Source: Pseudomonadota bacterium (GTDB lineage: Bacteria; Myxococcota_A; UBA796; GCA-2862545). Taken from it: a stretch of DNA of 64,000 nucleotides. The notes beneath the pieces are model-generated. The model saw nothing but the letters and a program-made list of their open reading frames with translations, had not been told where the DNA came from and did no database searches. Shown here piece after piece: positions 1 through 64,000 of this stretch. Position numbers and translations under genes: made by a program. Each line of letters begins with the position of its first letter. Position 1 is the first letter of the stretch. The stretch lies in NCBI GenBank assembly GCA_947475315.1, contig CANJMY010000001.1, positions 1-64,000 of the forward strand, written 5' to 3'.

Positions 1-45
1 GGGTCGCGGGCGACCGGGTCGCGGGCGACCGGGTCGCGGGCGACC
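1..45. repeat. 15-bp tandem repeat (3 copies) encoding VARDP
   Basis: Three identical copies of GGGTCGCGGGCGACC start at base 1. They lie in the minus-strand ATPase frame and encode Val-Ala-Arg-Asp-Pro units. The array may continue beyond the window edge. Confidence 0.9.
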
Positions 46-1712
46 TCATCCACCGCGGCGCGGAGCTGGTTCTGCGACGCGGAGCTGACGCGCGGCGGCG
101 CGCTCCAGTCCTCGGACGCCTTCTTGGCGGCAGCCGCCTCGGCGGTGTCCGGGCGAACCACCCACCACGCGTCGTCTGCGGGCGGCTTGGCGGTGGGCAC
201 GACGGCGGCGAAGGTGGGCTCGTCGGCCGTCACCGGCGCGCGCACGGGCGCGGGCGCGGGCGCTGCGGTGGGCGCAGGCGCAGGCGCGAAGCCACCGAGC
301 TCCTCGGTCAGCGGGTCGGCCAACCCGTCGTCCGAACGCCCACCCGAGGGCGCCTTGGTCGCCGCGGGCGCGTTCACGGGGCGGACGTCAAAGACCTCCT
401 CGTCCGGCTCGGAGCCGTCCAGGCGGACGTCCTCGTCCTTCACGCCCAGCGAGGCTGCCGACTCCAGCAGCGCCTCGTGCCGGGTCTTGAGGATGCCGAG
501 GGCGCGGTTGCGGGTCGCCTGCGCGCGCTCGCGGGCCTCGCCCACCAGCGCCAGCGCGCCCTCCAAGCACCACGACGCCAGCTCGTCGCCAATGCGGGTG
601 GCGAGCGCGGTCATGTCTTCCAGGTCGCCGCGCTCGATCGAGCGGTGCACGACGTCGAGGATGTCCGACGGGGTCAGGCCGCCGCCGGGCACGCCCTCAG
701 ACTGGAGCACCAACGCCAGGCGACGCTTCTGCAGGCGGTCCAGCTCGCCGGACTCCTCTAGCAGACGGTACGCGTAGCCGGACACCAGGGCGTGCGACAT
801 CCACGCGCCAGCGTCGAGCGGCTCGATGATGCCGTAGCCCGCGAGGCGTTCGAGCTCGGTGGTGGCGACCTTGATGTCCAACCCGAGCAGCGCGGACAGG
901 CGCTCGGCGTGGATGGGGCCGTGCTGGAACAGGCCGGTGGCGCGCAGCACGCGCGCGGTGCCCTCGCCCAGGCGACGGTAGGCGTCGAGGAACGAGCGGG
1001 CGACGCCGATCGGGCCGCCGAGGCGCGCCGCACGACGCGGATCCACCTCACCGCCCCAAGAGCCGGACTCTTCGCCGGTGGCCTGACGCAGGCGCGAGCC
1101 GGCCAACACGACGCCGAGCGGCAGGTAGCCGACGGCCTGGAGCATGGCGCCCGCGATGATGCTGGGCACGGCCGAGCCGATCACGCCCTCGAGCAGCTCG
1201 ATGCCTTCGTCGTCGCCCAGGGGCGCGATCTCGAGCGTGCGCGCGCCGATGCGGTCGGCCGCCTTGAGGTCGTCGATGGTGTAGAGCACGCACGCGTCGG
1301 ACGGGAGCGCGGTGACGACGCGGCGGACGACGCTGACGTCGCGCTCGCGCACGCCGTCGATCACGACCAGGATGGGCCCTGCGGCCCGCAAGGCCGTGGA
1401 GATCTCAGCGAGGAGCTGGCCCAGGCTGATGCGACCGCGGATCGGCGCGCCGAGGCGGAGCGCCCAGCGGCGAAGCGCGGCGTGGGGACGGGGGCCGTCG
1501 GCCTGGAGCGTCCAGCCGAGCACGCCCTTAAAGGCGCGGGTCTCGTGGGCGAAGGCCCGAGCGAGCGCGGTGCGGCCCACGCCGGTGGTGCCGGCCTCCG
1601 CGACGAGCGCGAGGCTGCGACCCGGCCGCAGCCAGCCACCCAGGTACTCCAGCTCCTGCTGTCGTCCGACAAACGACTTGGGAGGTGGCGGAACGCCGAT
1701 GCCGATGTCCAT
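1..1712 (-). CDS. STAND/NB-ARC-like ATPase, C-terminus cut by window edge
   Basis: An uninterrupted frame of 570 codons runs from an ATG at 1712, preceded by a good AGGGGA ribosome-binding site, off the left window edge. Residues 13-24 (SFVGRQQELEYL) match the FxGRxxEL entry motif of STAND NTPases. A P-loop-like GTTGVGRT sits at residues 41-48 with Arg in place of the usual Lys, and a Walker B-like ILVVIDG at 114-120. A helical, winged-helix-like region follows. The last part in the window is a low-complexity Pro/Ala linker ending in VARDP repeats. STAND proteins act as nucleotide switches in signalling or defence; the role here is unknown. The P-loop Lys-to-Arg change may weaken hydrolysis. 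It lies about 165 bp downstream of serC on the same strand, so co-transcription is possible. Calling it an ATPase is supported; a specific function is not. Confidence 0.7.
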   Translation of the reverse strand, partial: MDIGIGVPPPPKSFVGRQQELEYLGGWLRPGRSLALVAEAGTTGVGRTALARAFAHETRAFKGVLGWTLQADGPRPHAALRRWALRLGAPIRGRISLGQLLAEISTALRAAGPILVVIDGVRERDVSVVRRVVTALPSDACVLYTIDDLKAADRIGARTLEIAPLGDDEGIELLEGVIGSAVPSIIAGAMLQAVGYLPLGVVLAGSRLRQATGEESGSWGGEVDPRRAARLGGPIGVARSFLDAYRRLGEGTARVLRATGLFQHGPIHAERLSALLGLDIKVATTELERLAGYGIIEPLDAGAWMSHALVSGYAYRLLEESGELDRLQKRRLALVLQSEGVPGGGLTPSDILDVVHRSIERGDLEDMTALATRIGDELASWCLEGALALVGEARERAQATRNRALGILKTRHEALLESAASLGVKDEDVRLDGSEPDEEVFDVRPVNAPAATKAPSGGRSDDGLADPLTEELGGFAPAPAPTAAPAPAPVRAPVTADEPTFAAVVPTAKPPADDAWWVVRPDTAEAAAAKKASEDWSAPPRVSSASQNQLRAAVDEVARDPVARDPVARD

Positions 1713-1877
1713 GCAGTCCCCTGGCCGAGCGCAGTCCCTGCCGGCCGTACGGCGCAGTATCGCCCGGCGGAGCAGGGCGCGTCACCCCTGCATTCATCGA
1801 CACGAAAGACGACGGCTTTACCCGGGTCGAACGCCGAGGAACGATCGGTGCTGCGGCCCGGTCGGTACGAAGAAGGA

Positions 1878-2972
1878 TCAGCCCTTGCCGACCGAGTTGC
1901 GCGCCGCGAAGTCCGTGAGGAAGCCGACCAGCACGTCGACCGCCTCCTCGGGCTGCGCGTTGTACAGGCTGGCGCGCAGCCCCCCCACCGAGCTGTGGCC
2001 CTTCAAGCCTAGCAATCCGTTGGCGTTCGCCTCAGCGACGAACTTCGCGTCGAGCTCGGGCGTGCCGGTGGTGAAGGTGACGTTCATCCGGGAGCGGGAG
2101 TCCGGCCGGACCTTGCCCTGAAACAGCGGGCTCTGGTCGATCGCGGCGTAGAGGCGCGCCGACTTGCGGGCGTTGCGGTCCTCGATCGCGGCCACGCCGC
2201 CCTGGGACTCGATCCACGCGCACATCCGCTCGACCACGTAGATCGCGAACGTGGCGGGCGTGTTGTACAGGCTCTTCTTGGCCGCGTGGATGTCGTAGCG
2301 GAGCATGCTCGGCAGGTCGCGATCCGCGGCGTCGAGCAGGGCCTTGCGAATGACGACGAGCGTGACGCCCGCGGGGCCCAGGTTCTTCTGCGCGCCCGCG
2401 TAGATCAGGTCGAACTTGGAGCCGTCGACGTCACGCGAGAGGATGTTGCTGCTCGCGTCGGCGATCAGCCAGGCGTCCTTCACGGTGGGCACGTAGTCGT
2501 ACTCGGTGCCGACCACCGTGTTGTTCGCGGTGTAGTGCAGGTAGCGCGTGCCCGCGGGCAGCTCGCCCCATGACCCGTCGCGCGGGACATGATCGTAGCC
2601 CGTGGCCTTGCTGCTGAACGGCACGTCGACGGTGCCAAAGCGCGCCGCCTCCTCGATGGCGCCGGCCGACCACACGCCGGTGTCGAAGTAGGTCGCGCGA
2701 GCGCCGCGCAGAAGGTTCATCGGCACCTGGAAGAACTGCGTGCGCGCGCCGCCGTGCAGGAAGAGGATCTCTTGATCCGGCGACAGGCGGAGCAGGCGGG
2801 TCAGGCGGTCGCGGGCGCGATCCATCACCGCCTCGAACGCCTTGCTGCGGTGCGAGATCTCCAGCAGGCCCATGCCGGTGCCTTCGAGCTCCCACAGCGC
2901 GTCCTGAGCCTCGCGGATCACGGGCTCGGGGATGAGGGCGGGACCCGCCGAGAAGTTGAACGCGCGCGCCAT
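1878..2972 (-). CDS. serC: phosphoserine aminotransferase
   Basis: PLP enzyme of serine biosynthesis (3-phosphohydroxypyruvate + glutamate to phosphoserine + 2-oxoglutarate). The 364-aa product begins MARAFNFSAGPALIPEPV, the typical SerC start, and carries the PLP-lysine region AGAQKNLGPAG and the substrate-loop motif HGGARTQF. Its length matches the family (about 360 aa). Two adjacent ATGs exist at 2975 and 2972. A GGAGG sits only 2 nt before the first, so 2972 has the better spacing. It lies 88 bp after rlmH on the same strand and is probably the tail of the rplU operon. An open frame extends further upstream but has no SerC homology and overlaps rlmH. Confidence 0.95.
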   Translation of the reverse strand: MARAFNFSAGPALIPEPVIREAQDALWELEGTGMGLLEISHRSKAFEAVMDRARDRLTRLLRLSPDQEILFLHGGARTQFFQVPMNLLRGARATYFDTGVWSAGAIEEAARFGTVDVPFSSKATGYDHVPRDGSWGELPAGTRYLHYTANNTVVGTEYDYVPTVKDAWLIADASSNILSRDVDGSKFDLIYAGAQKNLGPAGVTLVVIRKALLDAADRDLPSMLRYDIHAAKKSLYNTPATFAIYVVERMCAWIESQGGVAAIEDRNARKSARLYAAIDQSPLFQGKVRPDSRSRMNVTFTTGTPELDAKFVAEANANGLLGLKGHSSVGGLRASLYNAQPEEAVDVLVGFLTDFAARNSVGKG

Positions 2973-3060
2973 CATAGCCTCCACAAGGGGGCCAACCTCT
3001 ACCACGTCCAACCGCAGGTGGCGGGTCCGCCGGGACGGCCACGGTCGTCGGCGCGGCCAG

Positions 3061-3522
3061 TCAGTGGTGGTAGGGCTCGCCGCGCAGCACGGTGTGGGCG
3101 CGGTAGAGCTGCTCGTAGAGCACCACCCGCGCGACCTCGTGGTTGAGGACCATGTCGGACAGCCGCAGCGTCCGCCACGCCGCCGCGCGCACCGCCGGGC
3201 CGTGGCCGTAGGGGCCGCCGATCGCCAGCACGAGCGAGCCGCCGGCGCCCATGCCCTGCTCGACCAGCGACGCGAACTGGTGGGTGTCGAGCCGCTCACC
3301 GCGCTCGTCGAGCGCGACCAGGCGATCCCGCGGGCTCACCTCGGCGAGCACACGCTTGGCCTCGGCGTCGCGGACCGCTTCGATGTCGCCGCGGAACAAT
3401 TCCGGGCGGATCTGGGTCTCTTCGATTCCGCCGTAGCGCTTCAGGCGTCGGGCCCAGTCGTCCACGGCGGCGTCGGCCCAGGCCACGCCACCGCGTCCGA
3501 CGACCACGAGCCGGAGCTTCAC
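3061..3522 (-). CDS. rlmH: 23S rRNA pseudouridine-1915 N3-methyltransferase
   Basis: SPOUT-class methyltransferase that modifies helix 69 of 23S rRNA. The 153-aa product matches the roughly 155-aa family. It contains the SAM-binding glycine-rich knot (LVLAIGGPYGHGP), LDERGERLDTHQFA, and the C-terminal LSDMVLNHEVARVVLYEQLYRA ending in HH. The start is taken as GTG 3522, which overlaps the rsfS stop as GTGA. An upstream in-frame start would extend deep into rsfS without homology. It is translationally coupled to rsfS in an rRNA/ribosome-maturation operon. Confidence 0.95.
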   Translation of the reverse strand: MKLRLVVVGRGGVAWADAAVDDWARRLKRYGGIEETQIRPELFRGDIEAVRDAEAKRVLAEVSPRDRLVALDERGERLDTHQFASLVEQGMGAGGSLVLAIGGPYGHGPAVRAAAWRTLRLSDMVLNHEVARVVLYEQLYRAHTVLRGEPYHH

Positions 3523-3959
3523 GGCAACGAGAACAGGGGGCGATCCTCGTCGACCTCGGTGACCTCGGGCACGGGCAGGCGGGGCGCTTCGCTCCACAGG
3601 CCCTCAAGGTCGTAGAAGCCGCGCGAGCTCTCCTGGAACACGTGCAGCACCACGTCGTCGAAGTCGACCAACAGCCAGTTGCCGCCCGCCGCCCCTTCCA
3701 CGCTGATCGGGAGGAGGCTGTAGTCCTTCTTGAGGACGTGACGGACTTCATCGGCGATCGCGCGTACCTGCCGGGGGTTCCGCGCGCTGACGATCACGAA
3801 GTAGTCGCAGTACTTCACGAGCTCCACGACATCGAGGATCACAGGCTCGAACGCCTTCTTCTCCAGCGCGGCGTGGAGGATCACGTCGGCGAGCTGCTTG
3901 GAATCGATGGGGGCCTCCAGGGGCTTTGGGGTGGAATCGGGCGTCCCTGTGGTCATCAT
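3519..3959 (-). CDS. rsfS: ribosomal silencing factor RsfS
   Basis: RsfS (Iojap/DUF143) binds L14 and blocks subunit joining during starvation. The 146-aa product has the family core: KKAFEPVILDV, YCDYFVIVSARNPRQVRAIADEV and GGNWLLVDFDDVVLHVFQ. The C-terminal tail after the core (SEAPRLPVPEVTEVDED) is typical. The start at ATG 3959 overlaps the obg stop as ATGA, with a second ATG at 3956. It sits between obg and rlmH, a common neighbourhood. Confidence 0.95.
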   Translation of the reverse strand: MMTTGTPDSTPKPLEAPIDSKQLADVILHAALEKKAFEPVILDVVELVKYCDYFVIVSARNPRQVRAIADEVRHVLKKDYSLLPISVEGAAGGNWLLVDFDDVVLHVFQESSRGFYDLEGLWSEAPRLPVPEVTEVDEDRPLFSLP

Positions 3960-4966
3960 GCGCCGGATTCCTGTCGATGCGCAAGCACCTGCCACACGGC
4001 AGCGACGAGCGCGGGCACACCCTGCCCCGTGATCCCCGAGATGGGGAAGACGCGAGAGCCGGAGGCTTTTTCAAGCTTCTTGGTCCACTTCACGACGTCT
4101 TCTGGGGAGAGGACGTCGATCTTGTTGAGCGCCACGATCTGCGGCTGGTGCCCGAGCGCCCCACCGAAGGCCTTGAGCTCCTCGTTGAGCGTCTTGAGCT
4201 GGCTGACCGGGTCGCCGTCTTCGTCGTCCGCCGTCACCAGGTGAATGCTGCACTTGCAGCGCTCCAGGTGCTTGAGGAACTGCACGCCGAGGCCGGCGCC
4301 TTCGGCCGCGCCCTCGATGACACCTGGCACGTCCGCCAGCACGAACGTCTGCTCGTCCGACAGGACGACGACGCCAAGCTGCGGCACGAGCGTGGTGAAC
4401 GGGTAGTCGGCGATCTTGGGACGCGCCGCGCTGACCCGAGCCAGGAACGTGCTCTTGCCCGCGTTGGGGAAGCCAAGCAGGCCGACGTCCGCCAGCAGCT
4501 TGAGCTCCAGGCGCAGCGTGCGCTCCTCGCCGGGCTCGCCGGGGAGGAACTGACGGGGCGTCTGGTTGGTGGACGAGCGGAAGTGCATGTTGCCCAGGCC
4601 GCCCTTGCCGCCCTCGAACGTGAGGCGCTCGCCTTCGTTCACGAGCTCACCGAGCAGCTCGTCGGTCTCGTCGTCGTAGATCAACGTGCCCAACGGGACC
4701 GGCAGGACCTTGGCCTCAGCGCCCGCGCCGTAGAGCTGGCTGTTGCCGCCCTTCTCGCCGTCTTCCGCGAAGTGATGACGCGCGCGCAGGTAGTCGATCA
4801 GCGTGTTCTTGCGGGACACCGCCTCAAAGACCACGTTGCCGCCACGTCCGCCGTCACCGCCGTCGGGACCGCCGTGGGGAACGTACTTTTCCCGGCGGAA
4901 GGAGACGTGTCCGTCGCCACCCTTGCCGGTGCGGATGTAGATGACCACTTCGTCGATGAATTGCAC
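3956..4966 (-). CDS. obg: GTPase ObgE/CgtA
   Basis: Essential ribosome-associated GTPase acting in 50S assembly and stress response. It has an N-terminal glycine-rich Obg fold (GKGGDGHVSFRREKYVPHGG, DGGDGGRGG). The G domain follows, with G1 GFPNAGKST, switch PFTTLVPQLGVV, G3 DVPGVIEGAAEGAGLG and G4 NKID. Length is 336 aa without a long C-terminal extension. The start is taken as GTG 4966 (VQFIDEVVIYIRTGKGG), where Obg proteins normally begin. The upstream ATG at 5017 lies inside a stable hairpin and adds non-homologous residues. Confidence 0.95.
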   Translation of the reverse strand: MQFIDEVVIYIRTGKGGDGHVSFRREKYVPHGGPDGGDGGRGGNVVFEAVSRKNTLIDYLRARHHFAEDGEKGGNSQLYGAGAEAKVLPVPLGTLIYDDETDELLGELVNEGERLTFEGGKGGLGNMHFRSSTNQTPRQFLPGEPGEERTLRLELKLLADVGLLGFPNAGKSTFLARVSAARPKIADYPFTTLVPQLGVVVLSDEQTFVLADVPGVIEGAAEGAGLGVQFLKHLERCKCSIHLVTADDEDGDPVSQLKTLNEELKAFGGALGHQPQIVALNKIDVLSPEDVVKWTKKLEKASGSRVFPISGITGQGVPALVAAVWQVLAHRQESGA

Positions 4967-4996
4967 TGGGTGCTCACTCGTGCCCGGAAAGTACGA

Positions 4997-5032
4997 ACGG
5001 GATGACCCCCCGAACATGGGGGACCATCCCGT
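4997..5032 (-). terminator. hairpin between rpmA and obg (attenuator/partial terminator or processing site)
   Basis: Perfect inverted repeat ACGGGATG/CATCCCGT (4997-5004 with 5025-5032) enclosing a second stem CCCCC/GGGGG (5006-5010 with 5018-5022) and a 7-nt loop. It lies between the rpmA stop and the obg GTG. No clear U-run follows, so it may reduce read-through or mark RNA processing rather than terminate fully. It also argues against the ATG at 5017 as the obg start. Confidence 0.55.
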
Positions 5033-5052
5033 CCTGCACCACGCGGGTTTGG

Positions 5053-5313
5053 CTACTCGGCCGCGAGCGGCTCGACGTTCACGATCTTACGGTTGCGGCG
5101 CGAGCCGAACTTGACCGTGCCGTCGACCAGCGCGAACAGCGTGAAGTCCTTGCCGCGACCGACGTTCTCGCCCTCGTGAACGCTGGAGCCGACCTGACGC
5201 ACGATGATGCTGCCGGCCGTGACCGTCTCACCATCGAAGCGCTTGACGCCGCGGTACTGGGGGTTGGAGTCGCGGCCGTTTCGGGTAGAACCCTGACCTT
5301 TCTTATGCGCCAT
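5053..5313 (-). CDS. rpmA: 50S ribosomal protein L27
   Basis: The 86-aa product begins [16 protein letters not shown], the canonical L27 N-terminus that reaches the peptidyl-transferase centre, and continues with the L27 core [32 protein letters not shown]. There is no N-terminal cleavage extension of the Firmicutes type. It lies 12 bp downstream of rplU. Confidence 0.98.
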
Positions 5314-5325
5314 CGTGAGCTCCCT

Positions 5326-5634
5326 TCAGGCCTTGATCGAGATGATTTCGAGGGTGGTGTGGCTGTGGCGGAAGCCGAACCAGCGACGCATGCGGTGCCG
5401 GCGGCGGTACTGCATGCCCTTCACCTTCTCACCCAGGTGGTGGTCGACGATCTTGGCTTCAACGCTGGCACCCGGAACGAGCGGGGTGCCGACCTTGACG
5501 CCATCATCACCGATCATGAGGACGCGATCGAGGACGATCGTGCTGCCCTCTTCCGCGTCGACGTGGTCGACGACGACCTGTGCGCCGGGCTCGACGCGGT
5601 ACTGCTTGCCAGAAGTCTCAACAATCGCGAACAT
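5326..5634 (-). CDS. rplU: 50S ribosomal protein L21
   Basis: The 102-aa product (MFAIVETSGKQYRVEPG) has the L21 fold and the C-terminal YRRRHRMRRWFGFRHSHT rRNA-binding segment. A strong AAGGAG ribosome-binding site precedes the ATG at 5634. It is the first gene of the rplU-rpmA-obg-rsfS-rlmH operon, behind a promoter and a hairpin-rich leader. Confidence 0.98.
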   Translation of the reverse strand: MFAIVETSGKQYRVEPGAQVVVDHVDAEEGSTIVLDRVLMIGDDGVKVGTPLVPGASVEAKIVDHHLGEKVKGMQYRRRHRMRRWFGFRHSHTTLEIISIKA

Positions 5635-5650
5635 TGGAAGTGCTCCTTGG

Positions 5651-5720
5651 CGTCTCCAACCGGAGACGGGCGGGCGCTGGATGCGCCGTATCCATGATCA
5701 GACCGCCGCATCTTGTGCGG
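5651..5720 (-). promoter_or_regulatory. rplU 5' leader with three consecutive hairpins (possible r-protein autoregulatory leader)
   Basis: On the minus-strand transcript three simple hairpins follow one another. CCGCA/TGCGG pairs with a 5-nt loop (5706-5720), GGCGC/GCGCC with a 5-nt loop (5673-5687), and CGTCTCC/GGAGACG with a 4-nt loop (5651-5668). The last ends only a few bases before the rplU ribosome-binding site. Ribosomal-protein leaders of this type often bind the encoded protein. Autoregulation by L21 here is inference. Confidence 0.45.
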
Positions 5721-5737
5721 ACGGCGAGCCCGGCCCG

Positions 5738-5764
5738 CTTATAGGATCGCCCGCTCCCCGTCAA
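5738..5764 (-). promoter_or_regulatory. sigma70-type promoter of the rplU operon
   Basis: TTGACG (5759-5764) and TATAAG (5738-5743) are separated by 15 bp on the minus strand. Predicted transcription start is near 5731, giving a leader of about 97 nt before rplU. The region lies just beyond the stop codon of the upstream AAA gene, where an independent promoter is needed. Confidence 0.6.
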
Positions 5765-5828
5765 GTCGAAGCGACCTCGGATCCAGCGAGATCACGGCCA
5801 CAGCGGGCGCTTTGAGCGCCCTATCCCG

Positions 5829-7532
5829 TCAGGTCGCGCGCCACCCGAGGCTGGCCTTGAGGCCGTCCAGGCGAGCCAGCACGTCCTGGGTGTCGATCCC
5901 CTGGTAGCGCTCGGGCAGCATTCGGCGGGCGCTGCACTCAAACACCGCCAGCAGCTCCATGTACTCGAGCATACGCACGTCGCGCGAGGGCACCACGTCC
6001 ACGGCGGCCGCCGCCAAGTCCGGCCCGCTCACCAGGTCGCGGCCGTCATTGGCGGCGGTCGTGGCGGCGGCGAGTACGACGGACTCGAGCTCAGCGCCCG
6101 ACCAGCCGTCCGTCGCCACGGCGATCGGCGCCAGATCCACGTCGCCGCCCAGGCCGACGTCGTTCTTGCGGGCGAGCGCGGCCAGCACGCTGCGGCGCTC
6201 CTCCACCGACTGCGGGAAGAAGAACGGGATCTTCAGGTCGAAGCGGCCCGGGCGCTTGAGGTCGGTGTCCAGGCGGTCCGGCCGATTGGTCATCATCAGC
6301 ATCACCACGCGCCCACGGTGCGAGGTGTCGGACATGAATTCCTTGAGCCGCGCGATCACGCGGCTGCCAGTGCCGCCGTCCTGCTCGCCCGACGCCAGCG
6401 CCCGCTCGGCCTCGTCGATGATGAGCAGGACGTACCCAAGGGCCTCGACCAGATCGAGCACCTTCTCCAGGTTGGACTCGGTGGCGCCCACCCAGCGGTC
6501 GCGGAAGTTGGCGAGCTTGAGGCAGACCAGACCCGACTCCGCCGCGAAGGCCTCAGCGACGAAGGTCTTGCCGGTGCCCATGGGGCCCACGAAGATCATG
6601 CCCATCGGGACTTGGTTCTTCTTGCCGGTCTTGATGGCGTCCGCGATGCGCAGCAGGTTCGCCTTCACCTCGTCCATGCCGCCCACGTGCGAGAGGTCGT
6701 GGCGGGGCGCCACCAGCTCCACCAGGCCCTGGCACTCCTGCTCCAGGATCACCTTCTTGCGCTGGGCCACCGTCTCAAAGCGGATCGACGCATGCGACTG
6801 GCGCGCCACCTGGAGCAGCCCGCGCAGCTGCAGCAGCGTCAGGCCCGCCGTGATCTTGGCGAGCTGCGGCGAGGGCAGGTCGGTCGGCACGTCGGCCGTG
6901 AGCTCGACCTCCAGGAAGGCGTCCCGCATGGCCTCGTCGGGGAACGGGACGCGCAGCGTGACCAGCTGGGGGCTGGCCACCACGCTCGGCGCCACGTCGG
7001 ACAGCTGCTCGGCGACCAGGATCACCAGGTTGTTCGTGGCGAGCAGCGCGGGGTCGCTCGACCAGCGGCGCAGCGTCACCAGGTTGGCCTTGTCGTCCTG
7101 GGTCATGAACGCGACGTCGGCGCGCGGTGCGACCGTCTCGAAGAAGTCGATCACCGCGCCGGTGGAGCGGGTCTGGTCGGTGACCAGCACCTCGATCGCG
7201 CTCAGCACCTCAGAGAGGCCCCGCGGGAGCGTGTCCACGCGCGGCTGGCCGTTGAGCATGCGGCGCGCGTCGAGGATGGCGCGGAAGCGCTTCTCGTGCT
7301 CCTTCTCGCTGAAGCACAGGCCCTGCGAGACATTGTAGTAGGCGACCACGTCACGCGTGCGGAGCAGGAAGCGCTCCAAGAACGAGCGCAGATCCAGCCA
7401 CTCCACCTTACCGGCGCCGTCATCCCACGGGTGCAGGTCGCGGACGTTGCCGTGCACCAGGAACAGGCTGGCCTCGCCAGACAGGTAGCGGTCGCGCAGG
7501 GTGGTGGCCCAGCCGGGCAGGATCGGGCTCAT
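5829..7532 (-). CDS. AAA+ ATPase, Ycf46-like
   Basis: 567-aa protein. The N-terminal half (1-270) resembles the degenerate first domain of Ycf46-type proteins (LFLVHGNVRDL at the start, no intact P-loop). The C-terminal half is a complete AAA+ module: GPMGTGKT (316-323), Walker B LLIIDEAE, and second region of homology MMTNRPDRLDTDLKRPGRFD with the arginine finger. A helical lid follows. Ycf46 relatives occur in cyanobacteria, plastids and scattered bacteria. Their substrates are poorly defined. The start at ATG 7532 overlaps the HEAT gene stop as ATGA, so it is translationally coupled to the FHA/HEAT genes upstream. It may be the motor of that module, which is inference. Confidence 0.85.
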   Translation of the reverse strand: MSPILPGWATTLRDRYLSGEASLFLVHGNVRDLHPWDDGAGKVEWLDLRSFLERFLLRTRDVVAYYNVSQGLCFSEKEHEKRFRAILDARRMLNGQPRVDTLPRGLSEVLSAIEVLVTDQTRSTGAVIDFFETVAPRADVAFMTQDDKANLVTLRRWSSDPALLATNNLVILVAEQLSDVAPSVVASPQLVTLRVPFPDEAMRDAFLEVELTADVPTDLPSPQLAKITAGLTLLQLRGLLQVARQSHASIRFETVAQRKKVILEQECQGLVELVAPRHDLSHVGGMDEVKANLLRIADAIKTGKKNQVPMGMIFVGPMGTGKTFVAEAFAAESGLVCLKLANFRDRWVGATESNLEKVLDLVEALGYVLLIIDEAERALASGEQDGGTGSRVIARLKEFMSDTSHRGRVVMLMMTNRPDRLDTDLKRPGRFDLKIPFFFPQSVEERRSVLAALARKNDVGLGGDVDLAPIAVATDGWSGAELESVVLAAATTAANDGRDLVSGPDLAAAAVDVVPSRDVRMLEYMELLAVFECSARRMLPERYQGIDTQDVLARLDGLKASLGWRAT

Positions 7533-8644
7533 GGAGCGGTCCCCTTGTCACAGCGCGCGACCACCGCGGCGGCCGCCGCGCGCACCTGGTTGCGATCGTC
7601 TTGAAGGCGCGTGGCGAACGTGTCCTGCAGCGCGCACAGCCCGGTGGACGACACGGCCCGCGAGGCCGAGGCCCAGGTCCAGGGGTCGTCCGCACGCAGC
7701 ACGCGGCGCACCAGCTCGATGGCGTCCGCGTCGGGCAGCATCTTCAGGCGCTGGAAGCCCAGCTCGCGGGCGGTAGGGTCGTCGCTCTCGATCGCGTGGC
7801 GCACGGCGGCGACCGACGGGTGGGCGAGCACGGCGAGCGCGTCGCGCAGGGGCTTGTCCCCCACCGTCGACAGGTCCTGGGCCAGCTTGGCGCGGTCGGC
7901 GTCCGGAAGCGCGGCGATCAGCTCCGCCAGATCCCAACCGACCGAGGCGTCCGCGCGCACCGACGACCGCCAGGCGGCGCGGGCGTCCGGATCGCCAAGG
8001 CGCGCGCGCACCACCTGCATGCGCGCGATCGCGTCCGGCTCGACCCAGCGCTCAGCGCCCACCAGGGCTGCGGCCAGCTCCGGCCAGCCGTGCGTGGCGA
8101 TGGTGCCCAGGAGCAAAACGTCGTCGCGCAGGTCGCCGTGGTCGATGGTGCTGGCGACGGTCGCCTTGGCGGCGGCGTCCCCGAGCGCGACGCGCACCAG
8201 CCCGAGCGGCACGCGGTCGGCCTTGGGCGTGCCCGATCCCACCTCGAACGCGTCGAGCGGGAACGTGGCGCCGTGGGCCAGGCGTTCGAACGCGACCGAC
8301 GCGCGGGTGGTCGCGTCCGCCGAGGGCAGGACGGCGTAGGCCTCGAGCGTGGCGTCATCCAGGCCGCTCGCGACCATGGCGCGCTGCACCCACGGGTCCG
8401 GGTCGTACAGGGCGCGCTCCACCCACGCGCCGCGCTCGGCGGCCAGGGCGGGGGCGCGGGCCAGCCCGATCAGCGCGATGGCGCGGGTGTCCGGGTCGGT
8501 GTCGGCCGCCAGCTTCTTGAGGATGTCGAGCGGAGGCGCTGCGGCCATCGGCTCGCCGTCCGGCAACGTGGTGTCGAGCGCCAGCTGAGAGATCGGCCGA
8601 CACGCCATGCCGACCGCGCACGCGACCGGCAGGAGGCGGTTCAC
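7529..8644 (-). CDS. HEAT-repeat-like putative lipoprotein
   Basis: 371-aa product from GTG 8644, chosen because it forms a GTGA overlap with the preceding FHA gene. The first residues (VNRLLPVACAVGMAC) look like a short lipoprotein-type signal, though the lipobox (GMAC) is atypical. The rest is a series of Ala/Leu/Asp-rich helical repeats (DTRAIALIGLARA, DPWVQRAMVASG, HPSVAAVRHAIES) resembling HEAT/PBS-lyase repeats. These are protein-interaction scaffolds. It is coupled on both sides, to the tandem FHA protein and to the AAA ATPase. No enzymatic motif was seen. Confidence 0.7.
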   Translation of the reverse strand: MNRLLPVACAVGMACRPISQLALDTTLPDGEPMAAAPPLDILKKLAADTDPDTRAIALIGLARAPALAAERGAWVERALYDPDPWVQRAMVASGLDDATLEAYAVLPSADATTRASVAFERLAHGATFPLDAFEVGSGTPKADRVPLGLVRVALGDAAAKATVASTIDHGDLRDDVLLLGTIATHGWPELAAALVGAERWVEPDAIARMQVVRARLGDPDARAAWRSSVRADASVGWDLAELIAALPDADRAKLAQDLSTVGDKPLRDALAVLAHPSVAAVRHAIESDDPTARELGFQRLKMLPDADAIELVRRVLRADDPWTWASASRAVSSTGLCALQDTFATRLQDDRNQVRAAAAAVVARCDKGTAP

Positions 8645-9576
8645 CGCGGCATCGCCAGGAAGGCGATCACGCCGCCGCAGGTGACGAGCGAGCCCACCAC
8701 CAGGATGCCCACGAGGATCCACATCACCGTGTTGTCCTGCGCGGCGGCCGGCTGGTTCATGCGCGACTGAACCGGGAGCACCGGCGCGCGGACCACGGGC
8801 GCAGGCGGAGGCGGAGGCAGAGGCGCGGGGACCGGAGCGGGGACCGGAGCGGGGACCGGAGCGGGGACCGGAGCGGGGACCGGAGCGGGGACCGGAGCGG
8901 GAGCAGGCGTCGGCGTCGGCACGGCGACCACGACCGGGGTGGACTTGGGCGCAGGCGCAGGGGCCGGAGCGGGGGCCGATGCGCCGCCGATCAGCTCGAA
9001 GCGGAGGACCGAGTTGCCCAGGGCGACCAGATCGCCGTGACGGAGCACGGAGTCAGACACCTGCTCGTCGTTGAGGAACACGCCGTTGGCGCTGTCGTTG
9101 TCGACCAGCGACCACGTGGTGCCGCGGCGGACCAGCCGGGCGTGGGCGCGCGAGGCGCCCTTGTCGTCGAGGTGCACGTCCTGGTCGGCGCCGCGGCCGA
9201 TCGACGCGCTGGCGCCGCGCAGGGGGAAGCGCCTGCCCGCGTCGGGGCCGTCCACGCCGATCAGCTCGGCGCCGGGCTGCTCGACCGTGTCTGCCCGCTG
9301 GAGCAGCATGGTGAACGGGAGGATCTCGATCACCGCGCCCAGCGCGACCACGCCGTTGGTGACCTGGGTGCCTTCGACGAAGGTGCCGTTGCCGCTGCCG
9401 AGGTCCTCGACCACGACCAAGTCACCGTCGACCAGCAGGCGGGCGTGCTTGCGCGACACCTCCTTGTCGTCGAGGCGGATCTCATTGCCTTCCTGGCGAC
9501 CGATGCCGAACGCCCCATCGGCGAGCTTGAGCTTGCGCTCGGCCTCGCCCTCCCTACGAATCACCAGCTCGATCAT
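8641..9576 (-). CDS. tandem FHA-domain protein with C-terminal membrane anchor
   Basis: 311 aa from ATG 9576, which has GAGGAG upstream. Two FHA domains read phosphothreonine: FHA1 has GRQEGNEIRLDDKEVSRKHA and GSGNGTFVEG; FHA2 has GRGADQDVHLDDKGASRAHA and DSANGVFLND. Both keep the Arg, Ser-Arg-x-His and Asn-Gly signature residues. A long Pro/Ala/Val linker with six VPAP units follows, then one C-terminal helix (MWILVGILVVGSLVTCGG). The topology puts the FHA domains on one side of a membrane, probably the cytoplasm. It lies 10 bp after a single-FHA gene and overlaps the HEAT gene. It probably couples Ser/Thr kinase signals to the HEAT/AAA partners. Confidence 0.85.
   Translation of the reverse strand: MIELVIRREGEAERKLKLADGAFGIGRQEGNEIRLDDKEVSRKHARLLVDGDLVVVEDLGSGNGTFVEGTQVTNGVVALGAVIEILPFTMLLQRADTVEQPGAELIGVDGPDAGRRFPLRGASASIGRGADQDVHLDDKGASRAHARLVRRGTTWSLVDNDSANGVFLNDEQVSDSVLRHGDLVALGNSVLRFELIGGASAPAPAPAPAPKSTPVVVAVPTPTPAPAPVPAPVPAPVPAPVPAPVPAPVPAPLPPPPPAPVVRAPVLPVQSRMNQPAAAQDNTVMWILVGILVVGSLVTCGGVIAFLAMPR
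8827..8898. repeat. 12-bp tandem repeat (6 copies) coding for VPAP linker
   Basis: Six exact copies of GGGGACCGGAGC lie inside the tandem-FHA gene and encode the Pro-Ala linker. Such arrays are prone to copy-number change, so linker length may vary between strains. Confidence 0.9.
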
Positions 9577-9586
9577 GAGTCGCTCC

Positions 9587-9967
9587 TCATCGCCAGAACC
9601 AACGGCGCCGCTGCGTCTTGCCTTCCGACTCAGGGGCCGAAGGCGGGGTTTGAGGCGCGGGTTCAGGGGTGTCCCACCGCACCTCGAGCTCACAGTCCGC
9701 GATCCGGACCACGTCGCCCACGCGTAACGCCTTGTGGTCGGCGATGCGCTGGCCGTTCACGAACACCCCATTGCGCGACCCGGCCTCCTGGATCCAGAGG
9801 GTACCGTTGTCGTAGCGCAGCCGGGCGTGGAAGCGGGACACGCCATCTTGATCCAGCACCACGCCGTTCTCAGGCGCCCGGCCGACGCTCGTGTCCCCGT
9901 CCGCGATCGGGATGACCCGCCCCGCGACGACCCCCGACGTTCCGAAGAGCACCAGCCTATCCGACAT
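9587..9967 (-). CDS. single FHA-domain protein
   Basis: 126-aa cytoplasmic protein made of one FHA domain: GRAPENGVVLDQDGVSRFHARLR with the phosphopeptide-binding Arg, Ser-Arg-x-His, and SRNGVFVNG. The domain is followed by a short Pro-rich and basic tail (KTQRRRWFWR). ATG 9967 is used; GTG 9973, two codons upstream, is also possible with the same AGGGG site. It is the first gene of the FHA / FHA-TM / HEAT / AAA series and lies 17-23 bp after aroE. Confidence 0.85.
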   Translation of the reverse strand: MSDRLVLFGTSGVVAGRVIPIADGDTSVGRAPENGVVLDQDGVSRFHARLRYDNGTLWIQEAGSRNGVFVNGQRIADHKALRVGDVVRIADCELEVRWDTPEPAPQTPPSAPESEGKTQRRRWFWR

Positions 9968-9990
9968 CCGCACTCACCCCTGCTTGCAGT

Positions 9991-10830
9991 CTAAACCATC
10001 CGACGCAGCGCGCCCGCCGCGTCCACCGTCAAACCCGTGAAGAGACGGAAGGCCTCCGCCGCCTGGTACACCAGCATGGGCATGCCCGACTGGACGGCCA
10101 CGCCCCGCGCCCGCAGCCTGGCCAACGAGGGCGGCGCGGACATCCAGTAGTTCAGATCGCACCACACCGCGTCTGGGCGCAGCAGGTCGACGTCGAACGA
10201 GGCCAGCATGTCGGCCGCCCCCCCCGACGTGGCTGCGATCACCAGGTCGACGTCCGCCGCCCGCGCCGCGAAGGCCGCCGCGTCCAGCGGGCCCGCGTCG
10301 ACGGCGACGCCCGGCCAGTGGGTGGTGGTCCGATCGCAGGCCGCCCGGGCCCGCGCCACGTCCCGGTTGAGCCAGGTCACCGACCGCGCCCCACCCGACG
10401 CGCAGGCCGCGCCCACGCCCAAGCCGGCGCCGCCCGCGCCCAACACCAGCACCCGAGCCCCCGTCACCCGGTCACCAAACTCGGCCTGAAGGCCCGCCAA
10501 GAAGCCCAGGCCGTCGGTGTTGTGGCCGATCAGCCGGTCGCCCTCGCGCACCACGGTGTTCACCGCGCCCACCTTGGCGGCGAAGCCCTCCACCGCGTCG
10601 AGCGCGGGCACCACCGCCTCCTTGAACGGGATGGTGAGGTTCACGCCCGACAGCGACAGGGTGCGCAGGGCCGCCACCACTTGATCGGCGCGGGCCGGGT
10701 CGACGTCGAGCGCCACGTAGCGGGCGTCGACGTTGTGGTCGGCGAACCAGCCGTTGTGCAGCTCCGGGCTCCGGCTGTGCGCGACCGGGTGCCCGAGCAG
10801 CGCGAAGGTCCGCGTGCGACCGGTGATCAC
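9991..10830 (-). CDS. aroE: shikimate dehydrogenase
   Basis: NADP-dependent reduction of 3-dehydroshikimate in aromatic amino-acid biosynthesis. The 279-aa product has the substrate motif GHPVAHSRSPELHN, the catalytic-Lys motif NLTIPFKE, the conserved HNTDGLGF, the nucleotide-binding GAGGAGLGVGAA, and the C-terminal GMPMLVYQAAEAF. The GTG start at 10830 overlaps the ribF stop as GTGA. It is the second gene of a ribF-aroE pair that probably reads into the FHA operon. Confidence 0.97.
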   Translation of the reverse strand: MITGRTRTFALLGHPVAHSRSPELHNGWFADHNVDARYVALDVDPARADQVVAALRTLSLSGVNLTIPFKEAVVPALDAVEGFAAKVGAVNTVVREGDRLIGHNTDGLGFLAGLQAEFGDRVTGARVLVLGAGGAGLGVGAACASGGARSVTWLNRDVARARAACDRTTTHWPGVAVDAGPLDAAAFAARAADVDLVIAATSGGAADMLASFDVDLLRPDAVWCDLNYWMSAPPSLARLRARGVAVQSGMPMLVYQAAEAFRLFTGLTVDAAGALRRMV

Positions 10831-11756
10831 GGGCGCTCCGCCAGCACGGCCCGCGCAACCACCGCGTCCGCCTTGATCTGGGCGACCAGCGCGTCCAGAC
10901 CGGGGAAGGGGCGCTCCTCGCGAACGCGCTCGATGAAGTCCACGCGAATGGGCGCGTCGTACACGTCGCCCGCGAAGTCGAACAGGTGGACCTCGACACG
11001 AACGCCGCTGCCGTGGAACGTAGGCCGCGTGCCGACGTTCGCCACGCCGGGCCGAACCACGCCGCCCACCAGGGCTCTCACCGCGTACACGCCGTTGGCC
11101 GGGACCAGGCCGCCAGTCACGCCGACGTTCGCCGTGGGGAAGCCGAGGGTGCGACCGCGCTGATCGCCGTGCTCGACCACGCCCGCGACGTCGTGCTGGC
11201 GACCGAGCAGGCGCGCCGCGAGCGCCACGTCGCCGTCCGCCAGGCAGCGACGGATGCGCGAGCTGCTCACCACGGCGCCATCGACCTCAACCCCGCCGAC
11301 CTGCACCACCGGCAGGCCCAGGACGCGCTCAATGACGCCGGCGTCTCCCGCGCGGCCGTGCCCAAAGCGGAAGTCCCACCCGACCACCACGCCGGTAGCG
11401 CCTAGGCGACGGCGCAAGATCTCGATGCAGAAGTCGGCGGCCTCCAGCGCGGCCATCGCCCGGTCGAAGGGCTCGACGATCACTTGATCGGCGCCGCACC
11501 GGAGCAGAGCGTCGACCCGCTCGTCCATCAGCTGGAGGAGCGGTTGTCGCTTGTCGGGCGGCGCCAGCACGTCGCGCGGCGACGGGTTGAACGTGAACGC
11601 GCACACCTGGCCGTCGCCCGCCATCGACCGCGCGGCGGCGAGCAGGGCGCGGTGACCCAGGTGGACCCCGTCGAAGTTGCCGATGGTCACCACGGCGCCG
11701 CGCGCATGAGGCGGGACCGAGTCGGAGCCTTGGAAGACGAGGGGACGGTCGGACAA
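10827..11756 (-). CDS. ribF: bifunctional riboflavin kinase / FAD synthetase
   Basis: Makes FMN and FAD from riboflavin. The N-terminal nucleotidyltransferase domain has TIGNFDGVHLGHRALL and later SSSRIRRCLADGDV. The C-terminal flavokinase domain has GRTLGFPTANV, NGVYAV and GVANVGTRPTF. The 309-aa length is normal. The start is assigned to TTG 11756 because the family normally has a short segment before the nucleotide-binding motif. No clear ribosome-binding site is seen, so the exact start is uncertain. Confidence 0.95.
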   Translation of the reverse strand: MSDRPLVFQGSDSVPPHARGAVVTIGNFDGVHLGHRALLAAARSMAGDGQVCAFTFNPSPRDVLAPPDKRQPLLQLMDERVDALLRCGADQVIVEPFDRAMAALEAADFCIEILRRRLGATGVVVGWDFRFGHGRAGDAGVIERVLGLPVVQVGGVEVDGAVVSSSRIRRCLADGDVALAARLLGRQHDVAGVVEHGDQRGRTLGFPTANVGVTGGLVPANGVYAVRALVGGVVRPGVANVGTRPTFHGSGVRVEVHLFDFAGDVYDAPIRVDFIERVREERPFPGLDALVAQIKADAVVARAVLAERP

Positions 11757-11886
11757 AGCGCGTCACCGACGCGCGAGCGCAGGCTCGCGGGTGGCCGCGG
11801 GTAACGCACGCCGGGGGCGGCGGCTATCGGCCGCTTGACACGGGGGATGGCCCCGCGTACGCCCCGATCCTCCGCCGGAGTTCTCC

Positions 11887-12303
11887 ATGTCGCGCAAGCG
11901 CGCGCTCGTCTTGTCCCTAGCCCTCGCCGCCCCGGCGGCCGCGCTCGCCATGGGCTTGGGCGGAGACACGCCCACCCGCATCCCCGTCCCTTCCGCGGAA
12001 TTCTCGGCTACGGTCGAGGACGTGTCGGGCACCGTGATGGACGTGACGCACGTCACCTTCGACGGCGACGTGTACCTGGCGGGCATGATCGGCGAGGCGC
12101 AGGTCGCCGTGCCGTTCGAGAAGATCGCCAACGTCCGCGTGGAGCCCACCAACGACGAGACCCGTCGGGTGGCGCTGGCCACGCTCAAGGACGGCACGAC
12201 AGTGCGGGTGATCGTGGAGCGCGACGTGCCCTGCTACGGCGCGGCGGTGTTCGGGAACTACAAGATCGACGTCGAGAAGATCCGCAAGATCACGTTCCAC
12301 TGA
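11887..12303 (+). CDS. small secreted protein of unknown function
   Basis: 138 aa with an N-terminal signal peptide (MSRKRALVLSLALAAPAAALA). The mature domain is a compact beta-rich domain without recognised motifs, with a single Cys near the end (VPCYGAAVFG) and a charged C-terminus. A GGAG ribosome-binding site precedes the ATG. It is divergent from ribF, and its end overlaps the convergent downstream gene by 14 bp. Probably periplasmic; function unknown. Confidence 0.75.
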   Translation: MSRKRALVLSLALAAPAAALAMGLGGDTPTRIPVPSAEFSATVEDVSGTVMDVTHVTFDGDVYLAGMIGEAQVAVPFEKIANVRVEPTNDETRRVALATLKDGTTVRVIVERDVPCYGAAVFGNYKIDVEKIRKITFH

Positions 12304-13186
12304 GCGCGTGCCAGACGTGGCTGGTGCGGATCAGCCTGTGTCCGCACAGCCGGAGCAGATCCTCCAGCTTGAGCGCGCGACCGGACGTGGACGAGGCAAG
12401 CCCCACCTGCACGATCGAGCCCATCAGCAGCTCGCGCGGGGGGACGCGAGGAAGCACCAGCGCGGCCCGCGCGACGTGACCGGTGGTGGTGGGCACGAGC
12501 CGCGCCCACAGCAGCGCCCCCGGCGCCAGCTCCCCGTCCACCGCGCCCGCCTCCGACAGATCAACCGGACCTGACGGCACCCAGTCTGCGTGCATCGGCA
12601 GCAGCGGCGCGACCGTCCAGCCGCCGCCAACCTGGGCGACCAGTCGCCACGGAGCCGGCGGCGTGTTCGACATGGCGAGCATGCGCTGCCGGAACGCGTC
12701 CAGCCGATGCCTCTTGCGGTCGAGCACCCACGACCGCACCGGCGGGTGGTTCGTGCCCGGGTGATCGGCGAACGCCGCCACCGCGACCGCGGCGATCCAC
12801 GCGAGGCGGTGCCGCGGCTGCCGCAGGTCTAGTCGAGGCGCCCACGGGCCGAGCACCGCCTCGAGCGCGAGCTCGCCGGCGTCGGGCTCGTAGTCGAGCG
12901 TCACCCGGACCAGCTCCTCGGTGCCGGCGACGTCCGCGGCGCGCGTCACTACCTGGGCGCTCGCCGGCGGAGCGCCGCGAAGGCCGAGCCGCGCGATGGC
13001 GGCGCGGAGCGTGGGCAGGTCCGGCACCACGCCACGCTCGACGCCCTCCAGCGCCACGGACACGTCGGCCAGCGCGCGATCGTGCGACGCCTCGTCCAGC
13101 GCGTGCGGGCCGAACCAGCCGGCGTGATCCTCGCGCGCGTCCTCAACAGAGGACCACGGCAGGCCGAGCAGGGGCGCGCTCTTCAC
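12290..13186 (-). CDS. hypothetical protein
   Basis: 298 aa from GTG 13186, only 4 bp after the stop of the WYL regulator, so the two are co-transcribed. No signal peptide, membrane segment or known catalytic motif was found. It is rich in Ala, Leu and Trp, with a conserved-looking N-terminus (LLGLPWSSVEDAREDHAGWF). Its tail overlaps the convergent small secreted gene by 14 bp. Its job may be linked to the WYL regulator. No confident family assignment. Confidence 0.65.
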   Translation of the reverse strand: MKSAPLLGLPWSSVEDAREDHAGWFGPHALDEASHDRALADVSVALEGVERGVVPDLPTLRAAIARLGLRGAPPASAQVVTRAADVAGTEELVRVTLDYEPDAGELALEAVLGPWAPRLDLRQPRHRLAWIAAVAVAAFADHPGTNHPPVRSWVLDRKRHRLDAFRQRMLAMSNTPPAPWRLVAQVGGGWTVAPLLPMHADWVPSGPVDLSEAGAVDGELAPGALLWARLVPTTTGHVARAALVLPRVPPRELLMGSIVQVGLASSTSGRALKLEDLLRLCGHRLIRTSHVWHALSGT

Positions 13187-13190
13187 AGGA

Positions 13191-14165
13191 TCAGGACTCG
13201 CGGTCGTACAGGCGCGCGGTGCGCACCAGATCCGACCGGAGCTGCTCCATCAGCGCCGCCGGCTCAAGCACCCGAACGTCAGGGCCAAAGCTGCGCACCC
13301 ACGACACCAGCTCGAAGTTCAGCGCCACGTCCAGCGTCAGCTCAAGCCAGCCGTCCGGCCGCACCTGAAGCTGCTGCGACGGGTGCCAGCGGCGCTCACG
13401 GACAAAGGTGCGGGTCTCCGGCGCGAAGGCCAGCCGCACGCGCACCGGCGGCCCGATGATGATCCCGAACGCGTGCTTGAGGTGGATGTTCGGGTCCCAG
13501 TCGGGTGGGATCTCGAACTTGTCGTTCCACACGCGCACCAGCTCGGCGATGCGCTCGACCGCGAAGGTCTTGACCTGGCCCGCCTCCTCGTCGAACGCGA
13601 ACACGTACAGACCCTGGCGATACACCGCGAGCGTGTAGGGACGAAGCCGATAACGACGCGTCACGCCCTGCGCGTTCTGGTACCGGACCTCTACCGGATT
13701 GTCGAAGACCAGCGCCGACACCAGGTCGTCGATCACGTCCGACGGGTCGCCCGTGTAGTCCTTGGCATGCTCCGGCACGGCCAGGAACTTGCGGTCCAGC
13801 TGGCGGGACAGCTCCTTGTGCGTGCGGGAGATGGCAGGCTCAAGGCGCTCGATGGCGTCGTCCATGTCCTGGCTGAACGACGTGCCGTTGAGGAAGGTGA
13901 ACAGCTTGCGGCCGAAGTGCAGCGACAGGACCTCGGCCAGCGACATCTGCACGCCCGACCGCCGCCAGCGCGGCTCGACCGACACCACGCGCTCATCCCC
14001 GCGGCCGTCGTCCACCAGCGGGACGCCCAGGGTGCGCAGGTCCGCGAGGTAGCGACGCAGCGAGCGCGCGTCGAGATCGAAACGATCTCGCAATTCCGCC
14101 GCGCGAACGCCGCCCGCGCGCCGCACCAACTCCATCATCTCCACCAGCTTCTGCGCCTTGTTCAA
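13191..14165 (-). CDS. WYL-domain transcriptional regulator
   Basis: 324 aa. The N-terminal helix-turn-helix (residues about 5-45, VEMMELVRRAGGVRAAELRDRFDLDARSLRRYLADLRTL read in part) is of the DeoR/WYL type. The WYL sensor domain follows in the middle (RRYRLRPYTLAVYRQGLYVFA, where the WYL triplet is replaced by a related Tyr-Arg-Gln-Gly-Leu-Tyr motif), then the C-terminal WCX-like extension. The TTG start at 14165 is supported by GGGGAGG 6-7 nt upstream. WYL proteins often sense nucleic-acid or nucleotide ligands and control stress, repair or defence genes. It is divergent from a small membrane protein, a possible target. Confidence 0.85.
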   Translation of the reverse strand: MNKAQKLVEMMELVRRAGGVRAAELRDRFDLDARSLRRYLADLRTLGVPLVDDGRGDERVVSVEPRWRRSGVQMSLAEVLSLHFGRKLFTFLNGTSFSQDMDDAIERLEPAISRTHKELSRQLDRKFLAVPEHAKDYTGDPSDVIDDLVSALVFDNPVEVRYQNAQGVTRRYRLRPYTLAVYRQGLYVFAFDEEAGQVKTFAVERIAELVRVWNDKFEIPPDWDPNIHLKHAFGIIIGPPVRVRLAFAPETRTFVRERRWHPSQQLQVRPDGWLELTLDVALNFELVSWVRSFGPDVRVLEPAALMEQLRSDLVRTARLYDRES

Positions 14166-14287
14166 GACCGACCTCCCCGACCACGACCCGGAAACTCTTG
14201 TGAAGCGGACAATTTTTGCCCCCGTAGCGTGTCATGCTGTGGATGACCCGCCGGAAAGGACCGCCGACGGCTTCCGATACTGAACAC

Positions 14288-14314
14288 TTGACACGTGAAC
14301 ATCCGTTCTGTTAT
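14288..14314 (+). promoter_or_regulatory. promoter of the small membrane-protein gene
   Basis: Consensus -35 TTGACA at 14288-14293 and a -10-like TGTTAT at 14309-14314, 15 bp apart, upstream of the small ORF at 14339. It lies in the 173-bp region divergent from the WYL regulator. Confidence 0.5.
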
Positions 14315-14338
14315 CGTGGTCCCACTGCGGAGGCACCC

Positions 14339-14587
14339 ATGACTGGCCACCTTCTCGACTTCTTCTTCCTCGCGTCCTTCTCCGGCGTCCTCGTGTCGAT
14401 CGCCGCGGCAGGCATCCTCGTCCTCCCCTGGCAGGACGACGAGATGGACGACACCGTCGCGGCCCTGAAGGCCGCCGGTCGCCTGTTCGAGCGCATGGCC
14501 CACCACGCGGGCGACACCGTCCGCCGCCTGGACACCCTGGACCGCGGCACCCACGTCTTCGAGCCGCCCACCATGCCTGCGCGCTAG
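14339..14587 (+). CDS. small single-helix membrane protein
   Basis: 82 aa from ATG 14339 with GGAGG 6 nt upstream. An N-terminal hydrophobic helix (LLDFFFLASFSGVLVSIAAA) is followed by a soluble amphipathic tail (DDTVAALKAAGRLFERMAHH). No homology is recognised. It is transcribed from a near-consensus promoter and divergent from the WYL regulator. It is probably an inner-membrane protein of unknown function. Confidence 0.6.
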   Translation: MTGHLLDFFFLASFSGVLVSIAAAGILVLPWQDDEMDDTVAALKAAGRLFERMAHHAGDTVRRLDTLDRGTHVFEPPTMPAR

Positions 14588-14740
14588 CGCGCTGGGGCGG
14601 CCTGTCCGCTCCCACGCCGTCGTTCCAACGGGCGCTGAGCCCGCTGCAGGGGCCTGATTTGCGAGAGCGCACCTTGGATGGGCGCACGGCGCGCGCATCA
14701 GGATAGGAGCCCAACTCCCCCACCCCACCCCGCGGCGCCG

Positions 14741-17671
14741 ATGGCCACACCCGACCCCTTCGCCAACCTCGACCGGGTGCTGCACAAGTACCGGCGGGAC
14801 GTGCATCTGTTGGCCGAACCGGCCACGCCGGACGCCATCGCGGCCCTTGAGTCGCACCTTGGCCGCAGGCTGCCGCATGGGCTGCGCGAGCTGCTCACCC
14901 GGCACAACGGCGCCGAGCTGTTCCGTGGCGCGCTCCGTCTGCGCAGCACGTCCGAGATCACCGTGGCGTCCGACGCCGCGCGCACCGTCATCCTGTTCGC
15001 GGACCAGCCGGACGGCCCGCAGTGGGCGTTTGGCCGCAACCATGATGGTCGCCACGCCTTCGGCACCTGGGACGGCGACAACCTGGAGCCGCTCCACGCC
15101 ACCTTCCAGGGCTGGTTCGACGCCACGCTCGACGTGCTGGACGCCCGGGCGTCTCGCGCCGAAGACCGCGACGCCATCCGCTACGAGGCCGACGCCGACG
15201 ACTCCTGGCAGCTGCTTCACGCCGGCCTGCGCGCCCTGAGCGCCGGTCGCCCCGAAGACGCCGCCCCCTTGCTGGAGCGCGCCACCCAGGCCGACCCCAC
15301 CAACGTGCTCGCGTGGCAGCGCCTGGGCGACGCCCTGGCCGTCACCGATCGCGTCGCCAGCCGCCGCGCGTGGCTGTGCGCCCTGCATCAGGTCCGCCTG
15401 CCGCTGCCGTGGCCCGGCGCCCCGATCCTGGACCCTGAGGTCTTCGCCAGCCTCGCCCGCTCCTTCCCCGAGCCCGAGCAGTGGGAGCGCGAGCTCGAGC
15501 GCCTGCTCGAAGAGCGCGTCCACGAGGTGCGCGCCAGCGCCGAGTTCGACCTGCTGATGATGGCCACGTCGGCCCTGGCCGACAGCCTGGCCCGCCGCGG
15601 CAAGCGCACCCGCGCCCGCGACGTGCTCGCCGACATGGTCACGCGCAGCACCCTGTTCGAGGCGCGCCGTGTGCCGTGGAACCTGGTGCTGTCGCTGGCC
15701 GCGCTCGAGATCGACCTCGGCCACCACGACGAGGCCGAGAAGTACATCCGCCGCCTGCGCATGGAGGGCCCGGCCCACACGCATGGCCCCGCCGTGCTGC
15801 TGCTCGGCCGCCTGGTGGTGATGCGCGAGGAGCCCTGGGCCGAGGAGATCCTCGACGAGGCCTTTGCCACCGCCGCCGACGACGACGCCCGCATCGAGGT
15901 CGCGCTGCTGCGCGTCGAGCGCGCGGTCCGTCAGGGCCGCCGCGACGATGGCCAGCGCTGGATGGACACCGCCCGCAAGCTGGTCGCCGGGGGCGCCCCC
16001 CGCTGGCTGCGTGCCCGCACCGCGCTGGCCGAGGCCGACGTCGCCTTCCAGACGAACGACGAGGGCGCCGCCCGCGAGGCGCTCCGCCGCGCGCTCGACA
16101 TCCTGGGCGACCGCCCCGCGACTGAGGTCAAGCTCCGCATCGAGCTTCGCCTGGGTGATCTGGCCCGCCTCGGCCACGACCGCTCCGAGGCCATGCAGCG
16201 CTACAAGACCGCCGCGATCGGCTTCCAGGCGCAGGAGCTCCCCCTGCGGGAGGCGTGGGCGCTGGTTCGTATGGCGCAGGTCGCCGACGACCCCACGCCC
16301 ATGCTCGGCGCCGCCCGGGCCCGCTTCCTGGACGCCGACCTGGCCGCCGGCGTCGCCGCGGTCGACACGCACCAGGGCGCGCCCGCCGCCAGCTTGGCTT
16401 GGCACCTGGACCGCGCCACCGAGCACGCGCGCGCCCGCCACAACGCCCAGCGCGGCAAGCCGCCGTGGCATCGGTCCGACGCCGAGCGCCCCGAGCGTCG
16501 CATCGGCGCGCACCGCATGGCGATCGCCGCCTGCCACGAGGACGTCGTCGACGCGCTCACTGCCGAGATGGAGGCCGCCGCGCGCGCCATCCGCTCCGGT
16601 CGTGGTCGCCCGCTCGATCCGCCCGTGCTGCGCTACATCGCCGCGGTCGACCTGCTCGCAGGCCACCGCAGCTACCCCGCCGCGCAGGTGCTGCTGCGCC
16701 ACGTGGTCGAGGACGTCGTTGACGGCATCGCCCAGCAGGCGCTGTACGGCGCCATCGCCCGCTCGCCGAACGCGGCGCTGGTCGACGGCCTGCTGCAGTG
16801 TGTGGAGCGCCCGGCGCACATCCCGTCCACGGCGGTCGCCACGGCGGCCGAGATCCTGGGCCTGCGCCGCGAGAAGGAGGCCACGAAGCCCCTGATCCGC
16901 ATCGCCTCTCCGGACTCCAGCCCGCTCGCCCGCAAGGCCGCGATCGTCGCGCTCGGTCGCATCCACGATCGCGCCGCGGTCGAGGTGATCCTGCCCGCGC
17001 TCGACGAGCCCACGCTGGCCGAGCCCGCCGCCCTGTCGCTGCTGATGCTCGGCGAGCGCCGCGGCATCGACTTCCACGCGCGCGCCCTGTCGCAGCAGCG
17101 CAAGGACCTCTCCGGCCACCCCGGCGAGATCGTCGGTCGCTACGGCGGCCCCAGCCATCTGATCGTCCTGTCCACCGCCGCCCGCAGCCACGAGCATGAA
17201 GTGGCGCTCGGTGCGCTCCAGGGCCTAGGCCTGTTGGGCGACGCGCGCGGCGTGGACGTGCTGCTGGAGGCGCTGGACCCCAAGGATCGCACGCGCGCCG
17301 AGGTCGCCGCGGGCGCCCTGTCCATCCTGACCGGCCACCGCGAGGATCTGGACGAGCCCGGCTACGTGCGTCGCTGGCACGCGTGGTGGGACGATCACGG
17401 CGATCGGTTCCCCAAGGGCATGCGCCACCGCGACGGCCGCGTGTTCGACGCCGGCCTGCTCATCGAGAAGATGGAGCACGACGACGCCTGGGTCCGCCGC
17501 ACCGCCTACGACGAGCTGGTCATCACCAGCGGCGAGCACCTGCCGTTCGACACGGACGGCCCGTGGCGCGTCCAGCAGGCGCACCTGCGGGCCTGGCGTA
17601 CGTGGTGGGCCAAGGCGCGCATGCGCATGCCGGCCGGCCGCTGGTATCTGCACGGAGTCGGCATCGACTAG
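14741..17671 (+). CDS. SUKH-like domain protein with TPR and HEAT repeats
   Basis: 976 aa. Residues about 10-125 resemble a SMI1/KNR4 (SUKH) domain: AIAALESHLGRRLPHGLRELL, RHNGAELFRG, and a Trp-rich core. TPR-like helices follow (AAPLLERATQADPTNVLAWQRLGDAL and later similar units). After about residue 560 come HEAT/PBS-type repeats (SPLARKAAIVALGRIHDRAAVEVILPALD). ATG 14741 is preferred over ATG 14678 because codons between them lack the strong GC third-position bias of the gene. SUKH proteins often act as immunity or adaptor proteins. Here it is more likely a large scaffold. It is monocistronic in appearance, with about 150 bp upstream and 210 bp downstream. Confidence 0.75.
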   Translation: MATPDPFANLDRVLHKYRRDVHLLAEPATPDAIAALESHLGRRLPHGLRELLTRHNGAELFRGALRLRSTSEITVASDAARTVILFADQPDGPQWAFGRNHDGRHAFGTWDGDNLEPLHATFQGWFDATLDVLDARASRAEDRDAIRYEADADDSWQLLHAGLRALSAGRPEDAAPLLERATQADPTNVLAWQRLGDALAVTDRVASRRAWLCALHQVRLPLPWPGAPILDPEVFASLARSFPEPEQWERELERLLEERVHEVRASAEFDLLMMATSALADSLARRGKRTRARDVLADMVTRSTLFEARRVPWNLVLSLAALEIDLGHHDEAEKYIRRLRMEGPAHTHGPAVLLLGRLVVMREEPWAEEILDEAFATAADDDARIEVALLRVERAVRQGRRDDGQRWMDTARKLVAGGAPRWLRARTALAEADVAFQTNDEGAAREALRRALDILGDRPATEVKLRIELRLGDLARLGHDRSEAMQRYKTAAIGFQAQELPLREAWALVRMAQVADDPTPMLGAARARFLDADLAAGVAAVDTHQGAPAASLAWHLDRATEHARARHNAQRGKPPWHRSDAERPERRIGAHRMAIAACHEDVVDALTAEMEAAARAIRSGRGRPLDPPVLRYIAAVDLLAGHRSYPAAQVLLRHVVEDVVDGIAQQALYGAIARSPNAALVDGLLQCVERPAHIPSTAVATAAEILGLRREKEATKPLIRIASPDSSPLARKAAIVALGRIHDRAAVEVILPALDEPTLAEPAALSLLMLGERRGIDFHARALSQQRKDLSGHPGEIVGRYGGPSHLIVLSTAARSHEHEVALGALQGLGLLGDARGVDVLLEALDPKDRTRAEVAAGALSILTGHREDLDEPGYVRRWHAWWDDHGDRFPKGMRHRDGRVFDAGLLIEKMEHDDAWVRRTAYDELVITSGEHLPFDTDGPWRVQQAHLRAWRTWWAKARMRMPAGRWYLHGVGID

Positions 17672-17829
17672 CGCCGCGTCGTCGGATCGCGGCCGCGCGC
17701 AGCGCCCATTCCGCGAGGATCGCAACAACCGGGCTCGGTCGCGCGTAACAGCGCGTCCGGGTCACTCCCTCCCCTCCTCCTCTCCCCAGAGGTTAGCGGT
17801 GCCCTTCCTAACGACACCCCCGTCGCACC

Positions 17830-17857
17830 TTGACTGTTCGCCGTTCGTGCGTACAGC
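17830..17857 (+). promoter_or_regulatory. possible promoter of the GldA-type ABC operon
   Basis: TTGACT (17830-17835) and a weak TACAGC (17852-17857) with 16-bp spacing lie about 25 bp before the ABC ATPase start. The -10 match is poor; the location in a 210-bp intergenic region is appropriate. Confidence 0.35.
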
Positions 17858-17881
17858 AGCCCGCCGGTCTGGAGCTCGCCA

Positions 17882-18814
17882 ATGATCGAGGTACGCAACC
17901 TCACACGCTACTACGGGGAATTCGCGGCCCTGACGGACGTGTCCTTCAAGGTGACGGAGGGCCAGGTCATCGGCCTGCTCGGCCGTAACGGCGCCGGGAA
18001 GTCCACAACCCTGAAGATCCTCGCGGGCCTCATCCCGCCTTCGTCGGGCACGGTCACGGTCGACGGCATCGACATGGTCGCCGAGCCGCACCGCCTGCGC
18101 AGCCGCATCGGCTACCTTCCGGAAGACCCGCCGGTGTACGAGGACATGACGGTCACGTCGTTCGTGCGCCACATCGGCCGCATGAAGGGCATGTCCGCGT
18201 CCGAGGTCGACGCGCGCCTGCCTGAGGTGCTCGCCACCGCCGCGCTGGGCGGCCGCGAGAACCAGGTGATCGGCACGCTGTCGCACGGCTACCGCAAGCG
18301 CGTCGGCATCGCCCAGGCCGTCATCGCCAACCCGCGCCTGGTGATCCTGGACGAGCCGACGAGCGGCTTGGATCCGGTGCAGATCCGCGACATGCGCAAG
18401 GTCATCCGCGACCTCGCCAAGGGTCGCGTGGTCATGGTGTCGTCGCACATCTTGCGCGAGGTCGAGCACACCTGCGACTGGCTGCTGGTCCTGCGCGACG
18501 GCAAGCTGGTGGCGCAGGGCACCGAAGAGGCGCTCACCGCCGACCAGAACCGCAAGATGCAGATCGTCGTCCGCGGCGACGCGAACACGCTGGTCGAGTG
18601 GCTGACCCAGCACCCGGCCGTCGAAGACGCTGTGACCCGACCCATGTCGGACGGCACGACGTCGGCGGTGGTCACGCTCCGCGCCGACGCGCGCGAGCAG
18701 CTGGCGGCGGACCTCATCGCCGCGGGCTTCGGCCTGCGCGAGCTGCGCGGCGCCGGTGACGCGCTGGAAGAAGTCTTCTTGGGACTTGCCTCAGGCAAGG
18801 CGGGAGCGGCCTGA
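17882..18814 (+). CDS. ABC transporter ATP-binding protein, GldA-like
   Basis: 310 aa. It has Walker A GLLGRNGAGKSTT, signature-region LSHGYRKRVGIAQA, Walker B LVILDEPTSGLDP and switch His (VSSHIL). A C-terminal roughly 80-residue extension is typical of ABC-2 exporter ATPases. It is first of four coupled genes: the stop overlaps the permease start (TGATG). GldA/GldF/GldG-type complexes were named in gliding Bacteroidetes. Homologues in myxobacteria form an exporter of undefined substrate. The motility link is not shown here. Confidence 0.92.
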   Translation: MIEVRNLTRYYGEFAALTDVSFKVTEGQVIGLLGRNGAGKSTTLKILAGLIPPSSGTVTVDGIDMVAEPHRLRSRIGYLPEDPPVYEDMTVTSFVRHIGRMKGMSASEVDARLPEVLATAALGGRENQVIGTLSHGYRKRVGIAQAVIANPRLVILDEPTSGLDPVQIRDMRKVIRDLAKGRVVMVSSHILREVEHTCDWLLVLRDGKLVAQGTEEALTADQNRKMQIVVRGDANTLVEWLTQHPAVEDAVTRPMSDGTTSAVVTLRADAREQLAADLIAAGFGLRELRGAGDALEEVFLGLASGKAGAA

Positions 18815-19536
18815 TGTACACCTTCACCGTCGCGCGGCGCGATCTCGGCGCGTACCTCCACGGGTACGCAGGCTACGTGATCTTGTCGGCCGCGCTCTTC
18901 ATCACCGGCCTGCTCTTCCAGGTTCGCGGCCTGGGCGCCGGCGCCCAATACAGCCACGACATCTTGGAGACCTTCTTCGAGAACTGCGGCGGCCTGGTGA
19001 TGATCACCAGCATCCTGCTCACCATGCGCAGCCTCGCGGAAGAGCGGCAGATGGGCACGGACGTGCTGCTGTTCACCTCGCCCGCGAGTGACCTGCAGGT
19101 CGTGCTCGGCAAGTACCTGGCGGCGCTCGGCGTGCTGACCATCATGCTCGCGCTGACCGTGTACATGCCCGCGCTCATCTTCGTGAACGGCAAGGTCAGC
19201 CCGGCGCACATCGCCACTGGCTACCTGGGCCTGTTCGCGCTGGGCTCGGCCACCATCGCCATCGGCATCGCGTCCAGCTCGCTGTTCAAGAGCCAGCTGC
19301 CCGCGGGCATCCTCGCCGCCGTCGTCGTCGTGACGATGCTGCTCGGCTGGATGCTGTCGGACAAGACCGACGCGCCGTTCACCGACGTGCTCGCGTACGT
19401 CGCCTACTGGGACAAGCACTTCACGACCTTCCAAGAAGGCCGCCTGCACGTGCGTGACCTCGTCTACTACGGCTCGATCACCTTCATCGGCCTGCTGTTC
19501 GCCACCAAGGTCCAAGAGGGGAGGCGCTGGGCATGA
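18814..19536 (+). CDS. ABC-2 type permease, GldF-like
   Basis: 240 aa with about six hydrophobic helices (for example VILSAALFITGLLFQV, YLAALGVLTIMLALTVYMPAL, AGILAAVVVVTMLLGWML). The motif LAEERQMGTDVLLFTSP after the second helix is the conserved cytoplasmic loop of ABC-2 permeases (E-R-x-x-G-T). It overlaps the ATPase gene by 1 nt and the next gene by 4 nt (ATGA). It is the membrane partner of the GldA-like ATPase. Confidence 0.9.
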   Translation: MYTFTVARRDLGAYLHGYAGYVILSAALFITGLLFQVRGLGAGAQYSHDILETFFENCGGLVMITSILLTMRSLAEERQMGTDVLLFTSPASDLQVVLGKYLAALGVLTIMLALTVYMPALIFVNGKVSPAHIATGYLGLFALGSATIAIGIASSSLFKSQLPAGILAAVVVVTMLLGWMLSDKTDAPFTDVLAYVAYWDKHFTTFQEGRLHVRDLVYYGSITFIGLLFATKVQEGRRWA

Positions 19537-21407
19537 CCGACTACTCCACGATCCAGTACGGCTTGACGGCGCTTGTCGCCCTGGCCTCCCTGTCGATCGC
19601 ATTCCTGCTCCCGCGCCGCGGCGTGGGCCTGTCTTGGCTGGGCGGCCTCGCCCTGGTGTGGATCGGCCAGCGCATGCTGGGCGGTGGTGACGTAAGCCTG
19701 CCGGCCACCGTCGCCGGTCTGCTCGTCGTCTTCGCCACCGTCGTGCTGCGCGTGCGCTCCATGGCCGCCGCCAAGGACGCCGCCGCCGCCACCGAGCGCG
19801 CCGCGCTGATCTGGCAGCTCGTCGGCACGTCGTCGATCGCCGTGTGGTTCCTGACCACGGACACCGCGACCGGCGCGCTTGGCTACACCGGTGACGCGCT
19901 CGACCGCTGGACCGTCGCCTGGACCGCCCTGTGGCCGATCCTCGCGCTCGTCGGCGCGCTGCCCGTGCTGCTGCTCGACAACGTCCTCGCCGCGCACCCC
20001 GTGCAGATGCCCGAGGGCGCCCGCAAGCACGCGGTCGCCTCCGGCCTGTCGCTCGCGTTCGGCTTCGCGCTGGTGTTCCCGGTCAACTACCTGGCGAACC
20101 AGCACGACGCGGACTGGGACTTCTCGTACTTCCGCGTCACGCAGCCGGGCACGTCCACGCTGGCGATCGTCGCCACGCTCGACACGCCGGTCGAGGTCAT
20201 GCTCTTCTACCCGCCTGCGAACGACACCCGCGAGCAGCTGGTCCCCTACTTCGAGGAGCTCGTCGCCAACTCGGGCGGCAAGCTGACCCTCAAGCTGCTC
20301 GATCAGCCGTCCGAGCCGGAGCTCTCCAAGGAGCTGTCCGTCCGCGACAACGGCTACATCGTGCTGAAGAAGGGCGACGCGAAGGAGAAGTTCCGCGTCG
20401 ACACCGACATCAAGAAGGCCCGCAAGGACCTCAAGAAGCTCGACGGCACGGTCCAGAAGTACCTGCTCAAGCTGACGCGCAGCAAGCGCGTCGTCTACAT
20501 GCTCACGGGCCACAACGAGGCGTCTCCGCGTGAGACCAACCCGTTCTTCAAGCTCAACGACGTGAAGACCGAGCTGACGAACCAGAACTACGACGTGAAG
20601 GACTTCGGCCTGGAGCAGGGCTCCGCCACGGCCGTCCCCGACGACGCCGCGCTCGTCATCGTCGCCGCGCCCGAGAAGGCGCTGCTGCCGGAAGAGTCCA
20701 AGGCGCTGGCCGCCTACGCCGACAAGGGCGGCGCGCTGTTCGTGTTCGCCGACCCGCAGCGCGACCCGATGCCCGAGCTGCTCGCCCACCTGGGCGTCCG
20801 CGTGGGCACACACCCGCTCGCGAACAACACCAAGATCATCCCGATCACGAATGGCCCGATGGACAAGGCCAACCTGATCTCGCAGCGCTTTGGCAGCCAC
20901 CCGGTCACGGCCACGCTGTCCAAGTACGCGACCAAGGCCGCCGTCGTGATGCCCACGGTCGTCGCGGTGAGCGAGACCGGCGCCGGCACCGTGCCCGGCC
21001 CGGCCAAGTACACGCCGCTGATCCGCAGCTACGAAGACACCTGGGAAGACCTCAACGACAACCTCGTCCAGGACAAGGACGAGCCCAGCAAGGTCTACGT
21101 GATGGCCATGGCCGTCCAGGGCCCCGACACGGCCAAGTACCGTGCGGTCGTCCTCGGCGACGTCAGCGCCGCCTCCGACTTTGTGCTGGAACGCGCGCAG
21201 GGCAACCAGGTGCTGGTGCTCGACGCGGTCCGCTGGCTGGTCGGGGATGAAGACATCGCCGGCGAGATCGCCAGCGAGGAAGACGTGCAGATCGAGCACA
21301 CCCACGAGCAGGACGTCGTGTGGTTCTACGCCATCATCTTTGGCATCCCGTTGTCCGTGTTGGCCCTTGGTGCCGTCGTCGTGCGTCGTCGCACGGCCGG
21401 CGCGTGA
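19533..21407 (+). CDS. GldG-like ABC auxiliary membrane protein
   Basis: 624 aa. Several N-terminal helices (1-180) are followed by a large extracytoplasmic domain. Hallmarks of the GldG/IFT52-like domain are VEVMLFYPPANDTREQLVPYFEEL, the tyrosine-rich YMLTGHNEASP, and a late domain with ALFVFADPQRDPMPELL. A final helix (WFYAIIFGIPLSVLALGAVVV) ends in RRR. It acts with the GldA/GldF-like pair. No catalytic motif is seen. It is followed 13 bp later by a DUF4340 protein. Confidence 0.85.
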   Translation: MTDYSTIQYGLTALVALASLSIAFLLPRRGVGLSWLGGLALVWIGQRMLGGGDVSLPATVAGLLVVFATVVLRVRSMAAAKDAAAATERAALIWQLVGTSSIAVWFLTTDTATGALGYTGDALDRWTVAWTALWPILALVGALPVLLLDNVLAAHPVQMPEGARKHAVASGLSLAFGFALVFPVNYLANQHDADWDFSYFRVTQPGTSTLAIVATLDTPVEVMLFYPPANDTREQLVPYFEELVANSGGKLTLKLLDQPSEPELSKELSVRDNGYIVLKKGDAKEKFRVDTDIKKARKDLKKLDGTVQKYLLKLTRSKRVVYMLTGHNEASPRETNPFFKLNDVKTELTNQNYDVKDFGLEQGSATAVPDDAALVIVAAPEKALLPEESKALAAYADKGGALFVFADPQRDPMPELLAHLGVRVGTHPLANNTKIIPITNGPMDKANLISQRFGSHPVTATLSKYATKAAVVMPTVVAVSETGAGTVPGPAKYTPLIRSYEDTWEDLNDNLVQDKDEPSKVYVMAMAVQGPDTAKYRAVVLGDVSAASDFVLERAQGNQVLVLDAVRWLVGDEDIAGEIASEEDVQIEHTHEQDVVWFYAIIFGIPLSVLALGAVVVRRRTAGA

Positions 21408-21420
21408 GCAGGAGGTTCCT

Positions 21421-22647
21421 ATGAGGCAGGCAAGCATCCTCGGTGGGCTTCTGGCGGTCGCGCTGGTCGGCTCCTACTGGTCGTGGACCCACCCCCCGGA
21501 AGACAACGCCAAGGTCACAGACGTGATCGCGGTGCGGTCTGACGCGACCACGCTGAAGTCCGTCACCTGGAAGGACGACAAGAAGACCATCGTCATGACC
21601 CACCCCAAGGACGGGGTCGGCGAGTACGTGTGGTTTGAGGTCACCGAGACCACGGTCGACAAGTCCAAGCCCCCAGCCGAGACCGACAAGCCGGCAGACC
21701 CCGCCAAGCCGGACGACGCGGCCAAGCCCGCCGACCCCGCGGCGCCCGCCGACCCGGCCAAGCCCGCTGAGCCCGCGCCCCCGCCCGCCACGGTCACCAC
21801 GACCACGCGGTTTGAGGGCAGCGCGCAGGCGAACGACCTGTGGAAGCAGTTCGGCCCGCTCTACGCCCTGCGCGAGCTGACGATCGCCCCCGGCACCACG
21901 CTCGAGGCCTACGGCTTGGACAAGCCCAAGGCCACCGTCGAGGTCGCCCTGGAGGGCAGCACGGTCACGCTGCAGATCGGCGGCGAGGCCTACGGCACCC
22001 GCGATCGCTACGTCAGCATCGACGCCAAGGTCTTCCTGATCGACGACGAGGTCCTGCGCCCGCTGGAGTTCGCCAAGTCCCGCCTGGTCGAGCGCGCCCT
22101 CTTCCCGCTGGAGGAGAAGGACATCCTGGCCGTGTCCGTGAAGAACGGGAACGACCAGCGCGTGTTCACGCAGAAGAACGCCGACGACCGCCCCAAGGCC
22201 TTCTGGGCCGATGTGAAGGCCCCCGAGGAGCGCGACGTCGAGGCGTCCGCCTGGCTCGGCAAGCTCTTCCGCCTCCGCGTGAAGGACTACGTCGAGAAGA
22301 CGGACGTCCCCGCCGACGCCAAGCCCATGTTCGCGTTCGACGTGAAGGGCAGCAAGGACACCTGGACGGTGACCATCGTGTCCGCGCAGAAGGCCGGCGC
22401 CACCGAGTACTACGCGGTGTCGTCGTACAACCGCGCGGTCGTGTCGCTCACGCGCTCGCTCGCCGACGAGGCAATCGCCGACCTGCCCGCGCTGTTCGAC
22501 GGCAAGAAGGTGGAGGAGGACGAGGCCCCGGCCCCGGCCGACCCCAACGCGCCGCCCTCGCCGGTGCCCGCGGGCGCCCTGCCCCCGACCGCCATGCCCG
22601 TGCCCGCAGGCCCTGGCGGAGCGCCCCCGGCGCCGCCCGCTCCATAG
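21421..22647 (+). CDS. DUF4340-type membrane-anchored protein
   Basis: 408 aa from ATG 21421, with AGGAGG upstream. The N-terminal helix (ILGGLLAVALVGSYW) is followed by a domain of the DUF4340 type (beta-rich, with LEAYGLDKPKATVEVALEG and YVSIDAKVFLIDDEVLRPL). Two low-complexity linkers are unusual: an Asp/Pro/Lys/Ala repeat at about residues 80-120 and a Pro/Ala tail. DUF4340 proteins regularly follow GldG homologues, so it is likely a component of the same envelope complex. Confidence 0.85.
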   Translation: MRQASILGGLLAVALVGSYWSWTHPPEDNAKVTDVIAVRSDATTLKSVTWKDDKKTIVMTHPKDGVGEYVWFEVTETTVDKSKPPAETDKPADPAKPDDAAKPADPAAPADPAKPAEPAPPPATVTTTTRFEGSAQANDLWKQFGPLYALRELTIAPGTTLEAYGLDKPKATVEVALEGSTVTLQIGGEAYGTRDRYVSIDAKVFLIDDEVLRPLEFAKSRLVERALFPLEEKDILAVSVKNGNDQRVFTQKNADDRPKAFWADVKAPEERDVEASAWLGKLFRLRVKDYVEKTDVPADAKPMFAFDVKGSKDTWTVTIVSAQKAGATEYYAVSSYNRAVVSLTRSLADEAIADLPALFDGKKVEEDEAPAPADPNAPPSPVPAGALPPTAMPVPAGPGGAPPAPPAP

Positions 22648-22701
22648 ACCACGCCGCCGCCGCGGTCGCCCCCGAAGGGCGGCCCGGCATGCGCGACCGC
22701 C

Positions 22702-22725
22702 GGTCGACCGAAGCGTCGGTCGACC
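22702..22725. terminator. hairpin between convergent genes, possible bidirectional terminator
   Basis: Two copies of the self-complementary GGTCGACC (22702-22709 and 22718-22725) flank an 8-nt loop and can form an 8-bp stem on either strand. It lies between the DUF4340 gene end and the PP2C gene end. No U-run follows, so termination would be factor-assisted. Confidence 0.4.
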
Positions 22726-22736
22726 TAAGCGGACGT

Positions 22737-23501
22737 CTAGTGAACGACGACCACCGCGACCGTGACGTTGTCCTCAGCGCCCGCGTCGAGCGCCGTCTCG
22801 GTCAGCGCGTCCGCGAGCGCGTCCGGACGGTGCGCGCCGATCACCGCGCCGATCGCCTCGTCGTCGAGCACGTCGGTCAGGCCGTCGGAGCACAGGACGA
22901 ACACGTCGCCCGCCTGGACGGTGCGCGTGCTGGTGTCGGGCTCGACCGGGCCGTTGAAGCCGACGGACTGGTACAGGATGTTGCGGTGCGGGAGGCGACG
23001 CGCCTGCTCGGGCGTCAGGCGACCCTGGTCGATCTCGTTCTGCACGACGGTGTGGTCGCGCGTCAGGCGCTCGATGCGACCGGCGCGGTACAGGTAGGCG
23101 CGGCTGTCGCCGACGTGGGCGAGGTGGGCGCGGCCGGCGTCGATCACCAGCACGACCACCGTGGTGCCCATGCCGCGGCGAGACGGGTTGGCGTCGGCCG
23201 CCCGGCGGATCTGGTGCGAGGCCTGGTTCATCGCGTAGCGCAGGCGCTCGCGCATGACGTCGGCGGGGTCGATCGACTCGACGTCGCGCACCAGGCGCGT
23301 CTCGTCGGGGTCACCGGCGCCCATGAGGATGTCGTGCACGGCGCGCACGGCCATGTCCGACGCGACCTCACCCGCCGCGTGTCCGCCCATGCCATCGGCC
23401 ACCACAAAGATGCCCGCTTCGGGATCCAGCAGGAGCGCGTCCTCGTTGTTGTCGCGGACAGGACCGCAGTCCGTGCGACCGAATGCATCCACCTGCTTCA
23501 A
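22737..23501 (-). CDS. PP2C-family Ser/Thr protein phosphatase
   Basis: 254 aa. It has the metal-binding motifs of PP2C: RDNNEDAL, VVADGMGGHAAGE, GTTVVVLVID, AHVGDSRAYL, DGLTDVLDD and DNVTVAVVV. It is cytoplasmic, with no membrane segment. The TTG start at 23501 leaves only VDAFGRTD before the first motif, as in the family; GTG three codons later is an alternative. It is divergent, by 91 bp, from a set of three giant Ser/Thr kinases, so it probably reverses their phosphorylation. Confidence 0.92.
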   Translation of the reverse strand: MKQVDAFGRTDCGPVRDNNEDALLLDPEAGIFVVADGMGGHAAGEVASDMAVRAVHDILMGAGDPDETRLVRDVESIDPADVMRERLRYAMNQASHQIRRAADANPSRRGMGTTVVVLVIDAGRAHLAHVGDSRAYLYRAGRIERLTRDHTVVQNEIDQGRLTPEQARRLPHRNILYQSVGFNGPVEPDTSTRTVQAGDVFVLCSDGLTDVLDDEAIGAVIGAHRPDALADALTETALDAGAEDNVTVAVVVVH

Positions 23502-23592
23502 GCGCTGGTCTCCGACCCGATTCCGGCCTTATACTTGCGCGACGTAGCGCGCGCACGAACGGTGCGATCCCGTTCGTCTTGGAGACCCCCCG

Positions 23593-26500
23593 TTGACCTC
23601 CCACCCGGACCTGCCGGTCCAGCCTGACGACGACGCGCGCCACCTCGGCGGCGTGGGCGTGGGCGTGCAGATCGGCCCGTACGTGGTGGAGGGGACGCTC
23701 GGTCGCGGCGGCACGGCGCGCGTGCTGGTGGTGCGCGACACCCGCGACGGCCACCAAGCGGCCATGAAGCTGCTGCTGCCGATCGGCGAGGCCGAGGCGG
23801 CCCAGTCGCGCCTACGCCGTGAATTCCGCGCGCTCCAACGCCTGCAACATCCAAACCTAGCTCGGGTCGAGGAGTGGGGGCTGTGGTCCGGTCGCCCCTG
23901 GTTCACGATGGAGCTGGTCGAGGGCGTGTCGCTCCGCGAGGCCATGGTCGAGTGGGCCGAGCTGGAGCCGTCCGACCGCTTCCTCCACATCCGGGCGACG
24001 CTCATCCAGACCGCCCGCGCGCTGGCCTACGTGCACGAGCGCGGCCTCATCCACCGCGACGTGTCGCCGGGGAACCTGCTCATCCGCCCGGACGGCGTGG
24101 TGAAGCTGACCGACTTTGGTCTGGTGTCCGAGGTCGACAGCGGCCTGACCACCGACGGCGAGATCCTGGGCACCCTGGCCCACACCGCGCCCGAGCAGCT
24201 CTCCGGCCAGCCGATCGACGGCCGCGCCGACCTGTACGCGCTGGGCACCGTGCTCTACCAGGCGCTCACCGGCCGCAAGCCTTTCCTAGCCCACACCGTC
24301 CAGGGCTGGATTGAGAAGCACCTGCGCGAGCGCCCCCGCCCGCCGCACGAGCTGGAGCCGCTGGTCCCGGACCTGCTCGACCGCGTGTGCATGCGCCTGC
24401 TGGAGAAGGACCCGAACCTGCGCTTTGCGTCCGCCGCCCACCTGCTGTTCGTGCTGGGCGACAAGGAGCCGCTGGAGGCCCGCGACCGCTGGCCGCCGCG
24501 CTCCGTCGGGCGTCGCGACGTGAAGGCGTGGGCGCGCTCGGTGGTGGAGGACGTGGCGGCCGGTCGCAAGGGCGCCGCCTTGCTGATGCTGGGCGCCGCG
24601 GGCGCGGGCAAGACCCGCCTGCTCGACCACGTCGAGCGCGTCACCCGCCGCCGCGGCGTCACCGTGGCGCGGGGTCGCTGTCAGCTGCACGACCGCCCGT
24701 TCGGCGCGTTCACGACCATCTTCGAGACCCTGCGCGGCGACGACGCGCCCGACATCCTGATCCGCGTGTTCGGCCCGCCCGACGGCGCCCCGGCCGAGCG
24801 TTACCCGGTGGTCGCGGCCATGCGCACGCTCATCGAGCAGGCGGCCCCGTGCGTGATCTTGCTCGACCAGGTGGAGCGGGCCGACGCCGCGACGCGCGAG
24901 CTGCTCGACTACCTGGTGCGCAACACCCTGGAGCTGGCCGATCTGCCTGTGGCGTTCGTGCTCGCCGGGGAGACGTCGGAGGGCAACCCCGCGCCGCTGC
25001 CGTCGCTGGGCGCGGCCCAACGGCACATCCTCCCGCCGCTCACCCCGTCCGAGGTCGAGGAGCTGGTCCTCACCTTCCTGCCCGACGACGCCGCCAGCAC
25101 CGCGCTCGCCAAGCGGCTGCACACCGAGACGCACGGGTCGCCCGCCTACCTGGCCGACATGCTCCGCGGCCTCGCCGACGAAGGCCTCATGGTCCGCGAG
25201 CGCGACCGCGAGCGCGACCGCTGGCGCCTGACGCTGGACGCCGCGGACATCGAGCACACCGCGCTGCCCCTGCCCGCGTCGCTGCGCGCCGTGCTCGCCG
25301 CGCGCCTGGAGCCGATCCACGAGGACGCCCGCGAGATCGGCCGCGTGCTGGCGATCGCCCGCTCCAGCCTGGACCTGGACACGGTGGTGGAGTCCGCGCC
25401 CTTCGCCGAGGCGCGCGTGATGGACGCGCTCGACGAGCTGGTCGACGCGGGCATCGTGGTGGAGCACCGCCTGGGGGACCTGGAGCGTTTCGAGCTGTCG
25501 CACGCGCGCTACCGGGACGTCCTTCTCGACGACCTGGAGCCCGAGGACCGTCGCCGTCGCCATCAGGTGCTGGGCGAGATCATCGAGCGCCGCACCCGCC
25601 ACCAGCCGCACGAGGCGGTCGAGCGGCTCGCGTGGCACTTTGAGCAAGCCGGGCTGCCTCCCAAGGCCTACGCGTACCTGGCCCAGACCGGCTGGAAGCA
25701 CATCCGCCGCGGCCTGCACGAGGAGGGCTTGGTCTACCTGGACCGCGCCCTGCTCGCCGAGCTCGCCGCCCGGCCCTTCCTGATGCTCGCCGAGGCCGAC
25801 CAGAAGCTGGCCGAGACGCGCATCGCCCGCGCGCGCTGCCTGTACCACCTCGGTCGGTGGGACGAGGCGCTGTCGGAGTCGATGGCCGCGGCGCGGCTCG
25901 CCACCACCTTGCGCGACAACCGCTTGATCGCCAAGGCCGAGACCCGCGTCGGCGGCATCCTGCGCACGCAGTCCCGCCCACGTGAGGCGCGCGCCCACCT
26001 GGAGACCGCCCTGCGCGCCGCCGAGGAGGCGCGCGACGTGTCGCTGCTCCCCCGCGCGCTGTACCACCTGGGCGCCATCGCCTGGGGCGACGGCTCGCTG
26101 GAGGAGGCGGAGCGCTGCTGGAACCGCGCGCTCGAGGTGTCGCGCCAGGTGGGCGACGGCCGCGGCGAGGGCATGGCGTACAACGGCTTGGGCATCCTCG
26201 ACATGTGCCGTGGTCGCTCGAACGAGGCGCGCGCGCTGCTGGAGCGGTCGGCCGAGATCTTCCGCACCGCCGGCGTGCTCGACTACCTCGCGGTCGCGCG
26301 CGTGAACCTCATCGAGCTGTCGCTGTGTACCGGCGCGCTGCGTCGCGCCTTGCAGCTCGCCGAGACCACGCTCGCCGAGGCGCGCGAGCTGGGCCACCCG
26401 CTGGGTCAGAGCCTGGGCCTGACGTGGCGCGCGCGCGTGCTGCTGGCGCTCGGCCGCACCGACGAGGCACGACGCCACGCCATGGAGGCGCTGCGCATCG

Positions 26501-27048
26501 CCGCGGAGATCGGCACAGTCGACGAGCAGGTCGCGTCGATGGAGACGCTGATCGAGGCCATGCTCGAGATGGACATGGCGGCCGCCACGCTCCCCCGCTT
26601 CGACGCGCTGGAGTCGCTGCTCGCCCACGGCGACAGCGAAAGTCTGGGCGCGCAGGTAGCCGCGCTGCACGCGATCGCGCTGGTCGACACCGGTGACCCC
26701 GCACGCGCGGCCCTCGTGCTCGACGCGGCCCGACAAGCGCCCACCTTCCCGCACGTCGCCGTGCGCTCCGAGCTCGCGCTGGCCCGGGCCGCCTCGCGCC
26801 TGGGTCGCACCGAGCAAGCCCGCGCGCTGCTCACCGACGCGCTCACCACCGCCGAGCGCATCGGCTACCGCTGGTTCGCCCTGCAAGCGCATCACGAGCT
26901 CGCTCTGACCGCGCAGGACGACACCACGCGCGCCTTCCACGCCGGCCGAGCGCGCACGCTCGCCAAGGGCATCGCCGGATCGCTCGCGCGGGAGGACAGC
27001 GAGGCGTTCCTGACCAGGAAGTGGGGCGGGGCGCTGGCGCCCCCATGA
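23593..27048 (+). CDS. Ser/Thr kinase-NTPase-TPR protein 1
   Basis: 1151 aa from TTG 23593, with TTGGAGA upstream. The kinase domain (about 27-290) has the Gly-loop LGRGGTARV, Lys in AAMKLL, catalytic HRDVSPGN (His154, Asp156, Ser158 instead of the usual Lys), DFG at 174-176, and APEQL. The NTPase domain has GAAGAGKT (334-341) and CVILLDQVERAD. From about residue 680 to the end are helical TPR units. Such proteins link a kinase to a STAND-like NTPase and a protein-binding superhelix, and are typical of Myxococcota. The HRDVSP variant occurs in other bacterial kinases, so activity is possible. It overlaps kinase 2 by ATGA. Confidence 0.9.
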   Translation: MTSHPDLPVQPDDDARHLGGVGVGVQIGPYVVEGTLGRGGTARVLVVRDTRDGHQAAMKLLLPIGEAEAAQSRLRREFRALQRLQHPNLARVEEWGLWSGRPWFTMELVEGVSLREAMVEWAELEPSDRFLHIRATLIQTARALAYVHERGLIHRDVSPGNLLIRPDGVVKLTDFGLVSEVDSGLTTDGEILGTLAHTAPEQLSGQPIDGRADLYALGTVLYQALTGRKPFLAHTVQGWIEKHLRERPRPPHELEPLVPDLLDRVCMRLLEKDPNLRFASAAHLLFVLGDKEPLEARDRWPPRSVGRRDVKAWARSVVEDVAAGRKGAALLMLGAAGAGKTRLLDHVERVTRRRGVTVARGRCQLHDRPFGAFTTIFETLRGDDAPDILIRVFGPPDGAPAERYPVVAAMRTLIEQAAPCVILLDQVERADAATRELLDYLVRNTLELADLPVAFVLAGETSEGNPAPLPSLGAAQRHILPPLTPSEVEELVLTFLPDDAASTALAKRLHTETHGSPAYLADMLRGLADEGLMVRERDRERDRWRLTLDAADIEHTALPLPASLRAVLAARLEPIHEDAREIGRVLAIARSSLDLDTVVESAPFAEARVMDALDELVDAGIVVEHRLGDLERFELSHARYRDVLLDDLEPEDRRRRHQVLGEIIERRTRHQPHEAVERLAWHFEQAGLPPKAYAYLAQTGWKHIRRGLHEEGLVYLDRALLAELAARPFLMLAEADQKLAETRIARARCLYHLGRWDEALSESMAAARLATTLRDNRLIAKAETRVGGILRTQSRPREARAHLETALRAAEEARDVSLLPRALYHLGAIAWGDGSLEEAERCWNRALEVSRQVGDGRGEGMAYNGLGILDMCRGRSNEARALLERSAEIFRTAGVLDYLAVARVNLIELSLCTGALRRALQLAETTLAEARELGHPLGQSLGLTWRARVLLALGRTDEARRHAMEALRIAAEIGTVDEQVASMETLIEAMLEMDMAAATLPRFDALESLLAHGDSESLGAQVAALHAIALVDTGDPARAALVLDAARQAPTFPHVAVRSELALARAASRLGRTEQARALLTDALTTAERIGYRWFALQAHHELALTAQDDTTRAFHAGRARTLAKGIAGSLAREDSEAFLTRKWGGALAPP

Positions 27049-30000
27049 ACGGCCCCGACGACATGCTGTTCGCCGACGGGCCGCGCCCCGGCGCGCGCGT
27101 CGGCCCCTACACGCTGCGCCGTCGCCTCGGCGTGGGCGGCCACGCGAGCGTGTGGCAGGCCGTGTCGGACGACGGCGCCGTCGTCGCGCTCAAGATCTTG
27201 GACGCGGCCTACGTCGGCGAGGACACCGTGCGTCGCTTCGAGCGCGAGCGCGCCGCGCTGGAAGCGCTCGATCACGAGAACATCGTGCGCGTGCTCGGCG
27301 GCGGCACCAGCGGCGCGGTCGCGTGGCTCGCGCTGGAATTCGTCGAGGGCGACGACCTGGACGCGGTGATCCGACGCTGGACGGCCAACCCGGATCCGTC
27401 CCGCTTTGTGGAGGTCGAGCGCATCTTCCGCGCGGCGTGCGCGGCGCTGCAGCACCTGCACGAGCGCGGGTTCGTGCACCGCGACGTGAAGCCCGCGAAC
27501 ATCCTCATCGCGCGCGACGGCTCGGTGAAGCTGTCGGACTTTGGCGTGGTCGTCACCGGCGAGGTCAGCCGGATCACGATGACCGGCCGGCTGGTCGGCA
27601 CCATCGCGTTCATGGCGCCCGAGCAGATCTCCGAGGAGTCGGTGGACGCACGCGCGGACCTCTACGGCCTGGGCGCCGTGCTCTACACCATGCTCACGCT
27701 GCAGCGCCCGATCGAGGCCGACAGCGTGGCGGGCTACCTGGCGCGCCACCTCACTGCCGTGCCGACGCCGCCGCACGAGGTGGACGCCGACGTGCCGACC
27801 CACCTGGAGCGCGTGTGCGTGCGCTTGCTGGAGAAAGACCCGGCCCGCCGCTACTCGTCCGCCGCCGCCGCGGCCGCCGCGCTCGACCACGAGGACCGCG
27901 CCCAGGCGCCCGTGCACGGCCGCGAGGAGGTGATCGCCCAGTGGCGCGCCCGCCTGACCGCGTGGCGTGCCGGCGACGGCGGGATGTTCCTGCTCGAAGG
28001 CCCCGCCGGATCAGGCCGCTCCACGCTGCTTCGGCACCTGGAGCTGCTCGCGCGTGAGTCAGGCCTGACCATCGCCGACCCCGCCCACGACGAGCGCGTC
28101 AGCGACCTGCACGTGGTCGACGACCTGGAGCGTGTGAGCGGCGCCACCAAGCGGCGCGTGATGGACGCGCTCCGCCACGGCAAGCTGGTGCTGGCGTCGT
28201 CCGCGCCCGCCCGCGAGCCCGACTTTGGCACCGTGGACATCGACCGGGTGGAGCTGGGACCGCTCAGCCGTCGCGCCTCCATCCGACTGCTCCGCGAGTC
28301 CGGCGTGCCCACCGCGGTCGCCACGGCGCTCGCCGCCCGGCTGGTCGACGACGCCGCGCAGCCTGGCGCGCTCCACGACCAGCTCACGGCGCTGGTGCGT
28401 GGCGGCTGGCTGATCGCCGAAGGGGGGGCGCTCAAGACCACACGGCCCCTCACCGACTTCCGCGACGCCGACCTGCCCGTGTCCGACGCGCTGCGGGCGT
28501 CGCTCGTGGGCCGCCTCGCGACGCTGGACGAGGACGCGCGAGAGCTGCTGGAGCTGCTCGCCCTGCGCGGTCGGTCCACGAGCGCCACGCTGCTGGCGCG
28601 GGCCGCGTCGTCCCCGCCGCGCGTGCCGATCGCCGTCGATCGCTTGATCGCCGCGGGCTGGATCCAGGCGGAGCCGGGCGACGAGGACTTGGCGCTGCGG
28701 CTGGCCAACGCATCCTCGGGCGCGCTGGTCCGCGACAGCATGCCGATCGAGCGCGCACGCGAACGTCACCTCGCGCTGGCGAACGCGTTGGGTCGACGAC
28801 GCCGACGCGCCTCCACGGAGACCGCGGAGCACCTGGCCGCGGGCGGTCGGTCCGAAGACGCCGCGCCGCTCTTCCTGGCCGCGGCGCGCGCGCACATGGA
28901 GGAGTCGCAGCCGGAAGAGGCGCTGCGCGCCGCCGACCTGGGCGTGCGCTGCCTGGTGTGGGCGACGGAGATCTTGCCCGGCGCTGAGATCGAGCGCCTG
29001 CGCCGCGGCCTGCAGTCCATCCGCGGGAACGCGCTGCTGCTGCTCGGCCGCTGGCCCGAGGCCGTCCCCGCCCTGGAGCACGCGCTGGAGATCGCCCGCT
29101 TGCAGGGTGACCCGGCGACCATCGCCCGCAGCGCGTCGGCCTTTGGTCGCGCGCTCTACCGCCTCGGCCGCTTCGAGCGCGCCGCGCCCGTGCTGGAGGA
29201 GGCGCTGCTGCACGCCACCGACGAGGGGGTCGCCGCCACGGCACGCCGCGCGCTGGCCGACATCCACCTGCAGGAAGGCCACCTGGACGTGGCGATGTCC
29301 TTGCTTCGCGAGGCGCTGGAGACGGCGACGAACCGGGGCTCCCGCGACGGCGAGGCGCGCGCGCGGCGTGGCATCGCGCACGTGCTGGGGCTGGAGGGTC
29401 GCTACAGCGAGGCCGCGGGTCAGCTGGAGCAGGCCGACGAGCTGCTGGTGCCCGACGGCGACCCGAACGTGCGCATCGGCGTGCTGATCCGCACTATCGA
29501 GCTCGACTTGGCAGGCGGGCGCTACGCGTTCGCGCTGCAGCGCTCCGACCAGCTGGTCGACCTGCTGCACGCCCAGCACCGCACCGATCGCCTGCCTGAG
29601 GCGCTCGCGAGCACCGCGGTGGTCAACCGCATCCTGGGGCGCACCGCGGAGGCCGTCACGCTTGCCCGACGGGTCCTGCTCCTCGCCCGAGGCCAGCCCG
29701 GACGCTCGTGGTCCGGCGTGGTGCGCGCGGTGCGCGTGATCGACGCCGCCGACGCCGCGCGCGCCGAGGACGTCGCGCTCCTCCGCACCTTGATGAACGA
29801 TCGGTCCGAGGTCTACGGCCCCGCAGGGCTCGCGCATGCGCTCGCGGCCCGGGTGCTCGCGCGGACCGACGCCGACGCCGCGCGCGTGGAGATCGCCGCC
29901 GCCAAGGCCGTGCCGCCGGCGCGCTGGAGCCTGTCGCAGATCCAGCGCCTGGCAGACTTGGCGGTCGCCTACGTGCGCCTGAACGACCTGACCGCCGCGC

Positions 30001-30230
30001 GCGACGCCGTCGCCGAGATCGACGCCTTGATGCCCAGCGGCCGCTGTGACGGGATCTTGCTCGACGTCGCCCTGCTGCGCGCGTCGATCGACGGCGCCCC
30101 GTCTGGCGACGCGCTGGCCGGCGCCACGCGCATCCGCGACAGCCTCCCGCCGCGCCTGCGCGAAGGGTTCGTCCGCAGGCCCGAGATCGACCAGCTCCGC
30201 CTTCCGGACGATCCCGGGGCGATCCGTTAA
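27045..30230 (+). CDS. Ser/Thr kinase-NTPase-TPR protein 2
   Basis: 1061 aa from ATG 27045, translationally coupled to kinase 1. The kinase domain keeps HRDVKPAN (His145, Asp147, Lys149), KLSDFGVV and APEQI. The NTPase domain is degenerate: the P-loop is GPAGSGRS (319-326) with Arg325 for Lys, and the domain is shorter than in its neighbours, with HVVDDLERVS as a poor Walker B. The TPR-rich C-terminal half (about 600-1060) is intact. The kinase is probably active while the NTPase may only bind, or not bind, nucleotide. It is paralogous to kinases 1 and 3. Confidence 0.9.
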   Translation: MNGPDDMLFADGPRPGARVGPYTLRRRLGVGGHASVWQAVSDDGAVVALKILDAAYVGEDTVRRFERERAALEALDHENIVRVLGGGTSGAVAWLALEFVEGDDLDAVIRRWTANPDPSRFVEVERIFRAACAALQHLHERGFVHRDVKPANILIARDGSVKLSDFGVVVTGEVSRITMTGRLVGTIAFMAPEQISEESVDARADLYGLGAVLYTMLTLQRPIEADSVAGYLARHLTAVPTPPHEVDADVPTHLERVCVRLLEKDPARRYSSAAAAAAALDHEDRAQAPVHGREEVIAQWRARLTAWRAGDGGMFLLEGPAGSGRSTLLRHLELLARESGLTIADPAHDERVSDLHVVDDLERVSGATKRRVMDALRHGKLVLASSAPAREPDFGTVDIDRVELGPLSRRASIRLLRESGVPTAVATALAARLVDDAAQPGALHDQLTALVRGGWLIAEGGALKTTRPLTDFRDADLPVSDALRASLVGRLATLDEDARELLELLALRGRSTSATLLARAASSPPRVPIAVDRLIAAGWIQAEPGDEDLALRLANASSGALVRDSMPIERARERHLALANALGRRRRRASTETAEHLAAGGRSEDAAPLFLAAARAHMEESQPEEALRAADLGVRCLVWATEILPGAEIERLRRGLQSIRGNALLLLGRWPEAVPALEHALEIARLQGDPATIARSASAFGRALYRLGRFERAAPVLEEALLHATDEGVAATARRALADIHLQEGHLDVAMSLLREALETATNRGSRDGEARARRGIAHVLGLEGRYSEAAGQLEQADELLVPDGDPNVRIGVLIRTIELDLAGGRYAFALQRSDQLVDLLHAQHRTDRLPEALASTAVVNRILGRTAEAVTLARRVLLLARGQPGRSWSGVVRAVRVIDAADAARAEDVALLRTLMNDRSEVYGPAGLAHALAARVLARTDADAARVEIAAAKAVPPARWSLSQIQRLADLAVAYVRLNDLTAARDAVAEIDALMPSGRCDGILLDVALLRASIDGAPSGDALAGATRIRDSLPPRLREGFVRRPEIDQLRLPDDPGAIR

Positions 30231-30262
30231 GTGGGGGCCTCCCTGGTCTCGAGGAGCGGCTG

Positions 30263-33200
30263 ATGTCTGGCTCGCCGTCCGATCCCGACGACACCACCCA
30301 GCCGCTGGACGCCGACGTCATCCAGTCGGACCCGGGCGAGACCGAGCCGTTGGTGTTCGGCGGGCGCGAGCTGCGCCCCGGGGAGCGCATCGGCGCCTAC
30401 GTGTTCGAGCGGGAGCTGGGCAGCGGCGGCATGGCGCGCGTGCTGCTGGCCAAGACGCCTGAGGGCCGCCGCATCGCGCTGAAGGTGCTGCGCGCCAACC
30501 GACTGGAGACCGGCCTCGGCCGCTTCCGCCGCGAGTTCCACGCCCTGTCGCGCATCGACCACCCCAACGTGGTCCACGTCGAGGCCTACGGCGACCTGCA
30601 CGGCCACCCGTACATCGCCATGGAGTTCGTCGACGGGCCCGACCTGCACCGCGTGGTGCGCGACTTCAAGAACATCGACGACGTCCGCCGCTACGCGCGC
30701 GTCCGCGAGATCTTGATCGACATCTGCCGCGCGCTGGCCGCCGTGCACCGCCGCGGGCTGGTCCACCGCGACCTCAAGCCCAGCAACGTGCTGCTCACCC
30801 GCCGCGGCACGGCCAAGCTGACCGACTTTGGCATCGTGAAGGACCTGGAGTCCGGCGCATCCACCGAGCTGTCGACCACGCTGGTGGGCACCTGGGCCTA
30901 CACGTCGCCCGAGCACATCTGCGGCCTGCCGATCGACCACCGCTCGGACCTGTACAGCCTGGGCGTGATCTTGTTCGCCATGCTGACCGGAAAGCGGCCC
31001 TTCGCGGCTGAGGGCATGTCTGGCTACCTGGTCGCCCACCGCGACAAGATCCCGCCGCGCGCGTCGCGCGTTCGCCCCAGCGTGCCGCACGAGCTCGACG
31101 AGATCTGTGCCCGCCTGCTGGAGAAGGCCCCGCGCGACCGCTTCCAGTCCGCCAACGAGATCTTGTTCCGCCTGGAGGCGGACGACCCGCACGACAACAC
31201 CGCCGACCACGGCGGGTGGGAGCCGCCGCTCACCGGCCACCGCGACGCGCTCGCGCTGGTCGAGGAGTCGGTCGCGGGCCTGACCGCGGGCCGCGGCGGC
31301 GTGGTGCGCGTGTTCGGCGACGACGGCAGCGGCAAGTCGCGCGTGATGGCCGCGGCGATCACGCGCGCGCGCGCGCTGGGCCTGCCCGTGCACCGCTACG
31401 CGTTCCCCGAGGAGGGCCCCGCCTACGGCATCGCGCTCGCGTTCGCCAAGGACCTGACGCGCGACCTGCCCGAGGCCGACGCGCTGGAGATCAACCGCCT
31501 GGCCACCGCCTGGAGCGAGGGCGGCGCGCTGCGCGGTGACACCCGCTACGCGCTGTACGACCTGCTCAAGCGCGCGCTGTCCAAGCTGCTGGAAGACCAC
31601 CCGCGCGTGCTGCTGCTCGACGACGCGCACGCCGCGTCACCGCACGAGGCGGACCTGTTCCGCTACCTGGTGCGTCACCTGATCGGCGCGGCGCAGCTGC
31701 CGCTCCTGCTCATTCTGGCCGGGCGCAAGGTGGGCGAGGCGTCGAACGTCGCGTGGACGATCGCCGAGACCACGCGCGACGTCACGCTCAACCCGCTCAG
31801 CCAGGCCGACGTGGTGTCGATCGTCGAGTCGCTGCTCGGCCCGTCGCGCGCCACGATCAAGGTGGCCGAGCGACTGCACGCGGAGTCGAACGGCAATCCG
31901 TACTTCGTGTCGGAGTTCCTTCGCTCGCTGATGGGCCAGGGCCTGCTGAGCCGCCGCGACAACGGCTGGGTCCTGATGGTCGACCCGAACGACCTGGCCG
32001 AGGGCCGGCTGGAGATCCCGCCAGGGATCCGCCAGATGCTGCGCTCGCGCCTGGACCGCGTCACGCCGCAGGGCCGCACCGTGCTCGACGCGCTGGCCGT
32101 CGCCGGCCGCCCGACCACGTTCGACGCGCTGCTGTTCGCGGTCGAGTTGGAGGAGGAGAGCCTGCTCCAGCGGCTGGACGCGCTGATCGACACGGGCCTG
32201 GTGCGTGAGAGCCGCCGCACCGACGACGTGACCTACGAGATCGTACACGCCAAGCTGGGCGACCTGCTGCGCCTGGACCTGGCGCCGCAGCGCACGGTGA
32301 TGCTGCACCGCCGCCTGGCGGAGGCCCTGGAGGAGTCGGGCGCGCAGGACCCGGCCACGCTGGAGCTGATCGGCGAGCACTTCCGCCACGCGGACCAGCC
32401 GGCCCGCGCCTACGATCACCTGGTGGTCGCGGCGCGCAGGCTCGTGGAGCGCTCGATGCCGGAGGAGGCGTCCAAGCTGGCCCGGCACGCCACCAGCATG
32501 GAGGCCCAGGCCCGCGGCATGCTCGACGCCAAGCGCTTCACCGCGCTCAAGCTCGACCTGCTGCGCGTGACCGGCGCCACGCAGGAGAACCGCGGCGAGT
32601 GGACGGGTGCTGCCGCCACGTGGAAGGAGATGCTGCAGCTCGCCGACGACGCGTCGGACGATCGCGCGGGCTGCGACGCGCGCATCGAGCTGGCCGTCAC
32701 GCTGCGCCGCCTGGGCGAGACCGACCGCGCGCTCACGTTCGCGCAGGAGGCGCTGGTGCTCGCGCGGCACCTGCACTACCGCAAGGGCGTGGCCGAGGCG
32801 CTGCTCGCGCTCGCCGCGCTGGCTTGGGACGACGGCGACATCGAGCAGTGTGAGTCGCTCGCCGACGAGGGCCTGCTCACGACGCAGGGCCCCGCGCTGG
32901 CCAACGAACGCGCGCAGCTGCTGATGGTGCGCTCCTCCGCCCAGGGCATGCGCGGCCAGCTCACCACCGCCGTGCACGGCCTGGGCGAAGCCGAGCAGAT
33001 CTTCACCGACCTGCGCATGAAGACCCTCCACGTGCTCGCGCTCGCCAACCTTTCCGAGCTGCACGCGTGGCACGGCGAGGCCGAAGAGGCCTACCGCCGC
33101 GCGAACGACGCCGTCCGCACCGCGACCGACCTGGGCTACGCGCTCGGCCGCGTGGCAGGCCTGCGCGCGCGGGGTGCTGCGGGTTTGGATCTGGGTCGCT

Positions 33201-33784
33201 ACCTGCCCGCACAGGACGACCTGCTGGAGGGCCTGCGGATCGCGCAGAGCCTGGGCCTACAGGGCGAGGTGCTGTCGTGCAGCGTCGCCCTCACCCGCCT
33301 GTGCCTGGACCGCTCCGACCTGGCGGGCGCCGCCCAGCATGGCGCGCGCGGCCTGGAGGCGGCCACCGTTCGCGACCCGGAGCACTACCTGCCGCTGCTG
33401 CGCGCCCTGCTCGCCCGCGCGTTCGCCCGCTCGCGCACCGACATGGCCGTGTCGCTGCTGCACGCGGTGGAGGACTCGCTCGGGTCGCTCCACACGCCGC
33501 GTCGCCTGCAGGTGCTGCTCGCGCTGGCGTGGGGCTGGCTCGCCGTCGGCGACAAGGCCCGCGCCACCGACCACGCCCAAGAGCTGCTACGCACCCCCGC
33601 CGCGCGCGCGTTCCGCATGCTGTCGCTGGAGGCGCGCGCGCTGCTCGCGTCGACCACGGCCGGTGAGGAGGCGCGACGCCACAAGCGCATCGGCGCCGAG
33701 CTCGCCAAGGAGTTCGTGGAGAGCCTGCCGATCACCACGAGCGACGAGGTGAGGAAGCGGGCGATCTTCCGGTACTTGGAGTGA
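30263..33784 (+). CDS. Ser/Thr kinase-NTPase-TPR protein 3
   Basis: 1173 aa, 32 bp after kinase 2, with GAGGAG before the ATG. The N-terminal Asp/Thr-rich segment (DDTTQPLDADVIQSDPGETE) could be an FHA-binding or autophosphorylation site. The kinase domain keeps the canonical HRDLKPSN (His168, Asp170, Lys172), KLTDFGIV and SPEHI. The NTPase has GDDGSGKS (352-359) and RVLLLDDAHAAS. TPR-like repeats cover the last roughly 480 residues. It is the most canonical of the three. It is followed by a convergent PIN gene. Confidence 0.9.
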   Translation: MSGSPSDPDDTTQPLDADVIQSDPGETEPLVFGGRELRPGERIGAYVFERELGSGGMARVLLAKTPEGRRIALKVLRANRLETGLGRFRREFHALSRIDHPNVVHVEAYGDLHGHPYIAMEFVDGPDLHRVVRDFKNIDDVRRYARVREILIDICRALAAVHRRGLVHRDLKPSNVLLTRRGTAKLTDFGIVKDLESGASTELSTTLVGTWAYTSPEHICGLPIDHRSDLYSLGVILFAMLTGKRPFAAEGMSGYLVAHRDKIPPRASRVRPSVPHELDEICARLLEKAPRDRFQSANEILFRLEADDPHDNTADHGGWEPPLTGHRDALALVEESVAGLTAGRGGVVRVFGDDGSGKSRVMAAAITRARALGLPVHRYAFPEEGPAYGIALAFAKDLTRDLPEADALEINRLATAWSEGGALRGDTRYALYDLLKRALSKLLEDHPRVLLLDDAHAASPHEADLFRYLVRHLIGAAQLPLLLILAGRKVGEASNVAWTIAETTRDVTLNPLSQADVVSIVESLLGPSRATIKVAERLHAESNGNPYFVSEFLRSLMGQGLLSRRDNGWVLMVDPNDLAEGRLEIPPGIRQMLRSRLDRVTPQGRTVLDALAVAGRPTTFDALLFAVELEEESLLQRLDALIDTGLVRESRRTDDVTYEIVHAKLGDLLRLDLAPQRTVMLHRRLAEALEESGAQDPATLELIGEHFRHADQPARAYDHLVVAARRLVERSMPEEASKLARHATSMEAQARGMLDAKRFTALKLDLLRVTGATQENRGEWTGAAATWKEMLQLADDASDDRAGCDARIELAVTLRRLGETDRALTFAQEALVLARHLHYRKGVAEALLALAALAWDDGDIEQCESLADEGLLTTQGPALANERAQLLMVRSSAQGMRGQLTTAVHGLGEAEQIFTDLRMKTLHVLALANLSELHAWHGEAEEAYRRANDAVRTATDLGYALGRVAGLRARGAAGLDLGRYLPAQDDLLEGLRIAQSLGLQGEVLSCSVALTRLCLDRSDLAGAAQHGARGLEAATVRDPEHYLPLLRALLARAFARSRTDMAVSLLHAVEDSLGSLHTPRRLQVLLALAWGWLAVGDKARATDHAQELLRTPAARAFRMLSLEARALLASTTAGEEARRHKRIGAELAKEFVESLPITTSDEVRKRAIFRYLE

Positions 33785-33826
33785 GCGAGGGTTCCTCATC
33801 AAGCGCGGTGTGGCCTGATGAAGCGG

Positions 33827-34276
33827 TCACACCAACGAGGCCATGAGCTCGGACGGTAGCCCTGTGAGCGCGCCTGGCATCAGCCGCCGCGCCATGCGCG
33901 CCTGAGCGCCGTCGAGCGTGCAGAACGCATCCACCTGTGCGCGGGACGCGGTGCCCACGATCGCGGTGTCCCACTTCGTCCCTTGCCGTGTCGAATTCCT
34001 AGCCGCGGACGGCACGACCCCAAGCCGCCCAACTTCCATCGCCGCGCCGATCCCCATCGGGGTGATCTTGAAGCTGCGGCGCAGCGCATGGGCGATCTTC
34101 ACCTGCTCCTCGACATCGTAGTACACAAGGATCTCGGCGACAGCTGGCGCCGGTGCGAGACGCTCGATCGCGATTCCGACCAGCGCGACCAGCGCACGTC
34201 GCTCCACCGCATCGCCCGGCGCCGCTTCGTCAAGCAGCATCGCGAGCGCAGTCGCGTCGAACGCCACCCGCTTCAC
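33827..34276 (-). CDS. PIN-domain protein, probable toxin
   Basis: 149 aa. The PIN-like fold is suggested by VAFDATALAMLLDE (first acidic site), AVAEILV with Glu, and TKWDTAIVGTA followed by DAFCTLDGA (late acidic residues). PIN toxins are Mg-dependent RNases. The GTG start at 34276 overlaps the stop of a 49-aa gene (GTGA), the classic toxin-antitoxin arrangement. It is less GC-biased than neighbouring genes, suggesting horizontal origin. Confidence 0.7.
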   Translation of the reverse strand: MKRVAFDATALAMLLDEAAPGDAVERRALVALVGIAIERLAPAPAVAEILVYYDVEEQVKIAHALRRSFKITPMGIGAAMEVGRLGVVPSAARNSTRQGTKWDTAIVGTASRAQVDAFCTLDGAQARMARRLMPGALTGLPSELMASLV

Positions 34277-34422
34277 GGCTTGCGGTCCTGAAGGATCGCC
34301 TTGTAGACCGGAACGTCGCGCTTGGTCTTCGCGAGCTCCTTCTTCAGGTCCTCAAAGCCCGTGGCGGCGTTGGTCTGGCTGCGGCCGGTCGGCGGCAACG
34401 CACTCTTCTTCGGCGCGGTCAT
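34273..34422 (-). CDS. 49-aa putative antitoxin partner of the PIN protein
   Basis: A short ORF from ATG 34422 preceded by a perfect AAAGGAGG 8 nt upstream. The sequence is basic and hydrophilic (MTAPKKSALPPTGRSQTNA, then FEDLKKELAKTKRDVPVYKA). No known antitoxin DNA-binding fold is recognised. It is directly coupled to the PIN gene, so an antitoxin role is inferred from context. A longer frame in phase exists upstream, but it is mostly antisense to the Uma2 gene. Confidence 0.6.
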   Translation of the reverse strand: MTAPKKSALPPTGRSQTNAATGFEDLKKELAKTKRDVPVYKAILQDRKP

Positions 34423-34455
34423 CGGAATTGCCTCCTTTGAGCGCAATACCACGCA

Positions 34456-34471
34456 AAACGGGCCCCCGTTT
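34456..34471. promoter_or_regulatory. 16-bp palindrome upstream of the toxin-antitoxin pair, possible operator
   Basis: AAACGGG-CC-CCCGTTT, a perfect 7-bp inverted repeat with a 2-bp centre, lies 34 bp upstream of the 49-aa gene. This is the expected place for autoregulator binding in a toxin-antitoxin operon. It could alternatively be a hairpin. Confidence 0.4.
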
Positions 34472-34611
34472 GGCAGGCCCCCGCGATTTCCGCTTGGCCC
34501 GCCCAGGGCGGGCAAGCCCGGGTGCTGCGGGCATCGCGGACGCGAACCTCGACCAAGGCCCCTGCACTTCCTCCCTGCCTTCACCCCGCGCGTGCGAGGA
34601 GGCTGGCGAGG

Positions 34612-34640
34612 TTTGCCATGCGAAGCACGCACGCTACAAT
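34612..34640 (+). promoter_or_regulatory. promoter of the Uma2-family gene, leaderless type
   Basis: TTTGCC (34612-34617), 17 bp, TACAAT (34635-34640). The expected transcription start, about 7 bp after the -10, coincides with the ATG at 34648. This suggests a leaderless mRNA, consistent with the lack of a ribosome-binding site there. Confidence 0.5.
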
Positions 34641-34647
34641 GCGCGAA

Positions 34648-35232
34648 ATGAACCAGCCGCCCGCCACCTATGACGACCTGCTCGCGGCCCCCGAGGGCGT
34701 CCGCGCGGAGCTGATCGACGGCGAGCTGCACCTTCAGGCCGCGCCGTCGACGCTTCACCAGCGCATCGCGCTCAAGCTCGCGGTCGACCTCGGTCATCGC
34801 TTCGACGGGCCAAGCTCGGACGCACCCACGCGACCCGGCGGCTGGGTGCTGATCGCGGGGCCGGAGCTGTGGCTGGGCTCGCCGCAGCCGCAGAGCCTCG
34901 TGCTCTGCCCGGACCTCGCGGGCTGGCGCGAGGCGCGCTTCCCGGTCGACCAAGCCGACCATGGGATCCAGGTGGTGCCGGACTGGGTGTGCGAGATCCT
35001 GTCCCCTTCCACCCAGCGCTTCGACCGCCTGCGCAAAGCGGACGCCTACGCGCGCGCGGGAGTGTCGTGGATGTGGCTCATCGACCCCGACGCGGGCATG
35101 GTCGAGGTCTACGCGCAGCACGACGGCCTGTGGACCCGGGTCCGCGCCGCGGAGATCGGCGAGCGCGCCACGTTGCCGCCGTTTGGGGTCGAGTTCGACG
35201 TGGGCGCGTGGTGGCCGCAGCAGCCAACGTAG
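34648..35232 (+). CDS. Uma2-family (DUF820) putative nuclease
   Basis: 194 aa. It matches the Uma2/DUF820 family of PD-(D/E)XK-type putative endonucleases: TYDDLLAAPEGVRAELIDGELH at the start, PDLAGWRE (active-site Asp), VPDWVCEILSPSTQRFDRLRKADAYARAGVSWMWLIDP read in part (Glu, then a Lys). ATG 34648 is preferred (MNQPPATYDDLL), three codons after ATG 34639. The biological role of the family is not settled. It is divergent from the toxin-antitoxin pair and convergent with a protease gene. Confidence 0.85.
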   Translation: MNQPPATYDDLLAAPEGVRAELIDGELHLQAAPSTLHQRIALKLAVDLGHRFDGPSSDAPTRPGGWVLIAGPELWLGSPQPQSLVLCPDLAGWREARFPVDQADHGIQVVPDWVCEILSPSTQRFDRLRKADAYARAGVSWMWLIDPDAGMVEVYAQHDGLWTRVRAAEIGERATLPPFGVEFDVGAWWPQQPT

Positions 35233-35256
35233 CCGTGAGCGACTTCGCCCCCGCGC

Positions 35257-36360
35257 CTACCGACGCCGACGCCGCGCCACCCACGCCACCAAACCCAGCG
35301 CCCCCCACGCCGCGCCCGCGTCCGGGCCGACCGCACAGGAGATCTTCGTCGGGTAGGCCGCGCCCACGTCGGGCGTGATCGGCGCGTCGCGCTGGGGCAG
35401 CAACAGGGTGCCGCGAGGGGTCTCGTCGATGTCGTAGTCGGGCAGCGTGGTACCGCCGCCGGTGGACGGCTGGTCGGCCGTGGACAGGTCGACGTAGGTG
35501 GAGATCCAGTTCGCGTACAGGTCCGTGCGCGTGGAGCCCGCGCCGCCGTTCTTGCAGGTCGGCGTGACGATCACGTTCACGGCGACGAGCACGTAGTTTC
35601 CGGTGCCGTCCTTCGCGAGCGTGGCGCCGCCGGAGTCGCCCTGGCACAGGTTGGACGACGAGTCGGTGGCCGTCTCGTAGTACATGCCGGTGCGGCGGTC
35701 GTAGGTGGTCGAGCCGTTGAAGCCGAAGATCAGGTCGCCTTCGTAGCGGATGAGCGGGGACGTCTCGGACCGCTTGATGCCGCTGTCGTCGAGGCTGTCG
35801 TTGGTGATGCCGTAGCCCACCAGCGTCAGGTCCAGGCCAATCCACGACGCGTCCACCTTGGTGGTGTTCACCGGCATGGTGGGCTCGTTGTTGATCGGCG
35901 TGAGCAGCTGGATCAGCGCGATGTCGTAGCCGGCGCCGGCGCCCGCGGACCCGTTGTACTTGGGGTGCGGGTGCCAGTCGACCCACTCAGCGTGCTTGTC
36001 GAAGGGCTCACCGGCGCCCACGCCGACGAACAGGTGCGCGCCTGAGTCCAGGTAGGGCTGCACGTCCGCGACGCAGTGCGCGGCCGTGATCACCCAGTCC
36101 GGGTGGATCAACGTGCCCGAGCAGAAGGTGCCGCCCGCGACCGAGTTGCCGTTGGCGTAGCCAATGTAGAGCGACACCACCTCGCGCAGCTTGCTGGAGC
36201 CCACCTTGGTGCCACCCCACACGCCCTGGGGATCGACGTCATCCGGCAGCGTCGGGAGCGCGGGCAGCGTGTCGGCGCCGGCGTCGAGCGCGCCGAGCGC
36301 GCCCAGATCGTCGGCGTGCGATGTCGAGAGCCAAAGCAGGGCGATCAGGGTGTGGGTCAC
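35257..36360 (-). CDS. secreted trypsin-like serine protease with MYXO-CTERM-type tail
   Basis: 367 aa from GTG 36360, with GAGGAT upstream. Signal peptide (MTHTLIALLWLSTSHA). S1 family catalytic residues are His in VITAAHC, Asp in GYDIALIQL and Ser in CQGDSGGATL. The C-terminal end has a Cys followed by a hydrophobic helix and an Arg cluster (GALGLVAWVARRRRR), the layout of MYXO-CTERM surface-sorting tails. The protein is likely exported and retained on the cell surface. It is located 21 bp after the ubiA-type gene on the same strand. Confidence 0.9.
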   Translation of the reverse strand: MTHTLIALLWLSTSHADDLGALGALDAGADTLPALPTLPDDVDPQGVWGGTKVGSSKLREVVSLYIGYANGNSVAGGTFCSGTLIHPDWVITAAHCVADVQPYLDSGAHLFVGVGAGEPFDKHAEWVDWHPHPKYNGSAGAGAGYDIALIQLLTPINNEPTMPVNTTKVDASWIGLDLTLVGYGITNDSLDDSGIKRSETSPLIRYEGDLIFGFNGSTTYDRRTGMYYETATDSSSNLCQGDSGGATLAKDGTGNYVLVAVNVIVTPTCKNGGAGSTRTDLYANWISTYVDLSTADQPSTGGGTTLPDYDIDETPRGTLLLPQRDAPITPDVGAAYPTKISCAVGPDAGAAWGALGLVAWVARRRRR

Positions 36361-36381
36361 GAGATCCTCATCCAGTCCACG

Positions 36382-37227
36382 TCAGGCCAGGACCACGGCG
36401 AGCAGGAAGGCCAGCGAAATGTAGCCGTTCAAATCAAAGAACGCTTTGTCGATCCGCGACAGGTCGTTCGGGCGCACGATCCAGTGCTCGTAGGCCAGCA
36501 CCGCGGTGATGGCCGCCACGCCCACCCCGTAGGGCCAGGTCAGCGCCACCACCGACGGCAGCGCCACCAAGCAGCCGACCGTCACCACGTGCAGCAGCGC
36601 CGACACGATGAGCGCGCCGCGGTTGCCGAGCACCGCCGGGATGCTGCGCAGGCCGACCGAGCGGTCGAACTCCGCGTCCTGGCAGGAGTAGAGGATGTCG
36701 AAGCCCGCCACCCAGGTGGCGACCGCGACGGACAACAGCAGGCTGGTGACGCTGGCCGTGCCGGTCAGCGCGATCCACACCGCCGTCGGCGCGATGCCGA
36801 GCGCGACGCCCAACACGACATGGCACAGCGCCGTGAAGCGCTTGGTCAGCGAGTAGCCCCACACCACGGCGATCGCGACCGGCGACAGCAGCAGCGTGGC
36901 GTGCCCCAGCAGCGCCGAGAACGCGACGAACAGCGCCGCGCTGCCGAGCGTGAAGGCCCAGGCCGCGCCCACGCCGATCTCGCCGGAGGGGATCTCGCGG
37001 TTGGCGGTGCGCGGGTTGGCCGCGTCGTAGCGGCGGTCGACCAGGCGGTTGAAGCCCATGGCGCTGGAGCGGGCCGTCACCATGCACAGCACGATCAGCC
37101 CGACCTGAGCGGGCGTCACCGTCACCTGGCGCGACGCCAGCACCGCCGCCGCAAGCGCGAACGGCAGCGCGAAGATGGAGTGCGACAGCTTGATCATCTT
37201 GCTGTAGACGACGAGGGCGCTGCTCAC
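36382..37227 (-). CDS. mqnP: UbiA-family prenyltransferase, probable menaquinone enzyme (MqnP-like)
   Basis: 281 aa integral membrane protein with about eight helices. The two Asp-rich motifs are NRLVDRRYDAANPR (residues about 59-72) and DILYSCQDAEFD. NREIPSG follows the first motif, as in UbiA/MqnP. GTG 37227 has GGAGG 6 nt upstream. In the futalosine route the prenyl step uses a UbiA-like enzyme, and other pathway genes lie 3-8 kb away on the same strand, so MqnP is likely. 4-hydroxybenzoate polyprenyltransferase is the alternative. Confidence 0.8.
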   Translation of the reverse strand: MSSALVVYSKMIKLSHSIFALPFALAAAVLASRQVTVTPAQVGLIVLCMVTARSSAMGFNRLVDRRYDAANPRTANREIPSGEIGVGAAWAFTLGSAALFVAFSALLGHATLLLSPVAIAVVWGYSLTKRFTALCHVVLGVALGIAPTAVWIALTGTASVTSLLLSVAVATWVAGFDILYSCQDAEFDRSVGLRSIPAVLGNRGALIVSALLHVVTVGCLVALPSVVALTWPYGVGVAAITAVLAYEHWIVRPNDLSRIDKAFFDLNGYISLAFLLAVVLA

Positions 37228-37330
37228 GGCCGCCTCCGGGGACCGCCGAGACTACCCCGCCCGTGCACCTTGGGCCCCCTGCATGCGGTCGCCGTGTTGA
37301 TTACGGACCGGCATCCGCCGGGAGCCCACC

Positions 37331-38467
37331 ATGCAACGCCACGTCCCCCTCCTGCTCTTGCTGTCCTCCTGCACCCAGGAGGCCCCGTACCAGGAGCTGT
37401 TCGACCAGGGGATCGACCGCTACATGGGCGTCTTTCAGCCGACCGCCACCCGCCAGGCCGACGACGTCGTGCAGAACGACTTCGACCCGGCCCAGGAGGA
37501 CGGCCCGTCGGCGCCCATGTGCTACGACGGCTCGCCGTTCCGGGTGATGACCCAAGACCGCGGCAGCGACAACGTCGTGATCTTCCTGCAGGGCGGCGGT
37601 CTGTGCACCAGCGAGCTGTGCCTGGCCATCCCCACGGCGCCCCCGGGGATCCCGCCGCTGGACATCACGGACCCGGACCTTCAGGCCAACCCGGTCCGCG
37701 ACTGGAACGTGGTCTACGTGCCCTACTGCGACGGCTCGCTGTTCGCGGGCGACGCGGACATCGACGACGACGGCGACGGCGCGCCCGACCGCCAGCAGCA
37801 CGGCCTGGCCAACCTGTCGGCGGCGCTGGACGTGGCGATCAACGCGTTCCCGCGCGCCACGCGCCTGCTGTTCTCGGGCAGCAGCGGCGGCGGCTACGGC
37901 ATCATCGTGGGCACGCCGCTGGTGCGCCGCGCGTGGCCCGACGCCGAGCTGTCCGTGATGAACGACTCCGGCGTGGGCGTCGTGAAGGACGGCGACCCGG
38001 GCTTCCTCACCCGCCTGATCGACGAGCTGAACGCGGGCAGCGTGCTGCCGACGTCGTGCACGGACTGCCTGGCGGACGGTCACCTGATGCCGGTCGTCGG
38101 CTGGCAGCTCGACCAGGACCCCACCCTGCGGGTCGGCATGTACAGCAGCTACGAGGACTTCGTGATCACGCAGATGTTCCTCGCCATCCCGCAGGCCGAC
38201 TTCCGCGCGCCGCTCGTGCGCGAGACGGACAAGCTCCTCAAGGCCTTCCCCGACCGCTACGGCCGCTTCCTGAACAACGGCGCGCAGCACGGGTCGCTGA
38301 TCGGCGACATCTCGGGCGTGCTGGGCGACGTGCCTCCCGAGTTCGAGATGTTCTCGTCGTTCATCACCATCGGCGGCCTGGAGGACACCAAGGCCGGCGA
38401 CGTGACCATGGGCGCCTGGCTCGGCAGCTTCCTCGACGACAAGGACTGGCAGTCGGTCACCGAGTAA
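37331..38467 (+). CDS. pectinacetylesterase-like lipoprotein (alpha/beta hydrolase)
   Basis: 378 aa with a lipoprotein signal (MQRHVPLLLLLSSC; Cys14). The hydrolase part has VVIFLQGGGLCT (oxyanion Gly-rich strand), the nucleophile motif GSSGGGYG (G-x-S-x-G-G), an acidic Ca-binding-like stretch (DADIDDDGDGAPD), and a late His (NNGAQHGSL). This order fits pectinacetylesterase/Notum-like hydrolases. The substrate is unknown; polysaccharide or lipid esters are plausible. Probably outer-membrane or periplasmic. It is divergent from the ubiA gene. Confidence 0.75.
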   Translation: MQRHVPLLLLLSSCTQEAPYQELFDQGIDRYMGVFQPTATRQADDVVQNDFDPAQEDGPSAPMCYDGSPFRVMTQDRGSDNVVIFLQGGGLCTSELCLAIPTAPPGIPPLDITDPDLQANPVRDWNVVYVPYCDGSLFAGDADIDDDGDGAPDRQQHGLANLSAALDVAINAFPRATRLLFSGSSGGGYGIIVGTPLVRRAWPDAELSVMNDSGVGVVKDGDPGFLTRLIDELNAGSVLPTSCTDCLADGHLMPVVGWQLDQDPTLRVGMYSSYEDFVITQMFLAIPQADFRAPLVRETDKLLKAFPDRYGRFLNNGAQHGSLIGDISGVLGDVPPEFEMFSSFITIGGLEDTKAGDVTMGAWLGSFLDDKDWQSVTE

Positions 38468-38495
38468 GCCCGGACGGAGGCCGACCTTGGATTAT

Positions 38496-38544
38496 TGCAC
38501 TGGTGCAGTAGTGACTTGCAAAGCCTATGCTTTCCGCTCAAAAT
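38496..38544 (+). promoter_or_regulatory. yceI-like gene promoter with adjacent inverted repeat
   Basis: TTGCAA (38516-38521), 17 bp, CAAAAT (38539-38544). An inverted repeat TGCAC-TG-GTGCA (38496-38507) lies immediately upstream of the -35. The stretch is clearly less GC-rich than its surroundings. A regulator-binding role for the repeat is inference. Confidence 0.45.
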
Positions 38545-38595
38545 GGGGATGATTACAGAGGCGACGCGGTTGATTCCTGCCCGCCCCGGAGCCCA

Positions 38596-39174
38596 ATGCG
38601 TCCCCTGTTTGCCATGCTCGCGCTCGCTCTCTCGATGCCCGCCTTCGCCACCACCTACGAGGTGGACGGCGCGCACAGCCAGATCGGCTTCAGCGTCACC
38701 CACATGATGGTCTCCACCGTCCGCGGCACGTTCGGCACCGTGTCGGGCACCATCGAGTGGGACCCGAAGAATGTCGCGGCCACCAAGGTCAGCGGCAAGG
38801 TCGACATCACCAGCGTCGACACCAACAACGCCGACCGCGACACGCACCTCAAGGCGCCGGACTTCTTCGACGTCGCGCAGTTTCCGGAGATGACGCTCGT
38901 CTCCAAGTCCGTGAAGAACATCAAGGCCACCGGCTTTGACCTGGTCACCGACCTCACCCTGCACGGCATCACCAAGGAGGTCGTGTTCCACGTGAACACG
39001 CTGTCCGGCGAGTTCAAGGACCCGTGGGGCAACATCAAGGCCGGCACCACCGCCACCGCCAAGATCAACCGCCAGGACTTCGGCGTCAGCTGGAACAAGG
39101 GCCTGGACCAGGGCGGCTACGTGGTCGGCGACGAGGTCTCGATCCAGCTCGACCTCGAGCTGCTCAAGAAGTAA
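38596..39174 (+). CDS. YceI-family periplasmic lipid-binding protein
   Basis: 192 aa from ATG 38596, with GGAG upstream. Signal peptide (MRPLFAMLALALSMPAFA). YceI core features are EVDGAHSQIGFSVTHMMVSTVRG, a lipocalin-like fold with DKVDITSVDTNN-type strands, HLKAPDFFDVAQFPEM, LHGITKEV and DFGVSW. YceI proteins bind polyisoprenoid or other hydrophobic molecules, which fits the nearby prenyl-quinone genes, though no operon link exists. Confidence 0.92.
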   Translation: MRPLFAMLALALSMPAFATTYEVDGAHSQIGFSVTHMMVSTVRGTFGTVSGTIEWDPKNVAATKVSGKVDITSVDTNNADRDTHLKAPDFFDVAQFPEMTLVSKSVKNIKATGFDLVTDLTLHGITKEVVFHVNTLSGEFKDPWGNIKAGTTATAKINRQDFGVSWNKGLDQGGYVVGDEVSIQLDLELLKK

Positions 39175-39222
39175 CGACCGACCCGTCGTGCGCGGCGCCT
39201 CGGCGCGTCGCGGACGGCGCGA

Positions 39223-40377
39223 TCACGGCGCGACGATCCACCGTCGCGCCGGTGCCGCGCGCCCCAGGTCCTCCACGCGGCCCGCGTCGAGCTGCAGCAG
39301 ACCGGGGCGCGCGCCCACCACCACCTTACCCACGCCCGTCGCGCGCAGCGCGGCCGCGCCCTCGTGCGTGACCATCGCCAGCCAACGCGACACCGGCACG
39401 TCCGGGAACGCCGCGGCGAGCACGGGGATCTCGCCCAGCACGTCCAGGTCCGGCGAAGACGCCAGGCTGTCGGTGCCCAACGCGCAGCGCACGCCCGCGG
39501 TCAGGTACGACGGCACGTCCGGCAGCCGCCCGCCCACGTGCAGGTTGCTGCGCGGGCAGAAGCAGACCGGCGCGTCGGCGAAGGCGATCGACAGGACGGC
39601 GCGGTGGTCCAGGAGGACGCCGTGCACCAGCAGCAGGTCCGGACCCAGCACACCCAGGCGCGACAGCACGTCGATCGGCCCCACGCCGGGCACCGGCCAG
39701 CCGCGCCACTCGCGGCCCAGCCGATCGAGCAGCTCCGCGTGCGGGCCGTCGCCCGACATCAGGAAGCGCGCCTCGTCCTCCGCCTCGCCGACGTGGATCG
39801 TCGACGGCACGCCCTTGGGCCCCGCGCGCACGCACGCGACCACCAGCTCCGGCGCGGTGGAGAAGAGCGCGTGCGGCGCGGCGCGCACGACCACACCCGG
39901 CGCGCCCGCGGGCTCGTTCACCAGCGAGGCGATCGTCGCAGGCACGGTGCGCGCGTCAAAGCCCAGGCGCTCGTGCTGCACGACGCCGCGCAGGCGCGCG
40001 GACGCCAGGTCCGCCGCGGTGTCGCCCGCGTTCGACACGTCGACCACGTAGGCCGTGCCGTGATCGTGCAGCGACGCCGACGCCGCCGCGCGCGCCTCCG
40101 CCTGCCCCACCACCGCGCCCACCGCCCACAGCGCGTCCAGCCACGGCACAAAGCCGGGCGAGGTACCCTTTACCTTGCCCGCCAGGTGCGACAGCTCGGT
40201 GTGGGTGTGCGCGTTGATCAGGCCCGGGACCACCAGGCCGTCCACCCGATCGCCGTCGCCTGCGCGCCACGGGCGGACCTCAGCGATCACGCCGTCGTGC
40301 AGCAGGACCGTCGCGTCTGTCAGCAGGCCCGAGGGCGTCCAGAGCGCCCGCGCCGCGACGATCGTCGGCGCGTCCAC
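39223..40377 (-). CDS. mqnX: amidohydrolase, probable aminodeoxyfutalosine deaminase (MqnX-like)
   Basis: 384 aa. Metal-dependent amidohydrolase superfamily (ATZ/TRZ type): HxH in NAHTHTELSHL, HVGEAEDE, VHGVLLD, CPRSNLHVGG and the late Asp in GTDSLASSPDLD. The GTG start at 40377 lies 4 bp after the upstream mqnA-type gene. It is the last gene of the menaquinone operon, which supports MqnX (deamination of aminodeoxyfutalosine to futalosine) over the general cytosine/guanine deaminase call. Confidence 0.8.
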   Translation of the reverse strand: MDAPTIVAARALWTPSGLLTDATVLLHDGVIAEVRPWRAGDGDRVDGLVVPGLINAHTHTELSHLAGKVKGTSPGFVPWLDALWAVGAVVGQAEARAAASASLHDHGTAYVVDVSNAGDTAADLASARLRGVVQHERLGFDARTVPATIASLVNEPAGAPGVVVRAAPHALFSTAPELVVACVRAGPKGVPSTIHVGEAEDEARFLMSGDGPHAELLDRLGREWRGWPVPGVGPIDVLSRLGVLGPDLLLVHGVLLDHRAVLSIAFADAPVCFCPRSNLHVGGRLPDVPSYLTAGVRCALGTDSLASSPDLDVLGEIPVLAAAFPDVPVSRWLAMVTHEGAAALRATGVGKVVVGARPGLLQLDAGRVEDLGRAAPARRWIVAP

Positions 40378-40381
40378 GCGA

Positions 40382-42133
40382 TCAGTCCGCGCGCGCGCGC
40401 GACTCGACCGGGCGCACTCGCTTGAGCGAGGTCAGCGCGCCGCCCACCGAGTCGAACGACGCGCCGCGACGCACGACGCTGAAGCCCGCCACGCGCATGG
40501 CGCGCTCGGCCAGGTCGACGTCGACCGGGAAGTCGTGCACGTCGTCGTCGGCGGACCAGACGCCGGTCGCGAGCACGCCCAGGTCATCGGCCCCGCCGGC
40601 GAGTGCGGCCTGCGAGGCGTCGACGCCCTGCGTGCGCGGCGACCCGCTGATGTGCGGCACGGCGCCCAGCAGCAGCCGCGCGAGCGCGACCGTGCGGAAG
40701 AACCAGGACGGCGTGGGGCGGCCCGGCTCGATCAGCGAACCCGACGGCAGCGCCAGGTGCACCGACGCGGTGGTGATGGCGCCGGTGGTCTCAGCGGCGC
40801 CGCGCAGCACGAGCAGGCGCGACACGATCTGCGCCTCGTCGCCGTCGGCGTCGATCCACAGCTCGGCGTCGACCGGCAGGCCGGCGGCGCGCGCGGCGGC
40901 CAGCGCGGCGAGCGGCGGCGCCTGCGTCACGCGCCACGACAGGCCCGCGAGGCCCGCGTCGCGCAGCGCGGGGAAGGTGGCGACGTCGACCTGATCCACG
41001 TCCACACCCAGCGCGTCCAGGCCCGCCGCCTTCACGACCTCCAGCCGCGCGAGGCGCGTGTCCGCGTCGAGCAGGCCCAGGTCAGACAGCACGACGGTGC
41101 TGGCCTTGTCGCCGAGCGCGGACGTCACGGCGGCGCCAAACGGCGCGCCGCCCGCGGCGACCAGCGCGGCGGGGAACGCGCGCGCGAGCAGGTAGCTGAC
41201 CTCGCGCTCCGGGTGGAGCTCCAGGCGGCGCAGGTTGGCGGCGGCGAGCAGCTCAGCGCCCGGCGCGTCGCGCAGCAGCGTGAGCGCGTCGACCGCGTCC
41301 AGGCGCGCGCCGTCGAGCGCGGCGGCCAGCTTGGCGTCCACGTCGACCGCGCGCGGGCGGCTCGGCTCGGACGGCTCGTAGAAGCGCACGTCCGACGTGC
41401 CGATCAAGCCCGCGCGGAACGCGAGCGCGGCGTAGCGACGAAGGCCCATCAGCGCGGACTCGTCGAACGTGTAGCGCAGGTTGTGCAGCAGGTAGTCGCG
41501 ATCGGCGCCGGTGTAGCGCGTGGCGATGTCGGCCACGCCCGCGGCACCCGCGGCCCGCAGGTCGTCGCGCACGGACTGCGGCAGGTCGGCGCGGCCCGCC
41601 CACACGGCAAACACAAACGGGCGGCCGGTCCACTGCTTCCACAGCTCGGCCAGGTCCCACTTGCGCAGCGGCGCGGGCAGCGCGCGCGCGGGGTCGCCGA
41701 TCACCACCGAGGCGACGGTGCCGCCAACGCGCTTGGGACCGTCGCCGGGCTCGCCGTCGGTGATGACGAGGTCGGCGCGGACGCGCTTGCTCAGCGGGCC
41801 CTGCGTGAGGAGCAAGCGCGCGAGCGTGACCGACGTGCGGGAGGAGCCGTCGAGCACGACCTCGGTCCATGCCTCAGGATCGGTCTCGGCGGCGATCACG
41901 ACCGAGGCCACGGGGCCGTCGGCGCCGATGCACCAGCCCGGGAGGATGCGCCAGTCGCCGTCCGTGAGGGCGGCGGCCGCAGGCACGAGCGCGATGTCGA
42001 CCGCACCCGTGCGCAGCGCCGTGGCGATGCCGCGCGGGTGGGCGGCGACGACCTCGTACTTGTCGCGGTCGAGCAGGTTGGTGAGGGGTGCCGCGTTCAG
42101 GTAGCCGACGGTGCCGATGCGAAAGCGGGTCAT
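40382..42133 (-). CDS. mqnA: MqnA chorismate dehydratase fused to a Cys-less MqnC-like radical-SAM fold
   Basis: 583 aa. Residues 1-260 match MqnA: RIGTVGYLNAAPLTNLL, VDIALVPAAA, SSRTSVTLARLLL, RPFVFAVWAG and YTGADRDYLL. Residues about 264-583 align with futalosine-pathway radical-SAM enzymes: LDAVDALTLLRDAPGAELL and VSYLLAR (MqnC start), KAAGLDALG, and near the end LLLGAVPHISGSPRTQG followed by GGADDLGVL and AGFSVVRRGASF. Where CxxxCxxC should occur there is LVAAGGAPFGA, and the domain has no Cys. It cannot bind a normal [4Fe-4S]-SAM cluster, so a structural or regulatory role is likely. The gene is 1 bp after mqnE and 4 bp before mqnX. Confidence 0.8.
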   Translation of the reverse strand: MTRFRIGTVGYLNAAPLTNLLDRDKYEVVAAHPRGIATALRTGAVDIALVPAAAALTDGDWRILPGWCIGADGPVASVVIAAETDPEAWTEVVLDGSSRTSVTLARLLLTQGPLSKRVRADLVITDGEPGDGPKRVGGTVASVVIGDPARALPAPLRKWDLAELWKQWTGRPFVFAVWAGRADLPQSVRDDLRAAGAAGVADIATRYTGADRDYLLHNLRYTFDESALMGLRRYAALAFRAGLIGTSDVRFYEPSEPSRPRAVDVDAKLAAALDGARLDAVDALTLLRDAPGAELLAAANLRRLELHPEREVSYLLARAFPAALVAAGGAPFGAAVTSALGDKASTVVLSDLGLLDADTRLARLEVVKAAGLDALGVDVDQVDVATFPALRDAGLAGLSWRVTQAPPLAALAAARAAGLPVDAELWIDADGDEAQIVSRLLVLRGAAETTGAITTASVHLALPSGSLIEPGRPTPSWFFRTVALARLLLGAVPHISGSPRTQGVDASQAALAGGADDLGVLATGVWSADDDVHDFPVDVDLAERAMRVAGFSVVRRGASFDSVGGALTSLKRVRPVESRARAD

Positions 42134-42134
42134 C

Positions 42135-43271
42135 TCAGGCCTCCGCGACCACGTGGTACAGCGTGTCCCGCTCCACCGGCACCCGCCCCGCGCCGTGGAT
42201 GAGGGCGATCAGGTCGGCGCGCGACAAGGCCTGCGGCGTCTTGGCGCCGGCCATGTGGTAGATGCGCTCCTCGCGCACGGTGCCGTCGACGTCGTCGGCA
42301 CCCCACGAGAGCGCCGCCTGCGCCACCTGCACGCCGAGCATGGGCCAGTAGGCCTTGAGGTGGCTGATGTTGTCGAGCATGAGCCGCGCGACCGCGTAGG
42401 TGCGCAGGACCTCGACCGCGGTGGCCTCGTACAGGCCCGCGAGCCGGTTGTGCTCGTTGTGGAACTTGAGCGGGATGAAGGTCTGGAAGCCGCCCGTCTC
42501 GTCCTGCAGCGCGCGCAGGCGGAGCATGTGGTCCAGGCGATCGTCGGTGGTCTCGATCATGCCGAACAGCATGGTGCAGTTGCTGCGCAGGCCCAGGCGG
42601 TGCGCCACGCGGTGCACCTCCAGCCAGCCGTCGGCGTCGACCTTGTCGTCGCAGATCTTGTGGCGCACGCGCGGCTCGAAGATCTCGGCGCCGCCGCCCG
42701 GCAGGCTGTCGAGGCCCGCCGCCATGAACTCGCGCAGGATCTGCTCGTAGGTCATGTTGTACTTGTTGGCGTAGTAGTGGACCTCGACCGCGGTGAAGCC
42801 CTTGAGGTGCACGTCCGGACGCTCGGCCTTGAGCGCCCGCAGCAGGTCCGTGTAGTAGGCGAACGGCAGGTCCGGGTTCAGCCCGTTGACGATGTGGACC
42901 TCGGTCACCAGCGTGTCCGACAGCGCGCGCAGGCGCGACACGGCCTGATCGAGCGTCATGGTGTAGGACTCGGGGTCGCCGGTCTTGAGGCGCGAGAAGC
43001 TGCAGAACATACACGTCGCTTCGCACACGTTGGTGGCGTTGATGTGCTGGTTCCGGTTGAAGTAGGTCAGGTCGCCGTGCTTGCGCTCGCGCACCAGGTT
43101 GGCGAGCGCGCCCACCACCGCGACGTCGGGCGTGGCGAACAGGCGCTGGCCGTCTTCGAACGTGAGGCGCTCGCCGGCCTCCACCTTGTCGGCGATGTCG
43201 GAGAGGCCTGCGGCGGCGGCCGCGCGGCGCGTCACGAGCGGCAGCGACGCGGGCTTGCGGAGGGTGTTCAC
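42135..43271 (-). CDS. mqnE: aminodeoxyfutalosine synthase (radical SAM)
   Basis: 378 aa from GTG 43271, with GGGAGG upstream and a GTGA overlap with the UbiX-like gene. The radical-SAM cluster motif is NVCEATCMFC (Cys83, Cys87, Cys90), preceded by NQHINATN. It also has GLDSLPGGGAEIF, TMLFGMIETTDDRLDHMLRLR read in part, LKFHNEHNRLAG, and the MqnE-type end KAYWPMLGVQVAQ, GADDVDGTV and RVPVERDTLY. It joins 3-(1-carboxyvinyloxy)benzoate and SAM into aminodeoxyfutalosine. This is the intact enzyme to compare with the degenerate domain encoded next to it. Confidence 0.93.
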   Translation of the reverse strand: MNTLRKPASLPLVTRRAAAAAGLSDIADKVEAGERLTFEDGQRLFATPDVAVVGALANLVRERKHGDLTYFNRNQHINATNVCEATCMFCSFSRLKTGDPESYTMTLDQAVSRLRALSDTLVTEVHIVNGLNPDLPFAYYTDLLRALKAERPDVHLKGFTAVEVHYYANKYNMTYEQILREFMAAGLDSLPGGGAEIFEPRVRHKICDDKVDADGWLEVHRVAHRLGLRSNCTMLFGMIETTDDRLDHMLRLRALQDETGGFQTFIPLKFHNEHNRLAGLYEATAVEVLRTYAVARLMLDNISHLKAYWPMLGVQVAQAALSWGADDVDGTVREERIYHMAGAKTPQALSRADLIALIHGAGRVPVERDTLYHVVAEA

Positions 43272-43858
43272 GAGCGACCTCCCAGGAGCTGGCCCGACCA
43301 GCGCGCCATCAGCGCGTTGTCGAAGCCGAGGTGATCGAGGATGCGGGCCACCACGGTGTCGACCAGGGCGTCGACCGTCTGCGGGTGGCTGTAGAAGCTG
43401 GGGCTGGCGGGCATGATGGTGGCGCCCGCCTCGGTCACCGCCACCATGTTGCGGCAGTGGACCAGGCTGAAGGGCGTCTCGCGCAGGACGAGCACGAGCG
43501 GGCGGCGCTCCTTGAGCATCACGTCCGCCGCGCGGCCGAGCAGGTCGGCGGACACGCCGTGCGCGATGCGGCCCATGGCGTTGGCCGAGCACGGCGCGAC
43601 GACCATGGCGTCAAACAGCGCGGAGCCCGACGCGAACGGCGCGGTGAGGTCACCGGGGCTGTAGATCGGGAAGCCGTAGGCCGCCGGGTCCGTACCGACC
43701 TCGTCGTTCCACACCAGGCGACCGGTCTTGCTGAACACCACCGCGACCTCAGCCGCGTGCGTGGCGGCGAAGAAGTCGAGGAGGCGCCGCGCGTAGATCG
43801 ACCCGCTGGCGCCGCTGACCCCAAGGACCAGGCGCGCCACAGGGCGGGCGGGACTCAT
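43268..43858 (-). CDS. ubiX: UbiX-family flavin prenyltransferase (MqnM-like)
   Basis: 196 aa. UbiX/Pad1 motifs: LGVSGASGSIYARRLL, APCSANAMGRIAHGVSADLL, RRPLVLVLRETPFSLVHCRNM, and GATIMPASPSFYSHP. It makes prenyl-FMN for a UbiD-type decarboxylase. In futalosine gene sets the paralogue is called MqnM. It overlaps the polyprenyl synthase upstream (ATGA) and mqnE downstream (GTGA). No UbiD/MqnL gene is in the window. Confidence 0.92.
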   Translation of the reverse strand: MSPARPVARLVLGVSGASGSIYARRLLDFFAATHAAEVAVVFSKTGRLVWNDEVGTDPAAYGFPIYSPGDLTAPFASGSALFDAMVVAPCSANAMGRIAHGVSADLLGRAADVMLKERRPLVLVLRETPFSLVHCRNMVAVTEAGATIMPASPSFYSHPQTVDALVDTVVARILDHLGFDNALMARWSGQLLGGRS

Positions 43859-44886
43859 ACGGTGCGCTCGACGAGCCAGGCCGCGAGCACTTCCAGCGCG
43901 TCGCGGGCGGGCGTGGGCGGCAGCTCCTGGAGCGCGGCCACGGCGTTGTCGGCCCAGCCGTGCGCGTCGGCCAGCGCCAGATCCAGCGCGCCGGAGTCAC
44001 GCACCGCGTTGAACAGCCCGGGCAGCTCGTCCTCGGTCGGGGCGGCGCGGCGCAGGCGGTCCTTCAGGCCCGGCACACGACCGAGCGCGTGCAGGATGGG
44101 GAGCGTGATCTTGCGCTCGCGGAGGTCCGCACCGGCGCGCTTGCCGGTGCCTTCTGCGAAGTCGAGCACGTCGTCGGCGATCTGGAACGCGATGCCGACG
44201 CTGTGGCCGAACCGCGCGAGCGCGTCCGCGGAGCGCGTGTCGCCGATGGCGAGCGCGCCGACTGACGAGCACCACGCGACCAGCGACGCGGACTTGCGGG
44301 TGATGACCTCAAGGTAGGCTTCGACCGTGACGTCGAGGTTGCCGGCGCGCTGCAGCTGCAGCACCTCGCCTTCGCTCATCTCGCTGACGGTGCGGGCCAG
44401 ACCCGCGCCCGCCGCGGCGCCGCCGTGCTCGATGGCCGCGAGCAGCGCGCGCGCCACGCAGTGGTCCCCGGTGAGCACCGCGACGGCGTTGCCGTGCAGC
44501 ATCTGCGCGCTGGGGCGACCGCGGCGCGTCTCGCCGTCGTCCACCACGTCGTCGTGCAGGAGCGAGCCCAGGTGGATCAGCTCACCGCAGCACATGAGGA
44601 TGGGCGAGGGCGACTCGACGCCCACCGCGCGCGCGCCGAGCGCGGTCAGCGCGGGCCGCAGGCGCTTGCCGCCGCTGTCCGCCAGGTAGTGCGCGATCTG
44701 CGGGAGCGCGCGCACGTCGCTCTCCACGATGCGGCGCAGCTCGACCTCGGTCTGCGCGAGGTCGTCCGCCACCAGCGCCAGGGCCTGGGACGGGTCCACC
44801 GAGGGCGCGCGGAGCACGCCGCGGATCAAGCCTTGCGGGCTCGTCCTTCGTGCGCTTCCTCCGGCCAACATGGACACATTCGACAT
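43855..44886 (-). CDS. trans-polyprenyl diphosphate synthase
   Basis: 343 aa from ATG 44886, with GGAGAG 8 nt upstream. First Asp-rich motif LLHDDVVDDGETRRGRPS, second IADDVLDF, and GGKRLRPAL near the start. Long-chain synthases of this type make the menaquinone side chain; chain length cannot be read from sequence. It heads the menaquinone operon. An open frame extends to 45075, but the added residues lack homology. Confidence 0.92.
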   Translation of the reverse strand: MSNVSMLAGGSARRTSPQGLIRGVLRAPSVDPSQALALVADDLAQTEVELRRIVESDVRALPQIAHYLADSGGKRLRPALTALGARAVGVESPSPILMCCGELIHLGSLLHDDVVDDGETRRGRPSAQMLHGNAVAVLTGDHCVARALLAAIEHGGAAAGAGLARTVSEMSEGEVLQLQRAGNLDVTVEAYLEVITRKSASLVAWCSSVGALAIGDTRSADALARFGHSVGIAFQIADDVLDFAEGTGKRAGADLRERKITLPILHALGRVPGLKDRLRRAAPTEDELPGLFNAVRDSGALDLALADAHGWADNAVAALQELPPTPARDALEVLAAWLVERTV

Positions 44887-45104
44887 GGTGGGCTCTCCGG
44901 CCACGTGGGCGGCGTCTATCCCGTCTCGGGTCGGATGCCCTGTCCCGGTCTTCGAGCGGATACGAACCGACGTCGATGAATGCACGGGGGCTCCATTCAG
45001 GAAAAGGGGCCCCTCTACCCCCATTCCCGCGGTGTCCGACAAGTCGCCGCCGTTTGCTGCACAGGTGTGTTGCACAGCGTATGGGCCGATCCCCGGGAGT
45101 TCTC

Positions 45105-45374
45105 ATGACGCTCTATGATCCCACGCGACAGCCCGACGTCGCGCCCGAAGACGCCCTGCTGGTCGTGCACCGCTTCATCCAGCGCTGCGACGACTGGGCC
45201 GAGAACCAGGAGATCCCCAAGCGTTTGGAGCGCGTCCGCGTCACGAATGACCCCAAGGAGGCCGCGTCGCTGCACGCCTGGGTCGCCTACCGGAGCTTCC
45301 TGGCCCACACGCTCCAAGAGCTGGAGTCGGGCAAGCTGGACCGCTGGTTCGTGGGGCCGGACGACCAGCCCTAG
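45105..45374 (+). CDS. small conserved-looking protein of unknown function
   Basis: 89 aa from ATG 45105, with GGGAG 5 nt upstream. All-helical and charged (LLVVHRFIQRCDDWAEN, WVAYRSFLAHTLQELESGKLDRW). No signal peptide or membrane helix. It is divergent from the polyprenyl synthase across 218 bp and ends 10 bp from the convergent propeller gene. No family recognised. Confidence 0.7.
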   Translation: MTLYDPTRQPDVAPEDALLVVHRFIQRCDDWAENQEIPKRLERVRVTNDPKEAASLHAWVAYRSFLAHTLQELESGKLDRWFVGPDDQP

Positions 45375-45384
45375 CCGCGCCCGC

Positions 45385-46257
45385 CTACTCCCAGGACCAC
45401 AGCGCCAGCGCGTCCGCGCTGCTCGCCAGCACCGTGCCCTTGGGGTTCACCGCCACCGCGCGGATGGGGTGCTCGGTGACGTGGACGGTGGTGGGGGCGC
45501 GGCGGTCGGCCTCGTCAGCCAGGTCGATCACGGCGACGCCGCCGTGCGAGGTGCCCACGGCGACAAAGCGCCCGTCGGGGGTCAGCCCCGCGGTGACGGC
45601 GTCGGGCAGATTGACCTCGACCGCGCGACCGCCGGTGTTCGGCCAGACCCGCACGCCCTTGGCGTCGATGCCGATCACGTGGTCGCCCGACGCCACCAGC
45701 TCGTGGTCGGTCTGGCGGACCTCGCGGAAGCGGGCGCCGTCGGCGAGCTTGATGACCTCGAGCCCCACGGGGCTGGACTGCGCCAGGCCGATGTTCTCGC
45801 CCAGGACAAACGCCACCGCGCGGTGCGGCAGGCGGATGCGGAACACCTTGCGGCCGCGCTCGTAGAACAGGACCTGCTTCTCACCCTTGGTGGTGCCGGT
45901 CAGCAGCACGCGGTCGCCGCGGAAGGTGACGGTGACGGGGCCCTCGAAGGGGTGCGCGCCCACGACCACGCGGTTGCCGGCGGCGTCGAACGCGCCCCAG
46001 CGGCCGCCCTCCTCCACCACCACGAACTGGTCGCCGTCCACGCCCAGGCCGATGGCCGCGCCCAGGCCTTGCAGCACGTGGCTGGTGCCCATGGCGGGGT
46101 GCACGCGCTCGACCTTGCCGTCACGGGTGCCCACCAGGAGCGCGCCCTTGCGCTCCCAGGCCATCACCCGCCCGTGCTTGACGGGCGGCTTCACCAGCAG
46201 GGACAGGCCCCGCTTGCGGTGAAGGTAGTGCGCGTCGTCCGAATGGTCGTCGCTCAT
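45385..46257 (-). CDS. WD40-like beta-propeller protein
   Basis: 290 aa cytoplasmic protein built of short beta-repeats with blade-like ends (GALLVGTRDGKVERV, GRFVAVGTSHGGVAVIDL, IRAVAVNPKGTVLASSADALALWSW). It resembles a seven-blade WD40/quinoprotein-like propeller. No enzymatic motif. It is 27 bp downstream of a DEDDh exonuclease gene on the same strand, so the two may be co-expressed. A binding or scaffold role is inferred. Confidence 0.75.
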   Translation of the reverse strand: MSDDHSDDAHYLHRKRGLSLLVKPPVKHGRVMAWERKGALLVGTRDGKVERVHPAMGTSHVLQGLGAAIGLGVDGDQFVVVEEGGRWGAFDAAGNRVVVGAHPFEGPVTVTFRGDRVLLTGTTKGEKQVLFYERGRKVFRIRLPHRAVAFVLGENIGLAQSSPVGLEVIKLADGARFREVRQTDHELVASGDHVIGIDAKGVRVWPNTGGRAVEVNLPDAVTAGLTPDGRFVAVGTSHGGVAVIDLADEADRRAPTTVHVTEHPIRAVAVNPKGTVLASSADALALWSWE

Positions 46258-46284
46258 CGCGGTGGACTCCCCAGGGTCATGCCG

Positions 46285-46872
46285 TCACGCTTCGGAGAAC
46301 CCGCCCGCCTCCAGCAGGCGCGCCAGGATGTGGGCTTGATACCACGCGTCGTAGTCGGCACGGTGCACCGAGTCTTCAACGACTTCCGGTAAAGTCAGCC
46401 GCTCAGCCAGGATCTCCTTGTTGGTGTCGAGCCAGTGGAGCTTGAGCACGCCCATGGAGAGGGCCTTGGTGTCCAGGGCCTTGTAGCCGAAAGGGTTCTT
46501 CCGATCGGCCACATGGTAGGCGTGGCTGACGAAGGACCAGTCGAACGGGGCGTTGTGGCCCACGAACACCGGGGTGGTGCGCGGCAGCAGGTTGGCCGCG
46601 ACGAACGCGTCGAGCTGGGCCAGGGCGTCGGCCAGGGGCAGGCCGTCGCGGCGGAGCGCGTCGATGTCGAGCTTGTTGACCTTCATGGCGCCCGGATCCA
46701 CGTGCGGCGCCGTCGGCCGGATCTCCACGTAGAACTTGGCGTCGACCACGCGGTAGCGGCCGGGGCCGTCCGCGACCACGGGCACGCAGCCCAGGCTGAT
46801 CATGTCGTACAAGCCGGGCACCGGACCCGAGCACTCGATGTCTACGCAGAAGTACGTCGCCGTGCGTCCCAT
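46285..46872 (-). CDS. DEDDh 3'-5' exonuclease
   Basis: 195 aa from ATG 46872, with GGAGG 8 nt upstream. RNase T/DnaQ-like exonuclease: motif I YFCVDIECSGP (Asp, Glu), motif II VFVGHNAPFDWSF (Asp), motif III HRADYDAWYQA (His, Asp). The short single-domain form suggests RNA or DNA end trimming, not a polymerase subunit. It is divergent from the retropepsin-like gene. Confidence 0.88.
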   Translation of the reverse strand: MGRTATYFCVDIECSGPVPGLYDMISLGCVPVVADGPGRYRVVDAKFYVEIRPTAPHVDPGAMKVNKLDIDALRRDGLPLADALAQLDAFVAANLLPRTTPVFVGHNAPFDWSFVSHAYHVADRKNPFGYKALDTKALSMGVLKLHWLDTNKEILAERLTLPEVVEDSVHRADYDAWYQAHILARLLEAGGFSEA

Positions 46873-46939
46873 CGGGTGACCTCCGGTCGCGCCCGTAGCG
46901 CGCCGCCCGGCGTCGGGGCAAGTTGCCCACAGGAGGGAC

Positions 46940-48082
46940 ATGAGCTCCAGCCCCCGCGATCCCGAACCGTTCGCCTACCCGCTGATCGCCGCGGGCCTGG
47001 CCCTGTCGGTGCTGGCGTGGTCGGCGGTGATCGGCCTGGCGGTGGCCCGCAAGGGCGGCGCCAACACCGTGGCGATGAGCGCGACGGCGCTTGTGTTCCT
47101 GCCGGTGCTGGCGGTCGCGTTCAGCGCCACCGAGCGCCGCCTGACGCGCATCGGCGGCATGATGGTGCTGTGGCCGCTGGCCCTGTTCGCCGGCATGCCC
47201 GTGTTCTTCCCCGGCGAACGGCGCGAGGCCCTCAACACCGGCCTCGCCATGCTGACCGGCGATCTGGAGGGCGACGGCGTGGCCCGCACCGTGGCCGAGG
47301 CCCTGCCCGACGAGACCCAGGTGGCCGTGGTGCAGGTGCCGCCCGCGGAGCCCGTCGTCGACAAGCCCGCGCCGCTGCCCCGCATGGCCTACGCCGACAA
47401 CGCGATCGAGCTGCCGTTCGAGGGCGACGGGCGCCGCATCTCCATCCCCGTGGTGTTCGAGCAGGGCGGCCGCACGGTCGAGACCATGATGATGCTCGAC
47501 ACCGGCGCCACCTACACCACCCTGCCCAGCGACGTGCTGAGCACGCTGGGCGCTTCCCCCGGGCGCGACGCGCCCACGCTGACGCTCAACACGGCCAACG
47601 GCAAGCGCTCGGCGCAGGTGGCGCTGATCGACAAGGTGTGGCTGGGCGACCTGTCGGTGGGGTCGGTGGCGGTCACCAGCTGCGAGGACTGCGCCAGCAG
47701 CGCGGACGACGGCGGGAACAAGGGCCTGCTGGGCCTCAACGTCACGTCCGGCTTTGACTTCTCGATCGACCACGACCGCAGCGTGGTGGTGTTCACCGCC
47801 CGCCCCAAGTTCAACCGCCGCCTGGACGTGCAGCCGTTCTCCGACCTGCAGGCACGCTTTGAGCGGTTCCCCGGCGGCCGGGTGGAGGTCGAGCTCGACT
47901 TTGCGAACAAGGGCCTGCGCCCGATCGCGAGCGCGGCCGCCAAGGTGACGTGCAATGACGCGTCCTGGCTGGTGCAGCTGGATCCGGCGGCCCCCCAGAG
48001 CACGCAGACGATCCGCCGTCGGCTGCCGCTCCACGAGCGCTGCGAGACCTACACGATCGTGCTCGACCAAGCGGACTGGTAG
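46940..48082 (+). CDS. membrane-anchored retropepsin-like aspartic protease
   Basis: 380 aa with AGGAGG before the ATG. Three N-terminal helices (YPLIAAGLALSVLAWSAVIGLA, ATALVFLPVLAVAFSA, GGMMVLWPLALFAGMPV) are followed by a soluble domain with the single aspartic-protease motif MMLDTGATYTTLP and the partner strand LLGLNVTSGFDF. One DTG per chain means it should act as a dimer, as in retropepsins. The C-terminal roughly 100 residues contain two Cys (VTCNDASW, ERCETY). Substrate unknown. Confidence 0.8.
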   Translation: MSSSPRDPEPFAYPLIAAGLALSVLAWSAVIGLAVARKGGANTVAMSATALVFLPVLAVAFSATERRLTRIGGMMVLWPLALFAGMPVFFPGERREALNTGLAMLTGDLEGDGVARTVAEALPDETQVAVVQVPPAEPVVDKPAPLPRMAYADNAIELPFEGDGRRISIPVVFEQGGRTVETMMMLDTGATYTTLPSDVLSTLGASPGRDAPTLTLNTANGKRSAQVALIDKVWLGDLSVGSVAVTSCEDCASSADDGGNKGLLGLNVTSGFDFSIDHDRSVVVFTARPKFNRRLDVQPFSDLQARFERFPGGRVEVELDFANKGLRPIASAAAKVTCNDASWLVQLDPAAPQSTQTIRRRLPLHERCETYTIVLDQADW

Positions 48083-48156
48083 GTCGGGGCTGGTTGAAGC
48101 GGGGTCCGGCCGGTTAACGGGCGGGACCCAAGACTTCCCCCCTGCCCGCCGGAGCC

Positions 48157-48738
48157 ATGATGCCCAACTCCCTGATCCCGCGCACCACGGTGCATGCCTG
48201 GTCCGAAGCTATCGGGAACTCCCCGATGGACCACAGCAGCTCCCTCACGCGCCTGTTGAAGGATCAGCGGCGTCTGACGCGCTTCATCGAGGAGAACTCC
48301 CAGGCCATGGGCGGCTCCACCTCGGGCATCTGCGTGTACATGACGGGCGTCATCGCGCGCATGTTCGAGATGGCCGGCGGCCGCCTCCGCAACGCCACCT
48401 GGGAGCAGGTCCGCGCCGCCGAAGCGCGCGTGGGCGCCAAGGTGGACCAGCTCCTGCCGCTCGACGTGGCCCTGGTCGACCGCCTGCACGCCATCTCCGA
48501 CCGCGCCCAGGGGCACATCCTGGACGAGGCCGCCATGGTCCTCTTCCTGTCGGAGCGCGCCGAGGGCGAGGCCGAGACCGACCTGGCCGAGGCCCTGAAG
48601 GTGCTGCTGGTCAGCTGGGTCGTGGTCGAGGTGCTCAACGACTGCTGGCAGCCGCCCAAGGACTTCACGGGCGAGGCGTCCTACACCTACGTGCACATCG
48701 ACCCGCCCAAGGCGAGCGACAAGCCCGCCGAAGCGTGA
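48157..48738 (+). CDS. hypothetical protein
   Basis: 193 aa. Mostly helical; no signal peptide or clear domain. Notable segments are SSLTRLLKDQRRLTRFIEEN, a hydrophobic LKVLLVSWVVVEVL, and a final YVHIDPPKAS. Two ATGs are adjacent (48157 and 48160) with CGGAG upstream. It lies between the retropepsin-like gene and the SDTDTG lipoprotein with no operon-type spacing. Function unknown. Confidence 0.65.
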   Translation: MMPNSLIPRTTVHAWSEAIGNSPMDHSSSLTRLLKDQRRLTRFIEENSQAMGGSTSGICVYMTGVIARMFEMAGGRLRNATWEQVRAAEARVGAKVDQLLPLDVALVDRLHAISDRAQGHILDEAAMVLFLSERAEGEAETDLAEALKVLLVSWVVVEVLNDCWQPPKDFTGEASYTYVHIDPPKASDKPAEA

Positions 48739-48814
48739 GGAATGCCACACTGGCCTGATCCGCGCTCGCGGATCGGGCGCGGATGAGGCAGGTTACGGAC
48801 CGACGACTGGAGGG

Positions 48815-49603
48815 ATGATGCGCTGGACCCCATGGATGATGACCGCGATCCTCGCGGCGGGATGCACGTCCGGCCCCTCCGACAAGGACACCGACGTCGC
48901 GACGGACTCGGATCCGGACACCGCCGTGCCCGCGGACACGGACGACACCGGCCTGATCGCGAACGACTCCGGCGCCAACGCCGACACCGACACCGTGCCG
49001 GTCGACACCGACGTGGCCGACACGGACCCGAACGCCTGCGGCCCCGGCGAGGTCCGCGACTGCAACAACGAGTGCTTCTCGCAGATCATCATCGGCGACA
49101 ACTTCTGCGACGACGGCCCCGCCCCTCAGGCGGACTTCAACTGCAGCACCTTCAACGACGACGACGGTGACTGCTCCAACGCCGGCGACACCGACGACAC
49201 CGACGTGGTGGTGGTGGACACCGGCATCTCCGACGTCCCCTGCACCGCGCTGTACGACATCCGCGACTGCAACGGCCTCTGCTACCCCTCCACGTGGCTG
49301 GGTGACGCCCGCTGCGACCAGGGCGTCAGCTTCCCGTGGGGCAGCCCGGACTTTGACTGCTTCAGCTACCAGCACGACCACGGCGACTGCGTGACCGACA
49401 CCGGCGTGTCCGACACCGACACCGGCGTGTCCGACACCGACACCGGCGTGTCCGACACCGACACCGGCGTGTCCGACACCGACACTGGCATCATCTCGTT
49501 CGACACCTGGCCGCCCGCGCCTGACACGGCGGACACGGACCCTGTGGTCGACACGGACATCGTGCCCGTCGTCGACACCGACACGATCCCGCTGCCGCCC
49601 TAG
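48815..49603 (+). CDS. lipoprotein with two LNR-like Cys modules and SDTDTG repeats
   Basis: 262 aa. Lipoprotein signal with LAAGC (Cys17). Between Asp/Thr-rich linkers are two similar Cys modules: CNNECFSQIIIGDNFCDDG...DFNC...DDDGDC and CNGLCYPSTWLGDARCDQG...DFDCFSYQHDHGDC. Their spacing resembles Lin12/Notch repeats, which bind calcium. Four copies of VSDTDTG and a tail of VDTD units follow. Asp/Thr-rich surface lipoproteins of this style are common in Myxococcota. Probably a calcium-binding surface protein. Confidence 0.8.
   Translation: MMRWTPWMMTAILAAGCTSGPSDKDTDVATDSDPDTAVPADTDDTGLIANDSGANADTDTVPVDTDVADTDPNACGPGEVRDCNNECFSQIIIGDNFCDDGPAPQADFNCSTFNDDDGDCSNAGDTDDTDVVVVDTGISDVPCTALYDIRDCNGLCYPSTWLGDARCDQGVSFPWGSPDFDCFSYQHDHGDCVTDTGVSDTDTGVSDTDTGVSDTDTGVSDTDTGIISFDTWPPAPDTADTDPVVDTDIVPVVDTDTIPLPP
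49406..49489. repeat. 21-bp tandem repeat (4 copies) coding for VSDTDTG
   Basis: Four near-identical copies of a 21-bp unit beginning GTGTCCGACACC; the last has one base change. A slippage-prone coding repeat inside the lipoprotein gene. Confidence 0.9.
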
Positions 49604-49641
49604 GCTGCGCGGCGTCCGTCGCCCACGGGCTCAAGGCTCGT

Positions 49642-49770
49642 CTAGAGCGTGAAGGGGTTCAGAACGCGCACGCCCGCTCGTTCTACGTCCTTCACGTTCC
49701 GGGTCACCAGCACCAACTTGCTCGCTGCGACTGAGTGCGAATCCGATGCGCCAGCGTGAACGCGTCGTCA
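49642..49770 (-). pseudogene. remnant of a VapC-type PIN toxin
   Basis: The minus-strand frame ending at TAG 49642-49644 encodes SKLVLVTRNVKDVERAGV and then RVLNPFTL, which is the typical C-terminus of VapC toxins. Going upstream the frame reaches a TGA after about 40 codons, with no start codon or N-terminal PIN motifs. The rest of the gene is lost. Confidence 0.7.
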
Positions 49771-49891
49771 TGGTTGGCCGGACGCCGGAATTGCCGCCCA
49801 ACAAGACGTCGCATGACCGGCCGCGTCAACCACAACCTATGCGGACGCGGGTGACCTCGGCTATTATTCCCGCAGAGAGGAGGAGCCACCA

Positions 49892-50116
49892 GTGACCGTC
49901 GACGCCTTGATCAAGGAAGCGAAAAAGCTAAGCGCCTCCGAGTTGGATGCGCTCGTCGAGCAGCTCACCGAGCAGCTTGTTGACCAGGCGGACCCGGGGG
50001 TGACGGAGGCGTGGAATCGGGAGATTGTTCTGCGGTGGCAGAGGTTTGAGCGCGGCGAAGACGAGGCGATGGACTGGGACACCGCGCGCGCAGCCATGTT
50101 TGGCAAGCGCGGGTGA
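49892..50116 (+). CDS. addiction-module antitoxin (TIGR02574-like)
   Basis: 74 aa from GTG 49892, with AGGAGG 8 nt upstream. Helical protein (VDALIKEAKKLSASELDALVEQL and a C-terminal EAWNREIVLRWQRF...DWDTARAAMF) typical of TIGR02574 addiction-module proteins that pair with ParE/RelE toxins. Its stop overlaps the toxin start (GTGA). Confidence 0.8.
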   Translation: MTVDALIKEAKKLSASELDALVEQLTEQLVDQADPGVTEAWNREIVLRWQRFERGEDEAMDWDTARAAMFGKRG

Positions 50117-50487
50117 GTTTCCGTCTCAGAGTCCTCCCAGGCGCCGCGATGGACGGCGCTGCAGCGGCTGACTGGTACGGCATCCGAAGTGTCACCGCGG
50201 CTCTCGCGTTTGCGCAGGCACTCGAGCTCTGCATCCTGCGCGTCGCTGAAGCTCCGCTGTTGCACCCGCCGCGCTTCGGTCCGTTCCGTCAGTGCAAGGT
50301 ACGCCGCTTTCCCTACCACGTCGTGTACCGGCTTCATGATGACGATGTAGTCGCTGGTGCAGGGCAACGCGCACATGTGCCTGCTGGACGGACTCGCGGA
50401 CTACGCGGGCGGCGAGATCGTGTACCGCTCCGACGACCCCGGGAACCAGGAGCAAGACTCGAACGCCGACCCCGAGGCGCCGTGTGA
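50113..50487 (+). pseudogene. ParE/RelE-like toxin with replaced C-terminus
   Basis: The frame starts at GTG 50113. About 78 residues are ParE/RelE-like (FRLRVLPGAAMDGAAAADWYG, CKVRRFPYHVVYRLHDDDVV). The expected last strand (usually a V-A-H-Q-R-R-type end) is missing. From about 50350 the frame reads arginine-rich nonsense (RTRGLRGRRDRVPL) antisense or out of phase with the next fragment. The toxin is probably inactive. It is a joint of two unrelated sequences rather than a simple frameshift. Confidence 0.7.
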
Positions 50488-50647
50488 GCTGCGCGTGCGC
50501 GTCAGCGAGACCGACGGCCTGACGCTGTCCGTGCCGGACGCCGCGCAAGAGGGCTGCCGCTGGTTCTGCGGCGCGCGCGCGACCCTGGACGGCGCGGTGT
50601 TCCCGTGGCGCACCACGCCGGGCGCGCGCATGCCCAAGGTGCCGTAG
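50354..50647 (+). pseudogene. C-terminal fragment of a small Cys-rich secreted protein
   Basis: The frame reads SLVQGNAHMCLLDGLADY, then CELRVRV, and CRWFCGARATLDGAVFP. The GNAHxC / C / CRxxCGARAxLDG pattern resembles the C-terminal half of small secreted bacterial proteins I know only as uncharacterised. No signal peptide or plausible start remains; it begins at the junction with the truncated ParE. It may still be translated from an internal ATG (50357) but would lack export. It ends 9 bp before the convergent tamB-type gene. Confidence 0.6.
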
Positions 50648-50656
50648 CGCGCGTCG

Positions 50657-53600
50657 CTACTGCCCCTCTGGCTTCACTGGCGCAGGCTCCGGCGCTGGCG
50701 TCGGCACAGGCTCCGACGCGGGCTCCGGCGCAGGCACCACCGCGGGCTCCACGGCCTCGGGCGGCGCGGGCTCCTCCTTGGGCACCACCACCTCCGTCGC
50801 CGGCCCCGTCGCGGGCGTCGGGACCTCCTTCATGGGGTCCTCGGGCGTGCTGTGGCGACCGGGCTGGCGCTTCTGCTTGCGCTCCTCGCGGTCGCGGCGC
50901 GGGCCGTCGAAGCGGACCTCCCAGAACAGGTTGCCCCACACCTTGCGGTCGCCGTAGGCGGCGGCGAGCACCAGGCGCGGCATGATGCTCCACTCGGCGA
51001 GCACGGTGACGTGGTTCTGGTCGAGCTTGGGCGCGGGCGTGACGGTCGTCTCCACGTAGACGGTGCGGTACACCGGCAGGCCCACGCGCACGGTGCCGTC
51101 GGCCTCCACCGACACGCTGCCCAGGTTCACGCCGCCCAGCACGTTGTTGAGGAGCAGGTCGCCTACGGCCTGCAGCGCGGCCTTGCCCTGCTGCGACGAC
51201 AGCTCCTCGGGCGCCTGGCCGGTGAGCAGGATGGTGAACAGCTCGGCGTCGCTGCCGAACGAGTCGGACGACAGCACGAACGTGGGATCGCTCGGGGTGC
51301 CAGTGAGGTGCAGGCGGACCTCGCCGCCGCCCACCACCATGGCGCCGGCGATGTCGAGCTGGGGGTCGACGTAGTTGGAGCCGAAGAAGCTGATGTGGCT
51401 GCCGTCGACCAGATCGAAGCGGCTGGCGAGCACCTTCACGCGGCCTTCGAGCAGCTCCAGGTCGCCCTGGATCGACAGGTCCATGCCCTTGGCGCCGATC
51501 TCCAGCTGGCCGCCCATGCGCGCGTCGATGTCGGCGCGGGTGACGCTGGCGCCCAACGATCCGAGGTCGTCGAGGACGGGCACGCGGATCGCCGCGTTGG
51601 TGTTGCGGCCCAGGTCGAGCGCGACGCGACCGTGGATTCCGTCGTACCAGTGCGGGCCCGCGTCACCGGTGCTGCGCGACACGCCCGCGACACGGTGCAC
51701 GGCGATCGACGGGTCGAGCTGCAGGTCGGCCGACGACCACAGCTCCGCGGTGTTGATTTCGAAGCGGCCCTGATCGACGCTCAACTTGCCGTCGACGAGC
51801 AGGTCGGGCCACGTGCCGTCCGTGGTGATCTGACCCGTCGCGCGCAGCCCGCTGGTGTCGGTGGCGACGAGCCACGCGTTGTTCAGATCGACGCGCGCGC
51901 GCACGCCGTCTGGCTTCCAGCCCTTGAGTGAGAGCGCGCCCGACGCCTCGACGCGCGACGCGCCGAGCTGCGCGATGCGGTCGAGCGACGTGGACGTGGG
52001 GCGTGTGTCGGCGTGCAGCGACTCGAGCGTCACGAGCACCGCGCCCGCGCCGGTGCCCGCGCGGTCGGGCCCCACCGACACCGCCACGGCCAGGTCCTTC
52101 ACGTCGATGCCGAACGGCCGGTAGCGCAGCGCCGCGCCGTCCACCGTGGCGCGCACGTCCGGGCGCGGGTCGGCGAGCGTGCCGCCCATGCGGCCGTCGA
52201 TCAGCAGCACGCCGCGCTGCACCTCAAGCTCGGGCACCACGGCGCGCGCGACGTCGAGCGGCACGCCGCTGCCGCCGAACGCCAGGTCGAACGTGGACGC
52301 GCCCCACTCGCCCCACGGCTTGGTCAGGTCGACCGCGATCGGCACGCGACCGGCGGCGGTCACCCACTGCGCGCTGCCCTCACCCATGGTGAAGTCGAGG
52401 TCGTAGCCGAGCGCCGCGGGCGCCAGCCCCACGTGCACGTCCGCGGGCGTGCCGCCGGCGAACAGCTGCGCGTCCACGTTCACGTCGAGCGTGGGTGTGC
52501 GCGGGCTGCCTCGCACGCCGACGTGCCCGTCCAGGTCGCCGCTGATGTCGAGGTCCACCCCGGCGAGCGCGCGCACGGTCTGCACGGGGATGTGGTCCAG
52601 CCACGACGACACGTCCAGGTCGGACGCGAACAGCGACAGGTCGGTGAAGTCGGGCTTGGGCGCGCCCGCGAGCAGCCAGTCCATCACCTCGCCCAGGCGC
52701 GTCTTGGCGGTGCCGTCCGCCTCGACCAGCGCGTCGTAGCCGTCGAACAGGTCGACCTGCGCGTCGAGCAGGCCGGCCTGCCGGTGCAGGTCGAACTCGG
52801 CGCGGCCTCGGTGCTGCAGGCCCGCGACGGCGGCCTCCACCACACCCTGCGCGTCCAGGTCGGGGTCGTGGATGTCGCCGCGCACGCGCAGCACGCCCGA
52901 CGCGTCGCCCGCGGGCACGCTCGGCAGGCCGGGCAGCGCGTTGGTGAAGCGCTTGAGGTCGCCGGGCTCCACGCGCAGGCCCAGATCGATCGGGCCGGTC
53001 TGCGCCACGCCCGGGGCCGACAGGTCAGAGCGAACGGGCAGCGTGCCCTTGAGCTTGAGCCACGGCGCGCCCGCCACGTCCGCGTCCAGCGCGAGCGTCG
53101 CCACGTCGGACACCACGTCGACGTCGCCGTGGACGCCCAGCCAGCGGACCAAGCCCTCGTCGAAGATGTCGTCCGCGTCGATGCGCGCGTGGATCGTGGG
53201 GCGCGCCGCGTCGCCGCGCAGGGTGACGTCGGCGGTGAGCATGCCATCCAGGCCGGGGAGCGCATCGGGGAACAGCTCGGACAGCGCGCTGAGCTGAAGC
53301 TGGCCCACGCTGACCACGCCGTTGAGCGGTCCGCGCGTGCCCACCGCGCCCTTCACGTGGATGGCGCCCAGCTCGCTCGACAGGCTGATCGCCGCGTCGG
53401 CCACGCCGCCGTCGACCAGGCGGAACGTGACGGGCGCGTCGTTGGTCCACGTCTGGCGCCAGGTCGGGTGGAAGAAGATGCGATCGAAGGAGACCACCAT
53501 CGCCGTGGTGTCGATGCGCAGGTCGGGCAGCTCCAGCAGCGCCTGCCCGCCGCTGTGCATGGTGGTGTCGACCACCGCGATGTCGTCGACCATGTGGAAG

Positions 53601-55510
53601 AGCGCGATCGCGTCGTCGGCCGGCACGCCCAGCAGGTGGCCGTCGCGGCCAAAGACGTTCACGTCCACCGTGCGCGACCCGACGAACGGCACGCGCACGT
53701 GGAACTCGCCGACCGCGCTGGTGAGGTCCAGGTAGTTCGCGTAGCGCACCGCGGGCGCGTTCATCTTGCCGTCGACCGTCACCACGTCGCGGTCGACGTG
53801 TACGTGCAGGTCGGCGACGTCGGCGTGGTCGGTGGTGGTGCCGTAGGCGGCCACGCCGTCGCCCGCGATCGTCGCGTCCACGTCGGTGATGCCGTTGAAG
53901 ACGCGCGCGTGGAACTCGCCGTGCGCGCGCTGCACGATCACGCCGTCCTTGGCCCAGGTGACCGGCGACATGTCGAGCGTGCCGTGGATGTCGATCGGCA
54001 CGCCGGTGGTGTAGATGCCGCCGGTGAGCGTGGCGTGGTAGCTGCCGGTGCCGCCCAAGTCGGTGACGCCAAAGTCTGACAGCATGGCGGGGTCGAGCGG
54101 GCCGTGCAGCTGAAGGGCCAGATCGCCGTCCTTGAAGTCGAGCGTGCCCTGCCCGAGCACGCTGCCGGCGACGCCGGACAGGTTGAGCCCGTCCATCTCC
54201 AGCACGCCGTGGTGCAGGCCCAGGCGCGCGTGCAGTGACCGCACGCGCACACCGTAGGCGTCGAGCTCCTCGCCGTCCCAACGGCCCTCATCCACCCACA
54301 GACCGTCTGGCCACGACGTGCCGCCGCCGCGCGCGGTGAGCGACCCCTCCAGGCGCAGCGGGCCCTTGGCCGAGGGCACCAGGTCCTCCACCTGGAAGCT
54401 GTCGATGAGCAGGCTCGCCTTCCAGCGCAGCGGCGTGTCCGGCGTGACGACCGGCACCTTCTCGGGCGCGGGGTCGCCGGGGCGGATCGGACCCGCGCAC
54501 GCGTCCGCCGCACCCACGCCGCGGCCGGGCAGGCAGACCATCGATCCCGGCCCGAAGGTCAGGCCGCCGCGCGTGCCGTGGGTGCCACCCAACGTGCCGT
54601 CCAAGGTGAGCGCGCCGAGCGTGCCGCCCGCGTGCAGCTTGCCCTCGTAGGTGCCCTGGAGCGGCGCGTGGAACAGCAGGTCGAGCGCGCGGAAGTCGAT
54701 CGGCGACAGCGTGACGGTCGCGTCCACGTCGCCGTCGCCGGACAGGTCCGCCACGTGCCCTTCCACGCCGATCTGCGTGCCCTGCAGCTGCGCCGCCACG
54801 CCTTCGAGCGTCAGGCCGTCGCCGGTCCACGACACGTCGCCCTTCAGCGACAGGCCGGAGGGACCCGGCCTGAGCAACACGCCCGCGAGGTCCAGCCCCT
54901 TCACCGTCACCGCGCGCGAGCGGCGCGGCAGGGTCACGCCGCCGCGTAGCGACAGCACCTTGGCCGCAAAGCCTGGCGGGTTGGCGTCGGGCGCGGGCAC
55001 GCCCCACATCGACACCATCGCGTCGCGCAGGCCCAGATCGTCGACGACGAGCGTGAACGGCAGGCCGCCCCACGGAGCCGCGTTCGGATCGACCGGCGAC
55101 GGGCCGCCGAACGCACGCGACAGGTTCATCACGCCGTCGGCGTCGGTCTGCATGGCGACGATCACGCCGTCGGCGCGCGCGGACGTGACGTGCACCGTGG
55201 AGTGCAGGAGCGAGCGCAGGTCGAGCTTGAGGTCGAGCCGATTCACGCCGATCGCCGTGCCGCCGCTGGGGTCGCGGAAGCGCACGCCGCCCAGCGTCAC
55301 CTGCCCGTCGAAGGTCCACGCGACGGTGGGCACGTCGAACACCCAGCCGTCCGCGAGCAGGCCCTGAACCGCGACCTGCGCGCGGTTGGCGGTCCACAGG
55401 CAGCCGCGCGGCGTCTGCAGCCACACGAGCGCCGCCCCCAGCACACCCACGCCGACGCCCAGCACGGCGAGCGCGCGCCGACAGGGATGACGCGGGCGCG
55501 GCGTGTCCAT
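50657..55510 (-). CDS. tamB: TamB/DUF490 translocation and assembly module protein
   Basis: 1617 aa. An N-terminal membrane anchor (ALAVLGVGVGVLGAALVWL) is followed by a very long beta-helical region of repeated strands. The C-terminal TamB domain is conserved: VDGSHISFFGSNYVDPQLDI, LHLTGTPSDPTF, SSDSFGSDAELFTILLTGQ, VGDLLLNN, and a final barrel-like strand series. A Pro/Glu/Ala tail (about 70 residues) ends the protein. It spans the periplasm and acts with TamA or as a lipid-transfer bridge. Its start overlaps the TamA-type stop by 1 nt (TGATG). Confidence 0.9.
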   Translation of the reverse strand: MDTPRPRHPCRRALAVLGVGVGVLGAALVWLQTPRGCLWTANRAQVAVQGLLADGWVFDVPTVAWTFDGQVTLGGVRFRDPSGGTAIGVNRLDLKLDLRSLLHSTVHVTSARADGVIVAMQTDADGVMNLSRAFGGPSPVDPNAAPWGGLPFTLVVDDLGLRDAMVSMWGVPAPDANPPGFAAKVLSLRGGVTLPRRSRAVTVKGLDLAGVLLRPGPSGLSLKGDVSWTGDGLTLEGVAAQLQGTQIGVEGHVADLSGDGDVDATVTLSPIDFRALDLLFHAPLQGTYEGKLHAGGTLGALTLDGTLGGTHGTRGGLTFGPGSMVCLPGRGVGAADACAGPIRPGDPAPEKVPVVTPDTPLRWKASLLIDSFQVEDLVPSAKGPLRLEGSLTARGGGTSWPDGLWVDEGRWDGEELDAYGVRVRSLHARLGLHHGVLEMDGLNLSGVAGSVLGQGTLDFKDGDLALQLHGPLDPAMLSDFGVTDLGGTGSYHATLTGGIYTTGVPIDIHGTLDMSPVTWAKDGVIVQRAHGEFHARVFNGITDVDATIAGDGVAAYGTTTDHADVADLHVHVDRDVVTVDGKMNAPAVRYANYLDLTSAVGEFHVRVPFVGSRTVDVNVFGRDGHLLGVPADDAIALFHMVDDIAVVDTTMHSGGQALLELPDLRIDTTAMVVSFDRIFFHPTWRQTWTNDAPVTFRLVDGGVADAAISLSSELGAIHVKGAVGTRGPLNGVVSVGQLQLSALSELFPDALPGLDGMLTADVTLRGDAARPTIHARIDADDIFDEGLVRWLGVHGDVDVVSDVATLALDADVAGAPWLKLKGTLPVRSDLSAPGVAQTGPIDLGLRVEPGDLKRFTNALPGLPSVPAGDASGVLRVRGDIHDPDLDAQGVVEAAVAGLQHRGRAEFDLHRQAGLLDAQVDLFDGYDALVEADGTAKTRLGEVMDWLLAGAPKPDFTDLSLFASDLDVSSWLDHIPVQTVRALAGVDLDISGDLDGHVGVRGSPRTPTLDVNVDAQLFAGGTPADVHVGLAPAALGYDLDFTMGEGSAQWVTAAGRVPIAVDLTKPWGEWGASTFDLAFGGSGVPLDVARAVVPELEVQRGVLLIDGRMGGTLADPRPDVRATVDGAALRYRPFGIDVKDLAVAVSVGPDRAGTGAGAVLVTLESLHADTRPTSTSLDRIAQLGASRVEASGALSLKGWKPDGVRARVDLNNAWLVATDTSGLRATGQITTDGTWPDLLVDGKLSVDQGRFEINTAELWSSADLQLDPSIAVHRVAGVSRSTGDAGPHWYDGIHGRVALDLGRNTNAAIRVPVLDDLGSLGASVTRADIDARMGGQLEIGAKGMDLSIQGDLELLEGRVKVLASRFDLVDGSHISFFGSNYVDPQLDIAGAMVVGGGEVRLHLTGTPSDPTFVLSSDSFGSDAELFTILLTGQAPEELSSQQGKAALQAVGDLLLNNVLGGVNLGSVSVEADGTVRVGLPVYRTVYVETTVTPAPKLDQNHVTVLAEWSIMPRLVLAAAYGDRKVWGNLFWEVRFDGPRRDREERKQKRQPGRHSTPEDPMKEVPTPATGPATEVVVPKEEPAPPEAVEPAVVPAPEPASEPVPTPAPEPAPVKPEGQ

Positions 55511-57702
55511 CAGAAGGCCTGCCCGATGGCGAGGAACAGGTTGAGCGCCATGGGGAAGCTGCGCTCGCCCAGGCCCTCACGCACGCGGCGACCGGACGTC
55601 AGCACGTCGTAGCCGCGCGGCAGGCGGTCGAGCGGGTTGCAGCCGATGTAGCTCGCGGCGGCCTTGTCCTCGTCGTAGACGGGCCGGAAGCCCACGTCCA
55701 AGCGCACCGGCCCCACCGGCGACATGTACCGCACGCCCACGCCGCCGCTGCCGCGGATGGACGACAGCTTGATGTCCGACCAGTTGCGCGCGAGCAAGCC
55801 GACGTCGCCGAACATGGCGAAGCTGATGTTGTAGGCCCAGTCGTAGCGGATCTCGGCCTCGGCCTCGATCGCGAACGCGCCGCCGCGCGGCAGGTAGGTG
55901 CGGGTGACGTCGTAGGCCTGGCCGTTGTTGCTCTGCGGGTTGGGTCGGCCGCTCTTGTAGGAGCAGATGCAGTCGTACGGGCCCACCTGGTTGGAGCGGA
56001 AGCCGCGCAGGCTGTTGGGGCCGCCCAAGAAGGCGAGCTCCGGGTAGGGCAGCGCGGCGTCCTTGGCCCATGGCACCACCGCCGTGCCGTGCGCGCGGCC
56101 GGCCAGCACAAAGGGGAAGTTGGACTGACGACGCATCAGCTTGATCGGCCAGAACGCCTTCACCTCGGCCTCGACCTTGGTGTAGAGGAAGCCCGGGTCC
56201 GGCGTGCCAGAGTTGGGGGCCGGGCCGATCGGCGGGATGGGAAGCGACTGTCGCGCGCCCAGGCGCCAGTAGGACCCACGCCGCGTGGTGATCGGGTCGT
56301 CGCGGTAGTCCACGGCGATGGCCGCGTCCAAACTCAGCAGCCGGTAGGTGGTGCCGTTGAAGTCGCCGCCGAACTGCAGCCGGGCCGCTTCGATGGTGGC
56401 GTCGCTGGGCTGCAAGTACCGGAAGTACTGGAAGCGCGGGCCGCCGGTGAACGTGGTGTAGCGGCTGAACTTGTACCGAACACCGAGGTTCGCGTCGATC
56501 GACCAGAAGGGCAGCGTGCCGAACTGCACGTCCTGGTTGAAGGTGGCGCCCGTCTCCAGGCCGAGCTTGCTGCTGGCCAGCCAAGGGTCTTCCAGGCGCA
56601 GCGAGCCCAGGCCGGTGACGAGCACGTTGGAGTTGGAGCCCTCGCTGTCCTGCACGACGCCGATGATCGCGCCGGCCCCGGCCTTGGCTTCGAGCTGAAG
56701 GTCGCTGCCGAACAGGCGCAGGTCGCGGAATTCGACGTTCGCGCGGGGACCGACCGTGTAGTAGTCGAACACCACGCCCGCGCCCGCGCGGATGCGGCGG
56801 AAGCGCGCCTCGGTGACGTGGATGTCGATCGGCACGTCGGCGCGGGTGGGGTCCGAAAGGTCGGGCTTCACGTCGACGAGGCTAAACAGCTTGGTCTCGA
56901 ACAGGCGCTGCTGGCTGGCGCGCAGGACGCTGATCCGGAACGCGTCGCCGGAGTGGAAGGACAGCGCCCCGCGAACGACGGCCTCGTCCACCCGGGTGAG
57001 GCCGTGGATGCGCACCTCACCAAAGCGAGCGGAGATGCCGGGTCTCACGTCGAGCGTGATGTCGACGAGGTTCTCGTCGGGGTAGGCGTCGACCGTCAGC
57101 TCGGTCTGGGCGTACGCGAAGGTGTTGTCCTCCAGCTCGTCGACGACGATGGCCTGGGTCTCGTGCACCGTGTCGAGGTCAAACGGCGTGTCGGCCTTGA
57201 GCGGGGCGCGGTGCATGGCGGCGCCGATCACCGTGTTCGAGCTCTGCTTGCCGTGGCCGCGCACCTCCACCTTGCGGATCAGCGAGAGCGGCCCGGTGGC
57301 CACGTGCCCGATCACGTCGACCACGCCTGCGCGATCGTCGTAGCGCTTGCGGACGCGGCGCAGCTCCCAGCCCTGCACCTTGGCGTCGAACCAGCCGTGC
57401 TCGGCGTACCACACCTCAAGGCGACGCGCGTCGGTGTGCAGCGAGTCGAGCGAGAGCGGCGCGGGCGCCGTCAGGTACATGAACGGCCACGTGAAGGTCA
57501 GCGGCGGGCTCTGCTTCTGCTCCATGGGGGTGCGGAGCTGAAGGTCGTTGTGGCCGGAGAACAGGCCGCCATTGCCCTCAAAGCGCAGGCGCCGGACGAT
57601 GTCCGTCTGGACTTCCTTGCGGGCAGGGGTGCACGCCGCGAGGATCGCCAAGAACACGAACAGGACGCGCCGCAGCCACGTGCTAGAAGGGTCGTCAGCC
57701 AC
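55510..57702 (-). CDS. tamA: TamA/BamA-family (Omp85) outer membrane protein
   Basis: 730 aa from GTG 57702. The signal sequence ends in a lipobox-like LAILAAC, unusual for a barrel protein. POTRA-like domains cover about 30-380 (TVHETQAIVVDELEDNTFAY, DITLDVRPGISARFGEVRIHG read in part, VVRGALSFHSGDAFRISVL). A C-terminal 16-strand barrel has the Omp85 loop motif GGPNSLRGFRSNQVGP and ends with Phe. A Cys pair occurs in the following loop (YDCICSY). It is upstream partner of tamB. The longer open frame beyond 57702 is antisense to the synthetase gene and was rejected. Confidence 0.85.
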   Translation of the reverse strand: MADDPSSTWLRRVLFVFLAILAACTPARKEVQTDIVRRLRFEGNGGLFSGHNDLQLRTPMEQKQSPPLTFTWPFMYLTAPAPLSLDSLHTDARRLEVWYAEHGWFDAKVQGWELRRVRKRYDDRAGVVDVIGHVATGPLSLIRKVEVRGHGKQSSNTVIGAAMHRAPLKADTPFDLDTVHETQAIVVDELEDNTFAYAQTELTVDAYPDENLVDITLDVRPGISARFGEVRIHGLTRVDEAVVRGALSFHSGDAFRISVLRASQQRLFETKLFSLVDVKPDLSDPTRADVPIDIHVTEARFRRIRAGAGVVFDYYTVGPRANVEFRDLRLFGSDLQLEAKAGAGAIIGVVQDSEGSNSNVLVTGLGSLRLEDPWLASSKLGLETGATFNQDVQFGTLPFWSIDANLGVRYKFSRYTTFTGGPRFQYFRYLQPSDATIEAARLQFGGDFNGTTYRLLSLDAAIAVDYRDDPITTRRGSYWRLGARQSLPIPPIGPAPNSGTPDPGFLYTKVEAEVKAFWPIKLMRRQSNFPFVLAGRAHGTAVVPWAKDAALPYPELAFLGGPNSLRGFRSNQVGPYDCICSYKSGRPNPQSNNGQAYDVTRTYLPRGGAFAIEAEAEIRYDWAYNISFAMFGDVGLLARNWSDIKLSSIRGSGGVGVRYMSPVGPVRLDVGFRPVYDEDKAAASYIGCNPLDRLPRGYDVLTSGRRVREGLGERSFPMALNLFLAIGQAF

Positions 57703-57759
57703 CGGCCGCCCCGGGTCGGAGATCCCGTGTTGCACGGGCCATAGCAGGTTGGAGGCTCG

Positions 57760-59580
57760 ATGGCCGGTCTGATGGGCGTCGTCCAGGACACCGACGGACC
57801 CCTGTCCGACGCGGTGCTGGCAAAGATGCGCGCCCGCGCGGTCCACCGCGGCGTGGCCGATGGCCTGTGGCGCGAGGGTGGCGCGACGCTCGCATGGTCT
57901 GGTCCAGCCCCGTGCACGGCGATCGACGATGACTTCTTCGTCCTGTTGGACGGGTGGGTCTCGTTCCCCGGCGCCGACCCCAAAGATCCGCTGGCCCGCC
58001 TGCACGACGCCGCCACGTTCGCCGCCGGGTGGCGCAAGTGGGGCGTGGACCTGCTCCGCCAGCTGGAGGGCGAGTTCGCCGCCGCGGTGGTCGAGCGCAA
58101 GTCGGGCGTGGTCCACCTGGTCCGCGACCCGTGCGGCACCCGCCCGCTCTACTGGGCGCGTACCCACAAGCGGCTGGCCTTCTCGTCGGACCTGGCGCCG
58201 CTGCTGGAGCTGGACTGGGTGAGCCGCGAGCTCGCCCGCGAAAACCTCGCCGAGTACCTGTCCTTCCGCGTGGTCCACCCGCCGCGCACGCTGCTGCGCG
58301 ACGTGTTCTCCCTGCCTGCCGGTCACCGGCTGCGCAGCGGCGCGGACGCGGTGCGCGTGGTGCGCTGGTTCTCCCCCACCTACGCGGCGCCCGGCACGGC
58401 CACGCCGCGCGCCCAGGATGTGGTGCCCGAGCTGACCGCCGCGGTGGAGGCCGCCGTACGTCGGCGCCTGCGCGGCGACGCGAACGTGGGCGTGTACTTG
58501 TCGGGCGGCGTGGGGTCGACGTCGATCCTGGCGGCGGCGCGCGCCGCGTCACGCAAGCTCCAGACGTTCACGGTCGCGTTCGCCGACGAGCCCAGCCCCG
58601 AGTCGCCCTTCGCCGGTCGCATCGCGCAGCTGCTCGGCATGGACCACCACACGGTGCTGGTGGGCACCAAGGAGGTGGCCGACGGCTTCGACGACGCGGT
58701 GGACGCGCTCGGGCACCCCATCGGCAACATCTCGGCCGTGCTGCAGCTGCACCTGGCGCGGGCCACGGTGGGCAAGGTGTCGACCATCCTCACCGGCGAC
58801 GGCACCGACGAGCTGTTCGGCGGGCGCATGCTGGAGGGCCCGGCGGCCTCGCTCGCCCGGTCGGCGGCCTTCCACCGCCTGCCCAACGCGCTGCGCGCCC
58901 CGCTCGACAAGGCCCTGGCGGCGATCGGACGCGGCGACAGCGTGCGCGAGGGCCCCGAGACCTGGGCCTTGTCGCACGGCGTCGGCGGCCTGAACGTGTA
59001 CGACAGCCGCGCGCGCCGCTCGCTGCTGCTCGACGACCTGCACGTCCGCCCGAACGTGCGGCAGGAGGTGCTGCGCCCGTTCTACGACGCGGTGGACACC
59101 GACCCGCTCAACGCGGTGCTGGAGGCCTTCTTCCAGTCGTCGCTGGTGGCGGACACGCTGCCGCGCGTGGAGGGCACGGCCGCGTCGGTGGGCCTGGACG
59201 TGGGCTACCCGCTGCTCGACCGCGAGGTGCGCCGCATCGCCCAGGTGCTGCCCGGCGCGTTCAAGGTGGGCGGCGTCGGTCGCACCGATCTGCCCACACG
59301 CTGGCTGCTGCGCGCGGCGCTGCAGGGCGCCGTCCCGGCGGCGCTGGTCAACCGGCCCGATCGCGAGCTGCCGCGCCCGCTCGACGCCTGGCTGACCGGC
59401 CCTGGCCGCTTGTTCCTGGAGGAGCGGTTTGCCGAGCTGCGCCGCGATCCGCTCGAGCTGTTCCACACCACGGCGCTGGAGGCGCTCAAGCGCGGCCTGT
59501 CCAAGACGCCGGGCGCGGCGCAGCGGATGTGGTCGCTGTTGATCTTGGACGCGTGGATGCGCCGGACGGGCGTGACCTAG
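57760..59580 (+). CDS. asparagine-synthetase-like protein lacking Cys2 and the PP-loop Asp
   Basis: 606 aa, AsnB-like overall: N-terminal Ntn-type glutaminase fold (1-200; VRDPCGTRPLYW, LAFSSDLAPLL), then an ATP-pyrophosphatase synthetase domain (ILTGDGTDELFGG, GYPLLDREV). Two key residues are missing. The glutaminase nucleophile Cys2 is Ala (MAGLMGVV), and the PP-loop SGGxDS is SGGVGSTS (248-255) with Gly252 for Asp. It cannot use glutamine, and adenylation is doubtful. Beta-lactam synthetase-type relatives also lack Cys2 but keep the Asp. It is divergent from tamAB by 57 bp. Function is open. Confidence 0.85.
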   Translation: MAGLMGVVQDTDGPLSDAVLAKMRARAVHRGVADGLWREGGATLAWSGPAPCTAIDDDFFVLLDGWVSFPGADPKDPLARLHDAATFAAGWRKWGVDLLRQLEGEFAAAVVERKSGVVHLVRDPCGTRPLYWARTHKRLAFSSDLAPLLELDWVSRELARENLAEYLSFRVVHPPRTLLRDVFSLPAGHRLRSGADAVRVVRWFSPTYAAPGTATPRAQDVVPELTAAVEAAVRRRLRGDANVGVYLSGGVGSTSILAAARAASRKLQTFTVAFADEPSPESPFAGRIAQLLGMDHHTVLVGTKEVADGFDDAVDALGHPIGNISAVLQLHLARATVGKVSTILTGDGTDELFGGRMLEGPAASLARSAAFHRLPNALRAPLDKALAAIGRGDSVREGPETWALSHGVGGLNVYDSRARRSLLLDDLHVRPNVRQEVLRPFYDAVDTDPLNAVLEAFFQSSLVADTLPRVEGTAASVGLDVGYPLLDREVRRIAQVLPGAFKVGGVGRTDLPTRWLLRAALQGAVPAALVNRPDRELPRPLDAWLTGPGRLFLEERFAELRRDPLELFHTTALEALKRGLSKTPGAAQRMWSLLILDAWMRRTGVT

Positions 59581-59587
59581 CGGGCCG

Positions 59588-60877
59588 TCAGCGGTTGGTG
59601 CGCGTGAGCTGCATGGCGCACACGTCCGACCACTTGTCGTGCACACCCTGGGTCATCCGCGTTTGGATGAGCGGGGTGAGCACGTGGAAGCGCGCCGCGA
59701 GCGAGCGCTCCCCGGTCATCGGGTCGCGCGCGACGCCTTCCGCGGTCTCGCCGTGCAGCTCCTTCTGGAAGTTGTCGACGTCCACGTGGGTGAGCACGTC
59801 GCCGACGCAGAGCTGGTAGAGGTTGTCGCACGCGGGCATGTCGGCGCGGGCGTGCCAGGCGGTGTCGTCGTCGGGGTTGGCCGGCGGCAGGTCGTCGAGC
59901 TGGGCGCGCAGGCCGAAGGTCGCGAAGGTGGTGTCACCGCCGGCCATGACCTGGCGCACGTTCGCCCAGGAGTGCCCCAGGGTGGAGAGGTAGACCGACG
60001 CGCGGCAGAGCTGCGCGACGTCTTCCGCGGTGAAGGGGCCGTGCACGTCGTGGGCGAACTCGGACGCGTCGAGCCAGGCGCTGGCGGGCGTCACGCCATC
60101 CCACGGCGCCCAGGCGGGCCAGTTGGCCTCAAGCTGGGCGAACACCCGACGCAGCTCCTCGGTCCAACGCCGGGTCGGCGTGTCGTGCTCCCACCAGGAC
60201 TGGATGCCGCCGCCGAGCGTGTCGAGGCCCTCGCGCACGTAAGGCGTCACCGCCTGGTTCCAGTAGAGATCGTGGACCAACGGCGCATAGTGCGACGGCG
60301 CGATCGACGTGCGGCGTGGGCGGAAGCTGCGCCAGTGGAGGGCCGCCACGCGCCGACGGAAGCGACGGCGCAGCGCCGTGGAGGTGAGCGCGCTGCACAC
60401 GGTCAAGAGCCCCGCGTCGCCCCAGATCACCGCGTCCGCGCCGCGGTTGACGATCGTGACCTCGGCCAGGCGCGTGGTGAGCAGCTGGCGGACCGGGTGG
60501 TCGTCCGACAGGCGCGCGGTCTCGATCGCCACCGCGATCACCTCCGGCACCAGGTGGCCGAGCGAGATGTGCAGGTCGATCTGCCCGTGCAGCAGCGACG
60601 CCGAGCACACGATCCGGCGCGCGCGCTCCTTGCGCCAGTCGAGCTCGGCTGGGTCGCGCATGGCGACGGTGGACCAGGGCCCGTACGACGCGTCGCCGCC
60701 GTTCTGGTAGTCGGTCGCGGGCACGCCCTGGACGCGGCGGTAGCGCATGCGGACGGTGTCGACCTCGACCAGACCCTGCGCGCGCACGAAGCGCACGACG
60801 ATCTCGGGCAGGCGGTAGGTGTCGTAGGCGCGGCCTATCTTGTCGCCGAACGGCCGGGCACCACCGCTCTGGACCAT
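59588..60877 (-). CDS. short lipoxygenase-like protein
   Basis: 429 aa. The central segment matches the lipoxygenase iron-site pattern. H103-ISLG-H108 (HxxxxH) is followed by LVPEVIAVA, then HPVRQLL (127-133) and EVTIVN, as in the HP...LL...IN region of lipoxygenases. H302-SWAN306-VRQ corresponds to the HxxxNxxQ motif. The usual C-terminal Ile ligand is absent; the protein ends in TRTNR. The N-terminal PLAT domain is also absent, so it is a mini-form. Expected activity would be peroxidation of polyunsaturated fatty acids. The start at 60877 overlaps the upstream kinase gene by 43 bp without a good ribosome-binding site; a shorter form is possible. Confidence 0.6.
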   Translation of the reverse strand: MVQSGGARPFGDKIGRAYDTYRLPEIVVRFVRAQGLVEVDTVRMRYRRVQGVPATDYQNGGDASYGPWSTVAMRDPAELDWRKERARRIVCSASLLHGQIDLHISLGHLVPEVIAVAIETARLSDDHPVRQLLTTRLAEVTIVNRGADAVIWGDAGLLTVCSALTSTALRRRFRRRVAALHWRSFRPRRTSIAPSHYAPLVHDLYWNQAVTPYVREGLDTLGGGIQSWWEHDTPTRRWTEELRRVFAQLEANWPAWAPWDGVTPASAWLDASEFAHDVHGPFTAEDVAQLCRASVYLSTLGHSWANVRQVMAGGDTTFATFGLRAQLDDLPPANPDDDTAWHARADMPACDNLYQLCVGDVLTHVDVDNFQKELHGETAEGVARDPMTGERSLAARFHVLTPLIQTRMTQGVHDKWSDVCAMQLTRTNR

Positions 60878-63800
60878 GAAGTCAAACTACGAATGCCGCG
60901 CTGCTGCAATCGGCCTCGCAGTTCAGCCTCTGAAGGCTGGTTCCCGTCAAGGACTGAGTCGTACAGCAAGACAAGGTCGCGATGCGCGTGCATGCCGATC
61001 GCGTCGTAATTCAGTGCCGCTGTTCGGTACGCATTTCTTGAGCCCTCCACGTCGCCATCGACCCACGCGGCGGCGCCCCGCATGGCGGCCCCCACGGCCT
61101 GCGCCCAGCGGTGCGGCTGGCGCTCGAAGTGGCGCGCGTCGGCGCGCATGCGGACCATGGCCTTTGGGTCGCGCCGTGCCGTGCCGACCAGCGCCGCGCC
61201 CATGCGGGACTCGATGCGGACGTGCAGGGCGGACTGGAGGAACCACGCGTGCGCGCGGAGCGCCTCGACCGCGGCGTCGGCGGCGTCCAGATCGTTGCGG
61301 ACCAGCGCGATCGACACCCGAGCGTGCAGCACCAGGTACTGCGTGCCGAACGGGGCGCTCAGGTCCTCGCCGGGGCGACGCAGATCGATCACCTGGTCGG
61401 CGCGGTCGGGGTCATCGTCGACCAGGGCCAGCCAGGCGACGAGCCCGACGCGGATCTGCTCCTCCTGCACCCGGTTGCCGTTGGCGATCGCGTTGGAGAG
61501 CTCGCGGTCGACGAACGCGCGCAGGCCTGCGTAGTCGCCGCGGTAGCGCAGCGTCCAGCCCAGGTGACGCTCGGCGTGGGCGCGCTCCCACCCTTCGGCC
61601 ACCATGGACCGCCACGACTCGAGCGCCGAGGTCAGGTGCGCGTGCGCGTCGTCGATCTCGCCGCGGATGAACGCGCCGTAGCCGAGCCCCCAGTGCATCA
61701 GCGCCCGCTGCTCGGCGTCGTCCGTCTGCGCCAGAGCCGCGAGCGCCCGGTCGACGAGCGCGCGGGTGCTCGAGCTCACCTTCGCCGACGTCAGGCCGTA
61801 GGCCAGCTCATGCACCAGCCCCTGCGCCTGCTGGCGCGCGTCGCCCCAGCGGGCGGCCTCGTAGGCGTGCGACACCTGGAACGGCGCGCCGCGCTCGAAG
61901 TCCACGCTGCCGAGCGCGCCGGCCAGCACCCAGCCGACGTCGATGCGCTCCGAGCGTCGGGCGTCGGGCGTGCCCCGGGGTGCGCCGCGCAGACGCCAGA
62001 TCGCCGTGACCGCCTGCCACCAGAAGGCCTGCGCCACCGTCTCCACCAGGTTGCGCGACCAACGCAGGCCCAGCCGCGACATCATCGGGTCGAGCCGCGC
62101 CCGGCCCAGGTCGAAGCGGCCCGCGCCGAACGCGATCTCCGCCGCGCGGATGCGGGCACGGGACGCCCGCTCGCCGTTGAGGTGCTCGCTCGCCTCGATC
62201 CACGCGCGCGACGCGGCCTCGATCACGCCGGTGCGCGTGACGGCCTCAGCGCGGCGAAGGTAGGCTTGCGCAGGGTCGGTCGCGTGCTCGCCGACGTAAG
62301 CGTAGAAGTGCGCGGCGTCCGCCCAGGCGTACTTGGCGAAGGCCTCGTCGGCGGCCTTGCGCGCGTAGGTGAGCGCCCGGTCGGCGCGTCCCGCGGCCAC
62401 GTTGTGGTGGAAGAGCACGCTGGGCGGCGCGGCGTCGCGGGCCTCGAGCGCGTCCGCGAGGTGCGCGTGGATGGCCGGGACCCGATCGGCGGCGACGCGC
62501 TGCTGCTCCCAGACGCGCCAGCGGTCGTGGGCGGGCTCGAACGCGGTGCGACCGGTGTGCGCGACCCGCGCGACCATGCCTCGGCGGCCAAGCTCCTGCA
62601 GCGCGGCCGGCGGCACCTTCTCCCCGACCACGGCGTCGAGGGAAGCCAGGTCGAGCGGCCCCACCGAGAAGGCGAGCGCCTGACTGACCGATCGGGCGAC
62701 CTCGTCCAGGCGCGCGTGCGCTTGCTCCATGGCGGCGGCCGGGTCGACCGAGTGCTGCGGGTCCGCGCTCAGCACCGTCATGAGCAAGAACGGGTTGCCC
62801 GCTGTGGAGTGGAGCAGCGCGTCCACGCCCGTCGGGTCCAGGTCACGGTGCAGGCGCGCCGCCCACTCGACCACCGCGTCCGCGCCAAGCCCGGACAGCT
62901 CCAGGTCGACCGCGGCGCCGCCGGTGTCCGCCGCCGACCACGTCGGGCGGGTGCGCGCGGTGAGCAGCAACGTCACGCCGGCCGGGCCGTGCAGCCGCAG
63001 CTCCTTGAGGAAGGGCAACGAGTCTTCGTCGGCCCACTGGGCGTCGTCGAGCCACAGGCGGAGCGGGCCGTCCTGCGCCACGCGGCCGACCAGCGACACG
63101 AACGCGCGCGCGGCCTCGACCACCGCGCGGTCCGGCTCGACCGTCGCGGGCGCGACGCCGAGCACGTCGAGGCGCTGGAACAGCGGCAGCAGCGCCGCCA
63201 CCGCGTCGCGCGTGGCCGCCTCGCGCTCCTGGGCGCGCGACACCTGGCACCAGGCCAGCAGGTCGTCGATCCACCCGTCGACCGCCGGGTACGGGATGGA
63301 GCAGTCCGGGTAGCAGCGGCTGCGCCACGTGGAACCGGGCCGCGTGCGGCCGACCTCAGTCAGGAAGGCCTCGACCAGGACGGTCTTGCCGACGCCCGAG
63401 GGCCCGAGGACCGTCGCGACCACCAGCCCTTCGGACGCGGCCGCGTCGGCCTGGAACAGCACCGCCAGCTCGTCCGTGCGACCCAGGAACACCCGACGCA
63501 CCCGGTCGCCCGTGGACAGGCCGCGCTCCGACAGCAGGTCGACGAGCTCATCGGCGGTGGGCCGGGCGCACGGTTCGGGCGCCAGCATGCGGGCGACGAG
63601 CGAGGCGAGCGTCGGCGGGGCGTCGACGGCGTGAATCGGGGGCGCGTCGCCCATGCGGGTGGCGAGCAAGGTCTGGTCGGGGTCGCCGTGGAAGGGCGGG
63701 TGTCCGTGCAAGATCTCGTAGACGATGGCGCCCAGCGACCAGACGTCTGAGGTGGGGCCGCTGGTCGCGCCCTGGAGCAGCTCGGGCGCGAGTTAGCCCT

Positions 63801-64000
63801 GGGTGCCCGAGCCCCCCTCCAGGTCCTCGCTGCGCGAGCCCATCGAGCGGAAGCGGCCGGACACGTCGAAGTCGATCAGCACGACGGTGTCGGGCGCCGC
63901 GCAGATCAGGTGCTCCGGCTTGAGGTCGCCGTGGGCGAGGCCGGCGTCATGCAGCGCGAGCAGCGCGTCGGCGGCCTGGCGCAGCAGCCGGGTCAGCGCG
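60835..64000 (-). pseudogene. kinase-NTPase-TPR protein with in-frame stop; 5' end outside window
   Basis: Minus-strand frame running from the window end. The kinase part reads HDAGLAHGDLKPEHL, LIDFDVSG and GTQG-stop-LAPELL: TAA at 63793-63795 replaces the Tyr codon expected in GTxGYxAPE. The same frame then continues with SDVWSLGAIVYEILHG, an NTPase (GPSGVGKT, LRLWLDDAQWAD) and a TPR-like region to TAG 60835. The catalytic loop is HGD rather than HRD, His replaces the metal-binding Asn, and DFG is DFD, so it may be a pseudokinase anyway. The stop may be a true nonsense mutation, a sequence error, or separate the gene into two products. Confidence 0.8.

Follow-up and report, generated by a model that had tools for sequence, protein, structure and literature searches.

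The window (the whole stretch of 64,000 nucleotides analysed here) carries on its minus strand a gene in which an MqnA domain is followed by a region resembling MqnC, placed among other genes of menaquinone synthesis by the futalosine pathway (Table 1). The mqnE stop codon stands 1 bp before the start of this gene (TGA-g-ATG), as the earlier note on this DNA, silent on the strand, had described. The UbiA-family prenyltransferase reached 242-254 bits with the MqnP models, which is below their cut-offs. MqnD is present in the genome, and MqnB (TIGR03664) was not found in the 85%-complete assembly.

Table 1. Features of the fusion gene and its surroundings, in window coordinates
Feature	Position	Strand	Evidence and remarks
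UbiA-family prenyltransferase, MqnP-like	36382..37227	minus	TIGR01475, 284 bits, above cut-off
Aminofutalosine-deaminase-like amidohydrolase, follows the fusion gene in the cluster	39223..40377	minus	PF01979; NF006269, 72 bits, below cut-off of 320
mqnA-psi-mqnC fusion gene	40382..42133	minus	583 aa plus stop, ATG start; PF02621 and TIGR03699 matches
Degenerate MqnC (predicted radical-SAM barrel) domain, residues 264-583	40385..41344	minus	TIGR03699, AlphaFold, Foldseek
CofH/MqnC C-terminal region, residues 477-556	40466..40705	minus	PF19288 (CofH_C), E 6e-5, below curated cut-off; best-kept part of the domain
LVAAGGAPFGA, residues 324-334	41132..41164	minus	aligned with CxxxCxxC in intact relatives
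N-terminal helical segment of the MqnC domain, residues 264-306	41216..41344	minus	alignment and model; most of the decayed relatives still have it
MqnA (chorismate dehydratase) domain, residues 1-260	41354..42133	minus	PF02621, E 1e-32; YLN asparagine motif conserved
mqnE (aminofutalosine synthase)	42135..43271	minus	CEATCMFC intact; TIGR03700, 501.6 bits, above cut-off
UbiX-family flavin prenyltransferase	43268..43858	minus	TIGR00421, 181 bits, above cut-off
Polyprenyl diphosphate synthase	43855..45075	minus	TIGR02748 match; the ORF start probably lies upstream of the true one

Two trivial readings of this gene were discarded. The plus strand opposite the gene is also open in one frame (675 aa), yet all homology lies on the minus strand, which leaves no place for a spurious antisense ORF. 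A sequencing frameshift or assembly artefact, named by the earlier note as a possible refuter, is excluded: another genome of the genus, assembled independently, encodes the same protein with 99% identity, and comparison of the two second domains shows 2 nonsynonymous and 17 synonymous changes.

The assignment of residues 1-260 to MqnA was borne out by a profile match over residues 5-204 (PF02621, E 1e-32) with 113.8 bits against a gathering score of 26. Sequence and fold searches alike returned solved MqnA structures for this half (2nxo, 7ahr and 6o9a), the fold match with the SCO4506 enzyme (2nxo, 7ahr) having an E value of 2e-17. The asparagine of the YLN/FLN motif, which we take to be catalytic in MqnA, corresponds to N13, a residue aligned with the solved enzymes and invariant in 38 relatives. 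As judged from these comparisons, the first domain is a complete MqnA predicted to dehydrate chorismate, and differs from known MqnA proteins in carrying an additional barrel domain.

Residues 264-583 had been described as a radical-SAM MqnC-like region that has lost its iron-sulfur cluster, a description with which the profile and structure searches proposed at the time agree. The MqnC model TIGR03699 matches residues 409-561 (E 2e-11, 43.2 bits), far below the equivalog cut-off of 428, and the domain sides with MqnC over MqnE by profile score (43 versus 21 bits). No Cys occurs past residue 250, and in the alignment with intact relatives the CxxxCxxC columns hold A, A and G, within the very segment LVAAGGAPFGA that had been singled out as its replacement. 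The GGE SAM-binding motif is deleted as well, and the tryptophan that sets MqnC apart from MqnE has become a histidine. The AlphaFold model built with 38 relatives has a mean pLDDT of 90.7 for the protein and displays residues 264-565 as a complete eight-stranded barrel with helices, at a pLDDT of ~93 over most of its length. With this second half, Foldseek retrieved from the PDB the radical-SAM enzymes MqnE (6xig, E 1e-13), HydE (7o1o, 4.5e-9) and BioB (8vdw, 8e-9), and also PylB; model and matches together rule out an unrelated fold. On the strength of profile, alignment and model, the second domain is a descendant of MqnC with a predicted radical-SAM barrel fold. It shares with MqnC a homologous fold, the C-terminal region and the place after MqnA in the gene order, but differs in the loss of all three motifs, in a score far below the cut-off that intact fusions exceed, and in its fusion to MqnA. 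MqnE (6xi9, 6xig) is its best solved fold match, its neighbour in the cluster and, in family f4, part of the same frame; unlike the window domain, MqnE retains the cluster.

Similar fusions, which the earlier note had suggested looking for, exist in related genomes in both intact and decayed form. Within the window's order, 10 of the 43 genomes with the gene have a fused second half that keeps CxxxCxxC (CVTACKFC or similar) and scores above the TIGR03699 cut-off, and further families of the phylum, f15, f32, f51 and f53 among them, have intact fusions too. These fused relatives with their intact MqnC half indicate that the window domain was once a working MqnC. The UbiX-MqnE-MqnA-MqnC-deaminase order of the window recurs with an intact MqnC in one locus of Myxococcales (L126) and one of Myxococcia (L153), and since these share the gene order, the degenerate domain occupies the place of MqnC. 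A Myxococcota-type fusion also turned up in a contig titled as a Klebsiella pneumoniae metagenome-assembled genome (L116, CAMBIK010000088.1), a label that is probably wrong. In G009, the C-terminal part of MqnC occurs a second time, incompletely (L047:7570-8472; G009:C19:83971-84414), ~2.5 kb after the intact fusion; this copy lacks a Cys motif and shares 84% identity with the MqnC of G045.

Decay of the second half has proceeded to very different extents, total protein length ranging from 373 to 625 aa among the decayed relatives. The domain is small in G057 and G027 and almost gone in G048, a genome of family f4. The short protein of G008, with a remnant of 171 residues, is also predicted well (pLDDT 93.6 overall), but no radical-SAM structure stood among the matches listed by its structure search. 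Alignment columns that 12-13 of 13 decayed relatives have kept belong mainly to the terminal segments and are mostly fold Gly, Ala, Leu and Arg, the N- and C-terminal segments being alike retained across separate decayed lineages. In a tree of MqnA plus MqnE the state changes between intact and decayed 6 times, at least 5 of them forced by the starred branches; if decay is irreversible, these changes are separate decays.

Family f4 offers a further arrangement. In eight of its loci (L037, L038, L039, L040, L042, L043, L044 and L045), MqnE, MqnA and a live or dead MqnC form one frame of ~900-1300 codons, and the frame of G032 (L038) keeps an intact Cys motif in each of its two radical-SAM parts.

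An intact MqnC encoded apart from the fusion had been another suggested object of search, and the result is split. A separate radical-SAM protein of 373 aa with CVAKCDYC was indeed found in the window genome (G000:C47:13528-14646; PF04055, 54 bits, above cut-off), and it was, other than MqnE, the sole further MqnC-like candidate there. MqnC is its best family, but with 281.7 bits it stays below the TIGR03699 cut-off of 428.1, so that it stands as a candidate enzyme nearest to MqnC rather than a recognised one. We use the name MqnC-II for the separate, divergent MqnC-like clade to which it belongs. The protein retains GGGAE and the MqnC-specific W, and at 25 positions diagnostic for MqnC and MqnE it goes 6 times with MqnC, 3 with MqnE and 16 with neither. 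Thirty-six MqnC-II sequences form one clade with a support of 100, apart from both MqnC and MqnE. Copies from other Myxococcota genera are 57-66% identical to that of the window genome, and identity to fused MqnC is 33-36%. Two copies each occur in G027 (C73, C118) and G046 (C111, C141), one of the former being closest to one of the latter.

Beyond the phylum, 20 of the 396 sampled Acidobacteriota genomes have MqnC-II as a separate gene (54-60% identity; L287-L304), and none of 392 Planctomycetota genomes has it. When the tree is rooted on MqnC, by a long outgroup branch, the Myxococcota sequences fall into a single clade (99), unlike those of Acidobacteriota, a topology that fits one transfer into Myxococcota. 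Separate horizontal transfers between families of the order are suggested by the tree but not required, as the AU test does not reject a single clade for either f2 (p 0.21) or f4 (p 0.065). No conserved neighbourhood with mqn genes was found across the MqnC-II loci compared, so that membership of an mqn operon was discarded for them. In G035, MqnC-II lies on the same contig as a polyprenyl synthase-UbiX-MqnE cluster, several kb away and outside it.

The distribution of MqnC-II in the window's order is complementary to that of the fused enzyme. Among 63 genomes, MqnC-II occurs in 36 and an intact fused MqnC match in 12, with neither in 15 and both in none, so that MqnC-II is present where the other MqnC is absent. 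In the first 43 order genomes read, the 10 with an intact fusion are without MqnC-II and the other 33 all have it, 32 of these with a readable fused region devoid of the Cys motif. Carriers G295, G296 and G297 were left out of this reading, and the gene of G050 runs off its contig; this last genome also encodes a 566-aa MqnC/MqnE-like frame (L220:2639-4336) with CVKSCRFC, 37% identity to MqnC and a very long branch. The fused domain is decayed or decaying in every MqnC-II carrier where it can be read. Two genomes, G276 within the order and G274 outside it, combine MqnC-II with a fused domain in which the Cys motif survives, and the branches of these domains measure 2.52 and 1.39, respectively, against roughly 0.05-0.5 in intact relatives.

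That decayed domains occur only alongside MqnC-II might suggest that MqnC-II needs the dead domain as a non-catalytic partner, in the manner of pseudoenzyme-enzyme heterodimers. We find this quite improbable, since plain displacement predicts the same pattern, MqnC-II persists in G048 with the domain almost gone, and in 15 Acidobacteriota loci, where MqnC-II is separate, no mqn gene was detected within about 8 kb. It is likewise unlikely that the dead MqnA-fused domain was kept as a docking or regulatory partner for MqnC-II, with MqnC-II as an unrecognised radical-SAM family doing the MqnC step, and that bifunctional enzymes thereby turned into enzyme-pseudoenzyme pairs repeatedly within one order.

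Selection on the remnant differs among lineages. In the one close pair of genomes available for the window's genus, the 19 changes of the second domain noted above give an omega of 0.046, next to 3 nonsynonymous and 21 synonymous changes and an omega of 0.050 for MqnA, and neutral evolution would give so few nonsynonymous changes with a probability of about 1e-7 to 1e-6. In the other decayed lineages the whole-domain omega is 0.11-0.54, above the MqnA value for all pairs computed, and the dN of the second domain is about 1.2 to 3 times higher than in MqnA; in the four intact pairs compared, this dN does not exceed the MqnA value. The remnant is thus under purifying selection in the window's genus, eroding elsewhere and almost gone in G048. 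The view of the domain as a pseudoenzyme, which has lost its motifs and is nevertheless constrained, stands on these data.

A pure relic, functionless and eroding after takeover by MqnC-II, would account for the faster evolution in other lineages, for the wide range of lengths and for the near absence of the domain from G048. Such a relic would not be expected to evolve as slowly as MqnA in the window's genus, nor to keep an omega of 0.11-0.54 even where it is faster, a fold that is predicted intact both here and in the mini-domain of G008, and corresponding terminal segments in separate lineages; this explanation is possible but doubtful. Constraint on a fully folded barrel could also reflect a new non-radical catalytic or ligand-sensing function, which seems highly improbable given that no conserved new motif was recognised and that the kept columns are mostly those fold residues.

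The earlier note had gone further in proposing that the pseudoenzyme binds MqnE and channels the product of MqnA to it. The 1-bp spacing of mqnE and the single frame of family f4 speak in its favour, the latter as support for MqnE-MqnA proximity only. The domain has its origin in MqnC, which works several steps later than MqnE, rather than in a protein that binds MqnE, and G048 retains the MqnE-MqnA fusion with the MqnC part almost gone. These points make the proposal improbable.

The explanation we favour, with a probability of about 0.72, is that MqnC-II took over catalysis and that MqnA has kept the old fused half as a structural domain without catalytic function. The ancestor would have had a bifunctional MqnA-MqnC fusion encoded after mqnE. 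MqnC-II, probably gained before the fused half decayed, would then have taken over the cyclisation of dehypoxanthine futalosine, a step that is presumably needed because MqnD is present, and the freed half would have lost CxxxCxxC, the GGE SAM motif and the MqnC-type tryptophan. Co-distribution and homology point to MqnC activity in MqnC-II, whereas its score below the TIGR03699 cut-off, only 6 of 25 diagnostic positions and the want of an mqn neighbourhood count against the takeover. In the window's genus the barrel would have been retained after becoming part of the folding or assembly of MqnA, and its role would most likely be in stability, oligomerisation or packing against pathway partners. 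Such a structural role would be dispensable in places, since the domain is almost missing from G048 and small in G057 and G027.

No report of the MqnA-MqnC fusion or of its decay was found in the open-access futalosine-pathway literature, subscription papers being outside the scope of the search, and nothing on an MqnA-fused dead MqnC was found in open-access work on radical-SAM pseudoenzymes. In a menaquinone (vitamin K2) pathway protein of an uncultured myxobacterial relative, we thus encounter a natural, replicated series of one half of a fused enzyme dying, from intact domains through eroding ones that keep their cysteines, full barrels without cysteines and a mini-domain to nearly nothing. 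The favoured explanation also predicts a second form of MqnC in Myxococcota and Acidobacteriota, which annotation with TIGR03699 would leave below the cut-off.

Follow-up and report, generated by a model that had tools for sequence, protein, structure and literature searches.

Small lipoxygenases (LOXs) occur in cyanobacteria, where Anabaena is said to have a mini-lipoxygenase of 49 kDa. Excerpts of PMC10177866 describe NsLOX as an active mini-lipoxygenase of 455 residues, with His192 as first metal ligand and Ile at its end. The longer CspLOX1 (lipoxygenase 1, Cyanothece sp.) corresponds to PDB 5EK8, a chain of 668 residues, the name being assigned here from the residue numbering in Table 1 of PMC5437038; the same paper gives the ligands of CspLOX2 as His257, His262, His449, Asn453 and the carboxy group of the C-terminal Ile569. 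The fungal manganese lipoxygenases have a C-terminal Val, according to an excerpt of PMC13059375.

The window, by which we mean the whole 64,000-nucleotide stretch of DNA analysed, carries on its minus strand a gene that resembles all of these and departs from each of them. The features of the locus are as follows.

59588..60877, minus strand: divergent lipoxygenase-like gene, 429 aa, shortened by an internal in-frame deletion relative to the sister genome.
60554..60571, minus strand: codons of predicted metal ligands 1 and 2, H103 and H108 (HISLGH), in the aligned ligand columns.
59960..59974, minus strand: codons from the third His (H302) to the Asn (N306), HSWAN.
59591..59593, minus strand: codon of Arg429, which stands where canonical lipoxygenases have their C-terminal Ile ligand (the ends TRTNR and SRCNR align with SRINI-type ends).
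60853..60854, minus strand: junction at which 888 nt are deleted in frame, so that 296 codons of the sister's 725-aa ortholog are lacking.
60835..63792, minus strand: C-terminal part (AAA_16, then repeats) of the kinase-AAA-TPR gene upstream of the LOX gene, overlapping the start of the latter by 43 nt.
63793..63795, minus strand: in-frame stop dividing the window's kinase gene, which in the sister is a single frame of 1218 codons.
63796..64000, minus strand: N-terminal part of the kinase gene (Pkinase, 5e-17), extending beyond the window to about 64470 of contig C1.

The LOX frame begins with ATG and spans 432 codons from stop to stop, so no longer frame is possible. The translation bears out the motifs (HxxxxH, HP...LL, IVN and HxxxNxxQ) that a reading of the sequence alone had picked out, and a recount upheld the ligand positions: H103 and H108 lie inside HISLGHLVPE, HPVRQLL occupies residues 127-133, IVN 142-144, and H302, N306 and Q309 fall inside HSWANVRQ, with Arg429 as the final residue. 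Long chance frames are common at the GC content of the window (69-74% throughout); this one is nonetheless coding because it has LOX homology.

On sequence comparison, the 429-aa ORF shares descent with the LOX superfamily, as one of its outlying members. A phmmer search of PDB sequences places 5EK8 first (E=2e-11); another three LOX sequences score below 0.003, and the list also includes unrelated entries, which begin at 0.005. When the three orthologs (the window's and two relatives') are combined in a profile, 5EK8 is reached at E=2e-18, which makes CspLOX1 the closest solved sequence. By hhalign, the same profile matches seven bacterial "SRINI"-type LOXs at 99.8% (E=3e-29). The predicted ligands H103, H108, H302 and N306 sit at the aligned ligand columns, and all three orthologs have His, His, His and Asn there. 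The lipoxygenase relationship proposed by the sequence-only reading is thus borne out, but a profile search, one of the checks it had named, gave a divided answer: neither the window protein nor either ortholog matches the Pfam LOX model PF00305, NCBIfam gives no match to the window protein, and PF00305 is equally without a match in other members of the subclade described below, such as L081. This blindness, together with the hhalign result against seven canonical LOXs (only 64%, E=6.5e-5), counts against the reading favoured below. A six-frame PF00305 search of the window's genome matched only a paralog on contig C19, not the 429-aa ORF; that second, canonical LOX (L055, G000:C19:17338-18609, PF00305 E=1.5e-64) ends in RSVAI. 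AlphaFold models from three-row alignments reached pLDDT 38.7 and 34.2 and are unusable. Viral contigs scanned with three alignments yielded no confirmed LOX-like candidate, and a scan of genome contigs returned only the two relatives already known.

Like CspLOX1, the window protein has the HxxxxHxxxE and HxWxNxxQ motifs and lacks a PLAT domain, an absence already suspected from the sequence and consistent with a best Pfam score of at most 13.5 bits and no domain found; CspLOX1, with which sequence identity is low, keeps a long N-terminal part that the window protein does not. The cyanobacterial mini-lipoxygenases, NsLOX among them, are likewise small, PLAT-free and of the His-His-His-Asn type. 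NsLOX, however, has 191 residues before its first His and an Ile end in the excerpted account, whereas the window protein has 102 residues ahead of its first metal His, carries Arg as its last residue and owes its small size to deletion.

The protein had been called a mini-lipoxygenase beforehand, but its orthologs do not support a naturally minimal design. The sister genome (the only other genome of the genus compared) encodes an ortholog of 725 aa with 93% identity over residues 10-429, and the ortholog in G029, a genome of the same family, has 758 aa. The window and sister proteins are identical in their first eight residues and at their ends; the window gene matches the sister's for 24 nt after the ATG and then rejoins it 888 nt further on, in frame. 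Lost with these 296 of 725 residues is an LLNGMAP stretch common to both orthologs, which aligns weakly with LNGMNP of 5EK8 (3.7 bits for that piece, with the three-ortholog profile). A natively short protein is ruled out by the sister's 725-aa ortholog, short length therefore becomes a secondary matter, and the window protein is not a naturally short one with a complete catalytic core, as a mini-lipoxygenase would be.

Might the deletion and the kinase stop both have arisen by mistake in the assembly, a draft that is 85% complete in 151 contigs, the organism itself carrying a full-length pair? Two lesions within one operon would fit such an explanation, as would the patchy identity to the sister (88.6-100% per 500 bp), a pattern seen in mixed populations. 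The deletion, however, is in frame, and its junction has no repeat that could explain a jump, so the assembler presumably had little reason to skip. Moreover, the surrounding 32.6 kb, from window position 37369 to contig position 70000, is collinear with the sister at 96-97% identity, and holds only one other gap longer than 400 nt, of about 470 nt near 50360. We consider assembly error improbable. Two side observations concern the same comparison: the second gap, where about 470 nt of sister sequence is absent near 50350-50360, is an indel outside the LOX locus; and contig C1 at about 63950-64500 shows 100% identity to the sister amid surroundings of 91-98%, as recombination or mixed-strain assembly would produce.

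A LOX deletion and a kinase stop in one operon suggest decay, and we lean towards reading the ORF as the damaged version of a divergent lipoxygenase gene that belongs to a LOX branch linked to kinases. Against decay stand the frame kept across the deletion, a dN/dS of 0.22 over the 420 codons common to the window and sister LOX genes, and a near-equal number of changes at sites conserved with the G029 LOX (6 in the window, 5 in the sister). For comparison, dN/dS is 0.024 for the neighbouring asparagine synthase and 0.138 for the C-terminal part of the kinase; the value for the N-terminal part rests on 1+1 changes and was not used. The same constraint, with the preserved frame and all four ligand residues intact, could instead mean that the deletion left a stable core still binding iron and oxidising lipid, as in cyanobacterial mini-lipoxygenases, and active mini-lipoxygenases of about 450 aa do exist (PMC10177866, in excerpt). 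Such a working enzyme seems unlikely, given the short lead of the window protein to its first His beside that of NsLOX, the loss of the LLNGMAP stretch (in both orthologs, and aligned to 5EK8) and the interruption of the partner kinase gene. The window copy is probably inactive or recently dying rather than a working mini-lipoxygenase.

The C-terminal Ile of lipoxygenase was reportedly a target of mutagenesis by Chen et al. in 1994. Relatives of the window protein end in SRINI, SRINL, GRVNI and similar sequences, while the window and sister proteins end in TRTNR and the G029 protein in SRCNR. TRTNR and SRCNR align with the SRINI-type ends, which puts the last Arg at the ligand position itself and not beyond it; Arg is found there in three of three orthologs. 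The terminus is thus non-Ile as first read (and not Val either), common to both orthologs. A frameshift masking an Ile end was considered and rejected, since the orthologs keep the same kind of end and the next gene, which is convergent, stops at 59580. A longer C-terminus in related genomes, which the sequence-only reading had thought worth looking for, did not appear: the sister protein stops at the same residue, and that of G029 at SRCNR. That reading was half right in describing the protein as without the C-terminal Ile ligand, for the Ile is absent, but the carboxylate of Arg429 aligns with that of Ile and would not be missing. LOXs bind the metal through the main-chain carboxylate of whichever residue comes last, so an Arg end would retain this ligand and alter packing. 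The fungal manganese enzymes share a non-Ile end with the window protein, but their Val is a hydrophobic, conservative replacement, whereas Arg is charged.

A relaxed end is not peculiar to this gene. LOX-like loci were gathered as best matches, at most 30 per search, and the 74 ORFs obtained were reduced to 52 by dropping 3'-open ORFs, those below 200 bits (the fragment L018 excepted) and duplicates by their last 80 residues. In this sample, among the matches listed, Ile closes 35 frames, Val 4, Arg 3, Leu and Ser 2 each, and Met, Thr, Ala, His, Pro and Tyr one each, so that 17 of the 52 have non-Ile ends, the Pro and Tyr rows appearing interrupted. Literature searches found no paper on C-terminal variation in bacterial LOXs.

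The gene upstream, which we take to be of the PknK/STAND kind, resembles such kinases in combining, in the sister, Pkinase and AAA_16 within one protein encoded by a single frame; it differs from them in having a LOX gene as neighbour. In the window, these two domains lie on opposite sides of the stop at 63793-63795, and the sister gene is intact. The pairing recurs. A tree of 48 of the 52 sequences (all but the window copy, one fragment and two broken frames) places the sister and G029 proteins, among the matches listed, in a seven-row subclade (support 96/92) nested in a 15-row clade (100/99) separate from the canonical LOXs; the tree tool warns of long branches, including L010 within the subclade. 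Among the matches listed, all seven subclade LOX genes have a kinase-AAA gene within 6.5 kb. It overlaps the LOX gene or lies no more than 25 nt away in G019, G029 (where it begins near a contig end and only the AAA_16 part is visible) and G354, is convergent with it at 0.9 kb in G317:C203, and lies 2.7 and 2.4 kb away from the two LOX genes of G024 and 6.4 kb away in G317:C20. The kinase HMM was trained on three of the loci that it recovers (G019, G354 and G317:C203), while G029, G317:C20 and G024 (twice) are independent. Within the stretches compared, it matched at none of the eight other wider-clade loci among the matches listed, three of which lie on short contigs or at contig ends (L084, L087, L088). 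Each genome has 58 to 139 AAA_16 matches, roughly one gene in every hundred, and kinase neighbours at most LOX loci are therefore not expected by chance. An abundance of LOX and kinase genes would point towards Myxococcota. Furthermore, the best match of the sister kinase is the LOX-neighbour kinase in three of four genomes (G029, G317 and G024, with 83, 126 and 41 matches); in G354 it ranks third of 118. At L085, as an observation in its own right, two convergent LOX-like genes, 4359-6734 on the plus strand and 6790-9240 on the minus strand, each with Gly at the Asn position, lie 2.4-2.7 kb downstream of their own kinase-AAA genes. No paper on the pairing of kinase-AAA-TPR and LOX genes was found in literature searches.

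Three subclade loci (G029, G354 and G317:C203) also carry a GAF-sigma54 activator. Related kinases occur away from LOX genes as well, in two cases together with a sigma54 activator (L098, L104); kinase and activator therefore form a module of their own, with LOX as one of its partners. These LOX-free kinases, and the distances of 2.4-6.4 kb at three of the seven LOX genes, count against coupling to the kinase.

It could be argued that the branch has given up lipoxygenase chemistry, the LOX fold acting instead as a kinase subunit that senses lipid or redox state, with its terminal residue and Asn free to drift. The kinase association would suit this, as would the last residues of the subclade (I, S, A, V, I, R, R) and the Gly that replaces Asn in two rows. 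We find it doubtful: the three His are retained in seven of seven rows, drift of the last residue is seen outside the subclade too, and in the wider clade the neighbouring patatin lipases (L083, L082), together with a catalase-LOX fusion, fit lipid oxidation. That natural fusion (L091, 3751-6072; PF00199 and PF00305 in one protein) adjoins a PAS-GGDEF-EAL gene. Elsewhere, clusters at L083 (3386-9879), L086 (2648-9409) and L087 hold two canonical LOXs, one SRINI-type LOX and, between them, a lipase of the GGGAKGVA (patatin) type, which Pfam confirms in L083 only. At L080, a CHAT and SLOG-cluster2 protein (427-4086) lies upstream of a 1317-aa protein (4570-8520) in which DUF7379 and DUF7362 are followed by a LOX-like part ending in Ser.

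The LOX branch to which the probably decaying copy in the window belongs is best read, from alignments and gene neighbourhoods, as one with a relaxed C-terminus, invisible to Pfam and linked to a kinase. Its intact form, represented by the sister's 725-aa protein, would be a non-heme iron (or manganese) protein that binds its metal through three His and the terminal main-chain carboxylate. It may oxidise a lipid as an output of the pathway in which the neighbouring kinase signals, joined at three loci by the GAF-sigma54 activator. More tentatively, and with slightly less than even confidence, we suggest that this Pfam-blind LOX-fold branch is the dedicated partner of the kinase-AAA-TPR protein (with the same activator at those loci), that Arg, Ser or Ala can each supply its terminal metal ligand, and that the two make up a bacterial signal module for lipid oxidation or lipid sensing.

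One published LOX screen, as excerpted in PMC10653942, demanded a C-terminal Ile or Val. Screens built on that rule or on PF00305 would overlook this branch. The family deserves testing more than the damaged window copy does, since the Arg end and the kinase neighbour are common to its relatives. Whether the metal site depends on a hydrophobic last residue, and to what extent, could be learned from the Arg, Ser and Ala ends that occur naturally; if the kinase partnership is functional, the branch would also offer a direct route to what bacterial lipoxygenases signal.
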